25,873 nt of DNA from a virus, in IMG/VR virus record IMGVR_UViG_3300023084_000113, positions 1-25,873 of that record; one strand, written 5' to 3'. Position numbers and translations under genes: made by a program. The notes beneath the pieces are model-generated. The model was not told the origin of the DNA, did not search any database, and saw nothing but the letters and a program-made list of their open reading frames with translations. Shown one piece after another: positions 1 through 25,873 of the stretch (position 1 is the first letter of the stretch; every line of letters begins with the position of its first letter).

Positions 1-1
1 A

Positions 2-772
2 AACAAACGTGCCAACGCTGACGTGGCAGTGATATGGAGTGTGCTTTGGCGAGGCAGGATGGAACAGTACCATAGGATATGGAACGAGTACCGCAGTCAA
101 AACAAACCTGTTGTAGTGATCGAGGTCGGAGGTCTTAGACGTAATGAAAGTTTTAAAATAGGCATCAACGGAATAAACAGAGATGCCGATTTTGCCAATC
201 AAGATTTTGACGACAAACGCTGGCCGTTGTTTAAACATGAACTCAGACCCTGGAATCCTACAGGAGATATTATTGTGATATGCGGTCAACATGAAGCATC
301 AGAACAATGGAAGGATATGCCAAGGATGGACACCTGGATTGCCCAGCAAATCACGGAAATAAGAAAATACACAACTAGACCAATTCTAGTACGACCACAC
401 CCTAGAAATCAAATAGGATTTAATTCTAACGATTTCAAGAACGTCAAGGTGCGTTTACCAAAAAGAGATTACCGCACCTATGACGACACAGATTTTAAAC
501 AAACTCTCGAGAGAACGTGGGCGGTTGTAAATCACAGTTCCAACCCTGCAATAGAAGCCGTGATCAAAGGAATTCCGGTTTTCGTGTCTCAGTCGAGTTT
601 GTGCCACGATGTTGGTAACACCAAACTTTTAGATATCAACACTCCAGCAATGCCAAACAGGATCACGTGGGCGAACAAACTGTCATACACGGAATGGTTC
701 AAAAAAGAAATAGAAGAAGGCCTTCCATGGCGTAGGATCAAAAAGAGACTAGAGGAGAAATACATCAAATGA
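2..772 (+). CDS. Glycosyltransferase-like (capsule/CDP-glycerol transferase type), 5' partial
   Basis: The reading frame is open from the window edge, so the gene probably starts outside; an in-frame GTG at position 23 is only a fallback start. The visible 256 residues contain RPHPRN in mid-protein and, later, HSSNPAIEAVIKGIPVFVS. This pairing (basic His-Pro loop, then a Ser/Asn-rich nucleotide-sugar site followed by a hydrophobic strand) resembles the C-terminal half of GT-B enzymes such as KpsS/LipB-type capsule or CDP-glycerol transferases. Inferred role: transfer of a sugar or polyol phosphate to a surface or virion glycan. It shares an ATGA overlap with the next gene, which also looks like a sugar transferase, so the two are probably co-translated. 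The donor sugar cannot be predicted. Confidence 0.6.
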   Translation, partial: NKRANADVAVIWSVLWRGRMEQYHRIWNEYRSQNKPVVVIEVGGLRRNESFKIGINGINRDADFANQDFDDKRWPLFKHELRPWNPTGDIIVICGQHEASEQWKDMPRMDTWIAQQITEIRKYTTRPILVRPHPRNQIGFNSNDFKNVKVRLPKRDYRTYDDTDFKQTLERTWAVVNHSSNPAIEAVIKGIPVFVSQSSLCHDVGNTKLLDINTPAMPNRITWANKLSYTEWFKKEIEEGLPWRRIKKRLEEKYIK

Positions 773-1527
773 GAATCAACCTAAATCAGCGAAATGTCAT
801 AGAACCTATAGAATGGCAACCCTACACAGGCGAAACTATCACTGTGAGAACAATATTGAGAAAAGGACAAAAGATAATAGAGACAGCGTTCTACGAGGAC
901 AAGGTCAAGGCCACCCCAAAGGGCAATGCTTACTGTATAGGTAATGGTCCTTCGAGAAAGGAATTTGATCTAAATCTGTTGAAGTCGACAGGACAGACAT
1001 ACGGATGTAATGCTCTGTATCGAGACTTCATGCCTGATTTCATATTTTCCGTTGATACTAAAATGACAATGCAGATGGTCGAGGACGAAGTAGGACTTAA
1101 GACTGTCCACTACGCACCTGCTTTAGAAGTAAACCGGAAACAAACAAAAGGCATGTTACATCTTATTCCTAACAATCCACACTGGATATCAGGCAATCAG
1201 GCATTCTGGACCGCGGGTGTGCATGGACACAAGAACATCTACCTGATAGGATATGACTTCAGAGAGTATGGAAAGGACCAATTGAACAACATATACCAAG
1301 ACACAACCTGTTACGGTGAAAGGCACAGTGATTCTATATTTGAAGGTTGGTTGAAACAATTTAGAGACATGCTGAAAATGAGGCCTTACGTGAACTACAC
1401 TGTTGTTCATGATAACCCTCCCGAATTTTTAAATTACTTGCAGACAGGTACAGATCTAAAGAATTCTAAGATTATTTCTTATGCAGAGTTTAGCGATACA
1501 GTTTTAAACCAGCAGACTCAAAAGTAG
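769..1527 (+). CDS. DUF115/GT42-like putative glycosyltransferase
   Basis: A 252-residue protein whose ATG overlaps the upstream stop. Near residues 55-60 it has CIGNGPSRKEFDLNLLK, then YGCNALYR and a strand ending FSVD; later SGNQAFWTAG precedes IYLIGYDF. This order (Gly-Asn-Gly-Pro-Ser loop, Asn-rich strand, acidic strand end, then a conserved helix and I/L-Y-L-x-G-x-D/E) is shared by DUF115/Maf-type proteins and CMP-sialic-acid-dependent sialyltransferases of family GT42. Role by analogy: sugar transfer to a glycan or protein. The protein at 13311 has the same layout, so the window holds two relatives. The 3' end overlaps the convergent SprT-like gene by 38 bases, with no terminator visible. 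Confidence 0.55.
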   Translation: MRINLNQRNVIEPIEWQPYTGETITVRTILRKGQKIIETAFYEDKVKATPKGNAYCIGNGPSRKEFDLNLLKSTGQTYGCNALYRDFMPDFIFSVDTKMTMQMVEDEVGLKTVHYAPALEVNRKQTKGMLHLIPNNPHWISGNQAFWTAGVHGHKNIYLIGYDFREYGKDQLNNIYQDTTCYGERHSDSIFEGWLKQFRDMLKMRPYVNYTVVHDNPPEFLNYLQTGTDLKNSKIISYAEFSDTVLNQQTQK

Positions 1528-1957
1528 GCCTGAAAGAATAAAAATTTTCATTGTGGTTCGAATAAGGATCTTTCAATACTGTCATCTGATACAGGTGCAC
1601 CATTTCGTGTGCCAGGGTTTCGATAAAGTCTTTCCACGTTGGGAATTTGCTGTGCAATTGAATGTAGTATCCTTCGACCACATGATGTGGTAATTTACGT
1701 TGGTCAAATTTGCCTTTGGGTGCTTGTCTGCCATCCCAACTTGCTATACATCTGCCCCAGTCCTTATGAAGTTTTTTGACTTCTATATGTACACGTCCGA
1801 GCCTATTACCAAACAACATTGTGTTTAATTTGGTAAACCAATGAGCCACCGCCATGGGAGTTGGCTTGTAACCTTGTACACGACCCCTTGTTTCGAGGCT
1901 ACGTTTAAGTTCTTTTTTCAAACTCCTGACTTTTGAATGTGTTTTCCTTCTTTGCAT
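1490..1957 (-). CDS. SprT-like zinc metalloprotease domain protein
   Basis: The predicted protein has 155 residues from the ATG at 1957. A TTG 18 bases upstream is in frame but less likely. The zinc motif HEMVH lies at residues 117-121, and a later His in NHNENFY (residue 135) fits the third ligand of the SprT/Spartan family. The N-terminal 30 residues are strongly basic. Cellular SprT/Spartan proteins act on DNA-bound or nuclear proteins; the phage substrate is unknown, and proteolysis near replication is only an inference from the neighbouring helicase operon. The gene is divergent from the replication operon at 2021. A consensus promoter for that operon overlaps its first codons. Its 3' end overlaps the gene before it. 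Confidence 0.75.
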   Translation of the reverse strand: MQRRKTHSKVRSLKKELKRSLETRGRVQGYKPTPMAVAHWFTKLNTMLFGNRLGRVHIEVKKLHKDWGRCIASWDGRQAPKGKFDQRKLPHHVVEGYYIQLHSKFPTWKDFIETLAHEMVHLYQMTVLKDPYSNHNENFYSFRPTFESAGLKLYR

Positions 1958-1959
1958 GG

Positions 1960-1987
1960 TTGACAATATTACCAATTATAGTATAAT
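1960..1987 (+). promoter_or_regulatory. Sigma70-type promoter for the 2021 operon
   Basis: TTGACA at 1960-1965 and TATAAT at 1982-1987, both perfect matches, are separated by 16 bases. The predicted start is near 1994-1995, giving a leader of about 27 bases before the ATG at 2021. No clear Shine-Dalgarno sequence is visible. This is a host-polymerase (early-type) promoter for the HARP-like protein and UvsW operon. Confidence 0.8.
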
Positions 1988-2020
1988 ATACTAATAATTA
2001 TCTAAATTACCAGTATTAAA

Positions 2021-3355
2021 ATGCAGTCAGATTTGCCAAAAACAATAAACGAAGCACTCAAAATATTAGCATATAATGAATATTTCTGGGGAGATCCACA
2101 AAAAAGCAAGATTAATCCACATCCTAAGGACAGATCAACCGTGACTTCACTAGCAGAGTCGCAGTATGCATGGACCGAAAAACAGGCCAGATTGGCCCTA
2201 GTGATTCTTAAGAGATACCTGTCCAAATTCCAGGCCCATCATATGGACATCAAAAATTTATTGGACAACCCAATATATGACGATGCTTTTAGGGTAATAA
2301 ACTTTCAGAAAAGCATTGAAAAATTTGTAGACGAAGACGAAGTGACCAAAATTGAAATTAGATTTCCTTATGACAAGAAAGTTATTCAACTTATTCGTTG
2401 CCTAAAGGACAAAAAGGACCTGCCTGGTTTGTACTTGCAGTATGACGGAGAATCCAAAAAATGGACTGCTCTTCACACTGATGTTACTGCGTACTACCTA
2501 ACCTTGATAGCAGTCAGGTATGATTTCAAGTTTATAACTCCTGAGTTGCTAGATGACTACGAACAAATCAAAAAAGAAATCATGGGTCATAGAAAACCAA
2601 CTGCTAGACTAGTCGGTGAGAAGATAGTGATAGACAATGCCAGTGAACCTTTGGCAGAATATTGGAACACCCACTTAAAGGACAAACCCTTGTTACATCA
2701 AGTTGACAGTTTAAAAAATTTCTACATATCATCAAAGAGCATATCTGTCCCTAGCGAATCAGGATTGGCAAGTAAAATTGCACATCACGATTACCACAAG
2801 TTATGGATAAACTCGAAAGAATATTCTAAGCAAGAAGTGGTCAAGGCTTTGATAGAACTAGATGCATTTCCTGTAATAATGCCATGCCACAGCGATGTAC
2901 ATGAAGAAGCAGAGATCAGAGAATTTTGGGAATGGTTAAAAGTTTTTGAATCAAAAGGAATAGATATGATGAAAGAATGTTCTTGGGGTTTTGATCTGAA
3001 AGAACCTATTTACAGGAAAGAAATAGATAAATTTGACGAGAAAAAGTTTTTAGTGGATAGTCAAAAACCCAGAGAATTTTTCGAGAATCTTTATGAACTC
3101 CACCAGATGAGTAAGCAGTTCAAGTTCATAGATGAAAGCACCAAGGTTATATTTGTTAGAAACAGAATACCACGTTCCCTAATCAAGAGCGAGGTAAAAC
3201 CAAAAGCGGCGGTGATCGCTTTGGGTGGTGGATATTATGCCACAGGCACAGACAACCTAAAAAGACTTCTTGAGAATCTTCCAAAAAAGTTGTATTATAG
3301 TGATCATCAACCCAGCAGTTGGGATTGGCATGATCATGTGATTGAAAAAGTATAA
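2021..3355 (+). CDS. HARP-domain-like protein paired with UvsW
   Basis: This 444-residue protein was not recognised with certainty. Residues about 95-165 contain KIEIRFPYDKKVIQLIRCLK, followed by a YDGESKKW turn and a DVTAYYLTLIAVRYDFKF segment. That order resembles the HARP domain of SMARCAL1-type annealing helicases (F-x-F-x-Y-D..., then W at the end of a hairpin). No helicase motifs are present in the protein itself. The stop codon is immediately followed by the ATG of UvsW, with no spacer, so the two are probably made together; a DNA-fork binding partner of UvsW is a reasonable inference. A consensus promoter lies 33 bases upstream. Alternative: an unrelated conserved phage protein with chance similarity. 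Confidence 0.5.
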   Translation: MQSDLPKTINEALKILAYNEYFWGDPQKSKINPHPKDRSTVTSLAESQYAWTEKQARLALVILKRYLSKFQAHHMDIKNLLDNPIYDDAFRVINFQKSIEKFVDEDEVTKIEIRFPYDKKVIQLIRCLKDKKDLPGLYLQYDGESKKWTALHTDVTAYYLTLIAVRYDFKFITPELLDDYEQIKKEIMGHRKPTARLVGEKIVIDNASEPLAEYWNTHLKDKPLLHQVDSLKNFYISSKSISVPSESGLASKIAHHDYHKLWINSKEYSKQEVVKALIELDAFPVIMPCHSDVHEEAEIREFWEWLKVFESKGIDMMKECSWGFDLKEPIYRKEIDKFDEKKFLVDSQKPREFFENLYELHQMSKQFKFIDESTKVIFVRNRIPRSLIKSEVKPKAAVIALGGGYYATGTDNLKRLLENLPKKLYYSDHQPSSWDWHDHVIEKV

Positions 3356-4822
3356 ATGAGCAGTTGTAAACTAGTAATCAAAGACGAAGTAAATGTGAAG
3401 TTTGAAAACTTGTCACTCGAGTGGCGTAAGAAACTGTCAAACAAGTTCAAGTACGAGATACCATATGCAAGGCATTTACCTGCAGTCAAACTCGGCCGTT
3501 GGGATGGCAAAGTTTCGTTTTTTGGCTTGGGAGGCACAACCTATCTAAATCTAGTCGATCAGATACTACCAATACTAGAGGACGGAGGGGTGTATGTTGA
3601 TTTTGAGGACAGGAGAGAACAACATAACTTTGAATTTAAAAAGGTAGATAAGGACTACCTATCACACATCACTTGGCCGGACAATCATCCCTGCGCAGGA
3701 CAGAAACTCGAACTACGAGACTACCAGGTAGAAACAATCAACAAGTTTATCGAAAACCCGCAGTGCATACAAGAGATCGCCACCGGAGCAGGTAAGACCA
3801 TAATCACAGCGGCGTTGTGCCAACTGGTCGAGCCGTATGGTAGAACTCTCACAATCGTGCCCAACAAGAGTTTGGTCACACAAACCGAAGAAGATTTTCT
3901 CACTTGCAACTTGGATGTTGGTGTATACTACGGCGATCGAAAGGAGTTAGGACGCTACAACACGATAGCAACCTGGCAAAGCCTAAACGTGCTTGAAAAG
4001 AAAGCCAAAGACGAACACACAACAGAGTTCCTCGAAGCCATACAAGGCATCAACACAATCATAATTGATGAGGTGCACATGGCAAAGGCAGATGTACTGA
4101 AAAGACTTCTCACAGGACCATTTGCACACTGTGGAATAAGATGGGGACTCACAGGCACAGTTCCAAAGGCAGATTACGAATTCATGGGTCTGAAATGTAG
4201 CATTGGTGAGGTCGCAAATAGAATACAGGCAAGTGAATTGCAAGACAAGGGTGTGTTGGCCAACTGCCACGTGAATGTGTTGCAGACACAGGACCATCCA
4301 CAGTTCAAAACATACGGAGAAGAATTGAAATGGCTGACAACAGACTCTACAAGAATGACTTGGGTAGCACAGACCATACAAAGTATCGCAACATCGGGGA
4401 ACACGCTGATACTCGTTGATAGAATATCAGCAGGAGAAATACTTGAAAAGAAAATAAAAGATTCAGTGTTTGTATCTGGATCAACCAAAAATACAGATAG
4501 AAAGGAGCAGTATGATGAAGTATCTACTAGCCAAAATAAAGTTATTATTGCCACATATGGAGTTGCCGCTGTTGGCATTAATATTCCTAGGATTTTTAAT
4601 CTTGTCCTTATAGAGCCTGGTAAGTCGTTCGTGAGAGTGATACAGAGTATAGGACGTGGAATAAGGAAGGCAGAGGACAAAGACAGTGTGCAGATATGGG
4701 ACATCACAAGCAGTTGCAAGTTTGCAAAAAGACACCTCGGCCAGAGAAAAAAGTTTTACAAAGAGGCAAATTATCCGTATAATATAGAAAAGATAGATTA
4801 TGAAAATCCTTACTCTGGATAA
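3356..4822 (+). CDS. uvsW: UvsW-type SF2 DNA helicase
   Basis: The 488-residue protein carries superfamily 2 helicase motifs in order: Q-motif-like ELRDYQ, Walker A ATGAGKT at residues 142-148 (Lys147), DEVH box at 238-241, the LTGT motif III, then in the second RecA domain VGINIPR and a closing QSIGRGIRK (motif VI). Length and the small N-terminal domain match T4 UvsW. In T4, UvsW unwinds branched DNA and R-loops, promotes strand annealing and fork regression, and helps the switch to recombination-dependent replication. It abuts the HARP-like gene upstream and overlaps the next gene by 23 bases, consistent with one operon. Confidence 0.93.
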   Translation: MSSCKLVIKDEVNVKFENLSLEWRKKLSNKFKYEIPYARHLPAVKLGRWDGKVSFFGLGGTTYLNLVDQILPILEDGGVYVDFEDRREQHNFEFKKVDKDYLSHITWPDNHPCAGQKLELRDYQVETINKFIENPQCIQEIATGAGKTIITAALCQLVEPYGRTLTIVPNKSLVTQTEEDFLTCNLDVGVYYGDRKELGRYNTIATWQSLNVLEKKAKDEHTTEFLEAIQGINTIIIDEVHMAKADVLKRLLTGPFAHCGIRWGLTGTVPKADYEFMGLKCSIGEVANRIQASELQDKGVLANCHVNVLQTQDHPQFKTYGEELKWLTTDSTRMTWVAQTIQSIATSGNTLILVDRISAGEILEKKIKDSVFVSGSTKNTDRKEQYDEVSTSQNKVIIATYGVAAVGINIPRIFNLVLIEPGKSFVRVIQSIGRGIRKAEDKDSVQIWDITSSCKFAKRHLGQRKKFYKEANYPYNIEKIDYENPYSG

Positions 4823-5303
4823 CCAGACATACACACTAGAAAAGATCCCGGAATGGGTGGACGAGAAATTACGTTTTGCGGTTTTGGATAATTCAGACCC
4901 AAGCAACCCGGATTTCTTCTACATACCATTGATATTCCTTGAAAGTTTTAATGCACCTGCCGCCGTACTAGAGATAGGGGATTACAAAATTAAAATGCCT
5001 CTGGATTGGAAGATGTTGATAGGCGAGGCCGGACAATCTGAGATGCATGTGTTACCATTGACAAGTCTCAACGATAGAGGGTTTGATGCCTTCACATTTA
5101 ATCCGTTGAGTAGTAGCAAACCTGACTTTATGCCCATAGACATAGTAGACATATACACAGAAGTGAAATGGTATTTCCCAAAGATCAAGTCCGGGCAGAT
5201 GCTTGCCGTTCCCTTGTCGGATGGCGCCAAACCCATGTGTGCATACTTTGTCAAAGATATTTCAAGACAGTGTGAACAGGTTGATTATGGCTCGGTCTGG
5301 TAG
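4800..5303 (+). CDS. Conserved hypothetical of T4-like marine phages
   Basis: A 167-residue acidic protein starting inside the 3' end of uvsW. No enzyme motif is visible. Segments such as LPLTSLNDRGF, FNPLSSSKPDF, EVKWYFPKIKSGQ and the C-terminal YFVKDISR look strongly constrained, and from memory similar proteins lie after uvsW in T4-like cyanophages; that memory has not been checked by search. The region is alternating strand-like with no signal peptide or membrane segment, so a cytoplasmic protein is expected. Operon position implies a role tied to replication or late transcription, but no function is claimed. Confidence 0.8.
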   Translation: MKILTLDNQTYTLEKIPEWVDEKLRFAVLDNSDPSNPDFFYIPLIFLESFNAPAAVLEIGDYKIKMPLDWKMLIGEAGQSEMHVLPLTSLNDRGFDAFTFNPLSSSKPDFMPIDIVDIYTEVKWYFPKIKSGQMLAVPLSDGAKPMCAYFVKDISRQCEQVDYGSVW

Positions 5304-5520
5304 GAGATCAATAACCATTGAGGCACCAGTAATGATCACTAGCAATAAGATAGCAGTATGGATGGATGAAAATTGGATGCACGATTTTTTTGACTTTTTA
5401 CATTTACACAAATTTAAACTTTCAGGTTTACAACATAAGCAAAGGAAAATAAAATTAACATTTGTTACACCAAAGGATTGTACAATGTTTGGATTAAAAT
5501 ATGCCAGCAGAAAAAAATAG
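5287..5520 (+). CDS. Small basic hypothetical protein
   Basis: The start at ATG 5287 gives 77 residues and a 17-base overlap with the gene before, typical of this operon; the longer frame from 5203 would overlap by about 100 bases and adds a tail that reads like out-of-frame sequence. The protein starts MARSGRRSITIEAPV, has a Trp/Phe/His-rich middle (WMDENWMHDFFDFLHLHKF) and a Lys-rich end. No family was recognised. It overlaps the next gene by 20 bases. The stretch is AT-rich: the 60 bases from 5401 contain only 14 G+C. Confidence 0.65.
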   Translation: MARSGRRSITIEAPVMITSNKIAVWMDENWMHDFFDFLHLHKFKLSGLQHKQRKIKLTFVTPKDCTMFGLKYASRKK

Positions 5521-5953
5521 AAAATTTTTTGATTTAAGGAACGGACTAAAAGCCGTAGACTATCGTAACAAAGACTACTTTGATAGGATAGACGACAAAG
5601 AGAAATCTTTGTATTCACCTTATATGTTGATGAGGTACGCATCAAACGTTTCATCCAAAGACAAATTCTTCGTTGAACACTACGTGGAGATGGTGAACGA
5701 GTGCGTGAACAAACACTGTTTCACATTGGGCAAACACAAGAAACTGCTATGGATCCTGACTGCTATGTGTGGTGCATTACAACAACAGTTTCATCCATGG
5801 CTCAAACCAATGAAGCGTGTACCAAACAAGAGTCTAAAAAAATTACAACAGATATATCCAACCTGGAAAGAAACAGATTTAGAAACACTTGATAAGGTCA
5901 TCACAGACCGAGAACTTGAGGAGTTAATTGAAGCACATGGCATCAACGAATAA
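5501..5953 (+). CDS. 62: Probable clamp-loader small subunit (gp62-like)
   Basis: The 150-residue protein has the arrangement I associate with gp62 of T4-like phages: a short N-terminal FFDLRNGLKAVDY segment, then SPYMLMRYAS, a helical EHYVEMVNECVN stretch, a KHKKLLW motif and a Lys-rich C-terminal tail ending in acidic helices. In T4, gp62 joins four gp44 ATPase subunits to form the loader that places the gp45 sliding clamp on primed DNA. The length is somewhat shorter than T4 gp62 (about 187 residues). gp44 and gp45 are not in this window. The call rests on pattern and operon context, not on alignment. Confidence 0.55.
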   Translation: MPAEKNRKFFDLRNGLKAVDYRNKDYFDRIDDKEKSLYSPYMLMRYASNVSSKDKFFVEHYVEMVNECVNKHCFTLGKHKKLLWILTAMCGALQQQFHPWLKPMKRVPNKSLKKLQQIYPTWKETDLETLDKVITDRELEELIEAHGINE

Positions 5954-6620
5954 ATGCACATACTGTGGCAAGGAGTTTGCTAAGGCACGAACACTACAAG
6001 TGCATCTGTGTGAGCCCAAGCGTAGATATCTACAACGAGATGAGAAGTGGGTGGTCAACGCATTCATGGTGTTCCAGAGATTCTACAAGATACACCAACA
6101 CAATTCGAAAGAAAAGACCTATGACGATTTCGTGAAGAGTCCATACTACAACGCATTTGTTAAGTTTGGTAGATACATCATGCACATAAACCCGTTGTAT
6201 CCAGAGAAGTACATAGACTTTGTGTTAAGATCTAAGATTAAATTGGACCATTGGTCAAGAGACGATCTCTATGAAACGTATCTGATAGAGGCATTAAAGA
6301 CAGAACCAGTTGAGGCCGCATTGCAGAGGAGCATCACAACAATGATGGACTGGGCAACTGAACAGAACGCACAGTGGTCAGACTACTTCAGACTGGTCAA
6401 CACTAATAGGGCCGTGGCACACATACAGCAAGGCAAGATAAGTCCATGGTTGTTGCTAGGTTGCAACGCAGGCAAAAGGATGTTAAAATCATTCAACGAC
6501 GAACAATTACAGATGATAGAAAAATTTATAAACCCAAGTTTCTGGCCAAGCAAGTTGAAAAGTTATCCAGCAGATACAATGCTGGTACAGGACACAGCAA
6601 GGGAGGCCAAAATTGTCTAA
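5937..6620 (+). CDS. C2H2-type zinc-finger phage protein
   Basis: The first 25 residues hold CTYCGKEFAKARTLQVHLC, a Cys-x2-Cys...His-x-x-Cys finger of C2H2/C2HC type. The remaining 200 residues are helical and rich in Trp and Tyr, with YDDFVKSPYYNAFVKFGRY and LDHWSRDDLYETYL as the most constrained-looking parts. ATG 5937 was chosen; a TTG at 5928 lies too close (4 bases) to the GAGGAG ribosome site. From memory, T4-like cyanophages carry similar proteins of unknown function. A nucleic-acid-binding or protein-scaffold role is inferred from the finger and the replication operon. It overlaps its neighbours at both ends. Confidence 0.75.
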   Translation: MASTNKCTYCGKEFAKARTLQVHLCEPKRRYLQRDEKWVVNAFMVFQRFYKIHQHNSKEKTYDDFVKSPYYNAFVKFGRYIMHINPLYPEKYIDFVLRSKIKLDHWSRDDLYETYLIEALKTEPVEAALQRSITTMMDWATEQNAQWSDYFRLVNTNRAVAHIQQGKISPWLLLGCNAGKRMLKSFNDEQLQMIEKFINPSFWPSKLKSYPADTMLVQDTAREAKIV

Positions 6621-6846
6621 GGTCAAGTTGGAAATAAACGACGAAATGAAATTCGAAGAAGGTGACTGTGCTGTGATAATCAAGGAAGACGGTTCTATAG
6701 GAAGAGTGATAATGCCTGACATGAATAAGGAATATCTAGACACAGAAGGATACAGGAAACTGCTAGATGTAATAGATGTGTTGGACCCTGGTAGCAAAGA
6801 AGAGTTCATCAAGTACAATGAAAAAGACAGAGGGAGTGTACATTAA
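6613..6846 (+). CDS. Small acidic hypothetical protein (TTG start)
   Basis: A 77-residue acidic protein beginning with TTG at 6613. This start is supported by a strong GGGAGG ribosome-binding sequence at 6601-6606, six bases upstream, and by the 8-base overlap with the previous gene. The first half is strand-like (CAVIIKEDGSIGRVIMPD), the second helical (YRKLLDVIDVLDPGSKEEF). No family recognised. Its TAA overlaps the ATG of the DnaE-like gene by one base (TAATG), so the two are translationally coupled and may be functional partners. Confidence 0.75.
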   Translation: MSKVKLEINDEMKFEEGDCAVIIKEDGSIGRVIMPDMNKEYLDTEGYRKLLDVIDVLDPGSKEEFIKYNEKDRGSVH

Positions 6847-7436
6847 TGCCTGATGTTGACATAGATTTTTTTGACAGAGACGGTGTGCTGAAACTGTTCA
6901 AACACACGCCGGCAACAATGATAAAAGATGGCAAGACAGAAAAACACAAGACAGGTGTTTACTTCCACGCAGTACCTGAACATCCGGTCACAGGGCACAG
7001 CACACTGGACTACAAGAAAGCAGAGGACAGAGGCTACTTCAAGATAGACATGCTGAACGTGAACATCTACAAGGAAATCAAGTCAGAACAGGAACTAGTC
7101 GAACTGATGATACAGGAACCAGACTGGGACATGCTGAAGGATCCAAAGACAGTGGAAAACCTTTTCCACCTAAATGGCCATTTCAACATAGTGTCGAAAC
7201 TAGAACCCAAAACTATCGAACAACTTGCGGCTGTATTAGCCATAATACGTCCTGCCAAGAGGCATCTGATGTACAAGGACTGGAAGGACATAATGGCAGA
7301 GGTATGGGTGCGTCCAAAGGACGGGTCATATTTCTTCAAGAAGTCACACGCCGTCGCTTACGCCCAGGCGATCGTTGTGCAGATGAATCTGATGTCACGT
7401 GCTAAATATAGTTTTGATGCAACGTCAAAAAACTAA
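6846..7436 (+). CDS. Miniature DNA polymerase III alpha (DnaE)-like protein
   Basis: Only 196 residues, but it shows in order several landmarks of the DnaE palm region: MPDVDIDFFDR at the N-terminus (PDxDxDF catalytic-aspartate motif, D3/D5/D7), HPVTGHSTLDYKKAEDRGYFKIDML (like the strand carrying the third Asp), then KTIEQLAAVLAIIRPAKRHL (like DnaE ALxRPGPL) and KKSHAVAYAQ near residue 165-174 (like NKSHAAAYA). DnaE itself exceeds 1,100 residues, so fingers, thumb, PHP and clamp-binding parts are missing. It cannot be a normal replicase; a regulator, decoy or relic that keeps the metal-binding fold is an inference. From memory, T4-like cyanophages carry a similar protein. It is coupled to the small gene upstream. 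Confidence 0.75.
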   Translation: MPDVDIDFFDRDGVLKLFKHTPATMIKDGKTEKHKTGVYFHAVPEHPVTGHSTLDYKKAEDRGYFKIDMLNVNIYKEIKSEQELVELMIQEPDWDMLKDPKTVENLFHLNGHFNIVSKLEPKTIEQLAAVLAIIRPAKRHLMYKDWKDIMAEVWVRPKDGSYFFKKSHAVAYAQAIVVQMNLMSRAKYSFDATSKN

Positions 7437-7578
7437 GAAAAAAATATCTAAAAAATCCAAACAAAAATCCAAGTCTTCTAAACGTTCAGAGTATGGCAGT
7501 TATCAGCCGGATAGTGGTTTAACACAACATTATCTTATAACAGGTGCTATACTTCCTGAAAAAAAGAAGACTAGATAG
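7417..7578 (+). CDS. Small Lys/Ser-rich protein (53 residues)
   Basis: This ATG lies inside the 3' end of the DnaE-like gene (20-base overlap), in the style of the operon. The N-terminal half is a run of Lys, Ser and Arg (KKKISKKSKQKSKSSKR), the second half is SEYGSYQPDSGLTQHYLITG, and the end is basic again. Its disordered, highly basic character suits nucleic-acid binding, but no family was recognised. The 3' end overlaps the reverse-strand gene at 7571 by 8 bases. Without it there would be an unusual 134-base gap, which supports it being real. Confidence 0.5.
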   Translation: MQRQKTKKKISKKSKQKSKSSKRSEYGSYQPDSGLTQHYLITGAILPEKKKTR

Positions 7579-7945
7579 GTTTTCTAACCAATTGGATAGT
7601 TCGTCTCTTCACCCGTTTCTTTGAAATATCAGACAGTCTCACGGTTGGTCCATGTACTATCTCAACATCCTTTGAATTCAGTGTTACAAGTGTAGTGCGG
7701 AAGTACCTAAACTGCCCCTTAAGGAATATGTTGATTGGCAGTTTCCTGTTGCTTTCGTGCCACCAGGTCTCTCCACATTTCAAAAATTTCATTTTGTCCT
7801 GTGGTAGCATGAGCCTCCCGTAATCGTAGAAACTAATAACATTTACGTCTTCGTTTTGCACAATACCAACGTATTCCAAATCGCCCTTTCTGATCAGACT
7901 TAGGAATGGGAATTTGTCCCTCAAAGTGTTAAAAATTTCGTTCAT
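7571..7945 (-). CDS. Conserved hypothetical protein of T4-like marine phages
   Basis: A 124-residue protein with no signal or membrane segment. Constrained-looking parts are LRDKFPFLSLIRKGDLEYVGIV, GETWWHESNRKLPINIFL and a basic C-terminal KKRVKRRTIQLVRKP. From memory, T4-like cyanophages carry a protein with the same GETWW...ESNR...PINIFL pattern, also of unknown function. It sits alone on the reverse strand between the replication operon and the late gene at 8056. A late-promoter motif for the opposite strand lies just upstream of its start, so the gap 7946-8055 is a divergent control region. Confidence 0.8.
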   Translation of the reverse strand: MNEIFNTLRDKFPFLSLIRKGDLEYVGIVQNEDVNVISFYDYGRLMLPQDKMKFLKCGETWWHESNRKLPINIFLKGQFRYFRTTLVTLNSKDVEIVHGPTVRLSDISKKRVKRRTIQLVRKPI

Positions 7946-7953
7946 GCTCTATC

Positions 7954-7961
7954 TATAAATA
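7954..7961 (+). promoter_or_regulatory. T4-type late promoter (TATAAATA)
   Basis: A perfect match to the T4 late-promoter core recognised by the phage sigma factor gp55. It lies ahead of a virion-type protein, as expected for late expression. Predicted transcription start is around 7967, giving a leader of about 90 bases to the GTG at 8056. Confidence 0.75.
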
Positions 7962-8055
7962 CTGTTAAATATGTATTATGCAAACAGTATCAAGGTATTT
8001 ACTATCACAGTTGGTAATAGCCTACGTAAATGGTTATCACGGGAGGAATTCAAAA

Positions 8056-8757
8056 GTGTACGATAGACGTTTAACACTACACAGAGGAGTGAACAATCCT
8101 ATCACTTTCACGTTTAAAAACGAGGATCAGAAGGCACAGGATATCACTAGCAAGACCTACGAGTTCAACATAGTGGACACAGAAAGCCAAAAATCAGTTC
8201 TAACAAAAACACTAACTGTGTTAGATGATGGCTCAACGGTGAGCACAAAAGGTGATGCAAGTTGCACAGTAACAGAGGGTGACCTATTACAGTTGGACGC
8301 CAAGTTCTATAATTTTGCAGTGCGAGAAGTCAAATCAGACGGTAGCAGGGAGGTTACCTATGCTGATACAGGATATGCGGCGGCCGGCACAGTAGAATTA
8401 CTAGACGGAGCGTACCCCCAGTTTGTACCAAGCACTTCAGTATCGGCCTTTACATTGTCAGGAGACATATTCACATCAAGTGCAATTGACGGCAAGCCAG
8501 GCATCAACAACAATATTGCTCTGCATACTGTTGCAATCTATCCAAAAAACTTTTCAGGTACATTAAAGATACAGGGCACTATGGAAAGTGATCCCACATC
8601 AGACAACGATTATTTTGATATTACCAACACGAGTCTGAGCAGTGCATCTAGTGTTTCCACACTCAACTTCACAGGTGTTTTCCAAAACGTGAGATTTGTG
8701 GCTACAAGGACTACTGGCACAACCGGCCGTATTGACAAAATCCTTTATAGACAGTAA
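8056..8757 (+). CDS. Putative virion structural (baseplate/tail-type) protein
   Basis: Start GTG 8056 is preferred: GGGAGG at 8041-8046 lies nine bases upstream, and the protein then begins YDRRLTLHRGVNNPITFTFKN, a typical opening of phage YD-type virion proteins with an Ig-like beta domain. The frame is open back to an ATG at 7978, but those 26 residues do not resemble a virion N-terminus. The 233 residues are Ser/Thr-rich and beta-strand-like, with no enzyme motif, and end in a beta domain carrying FQNVRFVATRTTGTTGRI. A perfect late promoter motif lies upstream. Its position between replication genes is unusual for a structural gene. The exact virion component is not known. Confidence 0.65.
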   Translation: MYDRRLTLHRGVNNPITFTFKNEDQKAQDITSKTYEFNIVDTESQKSVLTKTLTVLDDGSTVSTKGDASCTVTEGDLLQLDAKFYNFAVREVKSDGSREVTYADTGYAAAGTVELLDGAYPQFVPSTSVSAFTLSGDIFTSSAIDGKPGINNNIALHTVAIYPKNFSGTLKIQGTMESDPTSDNDYFDITNTSLSSASSVSTLNFTGVFQNVRFVATRTTGTTGRIDKILYRQ

Positions 8758-8760
8758 AAT
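8732..8760 (+). promoter_or_regulatory. Sigma70-type promoter for primase, near-leaderless
   Basis: TTGACA at 8732-8737 (perfect) and TAAAAT at 8755-8760 (5 of 6) are separated by 17 bases. The -10 box overlaps the stop codon of the virion gene and ends 7 bases before the primase ATG, so the transcript would start at or beside the A of ATG. Confidence 0.6.
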
Positions 8761-8767
8761 ATAGGGT

Positions 8768-9784
8768 ATGAACCTGATCCAATCTACTATTCTGACGAGC
8801 CTGCCTGCGGGTAGGAAGAAGACACCATCTGGGTGGATAAGTTTCAACGCACCCTGTTGTGTACACAACGGCGAGACAGCAGACAAAAAGAAACGTGGAG
8901 GCATTATGACCAGTGCGGACGGCACTGTCAGTTACCACTGTTTCAACTGTGGGTTCAAGGCCAGTTACGTGATCGGTCGTAAGCTCACATACAAGATGAG
9001 ACAGTTCATGAGCTACATAGGCATACCCGACGACACAATCAAAAAATTGGCCATCGAGGCCATGCGTGAAGAAGAGAATGACGTCAAGTATGAGAAAAAG
9101 AAATTCGTATCATTCAAGAAAAAGGAACTGCCGAGGAACACACACAAATTAGACGTGTGGCTAGAGAAGTATGTGGCAAACGATCTTACACAGCCGCAAT
9201 GGACCAAAATAGACGGCCTGCTGAAATACCTAGAAAGCAGAGGAATGGGCGCAGATTGGTATGACTTCATGTACTCTCCAGACAAGATGTGGGACATACA
9301 TCAGAGACTGTTGATCCCGTTCTACTGGAGGGGTGACATCGTGGGTTACACAGGAAGATTGTTTGATCAAGAATCAAAAGGTGTGAAGTACTATACCGAC
9401 GTGTGGCCAGGATACGTGTTCAACATGGACGCACAGGACTGGACCAGGAAGTTTGTGATAGTAACGGAGGGTCCTTTCGATGCCATAGCCGTTTCTGGTG
9501 TGAGCATACTTGGTAGTGAGATAAATGACACACAAAGAGAGTTGATAGACGGTCTCGGAAGGCAAGTGATAGTAGTGCCTGACAGAGACGCTCCAGGAGA
9601 AAAATTGATAGACCAAGCAATCGAGTATGGATGGGGTGTGGCGTTTCCAGAATGGCAAGACGACGTGGGCGATGTTGCAGACGCAGTGAGTCATTACGGT
9701 AGGTTGTTCACATTACAGTCTATACTCAACACAACAGAAACAAGTAAACTGAAGATAGATTTGAAGAGGAAGATGCATGGTTGA
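8768..9784 (+). CDS. 61: DNA primase, T4 gp61 type
   Basis: 338 residues, matching T4 gp61 (342). The N-terminal zinc-binding region shows C30, C31, H33 and then C58-x2-C61 in FNCGF. The TOPRIM core follows: VIVTEGPFDAIAV with Glu234, and VVPDRDAPGE with Asp272 and Asp274, the metal-binding residues. In T4, gp61 synthesises RNA primers on the lagging strand and works in a complex with the gp41 helicase, which is encoded just downstream. The gene overlaps the next by 8 bases. No ribosome-binding sequence is visible and the promoter -10 box lies 7 bases upstream, suggesting a leaderless message. Confidence 0.93.
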   Translation: MNLIQSTILTSLPAGRKKTPSGWISFNAPCCVHNGETADKKKRGGIMTSADGTVSYHCFNCGFKASYVIGRKLTYKMRQFMSYIGIPDDTIKKLAIEAMREEENDVKYEKKKFVSFKKKELPRNTHKLDVWLEKYVANDLTQPQWTKIDGLLKYLESRGMGADWYDFMYSPDKMWDIHQRLLIPFYWRGDIVGYTGRLFDQESKGVKYYTDVWPGYVFNMDAQDWTRKFVIVTEGPFDAIAVSGVSILGSEINDTQRELIDGLGRQVIVVPDRDAPGEKLIDQAIEYGWGVAFPEWQDDVGDVADAVSHYGRLFTLQSILNTTETSKLKIDLKRKMHG

Positions 9785-10463
9785 CCTTGACAAAATATAT
9801 TATATTTTTTACACGCCCGGCAGTTGTGGCACACTGCTGAGCCTGTTAATTAGATCACAGATAGATGGCAAGTTTACATTCGCAGGATTTGAAAACAACA
9901 CCGCACACCAATACAAGCAAAACGCAATAGCCAAAACGCATTCGTACTATGAATATAAAGACTTTTTGCAAAGTGGCGTAAGCATAGAACAGCATTTGCG
10001 TGACAACCAATACAACGATTCCTGGTTCCAACGCTGTCATCCTCAATGGATAAATGCGATACAGGAACTAGATCTACCAAATCTGATACTATGCTACCTC
10101 AGTGATAAAGAGATGAAGGCAAACAACATGTATATCAAAGAAAGGCAGGCAATAATAGATGCCATGCACAAGACGCCTATTAACTTTAAAATAGACAAAG
10201 GACACAAGGACATAGAAAATCTTCTGATAATGAAAATGTTTAAACTGTATACTGAAGAAGAGAACAAGCATTTGCATAGTGTGAAATCGGTAAACATGAA
10301 TCGAGTGTTGGAAAAAGAGTTCTCAGAATTATCCAACTGCTGTGAAATAAAAGACAGAACGTTGCTAGAAGAAATCATAGACGAATACAACGCAAAACAG
10401 AAACCAGATAAGTTACCAATATCGATAAAAACTTATTTAAAAAAATATCACAATAGTATATAA
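9777..10463 (+). CDS. P-loop-like hypothetical (sulfotransferase-type N-terminus)
   Basis: A 228-residue protein between primase and helicase genes. Residues 7-23 (IYYIFYTPGSCGTLLSL) look like a strand followed by a phosphate-binding loop, as in the 5'-PSB of PAPS-dependent sulfotransferases (strand, then Ser/Gly-rich loop, then helix). Later parts (SWFQRCHP, LILCYLSD) could be subsequent strands, but no second cofactor motif is clear. The C-terminal third is Lys/Glu-rich and helical. Function is not assigned. It overlaps the primase stop by 8 bases and ends 7 bases before gp41, whose promoter lies in its final codons. Confidence 0.6.
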   Translation: MVDLDKIYYIFYTPGSCGTLLSLLIRSQIDGKFTFAGFENNTAHQYKQNAIAKTHSYYEYKDFLQSGVSIEQHLRDNQYNDSWFQRCHPQWINAIQELDLPNLILCYLSDKEMKANNMYIKERQAIIDAMHKTPINFKIDKGHKDIENLLIMKMFKLYTEEENKHLHSVKSVNMNRVLEKEFSELSNCCEIKDRTLLEEIIDEYNAKQKPDKLPISIKTYLKKYHNSI

Positions 10464-10464
10464 T
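10436..10464 (+). promoter_or_regulatory. Candidate promoter for gp41, near-leaderless
   Basis: A perfect -10 box TATAAT at 10459-10464 is followed by six bases and the gp41 ATG. At 17-base spacing the -35 is TTTAAA (4 of 6), so promoter strength is uncertain. There is no ribosome-binding sequence in the six-base gap. Confidence 0.45.
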
Positions 10465-10470
10465 AGACGC

Positions 10471-11910
10471 ATGGCAGAATACACATTTGACGTACAGAAA
10501 CTTTACATAGAGATGCTCCTAGCGGACGCAGAATCATTTGCGAGGGCACAGAACATATTCAAACCGGAATCGTTTGATCGTAAACTGCAACCGATTGCCA
10601 AGTTCGTCAAGGACTACATGGACGAGTACAAGGTTATGCCAGACGTTGAACAGGTCAACGCCAAACACGACATCAAACTGAAATCGGCCAAGGACTTGGA
10701 TCCTAGCCATTTCAACTGGTTGCTGGACGAATTTGAAACATTCTCGAGACACAAGGCACTGGAACATGCAATCCTACAATCAGCAGACTTGCTTGAAAAG
10801 GGAGACTATGCTCCGGTAGAGGACATGGTCAAGGACGCTGTCAACGTTGGACTGACACGTGATCTCGGTACAGACTACTTTGAGGATCCTAAGGGAAGAC
10901 TAGAGGCACTCAAGGCAAACAACGGACAGATCAGCACTGGCTGGCAGAACCTAGACAAGAAACTGTTTGGCGGTTTCAACCGTGGAGAACTAAACATTTT
11001 TGCAGGTGGATCAGGCGCAGGTAAGAGTTTGTTCTTGCAGAATCTTGCGGTGAACTGGGCACTGGCTGGTCTGAACGTTTGTTACATATCTTTTGAATTG
11101 AGTGAACAACTGACAGCAATGAGATTGGATGCTATGATGACAAACATTCCAACCAAGAAAGTGTTTCCTGAGATAGAGAATGTTGAGATGAAAGTCAAGA
11201 TGTTGAAGAAGAAATCAGGAAACTTGCAGATCAAATACTTGCCAAGTGGTAGTAACGTGCTAGACGTTAGGACATATTTGAAAGAACTAGAACTGAAGAA
11301 CAAGAAGAAAATAGACTGTATATTGATAGACTACTTGGATCTTATGATGCCAAAGAGCAAAAGGATATCACCAGCGGACCTGTTTATCAAGGACAAGTAT
11401 GTGTCTGAGGAACTGAGGAATTTGGTTGTAGAGAAACAGTGTGTGTTGGCGACAGCATCACAGTTGAACAGGGCATCGGTCGAGGAGATAGAGTTCGACC
11501 ACAGCCACATATCAGGCGGACTGTCTAAGATACAGACTGCTGACAACGTGATAGGTATATTCACATCGAGGGCAATGAAGGAGCGTGGCAGATATCAGAT
11601 ACAGTTCATGAAGACAAGATCAAGTTCGGGCGTTGGACAAAAAGTTGACTTGGAGTTTGATGTGGACAGTTTACGTATCAGAGACTTGGCGGACGATCCA
11701 GAATACAAACAGTTTGACAAACAGCGTAGCACCATATACGATAACCTCAAGAAGACATCCAAAGTCACGGGCAACGATACTCCGAAAGATGCAAGAGACA
11801 ATGCACCAGACCCAACCAAGGGTGACACCATAGGCAAAGTGAAAGCGACTGTGGAAGGCGGCAAACTGAGACAACTGTTGAACGAACTGCACTCAGACGA
11901 AGAACAATAA
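10471..11910 (+). CDS. 41: Replicative DNA helicase, DnaB-like (gp41)
   Basis: 479 residues, close to T4 gp41 (475). An N-terminal helical domain (to about residue 130) is followed by the RecA-like core: Walker A GGSGAGKS at 179-186 (Lys185), CYISFELSE, Walker B ILIDYLDLM with Asp287, and TASQLNRASV, then SGGLSKIQTADNVIGI near residue 350. This is the DnaB-family hexameric helicase that moves 5' to 3' on the lagging-strand template and recruits gp61. The C-terminal tail after about residue 410 is charged and disordered-looking. No terminator follows; 111 bases separate it from the next gene. Confidence 0.95.
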   Translation: MAEYTFDVQKLYIEMLLADAESFARAQNIFKPESFDRKLQPIAKFVKDYMDEYKVMPDVEQVNAKHDIKLKSAKDLDPSHFNWLLDEFETFSRHKALEHAILQSADLLEKGDYAPVEDMVKDAVNVGLTRDLGTDYFEDPKGRLEALKANNGQISTGWQNLDKKLFGGFNRGELNIFAGGSGAGKSLFLQNLAVNWALAGLNVCYISFELSEQLTAMRLDAMMTNIPTKKVFPEIENVEMKVKMLKKKSGNLQIKYLPSGSNVLDVRTYLKELELKNKKKIDCILIDYLDLMMPKSKRISPADLFIKDKYVSEELRNLVVEKQCVLATASQLNRASVEEIEFDHSHISGGLSKIQTADNVIGIFTSRAMKERGRYQIQFMKTRSSSGVGQKVDLEFDVDSLRIRDLADDPEYKQFDKQRSTIYDNLKKTSKVTGNDTPKDARDNAPDPTKGDTIGKVKATVEGGKLRQLLNELHSDEEQ

Positions 11911-12021
11911 TTTTTCCTAACATAATATACGCAGAATAAGACACAGCAACAACTCAGACTACGTGGAATGTTACGATTTCAAAGGATTTAGACTAGAAAA
12001 ATATATAGATTAAATAGTTGG
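11911..12021 (+). other. Intergenic gap with weak promoter candidate
   Basis: No gene is supported here. A 30-codon stop-free frame ending at the TAA of 12012-12014 lacks an ATG and has only a late GTG, so it is at best a gene remnant. TTTAGA at 11987-11992 and TTAAAT at 12010-12015 (17-base spacing, each 4 of 6) lie six bases before the ATG at 12022. Confidence 0.4.
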
Positions 12022-13311
12022 ATGAAATCCAAGACAGCCATATTTGTACCCGCAAAAGGTCAAAGTGAAAGAATTGCAAATAAAAATCTAACAATTCTAG
12101 ACGGCGAGTACCTATTCAAAAGGAAACTGCACCAAGTATTACAGTGTTCGGAAGTAGACGAAGTGTGGATAGATAGTGAATGTGATAATATACACCAACT
12201 GTGTAGTGACCTACCTGTCAAACACCTATACCGGAACAAAGAACTGGCAAACAACAAAACAGACGGACACGAGATGTTCGCAAATCAAACGAGGCACACA
12301 GACGCCGACATAGTTGTTCAAGTACTGTGTACTGCACCTTTCTTGGATGCCAATACAATAGACCAAGCACTGAAAAAATTCAAAGAGAGCTCACACACTA
12401 GTCTAGTGGCTACCAACACACAAAAGATTTACGAATGGAAAAATGGAACACCCACATATGGCGATCGAATACCCAACAGCAAGGACCTACCAGGCACAGT
12501 GGCTGAGTCCATGAGTTTTTATGCTGTGAAGACAGGCGGACAGGCAGTTCAAAAAAGATTTACAGATAATGTAATGCTTTACGAACTAACACCCTTGCAG
12601 AACATAGACATTAATAACAAAGAGGATCTGGAACTGGCAAAGGTTATTTGTGCAGGACAGCGTTCATTTAAGACACAACAATTGAAACTTTTATCAAAGG
12701 TCATCACAAGTCCTATGTTAAGTGACATCTGCAAAGAAATGAACATCAAACACTTTTTAAGTGATAAGATAAAACCCCAATCGAAGGGGAAGTTTCTAGG
12801 TTATGCAAAGACACTACAACTAGAAACACTAAAGGATGAAAACTGGAAAGGCATATTTGATGCCTTACAAAGTTATGATTTCATAGTGCCCGGTGACGTT
12901 ATTGTAGTGGCCACCGATGTGCCTGAGAAGGCATACTTCGGGGACCTTAATGCAATATTTGCCATCCGGGAAGGAGCGGTCGGTGTGGTGGTAGACGGAC
13001 ATACACGCGACACAGACAGGGTATCAGCAATGGGGTTACCTGTGTACGCACACGGTAATAGGGCCGACGATATCAGATTTGAAGGCACGGTCAAACAAAT
13101 GAATTCAAAAGTAAAAATAAACAACGTAAGTGTAAGGAACAATGACATAATATTTGCCGACACAGACGGCGTGATATGTGTGCCACAACAGAAATGGAAT
13201 GCTGTGCTGTCAAAACTGAAAGACAAACTTAAGACAGAGATGACAGTCAAGTTGGAGGCAACTTTTGGATCAGATCCCACCCAAGTATTAAATGATGTGG
13301 GAGAGTTCTAA
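12022..13311 (+). CDS. CMP-sugar synthetase fused to RraA-like domain
   Basis: 429 residues with two domains. Residues 1 to about 215 resemble acylneuraminate cytidylyltransferases (NeuA/PseF type): IFVPAKGQSERIANKNL at 7-23 replaces the usual PARGGSKRIPRKN loop, and VQVLCTAPFLDANTIDQAL follows in mid-domain; these enzymes load sialic-type sugars onto CMP. Residues about 225-429 resemble RraA/HMG-aldolase proteins: GDVIVV, then YFGDLNAIFAIREGAVG, VVVDGHTRDTDRV (Asp325, Arg329, Asp330) and ADTDGVICVP. RraA-like proteins are class II aldolases or RNase E regulators. Inferred: the C-terminal domain makes or cleaves a keto-acid sugar precursor that the N-terminal domain activates. The stop overlaps the next ATG (TAATG). 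Confidence 0.82.
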   Translation: MKSKTAIFVPAKGQSERIANKNLTILDGEYLFKRKLHQVLQCSEVDEVWIDSECDNIHQLCSDLPVKHLYRNKELANNKTDGHEMFANQTRHTDADIVVQVLCTAPFLDANTIDQALKKFKESSHTSLVATNTQKIYEWKNGTPTYGDRIPNSKDLPGTVAESMSFYAVKTGGQAVQKRFTDNVMLYELTPLQNIDINNKEDLELAKVICAGQRSFKTQQLKLLSKVITSPMLSDICKEMNIKHFLSDKIKPQSKGKFLGYAKTLQLETLKDENWKGIFDALQSYDFIVPGDVIVVATDVPEKAYFGDLNAIFAIREGAVGVVVDGHTRDTDRVSAMGLPVYAHGNRADDIRFEGTVKQMNSKVKINNVSVRNNDIIFADTDGVICVPQQKWNAVLSKLKDKLKTEMTVKLEATFGSDPTQVLNDVGEF

Positions 13312-14030
13312 TGAACAAACTTGCGTGGACCGATTTCGATACCAAACACAAGGGACAGAGGTGTTTCATACTGGGAAATGCACCAAACCTCATCGAAGAA
13401 GAATTGGAACTGTTGAAAGATGAAAAGGTGTTCATCACCAACAGAGGATATAAGGCCCTGGACCATGGTCTAGACCATTACGACTACCTGGTCGTGTGTG
13501 ATCTTGTGGTGTATCAGGATTTCCACGCTGAGTTGTGTGAAACAGATCAAGGCACACGACTATATCCCTATTGGTTCAAAAACTTGCCCGAATATCATGG
13601 AGAATCGTTCCTGCCGTTCCAGTATCACGTGCCTCCCGGCAGGCCATACGGCGTCCAGACCAGAGAAGTGAGAGTCGTGGATCAGTGGCCGAAATCATGG
13701 CAAGACGGATGGGGCAAGGCAGGCAACGCTGTGTTGAATGCGGCAGTGATAGCATACTTCATGGGATTCACGGAAATATACCTGCTGGGGGTTGAAATGG
13801 TTTACAGGAAGGGTGATACACACTTCTACAAAGACACCAGCAAAAGAGAAGAAACGGTCCCCGACGGGCACAGGTCGAAGGGCATACACATGCTCGAATT
13901 CTATGCAAAAAAATTCGAGGCAGAGAGCATCAAGTTCGTTAACTTGTCGCAGGGCTTCCCATGGAAAGACAGTATGCTTTGTGATAATCTCAGGAACGTA
14001 ATTACAGGTGGTGATGACAATGCTATCTAA
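13311..14030 (+). CDS. DUF115/GT42-like putative sugar transferase
   Basis: 239 residues, start coupled to the CMP-sugar synthetase (TAATG) with GGGAG upstream. Motifs: RCFILGNAPNLIEEELELL near residue 20, FITNRGYKAL, LVVCDLVVY, GKAGNAVLNAAVIAYFMGF, IYLLGVEMVY and, near the end, KGIHMLEFYAKKF. This is the DUF115/Maf and GT42 sialyltransferase layout (GNxPS-like loop, Asp at a strand end, then G-x-D/E strand and a His-bearing helix). Coupling to a CMP-sugar synthetase makes transfer of a CMP-activated nonulosonic acid the most economical inference. Acceptor unknown: host surface glycan or virion protein. Confidence 0.6.
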   Translation: MNKLAWTDFDTKHKGQRCFILGNAPNLIEEELELLKDEKVFITNRGYKALDHGLDHYDYLVVCDLVVYQDFHAELCETDQGTRLYPYWFKNLPEYHGESFLPFQYHVPPGRPYGVQTREVRVVDQWPKSWQDGWGKAGNAVLNAAVIAYFMGFTEIYLLGVEMVYRKGDTHFYKDTSKREETVPDGHRSKGIHMLEFYAKKFEAESIKFVNLSQGFPWKDSMLCDNLRNVITGGDDNAI

Positions 14031-14598
14031 CAAATTCAAAAGGCTCGACGCCGACATCATAAAGAGCATCGAAGACATATGCGGTCACACTTATGCGAGA
14101 TGCAGGCCTTACTTTACCAACACGAGGACAGCACTAGACATAGGAGCCAAAAGAGGACACTTCGCCAAACACATGCAGAAAGACTTTAGCAAGGTGCATA
14201 TGTTCGACATGAGACCAAAACTGAAATGGCGTAACCTCAATCCCAACAAATGCAAGATACACCGGTGTGCAGTGGGCGACCACAACGGCACTATAACTTT
14301 CAACGGTGCCGTGACTAACGTGGCCGGCGAGACAGCACAACTCAAGACCATAGACAGTTTTAACTTCGATGATGTGGATTTCATAAAGATAGATGTGGAG
14401 GGCGACGAACTGAACGTACTCAAGGGTGCTGTGAACACTTTAAAAAAACATAAACCAGTTGTGGTGCTCGAACAGAACCATACCACCGAGACCTACAACA
14501 AGGGCAAGTACGGTGACGCAGTGAGATGGTTGGAGCAGAACGATTACAAGATCGCAGACTATGACGGTATGGATGATTGGATAATGACTCATGTTTAA
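14020..14598 (+). CDS. FkbM-family SAM-dependent methyltransferase
   Basis: 192 residues from ATG 14020, chosen because AGGTGG at 14006-14011 is eight bases upstream; GTG 14008 and ATG 14014 are also in frame. The SAM-binding glycine loop is ALDIGAKRGHFAKHM, followed by MFDMRPK as the acidic strand, VGDHNGTITF, and the FkbM signature DFIKIDVEGDELNVLKG. FkbM-type enzymes O-methylate sugars or related small molecules. Its place between a sugar transferase and a radical SAM enzyme suggests modification of the same glycan. It overlaps its neighbours by 11 and 8 bases. Confidence 0.85.
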   Translation: MLSNKFKRLDADIIKSIEDICGHTYARCRPYFTNTRTALDIGAKRGHFAKHMQKDFSKVHMFDMRPKLKWRNLNPNKCKIHRCAVGDHNGTITFNGAVTNVAGETAQLKTIDSFNFDDVDFIKIDVEGDELNVLKGAVNTLKKHKPVVVLEQNHTTETYNKGKYGDAVRWLEQNDYKIADYDGMDDWIMTHV

Positions 14599-15577
14599 CG
14601 CTACACTACCGACACCCATAGAGCTCGCTTTCGAACCAATTAACCTCTGCAATGCTAGGTGTTTCTGTTGTCCTTACACATTCCTAGAGAAGGACAAGGA
14701 GTACAGAGGCAAACGTATGACCGGCGAACAAATATCAGGTCTCATTGATGAGTTTGCCAGCGGTCTGAAAAAGCATAGCATAAACACCAATCACTCTGTT
14801 GTATCCCCATGGAGATACAGTGACCCACTAGTGTGTCCCGATCTGGAAACAATTTTCGAACTGTGTGCAAGTCACAACCTACAAGTGGTACTGACCACAA
14901 ACGCAGTGAGTTTTACCGAACCTAAGTGCAAGTGGCTGGTGAAATACACATCTTACATCAAACAAATAAACATTTCTATAATCGGATACAACAGGGAGGA
15001 AATCAGAGAATACATGGACATAGATTGGAACGTGACCAAAGAACGTTTAAAGATGATTAAAGAAAAATATCCCGAGCTGAGTAAGAAAATGAACATAGGC
15101 ATTAAACATAAGATACAACACCCTGAGAAAAAACAGTACGGACAAATTGTAGACAAAATACAGAAGTTGACTTTAGGAAAAGTCAAAGTGAAAAAGGATT
15201 GGCTTGAGAACAGATTGGTCTATAACAAGTTTGACGACGACGGTATCAATTTTGGTATAAACGAAAAAAATTTTGTAAAAGGATGTTCAATGGTGCATGG
15301 CAAGATACTAAGACGTTTAGAGATAATGGTAGACGGCACTGCTGTGCTTTGCTGTGATGATGCCACCAAACAAACAAACTTTGGCAACGTGTTTGAACTA
15401 GGTATGGCAGGTGTATGGAACAACCTCAGGGAATACCATAACATGCTTTACAGTGACAAATGGCAAGAAGAGAAAAAAAATATGATGTGTAACACTTGCA
15501 GTAGGGCAAGATTCAGTTGGGACACAAAACAATCAAAAGACGTGATAGAATACAACAAGCATTTTACCAATGCGTAA
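14591..15577 (+). CDS. Radical SAM/SPASM enzyme
   Basis: 328 residues. The iron-sulfur motif CNARCFCC gives C20-x3-C24-x2-C27, in a strand starting LAFEPINLC. The C-terminal part has a SPASM-like layout: KGCSMVHGKILRRLEIMVDG, then AVLCCDD, NFGNVFELG, VWNN and CNTCSRARF, with enough cysteines for an auxiliary cluster. Radical SAM/SPASM proteins in surface-glycan clusters often act as dehydratases, epimerases or on peptides; here the substrate is unknown. It closes the forward glycan operon and is followed by a hairpin at 15606-15620, the only convincing terminator between convergent genes in this window. Confidence 0.85.
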   Translation: MFNATLPTPIELAFEPINLCNARCFCCPYTFLEKDKEYRGKRMTGEQISGLIDEFASGLKKHSINTNHSVVSPWRYSDPLVCPDLETIFELCASHNLQVVLTTNAVSFTEPKCKWLVKYTSYIKQINISIIGYNREEIREYMDIDWNVTKERLKMIKEKYPELSKKMNIGIKHKIQHPEKKQYGQIVDKIQKLTLGKVKVKKDWLENRLVYNKFDDDGINFGINEKNFVKGCSMVHGKILRRLEIMVDGTAVLCCDDATKQTNFGNVFELGMAGVWNNLREYHNMLYSDKWQEEKKNMMCNTCSRARFSWDTKQSKDVIEYNKHFTNA

Positions 15578-15605
15578 ATTACCAAAAAAGCGTAAATTAG
15601 GAAAA

Positions 15606-15620
15606 TAACGCGAAGCGTTA
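15606..15620. terminator. Short palindromic hairpin, likely bidirectional terminator
   Basis: TAACGC-GAA-GCGTTA forms a perfect six-base stem with a three-base loop. A-rich sequence follows on the forward strand and TTATTTTCC on the reverse strand. It lies between the convergent radical SAM and porin genes. GCGTAAA occurs three times nearby (15572, 15590 and 15625 regions). Confidence 0.55.
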
Positions 15621-15678
15621 AAAAGCGTAAAGCCGACCTTGACCATCTCTGATCTCCGCCGGCTCCACTGTGTTTAAA

Positions 15679-16617
15679 TTAGAATGTGAATTTGATTCCA
15701 GCCGCGGCATCTTGTGTGTCAACACCTGATGTGACGTCTGTCATTTCAAAGGCACCATACACGCTGAAGTTTTCACCGATCTTCTTCTCGGCTCCCACTG
15801 TTGTGTATGTGTTTCCATCCTTGATCTTGCCGTAACCCACTGAGTACGTTGTGTCTTCGATCACGTGCGAAGCAACGAATTCGTTGGCTTTGGTGTCAAG
15901 ATCGGTTGATTCCACAGTCTTGATTGTGTGGTTGTAACCGATCGTTGTGGCATCTGTGATGTCAAAAGAAGCACCAACACCCTTGTACTCGATGTTGTTC
16001 ACTTTGTCATCCGTGTAGGCGATACCCACGTTTAGGCTGTCGCTGATGTCCATAGACGCCGCAGTCTCGTACACGTCAACGCCTGACTTACCAGTTGTAC
16101 CGTCAACTTTTACCAAGTTGTCGATCTGGATCGCACCAAGCGTGTTCGAGTAGATCACTGTGTGTGAGTCTCTGCTGAACAGTTTCTGTGCGGCAGTATT
16201 ACCGTATTCCGGGAACACATCCGTCTTAGATGTCACAGCACCCTTGAACACAGAATTCTGTCTTCCGGCTGATAGCACACCTGCTCCACCCATGTCAACG
16301 CCGGCGAAAGCCAGTTTTGAATCAAATGGTGTGGAACCAGAGTCATCTGCATCGATCGCCACTTCCAACTTGGCGAAACCGTCAACGCCCTCTGAGATGT
16401 TGCTCGAGAAGTCAACACCGATGCTGGAACCATTGTTCTCTGCCTTTGATGTTGAGACGCCGTTGGCGTCCTCGTTGTTAGAAAGCATATAGTTCAGTGA
16501 ACCATAAACCTTCATATCAGCCGCTTCGGCCGGTGTTGGTTTCATCAACCAACCGATTACCACAAGTGCCACTATTATGGCCGCACCTATGGCCGTCTTC
16601 TTCTTTGTCATTTTCAT
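15679..16617 (-). CDS. Gram-negative porin-like outer-membrane protein
   Basis: 312 residues. A basic N-terminus and hydrophobic core (AAIIVALVVIGWL) end at PTPAEA, a good signal-peptidase I site, followed by ADMKVYGSLNYML, the common opening of general porins (KVYGxxxY). The rest is alternating beta-strand with many Gly, Ser, Asp and Thr (for example GVDGFAKLEVAID, GAGVLSAGRQNS) and ends in Phe, as expected for BAM-inserted barrels. Predicted role: passive pore in the host outer membrane. ATG 16617 was chosen because AGGAG lies ten bases upstream. A late-type motif GATAAATA lies 88 bases upstream. Lambdoid phages carry porins that replace host ones; a T4-like phage porin is unusual. Confidence 0.8.
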   Translation of the reverse strand: MKMTKKKTAIGAAIIVALVVIGWLMKPTPAEAADMKVYGSLNYMLSNNEDANGVSTSKAENNGSSIGVDFSSNISEGVDGFAKLEVAIDADDSGSTPFDSKLAFAGVDMGGAGVLSAGRQNSVFKGAVTSKTDVFPEYGNTAAQKLFSRDSHTVIYSNTLGAIQIDNLVKVDGTTGKSGVDVYETAASMDISDSLNVGIAYTDDKVNNIEYKGVGASFDITDATTIGYNHTIKTVESTDLDTKANEFVASHVIEDTTYSVGYGKIKDGNTYTTVGAEKKIGENFSVYGAFEMTDVTSGVDTQDAAAGIKFTF

Positions 16618-16810
16618 TATAGATTGTCTCCTATATCTTTTTCTTTTTCTATAAGGTTTATAAATGCGATCACTGGCCTAGTGACCGCTCTGGATTGTAA
16701 GTTATATTTATCAAAAAAGCAACACTTAATAATTGCATTTGGTAAACTTTCTCCTCACGGTTACAAACAAATAATTACATATAGACCAGTTCATAAAACA
16801 ACTTTAACAA
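16618..16810. promoter_or_regulatory. Divergent intergenic control region
   Basis: This 193-base gap separates the porin and radical SAM genes. It holds GATAAATA on the reverse strand (16712-16705), matching the NATAAATA late-promoter form and pointing at the porin. On the forward strand, TATAAATG at 16659-16666 is 7 of 8 to the late motif and could serve the 16811 gene. A pyrimidine-rich run (16625-16650) lies between the porin ribosome site and its promoter. A 70-codon forward frame here is not believed. Confidence 0.5.
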
Positions 16811-17842
16811 ATGAAGATAAACCAACGACTGTTTGACCATTACGGCATAGACACAGGCAAGGACCTCAAGATGCAGGTCAGGTGTCCGAGGCCGTTCGAC
16901 ACCGTGCTGATAGACAAGCAGGGATCGTGCTACGCCTGTGAGTGCCAGGCCTGGTTGCCACAGAGCATAGGCAACCTTCAGTTGAAACCACTATCGGAGA
17001 TACTGGGCGGCAACACACACCGGCACCTGCAGGCCACCATAGAGGACGGCACGTTCAGGTACTGCAACGAGCACAGGTGCACACACCTGCGGCACGGCAT
17101 AGGCTGGGACGAGGGCAGGCCGTTCCAGGTGAGGCTGGCCATAGATGACAGTTGCAACCTGAGGTGTCCAAGTTGCCGCAAGGGCATGATATTCCACAAG
17201 GAGGGTTCAGCGTACCGGAGGGGCATCTTGCTGGCGGACAGGGTCAACGACTGGCTGGCCATGTGCGACACACCGATACAGGTGCACATAGGATCCGATG
17301 GTGACCCGTTCGCTTCCCATGTGTACAGGCACTTCATGGAGCACACGCCCGTGCGCGACAACATAGAATACACCATCCTCACCAACGGGCTCATGTTCCA
17401 GGAGTTCCACACACGTGTTCCGCACGTGATAGGACGCACGACGCAACTGGGCGTGAGCATAGATGGCGCCACCCGAGAGACCTACGAGCGGCTGAGGCTG
17501 GGCGGGCGTTGGAACAAGATACAAGAGAACCTGGAGTGCATGCGACAACAGAAGCGCGAGCACGGGTTCGAGTTCGTCATGCACTTCGTGGTGCAGAGGC
17601 ACAACTACCACGAGATGCGTGATATCATATACCTGGCGGAGCAGTACGAGGTGGACCGGTTGTGGCTGAACAAGATCGAGGACTGGGGCGTGATGTCGGA
17701 CTGGCGCGAGCAGGACATATTCCATCCAGACCATCCAGAGCATGACAGGTTCCAGCAGGAACTGGAGCGTGTGAAGCCGTTGCTGGACCACGAGCACACC
17801 AGACCCAGGGTGCAGGCTCCCAGGCTCTACAAACGCAATTAG
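16811..17842 (+). CDS. Radical SAM protein with SPASM-like domain first
   Basis: 343 residues. The N-terminal 95 residues look like a SPASM/auxiliary cluster domain: C25, C40, C43, C45, the NLQLKPLSEILGG segment and C85/C90. Only then comes the radical SAM core with CNLRCPSC (C115-x3-C119-x2-C122), GSDGDPF, TILTNGLM and LGVSIDGATRETYERLR. In usual SPASM enzymes the order is the reverse. The gene is far richer in G+C than its surroundings: 37 of 60 bases in 17041-17100. It still uses AGG and ATA codons like the rest of the window. Substrate unknown; peptide or glycan modification is possible. It ends one base before the convergent hydrolase gene. Confidence 0.78.
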   Translation: MKINQRLFDHYGIDTGKDLKMQVRCPRPFDTVLIDKQGSCYACECQAWLPQSIGNLQLKPLSEILGGNTHRHLQATIEDGTFRYCNEHRCTHLRHGIGWDEGRPFQVRLAIDDSCNLRCPSCRKGMIFHKEGSAYRRGILLADRVNDWLAMCDTPIQVHIGSDGDPFASHVYRHFMEHTPVRDNIEYTILTNGLMFQEFHTRVPHVIGRTTQLGVSIDGATRETYERLRLGGRWNKIQENLECMRQQKREHGFEFVMHFVVQRHNYHEMRDIIYLAEQYEVDRLWLNKIEDWGVMSDWREQDIFHPDHPEHDRFQQELERVKPLLDHEHTRPRVQAPRLYKRN

Positions 17843-17843
17843 A

Positions 17844-18539
17844 TTATTTCAATTTGGGACCGAACCTATCCAGGAACAACTTTGCGAAACGCTCATGGTG
17901 TTCGATGCCGTAGTGTGCGCCATCCCTGGCGTATGATGGTGAGGCGTGGAGGTCCCTGGCAGTGAACTTGTCCCAGTGGGGCCAGCAGTTCCTCAGCGTG
18001 TAATCCTCCAGCACGTTCAGTTGAGGATCCACCTGCTTGATGTCCACGTATGTCTGTGCGAAACAGTGGAACACCTTGGCCCGCTTGTGCTCTGCGAATT
18101 TCTGCACGAAGAAAAGTGAACGGTAGAACACCTGTAGGTCATCATCACTGGTCTGGTATCGCAACTTCTCGTCGGTGCCCAGGAGGTTCAGTGGTGTGTT
18201 CTTGGAACCACTATACCATTCTCGCCTGCTGGTCTCGGGCCAGCATATTATGATAATGTTTGGGTCCAGCGTCTTCTCTGTGCTGTACAGCATACGTACC
18301 ACTCCCTCCGGACTGTATCCAGGTTGTCCGAGGTTCCAGTACCTAAGTCGTTGTGTGTTCCATTGGCTGACGTGGTGTGCCCATGTCTCCTCTGGCTCCA
18401 GTCCCACTCCCCAGGTGTGCGAACAACCCAGTATGACCACGTTCTTCTTGCCATCTGGCATGGGGTTCCACGACGGGCACCTGAACGGCCAGTCGTCAAA
18501 AGCCTTGGGCTCTCTGTCAGAGAAAAATCCGTACCTCAT
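17844..18539 (-). CDS. SGNH/GDSL-type hydrolase
   Basis: 231 residues from ATG 18539, which overlaps the stop of the upstream gene as ATGA; the longer frame from 18680 would run through that gene. NVVILGCSHTWGVGLEPEETW places a GDS-like nucleophile at Ser40, and DGAHYG near the C-terminus supplies Asp206 and His209, the DxxH pair of SGNH hydrolases. A Trp-rich DDWPFRCPSWNP stretch precedes the core. No signal peptide is visible. SGNH enzymes remove or transfer acyl groups from sugars and lipids; with the glycan genes nearby, glycan deacylation or acylation is the likeliest use, but the substrate is unknown. Confidence 0.7.
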   Translation of the reverse strand: MRYGFFSDREPKAFDDWPFRCPSWNPMPDGKKNVVILGCSHTWGVGLEPEETWAHHVSQWNTQRLRYWNLGQPGYSPEGVVRMLYSTEKTLDPNIIIICWPETSRREWYSGSKNTPLNLLGTDEKLRYQTSDDDLQVFYRSLFFVQKFAEHKRAKVFHCFAQTYVDIKQVDPQLNVLEDYTLRNCWPHWDKFTARDLHASPSYARDGAHYGIEHHERFAKLFLDRFGPKLK

Positions 18540-18838
18540 ACGCTCCCCTTCGACAGCATCATCTGTTGCTTGATCTTCATGCTTATGTACAGTTCCATGA
18601 AACCCATCCTGCCCTTGCGTCCGAACAGATCCGGGTATTTTAGTTTGCCAACCACGAGGTGTTTCTCGTCGCCGTAGCATTCCAGGATGTTCTTCTTCTT
18701 GAGGTGTCTAAATCTCAAAGCCTTGTTCTCATCCAGGTACTGTATCAAGGGTGATTCCTTTTTCAGCAACATTTTTGCCACATAGGCAGGCACGTTCTCG
18801 TTGCGTTCGCTGAGTTGTATGGAATAGAATCTTTTCAC
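18536..18838 (-). CDS. Small basic hypothetical protein
   Basis: 100 residues beginning at GTG 18838 (KRFYSIQLSERNENVPAYVA). It is Lys-rich with several Met residues near the end and has no recognised motif; FRHLKKKNILECYGDEKH and LKYPDLFGRKGRMGFMELYI are the most protein-like parts. It shares an ATGA stop/start overlap with the SGNH hydrolase and so is probably co-translated with it. CACAAT-TAATT-ATTGTG, a six-base inverted repeat at 18838-18854, sits over the start codon and separates the gene from the tRNA run transcribed in the same direction, so it may be co-transcribed with the tRNAs. Confidence 0.65.
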   Translation of the reverse strand: MKRFYSIQLSERNENVPAYVAKMLLKKESPLIQYLDENKALRFRHLKKKNILECYGDEKHLVVGKLKYPDLFGRKGRMGFMELYISMKIKQQMMLSKGSV

Positions 18839-18858
18839 ACAATTAATTATTGTGCTAA

Positions 18859-18935
18859 TGGTGGACCGGACAGGATTCGAACCTATGGCCTTGAGTTCCG
18901 CAAACTCACGCTCTATCCAACTGAGCTACCGGTCC
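18859..18935 (-). tRNA. tRNA-Arg (anticodon GCG)
   Basis: Full cloverleaf on the reverse strand: acceptor GGACCGG paired with CCGGTCC, D-arm GCTC/GAGC, anticodon stem TGAGT/ACTCA with loop TTGCGGA, TTCGAAT T-loop, discriminator A and encoded CCA. The GCG anticodon reads CGC and CGT; most bacteria use ACG (inosine) for this box, so an unmodified GCG is uncommon. Confidence 0.95.
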
Positions 18936-18937
18936 TT

Positions 18938-19014
18938 TGGCGTGCCCGGCAGGATTCGAACCTGCGACCCCAAGTTTAGGAAACTCGTATTCTATCCAAC
19001 TGAACTACGGGCAC
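18938..19014 (-). tRNA. tRNA-Arg (anticodon CCT)
   Basis: Acceptor GTGCCCG/CGGGCAC, D-arm GTTC/GAAT (one wobble), anticodon loop TTCCTAA, T-arm GCAGG/CCTGC with TTCGAAT, discriminator G and encoded CCA. It reads AGG, a codon used heavily by genes in this window. Two bases separate it from the tRNA-Arg(GCG). Confidence 0.95.
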
Positions 19015-19019
19015 CTGTG

Positions 19020-19093
19020 TGGTGGAGGATAGGAGAGTCGAACTCCTGACTCATCCATGCCATGGATGCGTGATCCCACTTCACCAATCCCCC
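19020..19093 (-). tRNA. tRNA-Ala (anticodon GGC)
   Basis: Acceptor GGGGGAT pairs with ATCCTCC and contains a G3-T70 wobble, the alanine identity element. Anticodon stem CATCC/GGATG encloses loop ATGGCAT, anticodon GGC, reading GCC. T-arm AGGAG/CTCCT, discriminator A and encoded CCA. Five bases separate it from the tRNA-Arg(CCT). Confidence 0.92.
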
Positions 19094-19097
19094 AAAC

Positions 19098-19162
19098 GAA
19101 CCAATCGCATGCAAGACCAATGAGTTTTTTGGTGTATATGGTAATTCTGGCATAATTGGTTC
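19098..19162. repeat. Inverted repeat between tRNA genes
   Basis: GAACCAAT (19098-19105) and ATTGGTTC (19155-19162) form a perfect eight-base stem around 49 bases, between tRNA-Ala and tRNA-Thr. An inner ACCAA/TTGGT pair is also possible. The element is about tRNA-sized but shows no T-loop or anticodon arm. It may guide processing of the tRNA precursor or be a decayed tRNA. Confidence 0.45.
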
Positions 19163-19165
19163 AAA

Positions 19166-19241
19166 TGGTGCCGCTTCACGGATTCGAACCGCGGACCTAC
19201 TGATTACAAATCAGTTGCTCTACCAACTGAGCTAAAGCGGC
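19166..19241 (-). tRNA. tRNA-Thr (anticodon TGT)
   Basis: Acceptor GCCGCTT/AAGCGGC, D-arm GCTC/GAGC, anticodon stem ACTGA/TCAGT with loop TTTGTAA (anticodon TGT, reading ACA), T-arm CGCGG/CCGTG, discriminator A and encoded CCA. It is the first tRNA of the transcript. Confidence 0.96.
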
Positions 19242-19250
19242 ATCACAGTT

Positions 19251-19256
19251 ATTATA
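19251..19256 (-). promoter_or_regulatory. -10 box for the tRNA run
   Basis: TATAAT on the reverse strand ends nine bases before the 5' end of tRNA-Thr, so transcription would begin two or three bases before the mature tRNA. The -35 region (ACTAGA or CTAGAA) is a poor match. Confidence 0.45.
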
Positions 19257-19447
19257 TTACACTATAAACCCGTTCTAGTCTACCTTTTAAACGCACACAG
19301 ACGCCTGTATATTGCTGGTAAAAATACTTCTGGAGTAGTTGCCTATCGAGTTGATTTACCTAGTAAAATATGCTATGTTATAAAAGCATAACTGATATGC
19401 AAGTAACACATAAATAATAGACCCAACAAGGTATTAGAGGAGAACAT
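19257..19447. promoter_or_regulatory. Intergenic region with late-promoter motif and alternative hairpins
   Basis: No gene is supported. CATAAATA at 19409-19416 matches the NATAAATA late-promoter form and precedes the small gene at 19448. Just upstream, TATGCT (19369-19374) can pair with AGCATA (19385-19390), while the GCATA in the latter can instead pair with TATGC about five bases downstream, so two hairpins compete. AGGAG ahead of ATG 19448 is a good ribosome site. Confidence 0.5.
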
Positions 19448-19627
19448 ATGAGAGACACAAAGTCAATAATTGCTTACGCAAAACAAATGCAGAAGAAGGC
19501 CAAAGAATCTGTGTTAGGTAAACTGTTGCGTAGAGAAGTTGAAGTTGGTGCCAACGGCACACAACAGTATGTTATCAAGAACGGCGCCAACGCTGGAAAG
19601 ATCGCTGTAAAAGATTCTTTCCAATAG
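19448..19627 (+). CDS. Small hypothetical protein (59 residues)
   Basis: ATG 19448 follows AGGAG by seven bases and a late-promoter-like CATAAATA 32 bases upstream. The sequence starts MRDTKSIIAYAKQMQKKAKE, a basic amphipathic helix, and continues with a Gly/Asn-rich second half (EVGANGTQQYVIKNGANAG). No family was recognised. The strong ribosome site, good codon use and late motif make this a convincing small gene; a minor virion or DNA-binding protein is possible but not shown. Confidence 0.65.
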   Translation: MRDTKSIIAYAKQMQKKAKESVLGKLLRREVEVGANGTQQYVIKNGANAGKIAVKDSFQ

Positions 19628-19659
19628 AGGCTAATACTGTTCGTGGTTAAATAACCGCG

Positions 19660-19947
19660 ATGACATCCAAAACACTCAAGACACTTGCGACCATACTGAT
19701 CGCCATCACTCTGTCTGGCTGTGCCAACAAACAGTTGGAGACAAAGGGACCAAAACAACCCACCACTTTGGACACAGTTGGTAATGTAAAGAATCTAGGC
19801 CTAATGCTCGGATGTATGTTCGCACCAAACAATCCGGACTGTGAAAAGTACAGGAACAAAAAGTCGGATGATAACCCACATCAGACACAAGATGAATATC
19901 TTAAAGAAGTTGATGAAAGTTTTGAAAAGTTTGATGAGAACTCTTAA
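19660..19947 (+). CDS. Putative lipoprotein
   Basis: 95 residues. A basic N-terminus, hydrophobic stretch (LATILIAITLSGC) and lipobox LSGC with Cys21 predict lipid attachment by signal peptidase II. The mature part has a Pro/Lys-rich start, two further cysteines (CMFAPNNPDCEKY) and a highly acidic C-terminus. Possible roles are an outer-membrane spanin or an exclusion lipoprotein, but no family was recognised. GGTTA-AA-TAACC, a small hairpin, lies just before the start. Its TAA overlaps that of the convergent gene inside one TTAA. Confidence 0.7.
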   Translation: MTSKTLKTLATILIAITLSGCANKQLETKGPKQPTTLDTVGNVKNLGLMLGCMFAPNNPDCEKYRNKKSDDNPHQTQDEYLKEVDESFEKFDENS

Positions 19948-20255
19948 ACCTTAAGTTGACCGTCTAATTGTAAGCCTTCCAACTCTGCTGGTTTCCCTTT
20001 GGGATATGTGGGTTCTATATGAAACTCCTCACCTGTCTCGTCATTCTTACAACCCGCTAACAACCAATCATACTGGAATTCCATGTCGTTGACAAACTCC
20101 CAGAGTACATCATAGGTGTCCCTCACGGGATCTTTGAGTAGCAGTTCATTCTTACACTCCTCCATGGAGCCAAATTTTTTCTCCATCTCAAATGTCTGCA
20201 TGGTGATTATAGGGTCCTGGCCTATCAAGTAGGCCAGTATCAGTATCTTGTACAT
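19944..20255 (-). CDS. Small acidic protein, possibly membrane-associated
   Basis: 103 residues from ATG 20255, which overlaps the stop of the lipoprotein gene upstream (TAATG); a longer frame from 20282 would run into that gene. It begins MYKILILAYLIGQDP, a short hydrophobic segment that may be a weak signal, and continues with an acidic region containing two cysteines (MEECKNEL, LLAGCKND) and a C-terminal GKPAELEGLQLDG. No family was recognised. Coupling to a lipoprotein gene suggests a periplasmic or inner-membrane partner. Confidence 0.65.
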   Translation of the reverse strand: MYKILILAYLIGQDPIITMQTFEMEKKFGSMEECKNELLLKDPVRDTYDVLWEFVNDMEFQYDWLLAGCKNDETGEEFHIEPTYPKGKPAELEGLQLDGQLKV

Positions 20256-20452
20256 TATTTGCCTTCGGGTAGGTGGACACACTGACCTTCAGAGGCCTTG
20301 AGTCCTGCCTTTTTGTCATAGAGCCACACATATGAATATGTGATGTCCGAGCCCGATACTTGACACTTCTTACCAAAACTTAACTTTGGGTTCGAAGGTA
20401 TCGCGCAACCTGTGAGCATTAATGCAAGTGCTATTATAATACTAGTTTTCAT
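20255..20452 (-). CDS. Small putative lipoprotein
   Basis: 65 residues. MKTSIIIALALMLTGC gives a textbook lipoprotein signal with lipobox LTGC and Cys16; the mature part has two more cysteines and ends HLPEGK. It is the second lipoprotein within 800 bases, encoded on the opposite strand from the first. TTTACA-16-TATAAT lies just upstream with its -10 box eight bases before the ATG, so the message is nearly leaderless. No family was recognised. Confidence 0.7.
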   Translation of the reverse strand: MKTSIIIALALMLTGCAIPSNPKLSFGKKCQVSGSDITYSYVWLYDKKAGLKASEGQCVHLPEGK

Positions 20453-20460
20453 ATGCAGTA

Positions 20461-20488
20461 ATTATAACATATTTTGGCTGTATGTAAA
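20461..20488 (-). promoter_or_regulatory. Sigma70-type promoter for the lipoprotein pair
   Basis: On the reverse strand, TTTACA (20488-20483, 5 of 6) and TATAAT (20466-20461, perfect) with 16 bases between. The -10 box ends eight bases before the ATG at 20452. Confidence 0.65.
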
Positions 20489-20490
20489 GA

Positions 20491-20498
20491 AATAAATA
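20491..20498 (+). promoter_or_regulatory. Late-promoter motif (AATAAATA)
   Basis: Matches the NATAAATA form. It precedes three small forward genes (20521, 20631, 20802), the first with an AAGGAG ribosome site. It lies back to back with the reverse-strand sigma70 promoter at 20461-20488. Confidence 0.55.
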
Positions 20499-20520
20499 TG
20501 GTTACTATAAGGAGAACAAT

Positions 20521-20631
20521 ATGTTTTTTACATTAGGAATAATCATCGGAATAGCAGTGGGTTGGTTTGCCAATGAGAAATGGGATGACCTTAAATCTGC
20601 AAGTTCAAAGGCAATGTTTTGGAAAAAATAA
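20521..20631 (+). CDS. Single-span membrane microprotein (36 residues)
   Basis: Starts at ATG 20521 after AAGGAG. Residues 2-17 (FFTLGIIIGIAVGWFA) form one Gly-rich membrane segment, followed by a charged tail NEKWDDLKSASSKAMFWKK. The TAA overlaps the next ATG (TAATG). Late promoter motif upstream. Function unknown; lysis or membrane-associated roles are possible for such late microproteins. Confidence 0.6.
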   Translation: MFFTLGIIIGIAVGWFANEKWDDLKSASSKAMFWKK

Positions 20632-20783
20632 TGTTGGCGAAATTCGTATTCATGTTGTTGCTTGTAGGGTCCACGCCCGAGCAAACAACATGGGTATGGC
20701 CCGAAGCGTACACCTATCCTGAAGAAAGAAACGTGTTAGTCGCCGTGCCTGTGGTGCCGGTGTCTGTAACTGTACTGAACTAA
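20631..20783 (+). CDS. Small exported-looking peptide (50 residues)
   Basis: The ATG overlaps the stop of the membrane microprotein. The N-terminus MLAKFVFMLLLVGSTP is a short hydrophobic segment, followed by an aromatic and Pro-rich part (TTWVWPEAYTYPEE) and a Val/Pro-rich end (VAVPVVPVSVTVLN). It may be a secreted or membrane-anchored peptide. No family was recognised, and coding status rests mainly on the coupled start and good spacing. Confidence 0.5.
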   Translation: MLAKFVFMLLLVGSTPEQTTWVWPEAYTYPEERNVLVAVPVVPVSVTVLN

Positions 20784-20801
20784 TATGACGGAGGACGACA
20801 T

Positions 20802-20963
20802 ATGCTTAAATGGATTAAGAAGTTATGGAAAAGATACTACGAGTTCACTATCAAATCCTACGAGGAGAAGCCACCTGTAATCTACAAGGTGGGCAACAAG
20901 CGTTTCGTCAAACACAAACGGTTCAGTAAAGGTCCAGTCCCAAAAACAAGATACGAGGAATAA
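20802..20963 (+). CDS. Small basic protein (53 residues)
   Basis: ATG 20802 follows GGAGG by eight to nine bases. The protein is very basic and aromatic: MLKWIKKLWKRYYEFTIKSY, then VGNKRFVKHKRFSKGPVPK. The N-terminal part could be an amphipathic, membrane-binding helix. No family was recognised. It ends one base before the convergent SDR gene. Confidence 0.6.
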   Translation: MLKWIKKLWKRYYEFTIKSYEEKPPVIYKVGNKRFVKHKRFSKGPVPKTRYEE

Positions 20964-20964
20964 T

Positions 20965-21582
20965 CTATCTCTGTATGTGCTTGACGAAGATGTTGGTGAC
21001 GTGTTCGTTATTGATCACGTGATCCACCTGCACAGCGATGTCTCTCGACTCCAGAGCGTTGGCGTGTGGACCCGTCCAGTTCGCTTGGTCATCGGTCAAC
21101 GGCACACCCCAGTTCTTCCTCATGGAAGATTTTATCCTACCTAGGCTGAAGTCAACAAATCGAAACTGCTTGGTTTCATTGCGTAAAGTTTCTATCATAA
21201 ACTTCAATCCGTACTTGGCAGTGTGATAGGCACCTGCACTGCTGGAGTTTGAATCCTGGTGGGTGGTCATATAGATTATTGTCCCTTTTTCGTTCTGCCT
21301 GGTGAATATCTGTGTCAGCAACATTGGTGCCAGTTGATTGCACTTCATGACATTCATCCATTGTTCGAAAGGCGAGTCTATGAACTTTTGGTGTCCTTTG
21401 TCGTGACCCGCATTGCAGATCAACACATCATAACCCTTGAGGTCTATGCCCTGTAACTTGTCGAGGTCATGGTGATCCCATTCCGGCCTATTGATTTCAA
21501 ATATCTCGTGACCCTTTGACGACAGTAATTCGGTAGTGGCCTTGCCTATGCCACTAGTGGTTCCTGTGATTGCGATCTTCAT
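20965..21582 (-). CDS. Short-chain dehydrogenase/reductase (SDR)
   Basis: 205 residues with classical SDR landmarks: TGTTSGIG at 6-13 (cofactor glycine loop), CNAG at 56-59, and the catalytic YHTAK (Tyr119, Lys123) after a Ser-rich TTHQDSNSSS strand. It is shorter than typical SDRs (about 250), lacking much of the C-terminal substrate lid. Expected to be an NAD(P)-dependent oxidoreductase; the substrate is unknown. It lies one base after the second SDR gene, in one reverse operon with tctC. Confidence 0.88.
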   Translation of the reverse strand: MKIAITGTTSGIGKATTELLSSKGHEIFEINRPEWDHHDLDKLQGIDLKGYDVLICNAGHDKGHQKFIDSPFEQWMNVMKCNQLAPMLLTQIFTRQNEKGTIIYMTTHQDSNSSSAGAYHTAKYGLKFMIETLRNETKQFRFVDFSLGRIKSSMRKNWGVPLTDDQANWTGPHANALESRDIAVQVDHVINNEHVTNIFVKHIQR

Positions 21583-21583
21583 C

Positions 21584-22363
21584 TTAGTAGTACTTGGGAT
21601 GGTCCTTCATGGGAGTGTCCTTGACATTGTCCCTGGTCCTGATCGTCTCTGCACCATCGAACACAATGTTCTGCCCTGTCATGAACTTGTTGGTATCGCT
21701 GTTCAACCAAAGCAACACGTTGGCAACGTTTTCTGATTCCGTTCCCGTGCCCAATGGTATATCATTTTTGTATATCTTTTTCAGTGCCTCGCCATGGTAA
21801 CCCACGTACAAGTTCTTGGTTCTCTTTGAGTTTCCAAGTATCACATTATTGAATAAGTTTTTCTTCCAGGTCCAGAAAGCACTCGCAGACCTGAAGTAGA
21901 ACTCCGCCATGTGTTTGGCCCCACCAGTCGCTGGCTTGTTCGGACCACCTGCGTAGATCAAGGAACTGATCCCAGATATACTTGCCCATTTCATTAGATT
22001 GTTCTCGTCAGAGAGTTCAGGTTTGCACTCAATGATCAAACTTGCCAACGGCTCTGCACACATCTTCACCGCGTGTTGTATGTCCTCAAGTTTCAGTTTG
22101 TCCCAGCCTATGTTCCAACTTTCGCCGACCAGCCAGTACACCTTTGTTATCGGTCCTTGTTGTCTTGCTGTCTCCACAACATCTTTCATGTCGGTGCCCT
22201 CAAACATATTTTTTTGCACCATTGTGATGTTTGGATTCTTCTCTAATTCTTTTGCGTGGTCGTCGTACTTCCTGTATGTACCTACCACCTTGTGTGTCTT
22301 TGCTTCTTCCTGTGCCACGAAACTTCCTATCGAACCATTAGCACCGCAAATCAAAACTGTCAT
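21584..22363 (-). CDS. SDR-family protein without the catalytic Tyr
   Basis: 259 residues. GANGSIG at 7-13 is the cofactor loop, WASISGISS supplies the Ser strand, and the end has TGQNIVFDGAETIRTRDN, like the usual GQxxxxDGG ending of SDRs. At the active site, ATGGAKH keeps Lys150 but has Thr at 146 where Tyr is expected, so normal reductase chemistry is doubtful; it could be a regulatory subunit or use another mechanism. AAGGAG precedes the ATG. It directly precedes the second SDR gene, and the two may form a hetero-oligomer. Confidence 0.75.
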   Translation of the reverse strand: MTVLICGANGSIGSFVAQEEAKTHKVVGTYRKYDDHAKELEKNPNITMVQKNMFEGTDMKDVVETARQQGPITKVYWLVGESWNIGWDKLKLEDIQHAVKMCAEPLASLIIECKPELSDENNLMKWASISGISSLIYAGGPNKPATGGAKHMAEFYFRSASAFWTWKKNLFNNVILGNSKRTKNLYVGYHGEALKKIYKNDIPLGTGTESENVANVLLWLNSDTNKFMTGQNIVFDGAETIRTRDNVKDTPMKDHPKYY

Positions 22364-22382
22364 CTATTCTCCTTGTATTGAA

Positions 22383-22406
22383 GTGTGTGGCCCGGAGGCC
22401 ACGCAC
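22383..22406 (-). terminator. Strong intercistronic hairpin with UCCG loop
   Basis: Ten-base stem with one G-T pair (GTGCGTGGCC with GGCCACACAC on the reverse strand) closed by TCCG, a UNCG-type tetraloop on a C-G pair. It lies between tctC and the SDR genes. No T-run follows, so it more likely protects the 3' end of the tctC message or sets its abundance than stops transcription. Confidence 0.6.
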
Positions 22407-22416
22407 CACTGGTGTA

Positions 22417-23289
22417 TTATTTTCCTACCCAACTTTTTCCCGCTTTATCTAATATCGCGGACCAACCTGTGGAGTCTAAGTCTCCGTACACAGATGGATG
22501 GAATAGTTTTTTCTTTTCGATGTGTCCTGTAACAGAACCGTCCTTTAACACGTTCACCCATGCCGCTCTAAGTTTGGCTACATCGGCTTCGCTCATGTTA
22601 GCAGAATCCAAGTAAGTGAACGTTTGGATGTCATTGTACTTGTAGTCTGGGAATAGGTCTGCCATTGGCTCCATGTCTAAGATCTTTGTAGGTCCGGTGT
22701 TCGCCCAACAAGAGATACCGTTCTTTGTCACACCGCTAACTGCTTTTGGCATGTTAGTGAATAACATATCTGTATCACCTGCAATGAAACCTTTGAGACT
22801 CTTACCTGATGAACCGTATGGAACGAACTTCATAGGTGTGCCAGTCACTTCAACCAACGGGTCAATCAAGTGCTGACCGTATGAGTTTGAAACTGCGAAT
22901 GTAAGTCTCTTACCGGCTTTCAATTTGTTTACCGCAATGTCAATGCTGTCGTTAGAACAGAATGCCATTGCTCTGCCCCAACCTGTTCCGATCCATGATT
23001 CCGGAGAGGCCTGTAATTCATTTCCTACAGTTTCGTGCTCCAGTGTGTTTTGGATCCAAACACTTGGGTTCTTGCTTGTTTTTAGATAGATAGTGGCTCC
23101 AACTGTGCTGTCAACGATGATCTTGTTGAACTTGTATCCTGTCTCTCTTTCCAAGATAGGAATGAACAATTCAGCGTTGTCGTAAGCAGTTCCACCCGGG
23201 GTACCTGTTACTAGGTAATCGATTGTCTTTGCATTCACAGACGTAAGGGACATCAGTGAAACAAAAAACGCGATGATTGTCTTCTTCAT
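22417..23289 (-). CDS. tctC: TctC-type periplasmic substrate-binding protein
   Basis: 290 residues. MKKTIIAFFVSLMSLTSVNA is a clean signal peptide. The mature part follows the tripartite tricarboxylate transporter (TTT) receptor pattern: an early VTGTPGGTAYDNAE loop, TVGATIYLKTS, and VPYGSSGKSLKGFIAGDTDMLF, corresponding to the conserved YxGxGxxxxxLxGGxxD stretch. Predicted role: binding a carboxylate such as citrate in the periplasm and delivering it to TctA/TctB. It has a perfect-consensus sigma70 promoter and an AAGGA ribosome site of its own. It is downstream of tctA, whereas bacterial operons usually run C-B-A. Ligand unknown. Confidence 0.82.
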   Translation of the reverse strand: MKKTIIAFFVSLMSLTSVNAKTIDYLVTGTPGGTAYDNAELFIPILERETGYKFNKIIVDSTVGATIYLKTSKNPSVWIQNTLEHETVGNELQASPESWIGTGWGRAMAFCSNDSIDIAVNKLKAGKRLTFAVSNSYGQHLIDPLVEVTGTPMKFVPYGSSGKSLKGFIAGDTDMLFTNMPKAVSGVTKNGISCWANTGPTKILDMEPMADLFPDYKYNDIQTFTYLDSANMSEADVAKLRAAWVNVLKDGSVTGHIEKKKLFHPSVYGDLDSTGWSAILDKAGKSWVGK

Positions 23290-23321
23290 TTATTTTTCCT
23301 TTGTTTAAGTTAACTTTCAAC

Positions 23322-23350
23322 ATTATACATTTTTGAGTACAACGTGTCAA
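23322..23350 (-). promoter_or_regulatory. Perfect-consensus sigma70 promoter for tctC
   Basis: Reverse strand: TTGACA (23350-23345), exactly 17 bases, TATAAT (23327-23322). Predicted start near 23315, a leader of about 26 bases and an AAGGA site eight bases before the ATG. Confidence 0.85.
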
Positions 23351-23354
23351 CAGT

Positions 23355-23403
23355 CAGGACACGAGTCAAGCAATAGGAGTTAGTTATTCCTGTACGTGTC
23401 CTG
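23355..23403. repeat. Nine-base inverted repeat upstream of tctC
   Basis: CAGGACACG (23355-23363) and CGTGTCCTG (23395-23403) are perfectly complementary around 31 bases, with an inner AGGA/TCCT pairing. It lies just upstream of the tctC -35 box. Possible terminator for upstream transcripts, operator or RNA fold. Confidence 0.55.
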
Positions 23404-23478
23404 TCTGTTTTGGAAATGTTTGCGAATGCTCACGGGCTGGCGTTCTCTAATGAGTAAAGAGAGATCTGATATTGGCAT
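23380..23478 (-). CDS. Possible microprotein (32 residues) in the tctA-tctC gap
   Basis: ATG 23478 opens a 32-codon frame beginning MPISDLSLLIRERQPVSIRK and ending FQNRQDTYRNN. Composition (alternating hydrophobic, Arg, Gln, Asn) reads like a real small protein rather than random frame. A late-type AATAAATA motif lies 64 bases upstream on the same strand. No clear ribosome site is visible, and two inverted repeats overlap the region, so a non-coding RNA is the main alternative. Confidence 0.35.
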   Translation of the reverse strand: MPISDLSLLIRERQPVSIRKHFQNRQDTYRNN

Positions 23479-23491
23479 ATTGCGATCTCTC
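23459..23491. repeat. Eight-base inverted repeat
   Basis: GAGAGATC (23459-23466) pairs with GATCTCTC (23484-23491) across 17 bases. It overlaps the start of the possible 32-codon ORF, which could make translation of that ORF dependent on the fold. Confidence 0.5.
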
Positions 23492-23541
23492 AGGCGTCAG
23501 TTTTTATCCCGACGTCGATGTTGCTATCGGCGTTACGTGGG

Positions 23542-23549
23542 TATTTATT
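23542..23549 (-). promoter_or_regulatory. Late-promoter motif (AATAAATA) after tctA
   Basis: Reverse-strand NATAAATA match ten bases beyond the tctA stop. It would transcribe the structured gap, the possible microprotein and then tctC late in infection, adding to the sigma70 promoter. Confidence 0.5.
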
Positions 23550-23558
23550 TTGGTAATA

Positions 23559-24968
23559 TTATCTGATACCGAGATTTGGAATGTGTGGTAACCAGTCAGA
23601 GTAGATATGTAACAGCCTTATCACTGCACCCTGTATCTGTCCCTGCAGAACAAATGCGAAGATCACTATCAGTGTGTCCCATCTTCGCAGTAGGTATCCG
23701 ATAGGCAACAGTGCGGCGGTAACCATCATGTAGTACATCTGCTGTTGCACAATGGTGCCCATGTAGAACACCAGACACATCAACAGTATGAACGTGAGAG
23801 TGTACAGCAGTTTCTGATTAATTTTGAACAGCACGTGTAGGTGCTTGGCAAATGGCCATGCCGCTAGTAGACACAGAGCATTCATCACTATGAAGTAAAT
23901 CACTAACTGACCAAACATGCCTGAAGCCACTGTGGTCTCCCAATTTATGACCTGCATATTGTTCTCGATTATGTTCAGCACGATCGCCTCGCTGGTGGTG
24001 ATCGGTATCCCTATCAACAGCAGGGGTGTGAGTTGTGTCAGTCCGGCCGCGTTGTTGGCCGTCTCTGCACTGACAAGGCTCTTGATGTCTCCGTTCTCGT
24101 CATAGGCGCCTTTCTTCTTCTGCCTGTTCATCTCCCTGATGTAGGCCACGTTACTGGCCAGGGTAGATGTCATGTGTGGCACCAGTCCACATAGACTGCC
24201 TATCACTGTCCCACGTATGCTGGAACCTATGTTGTTCCAGAACTCTCTCAGGTGTTGCACGAACTTGTTGTCCCACAACTTGTCCAGTGCGCTGGAGTCG
24301 GGCCTAGGACTGTTCCACTCCTTGAGGAAGATTGGGAACACGAACAGTGCCACCACCACTGGATACAGGGGCAGACCGAAGTGTAGGTAGTAGAACTTCT
24401 TGTAGTCTATCAGCCATTCGTAGTTGTACTGCATCAGTTCCTTGGAGAATCCTATGGAACTCAGGAACCAACCTATGGCGAACAGCAAGAGATTGTGATA
24501 CCACTTCTGTCCGGCGTAGGTCATTATCAGGAATATCGCGACACCTATCAGTATCACAGATTGTATGTGTGTGTTGTAGAATTTTGATATGGCGTACACC
24601 CCCACAGGCAACAGCAACAACATTATGCCAGAAGCAATACCGGCGCCAAAGAAACTGCCTATGGCACTGTTGCTGATCGCGTAGTTGCCCCTGCCCGAAA
24701 GGAACATCCTGTGTCCTTCAGTGACCGCAGGTAGACTGGAAGTCTCGCCTGGCACCGCGAGGGTGGTGGCCACCACACTGCCCGTGTACTGTGCGGCTCC
24801 CGCCAGGCACATATAGAACAGCACTATCTGGAATAGATCGAAGTCCGTTATGAATGGGTAAACCAATATCAGTGTTATGACATTACCAATGCCCGGCAGT
24901 ACTCCTGCCACTAGGCCAAGCAGTATACCCGCAAACATTATTATTAGATTCAAGAAAACCGGATCCAT
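23559..24968 (-). CDS. tctA: TctA-type large membrane subunit of a TTT transporter
   Basis: 469 residues, slightly shorter than bacterial TctA (about 500). The N-terminus has GLVAGVLPGIGNVITLILVYP, the TctA signature, then AAQYTGSVVATTLAVPGE and a second copy-like GSLCGLVPHMTS and LLIGIPITTSEA in the middle, matching the internal repeat of the family. Many membrane helices run to the end. Predicted role: inner-membrane, ion-coupled uptake of a carboxylate delivered by TctC. No tctB-like gene lies between or beside them, so host TctB would be needed or the complex works without it. Its promoter overlaps the gene before it and predicts a leaderless message. Confidence 0.9.
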   Translation of the reverse strand: MDPVFLNLIIMFAGILLGLVAGVLPGIGNVITLILVYPFITDFDLFQIVLFYMCLAGAAQYTGSVVATTLAVPGETSSLPAVTEGHRMFLSGRGNYAISNSAIGSFFGAGIASGIMLLLLPVGVYAISKFYNTHIQSVILIGVAIFLIMTYAGQKWYHNLLLFAIGWFLSSIGFSKELMQYNYEWLIDYKKFYYLHFGLPLYPVVVALFVFPIFLKEWNSPRPDSSALDKLWDNKFVQHLREFWNNIGSSIRGTVIGSLCGLVPHMTSTLASNVAYIREMNRQKKKGAYDENGDIKSLVSAETANNAAGLTQLTPLLLIGIPITTSEAIVLNIIENNMQVINWETTVASGMFGQLVIYFIVMNALCLLAAWPFAKHLHVLFKINQKLLYTLTFILLMCLVFYMGTIVQQQMYYMMVTAALLPIGYLLRRWDTLIVIFAFVLQGQIQGAVIRLLHIYSDWLPHIPNLGIR

Positions 24969-24974
24969 AGCGTT

Positions 24975-25002
24975 ATTATAATGTATACATCCTAAAAGTC
25001 AA
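24975..25002 (-). promoter_or_regulatory. Sigma70-type promoter for tctA, near-leaderless
   Basis: Reverse strand: TTGACT (25002-24997, 5 of 6), 16 bases, TATAAT (24980-24975). The -10 box ends six bases before the tctA ATG, so the transcript starts at or beside it. The -35 box lies in the last codons of the PP-loop gene. Confidence 0.65.
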
Positions 25003-25873
25003 TCACCGCGGCAGTGATGTTCTTGCGTCCATCTCCTAGTATGCCGCCTGTGCCTAGAAGACATGAGTTGTGTACCTTCTCGTTGAGCATTTTTATCCAC
25101 TGGTAATACTCCTTGTACTTGTCATTCTCCTTCGTCCAGAACGAGAAGCGAGGTTGCTCCTGCCATGGCAACAGCCAGTCCTTGCTCTTGCTGTCGTGGA
25201 AGATGTCCAGTCCCTTGTACATGATCTCGTCGTGTACCCATTCGTTGTTGGTGGTCCACAGGTCATCATTGCCCGTGATGTTCACACGCAACCTTTCTTG
25301 TTCCGTGGCGTTGTTGTACCAGTTCCTAATCTCCTCACCCACCTTTATCATTATGTCATGTGTTTCATAGAACCTCACTGTTGGCAACCGGAAACTGATC
25401 GCTCCCAATTGGTTGACCTCCGTGTCTCCCAGGAACAGCGACCAGGTGTCCGTCAATCTGTTGTGGATCGCATTCTTCCAACCCTGGCCTGACAGTATGA
25501 CTCCGTTGCCGGCCATGCGCTCTGGAACAAAGTGATCTGTGCCTATCCTACAGATGTCGTCCAACATCTCCATTGTGGTTAGACTGCACCACAGTGCGTG
25601 GTCGTGGTGTTGCTCTATGGTCTTATCGTAGCACTCGTCTATGTCAAGATACCTCACTTTGGTCTGGGGGAATCTCTCGACATATGACTCCACGTGGTGC
25701 ATGTTCTCTGATATCTCAGAGTTGAACCCTGTCCTGTGTGTTGCTGGATCGCCATGCACCTGCATGGATATAAGATCTATCTGGCAGTCGGCCTGCTCGG
25801 CCGCCTTCAGTATCATAGTGCTGTCGTGTCCGCCTCCCCAACTCAGTTCTACGTAGTCATACTGTTCACGCAG
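24992..25873 (-). CDS. PP-loop ATPase-like protein, 5' partial
   Basis: The frame is open to the window end; the ATG at 25816 is internal. The 19 codons before it read ...YVELSWGGGHDST, a PP-loop (SxGGxDS) that binds ATP pyrophosphate in asparagine synthetase, QueC, tRNA thiolation enzymes and sugar amidotransferases such as PseA/WbpG. The following MILKAAEQADCQIDLISMQ is the expected helix and strand. The rest (274 residues) is Trp/His-rich with VILSGQGWKNAIHNR and LLGTGGILGDGRK and is not one I can place in a subfamily. Likely chemistry: ATP-dependent adenylation of a substrate before amide or thiol transfer. It precedes tctA by 23 bases. Confidence 0.7.
   Translation of the reverse strand: MREQYDYVELSWGGGHDSTMILKAAEQADCQIDLISMQVHGDPATHRTGFNSEISENMHHVESYVERFPQTKVRYLDIDECYDKTIEQHHDHALWCSLTTMEMLDDICRIGTDHFVPERMAGNGVILSGQGWKNAIHNRLTDTWSLFLGDTEVNQLGAISFRLPTVRFYETHDIMIKVGEEIRNWYNNATEQERLRVNITGNDDLWTTNNEWVHDEIMYKGLDIFHDSKSKDWLLPWQEQPRFSFWTKENDKYKEYYQWIKMLNEKVHNSCLLGTGGILGDGRKNITAAVIDF

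Follow-up and report, generated by a model that had tools for sequence, protein, structure and literature searches.

The closest described counterparts of the genes reported here belong to the tripartite tricarboxylate transporter (TTT) family TctCBA. In TpiBA, a characterised TTT, both membrane subunits are needed, and TctA proteins of the family carry the motif G-x3-G-x3-G-x2-P-G-x-G in the transmembrane segments TM1 and TM7, according to the available part of the source (PMC5812351). TctA without TctB, as in the phage loci described below, is found among the archaeal stand-alone TctA proteins (arCOG04469); most of these are also devoid of TctC in the available part of PMC5898192, whereas the phage loci mostly retain a TctC-like gene. 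TctA or tricarboxylate-transport genes have already been met on marine viral contigs, as a tctA domain match on SUP05 viral contigs (PMC4164917) and as “tricarboxylate transport” genes beside viral norB/nirK on a myovirus scaffold (PMC8115048), but the accessible portions of these two papers present a domain match or a neighbour only, with no B-less A-C pair, PP-loop partner or RNA. No account of a tctC RNA in phages or of a B-less phage A-C pair came up in the literature searches, and the statement of a first-pass annotation that no well-described phage copy is known is roughly right, these two passing mentions being in print.

The window, i.e. the whole stretch of DNA analysed here, comprises the 25,873 nucleotides of the IMG/VR virus record IMGVR_UViG_3300023084_000113, and all the features discussed lie on its minus strand. 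As in the TctCBA family, it contains adjacent genes for a TctA homologue aligned over nearly the full Pfam model and for a TctC-type receptor recognised by profile comparison. It differs from this family in having no detectable TctB, in a shorter TctA and in a TM7 motif altered in the clade of the window.

The permease and its putative receptor

The tctA gene (23559-24968) is a complete ORF encoding a TTT membrane permease of 469 aa, which matches PF01970 at 7.1e-64 (216.4 bits for a cut-off of 28.9) over profile positions 1-416 of 423. A simple hydropathy method gave 11 hydrophobic segments, TctA proteins being expected to have about 9-12 transmembrane segments. By its sequence, this protein is a real member of the TctA family. 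Its TM1 (GILLGLVAGVLPGIG) agrees with the family motif, whereas TM7 reads GSLCGLVPHMT in the window clade, PHMT or PHLT replacing in all four rows the PG.G present in 13 of the 14 cellular TctAs compared. Other phage TctAs retain more of it, with PG kept and the second G gone in L009b and L139, and a complete PGAG in L259.

The window TctA is distant from cellular TctAs, with 18-25% identity to the 14 compared and 25-29% in local matches to plasmid proteins. Six records of the phages collection, including a Salmonella genome record, hold a similar TctA (identities of 20-26%, with less than 80% of the query covered in each case), and two Shouchella genomes are among the matches listed by the scan of bacterial genome contigs. 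A tree of 20 TctA rows placed the six phage rows on one side of a branch and the 14 cellular rows on the other (support 100/100); the phage proteins are also shorter (441-471 aa versus 492-552 aa).

The neighbouring ORF (22417-23289), likewise complete, encodes a divergent tctC-like periplasmic solute-binding protein of 290 aa; both ORFs thus have the positions and strand first given for them. This protein has no match in Pfam, including in a separate search with PF03401, and its assignment as a very divergent TctC-type receptor comes from sequence-profile comparison only. In hhalign, the four-member window clade reached 90.9% over 272 columns against nine bacterial TctC, the DctP and porin controls giving 0.3% each; the window protein matched PDB 2dvz at 2.7e-4, and an HMM built from seven other phage receptors recovered it at 3e-9. 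Its AlphaFold model, derived from an alignment of only four sequences, has a pLDDT of 34.5, and the phages collection has no record with a TctC like that of the window. The earlier description of both proteins as having intact family motifs therefore holds for TM1 of TctA, and not for TM7 of the window clade or for TctC, which has no Pfam match.

The receptors of other phages are variously related to the Pfam family. The cut-off of PF03401 was passed by 6 of 8 receptor candidates from other phages bearing the RNA described below, and by none of the five tested among receptors beside further viral TctAs (0.0023 for L418, below cut-off); the L259 receptor alone gave 2.5% against bacterial TctC. 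The TctC-like calls beside further viral TctAs rest on HMMs made in this study.

Recurrence of the gene pair and search for TctB

The gene set of the window recurs on viral contigs with TctA identities of 100, 89, 88 and 72%, one of which, L006, shares with the window not only the cassette but also a helicase gene (91% identity) and a primase gene (85%). In 26 further viral TctA loci, a TctC-like gene was found at or near tctA in 23 (three of these, L390, L394 and L419, having helped build the receptor HMM) and a PP-loop gene in 18. Phages are known to pick up host genes, and the pair could be passenger DNA, caught by chance from a host or joined to phage sequence in a chimeric contig. Such an origin is hardly credible, given the viral contigs sharing the gene set at these identities, its presence in distant phages and the single phage branch of the tree; a chimera in particular is refuted by the identical or syntenic copies on other viral contigs.

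The phage origin first proposed was thus supported, the T4 portal gene being moreover present in 4 of the 26 TctA-bearing viral records. The label “T4-like” was not sustained for the window itself, as none of the five fragments searched, its own and its sisters, has this gene, and its replicative helicase has its closest counterpart in Pseudomonas phage PA5oct (50.7%). The carriers are large phages, some of them T4-like. The A-then-C order, initially singled out as unusual, applies to the window and to 16 of the 26 further loci and sets them apart from TctCBA, while 7 of the 26 run C then A.

No tctB was found to complete the pair, in agreement with the original claim. PF07331 had no match at E<=10, either in the window record and five sister records or in any of the 26 TctA-bearing viral records, which may be incomplete; an HMM of our own found no TctB in the 26 further viral TctA loci, and an HMM of 10 plasmid TctBs had no match in the window and related records (about 194 kb in all). 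Besides TctA, the hydropathy scan printed no window ORF with three or more hydrophobic segments. Three of the TctB-less TctA records, of 170,818, 191,975 and 194,073 bp, hold the T4 portal gene. As a control, tctB adjoins tctA in all 10 plasmid loci opened. Given the poor conservation of TctB and the possible incompleteness of the records, a divergent or distant copy could be missed. The need for both membrane subunits in TpiBA and the loss of the TM7 PG.G motif in the window clade also speak against a two-part importer.

Several candidates were rejected. A small TctB hidden between tctA and tctC was dismissed because the coding strand of the gap offers, among ORFs of at least 20 aa, only one of 32 aa and one of 59 aa overlapping tctC, and because the gap is conserved as a structured RNA. 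A membrane protein of 200 aa encoded close to the cassette (L005, 1330-1932) is FTR1-like (PF03239, 1.5e-10), and in the vicinity of other cassettes four ORFs having 3-5 hydrophobic segments belong to DUF6580, DoxX (two) and Na_Pi_cotrans. ORFs with 3-4 hydrophobic segments in L008 (6122-6535), L391 (2661-3116) and L406 (6742-7317) remain candidates.

With 23 TctC-like genes, 18 PP-loop genes and no TctB among the 26 further viral TctA loci, TctA plus TctC without TctB looks, at the sequence level, like a recurrent phage cassette and not like a chance loss. We consider it slightly more probable than not that this is a TTT cassette in which TctA and TctC would form a working two-part importer late in infection. 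The initial alternative of a two-part version or the use of host TctB is partly settled: a two-part version is favoured over accidental loss of tctB because phages with very divergent TctAs repeatedly have the pair and no detectable B. The host option, in which phage TctA and/or TctC would work with host TctB (and TctA), the phage adding high-affinity receptors and an extra permease, remains a rival that we hold to be somewhat unlikely. Cyanophage PstS is thought to play a comparable part for phosphate. Consistent with such a hybrid importer, six records with a PF03401-passing tctC (L054, L169, L018, L028, L272 and L271) have no PF01970 match, although they may be incomplete, one of them (L271) has two receptor genes side by side, and the plasmid loci keep B beside A. 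Of 12 records that bear the RNA and are not of the window's type, a single one matches PF01970, suggesting that tctC often occurs without tctA, which fits the use of host TctA/TctB better. On the other hand, the window TctA is so distant from cellular TctAs that a kept interface with host TctB is doubtful, and in phages whose TctAs are highly diverged from one another, A remains together with a TctC-like gene and no B is detected.

A structured RNA and putative promoters at the tctA-tctC pair

The first-pass annotation had noticed neither the conserved RNA of the 269-bp gap nor a PP-loop gene truncated at the end of the window. The RNA element (23426-23536), a putative 5' leader of tctC defined by model R2 and covariation, scores 73.9 bits (E 7.6e-13) against R2, which this copy helped build. 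At least 25 copies were recovered, on 24 loci. Over 25 copies, 96.0% of the cells are paired versus 76.5 in shuffles, the covariation score is 0.457 versus 0.146 in shuffles and 0.055-0.088 in slid versions, and 16 of 21 pairs display double changes. The RNA is present in 12 of the 26 loci selected by TctA (10 newly met, 8 without near-duplicates), and had no match in 100 other pattern loci. Twenty of the 25 copies head tctC/tctA gene sets; copies also precede porin, desaturase-like, DUF2061 and, by eye, outer-membrane-barrel genes. At the gathering thresholds, Rfam 15 (cmscan) gave no match for the window RNA, the three found at E<=10 being at chance level and far under cut-offs, and in 12 other loci no Rfam family matched the element at these thresholds. 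The phages collection returned only scraps of 25-26 nt by blastn, and Pelagibacter phage HTVC008M lacks the RNA by model R1. L101 was discarded as a copy (26 bits by R1, 3' half poor by eye). The structure, position and covariation are observed, and from them we infer a cis action and mechanism; the element is probably a new family of cis-regulatory leaders.

A T4-late-promoter-like box, TAAATA (23542-23547), ends 5 nt before the RNA. The exact box lies within 20 nt upstream of 16 of 17 RNA copies, for a background of 0.6% of 20-mers, and before 8 of 10 further copies. Between the RNA and tctC, a sigma-70-like promoter (TTGACA-17-TATAAT, 23322-23350) matches at 12 of 12 positions, similar boxes being seen by eye in L006, L008 and, weaker, in L009; the RNA need not therefore be on every tctC transcript. 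Another one, just upstream of tctA (24975-25002), matches at 11 of 12. The suggestion that both genes have their own promoters has these two sites in its favour, but was not confirmed as stated, the regional count being at chance level (8 sigma-70-like sites versus 7.6 in shuffles).

Neighbouring genes and possible function

The PP-loop ATPase-like gene (24992-25873, motif SWGGGHDS) is cut by the window end and complete in L005, with 361 aa. The PP-loop HMM matches the window gene at 3e-100 by construction, as its relatives built the model; all five matches of this HMM adjoin a tctA in the about 194 kb searched (the window, G002, G003, G005 and part of G006, the window and G002 being one phage). 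The protein resembles N-type PP-loop ATPases (NAD synthetase, beta-lactam synthetase, MnmA, LarE) by its S-x-GG-x-DS-like motif and by the Rossmann-like core of its model (pLDDT 61), a weak likeness (best Foldseek E 4.9e-4). It differs from them in a TM-score of about 0.2-0.3 of the query, 12-18% identity and the lack of a meaningful match in Pfam or NCBIfam; in PHROGs, only the second L009 protein has a match, to a QueC-like family (0.0035).

Two SDR-family proteins are encoded beyond tctC: SDR 1 (21584-22363, 259 aa; PF13561, 1.3e-12), conserved at 96% in L006 and 92% in L004/L009, and SDR 2 (20965-21582, 205 aa; PF00106, 6.7e-17), at 73% in L006. The distant L259 cassette likewise has an SDR behind its A-C pair; hhalign aligns that SDR with SDR 2 at 95.2% over 76 columns. 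A 2OG-oxygenase label for other neighbours, based by eye on spaced H-x-D and H residues, was abandoned: the oxygenase-like neighbour of the window (L005, 2010-2729) has no Pfam match and hhalign was negative among the window, L259 and L315 proteins, which are kept as “oxygenase-like” only.

In the two-part importer that we favour, the transport, substrate and two-part function of which we infer, TctC would bind a small carboxylate on the periplasmic side and pass it to TctA for uptake driven by an ion gradient, and the PP-loop enzyme, the SDR and the oxygenase-like proteins may act on the imported compound. The RNA, located just after the late promoter of T4 type, would form the 5' leader of a tctC or whole-cassette transcript, whose stability or translation it could tune. 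The frequent PP-loop neighbour and the RNA copies heading porin and other genes listed above are in line with TctC and TctA serving not catabolic import but an envelope change or, together with the PP-loop, oxygenase-like and SDR proteins, the making of a small modified compound, for instance by its export or sensing. We regard this as quite improbable, as a secreted receptor with a TctA-family permease has the make-up of an importer and the TM1 motif is kept. A further-reaching proposal, unlikely at present, is that the RNA is a new phage cis-regulatory class, possibly a riboswitch for the imported compound or the PP-loop product, controlling a two-part TTT importer late in infection; if true, large phages would establish and adjust a carboxylate supply of their own.

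In the best-known cases, the uptake genes of phages encode isolated additional components, and such a cassette would show an entire import route being supplied by phages. The recurrence of TctA and TctC without detectable TctB in divergent large phages would be a natural test of the dispensability of TctB, a question not yet closed for TTT transporters. The PP-loop family and the RNA linked to the pair offer a way to approach the nature of the imported compound and the timing of its import. A covarying RNA that falls outside Rfam 15, located behind late promoters and mostly before uptake and envelope genes, would represent a new layer of late control in large phages.

A TctA and TctC-like pair of phage origin

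The 469-aa ORF at 23559-24968 (minus strand) encodes TctA, the permease of a tripartite tricarboxylate transporter (TTT), and matches PF01970 over nearly its full length (7.1e-64). The first-pass annotation had credited TctA and its partner with intact family motifs, which proved overstated: with motifs as defined in PMC5812351, the TM1 motif of TctA is kept, its TM7 copy reads PHMT against PG.G in 13 of the 14 cellular TctAs compared, and the partner, a 290-aa protein encoded at 22417-23289 (minus strand) and recognised by profile only, matches no Pfam family at 0.01, PF03401 being absent from a genome search at E<=10. The profile of its four-member clade aligned with nine plasmid-borne bacterial TctCs (probability 90.9%, 272 columns; 0.3% for both the TRAP DctP and the porin controls) and an HMM built from seven further phage receptors found it at 3e-9, so that by sequence criteria this protein is TctC-like. 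It also shows a weak match in the PDB to the TTT receptor 2dvz (2.7e-4).

That this 25,873-bp virus record could be a chimera of phage and host DNA is contradicted by the presence of the cassette on five other contigs. It is 100% identical on 3300023180_006927 and 3300022935_002598, and its TctA shares 89%, 88% and 72% identity with those of 3300020404_002009, 3300044491_002358 and 3300031519_000139, respectively; 3300044491_002358 also carries a replicative helicase and a primase 91% and 85% identical to those of the window. Pseudomonas phage PA5oct has the closest replicative helicase (50.7%). No T4 portal gene was matched in the fragments searched of this phage and its sisters. A T4-type portal gene occurs in four of 26 TctA-bearing records (194,073, 170,818, 191,975 and 86,540 bp) and in a 331,654-bp record searched for its RNA, giving five of 31 records.

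Elsewhere the window encodes a single ORF joining cytidylyltransferase (PF02348) and RraA-like aldolase (PF03737) domains (12022-13311, plus strand), a Gram-negative porin (15679-16617, minus strand; PF00267, 1.7e-9), two radical-SAM/SPASM-like proteins (14591-15577 and 16811-17842, plus strand; both model matches of the second fall just under the cut-offs) and a four-tRNA cluster, Arg(gcg), Arg(cct), Ala(ggc) and Thr(tgt) (18859-19241, minus strand). The same phage encodes an FTR1-like iron permease (PF03239, 1.5e-10; L005, 1330-1932, plus strand) upstream of the cassette, a few genes away.

Recurrence of the cassette and search for TctB

Scanning with aligned, divergent phage TctAs yielded 30 viral loci, of which the 26 outside the window's type were analysed, including three near-duplicate pairs (L395/L413, L402/L403, L405/L406) and three loci already known (L390, L394, L419). 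In 23 of these 26 loci, tctA has a TctC-like gene beside it or nearby, in the order A-C in 16 and C-A in seven. Receptors were called at 1e-3 with our own HMMs, one of which L390, L394 and L419 had helped to build; matches are weak in L408 (2e-4) and L412 (1e-4). The remaining loci are L404, cut within tctA, L415, and L417, also cut, where an incomplete ORF carries what looks by eye like a receptor motif. None of the five receptors from further loci tested in Pfam passed PF03401; six of the eight receptor candidates of other RNA-bearing phages did.

A PP-loop ATPase-like gene occurs within a few kb of tctA in 18 of the 26 loci, partly by construction for L390 and L419. The PP-loop HMM at 1e-5 detected five genes in about 194 kb (the window, G002, G003, G005 and part of G006, a search which distant PP-loop genes could escape), all adjoining tctA; four are distinct, since the window and G002 represent a single phage. 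The 66-kb contig 3300020404_002009 (L009) carries a second, distinct pair at 4297-6409 (plus strand), in which a TctA (33% identical) is followed by its own 259-aa receptor, with its own PP-loop gene upstream.

The distant L259 cassette consists, in order, of RNA element, PP-loop gene, oxygenase-like gene, TctA, receptor and SDR; TctA and receptor are 11 nt apart. Its receptor aligns with type-II phage receptors (97.8%) and PF03401-type phage receptors (81.2%); alone it gave no direct alignment to bacterial TctC (2.5%) or the window receptor (6.3%), and the type-II receptors as a group reach bacterial TctC at 95.1%. In a 20-row TctA tree, six phage rows stand apart from 14 cellular rows (support 100/100). 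Adding L259, whose branch is very long, gave 100/99 for the seven phage rows and 61/18 for the six without it, with long-branch warnings, an unsettled bootstrap and a small cellular sample.

The absence of TctB, the small membrane subunit, noted in the first-pass annotation, held on wider search: PF07331 found nothing at E<=10 in six records, nor in 26 TctA-bearing viral records (one phage counted twice, as window and G002) that are not known to be complete, TctB being a poorly conserved family, which limits sensitivity. Our own TctB HMM matched none of the 26 further loci. Besides TctA, a hydropathy scan of window-type records revealed the FTR1-like protein and a 137-aa TTG-start ORF with four segments (L008). 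Four ORFs with 3-5 hydrophobic segments near further cassettes were tested and none is TctB; two more candidate membrane ORFs lie on the opposite strand, L391 2661-3116 and L406 6742-7317. In ten annotated plasmid TctA loci, picked for diversity from 45 rows, tctB is directly upstream of tctA in all ten and the order is C-B-A in eight. TctA and a TctC-like receptor without detected TctB form a recurrent phage cassette. In two papers, viral tctA is noted as a domain match (PMC4164917) and "tricarboxylate transport" genes as neighbours of viral norB/nirK (PMC8115048); within the open literature, subscription papers and preprints aside, we found no description of a phage A-C cassette lacking tctB, of the associated PP-loop gene or of the RNA.

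DctP receptors (TRAP-type, PF03480) occur on two viral contigs, L169 (3011-4009, minus strand, 1e-33) and L404 (3007-3975, minus strand, 5e-33). As these contigs also bear TctC or TctA, two families of SBP-dependent transporters contribute receptors to phages.

A structured RNA linked to the cassette

In the window, L009, L006 and L008, four relatives, the gap between tctA and tctC spans 263-284 bp, and its 5' part shows strong conservation accompanied by compensatory changes. A model from five copies (R1) and pattern scans recovered further copies, and a nine-sequence model with a five-helix structure drawn by hand (R2) found 17 copies in 96 sources, including the nine used to build it, with no match at E<=0.1 in 100 other pattern-matching loci. 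In the final set of 25 copies, paired cells make up 96.0% against 76.5 in shuffles, double-sided changes affect 16 of 21 pairs against 10.7, and the covariation score is 0.457 against 0.146 in shuffles and 0.055-0.088 in slid versions; fitting the alignment to the structure introduces a bias in its favour, and the controls nonetheless remain far lower. Rfam 15 gave no match for the window copy, nor over the element in 12 further loci. The RNA is present in 17 of 18 records searched, once in 15, and is thus usually single-copy; in L310 two overlapping matches lie in tandem (4014-4178, minus strand) ahead of a receptor-like gene and a porin.

In the least biased test, the RNA was found at E<=4e-4 in 12 of the 26 loci picked by TctA alone, ten of them new since L390 and L419 were known before, or eight without near-duplicates. 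There it heads A-C in L391, L405, L406, L407 and L410 and C-A in L411 and L418, an oxygenase-like gene intervening before C-A in L402, L403 and L408. Overall, 20 of 25 copies precede a gene set that includes tctC or tctA, a count in which L310 is included. Among the 17 copies found with R2, the next gene is tctC in the window, L009, L006, L008, L169, L028, L054, L271 (first copy) and L272 and a receptor-like gene without a Pfam match in L310; elsewhere it encodes a protein judged barrel-like by eye, with no match in Pfam, followed by tctC (L018), or it is the PP-loop gene of the TctA cassette (L259), a DUF2061 membrane protein gene followed by a PP-loop gene (L315, L296; L313 by eye), a porin (second copy of L271) or a desaturase-like gene (L166).

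Porins thus lie behind the RNA in L271 and behind the receptor-like gene in L310. In L166, a 145-kb phage contig, three membrane proteins (6331-9306, minus strand) that by eye resemble fatty-acid desaturases, with His-rich motifs, follow the RNA; the one desaturase-like protein tested (L030, 305-1111) had no Pfam match. Permuted or alphaproteobacterial-type tmRNA genes occur on the RNA-bearing contigs L296 (1376-1727, plus strand) and L028 (65-324, plus strand).

Expression and possible function

The core of T4 late promoters is TAAATA (TATAAATA). Of 17 copies of the RNA, 16 have it within 20 nt upstream, and in 14 of these it sits 5-6 nt from the RNA start; the background in the same loci is 0.6% of 20-mers. 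It is also found upstream of eight of ten further copies (two pairs near-duplicates). Within the window the RNA is followed by a sigma-70-like site (12/12), and tctC could therefore be expressed early without the RNA and late with it. The RNA would act in cis and may respond to a ligand.

Two observations count against a two-part transporter: both membrane subunits were essential in TpiBA deletions, according to PMC5812351, and among 12 records that bear the RNA but are not of the window's type only one has a PF01970 match. The PP-loop protein model has only a fair core (pLDDT 61), with weak likeness to NAD synthetase, beta-lactam synthetase, MnmA and LarE. The earlier suggestion that downstream SDRs act on the imported compound gains some support from the L259 SDR, which aligns to the window's 205-aa SDR (95.2% over 76 columns). 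The most likely reading is a two-part importer used late in infection, in which TctA and TctC would take up a small carboxylate without TctB and the PP-loop enzyme would act on its product or substrate.
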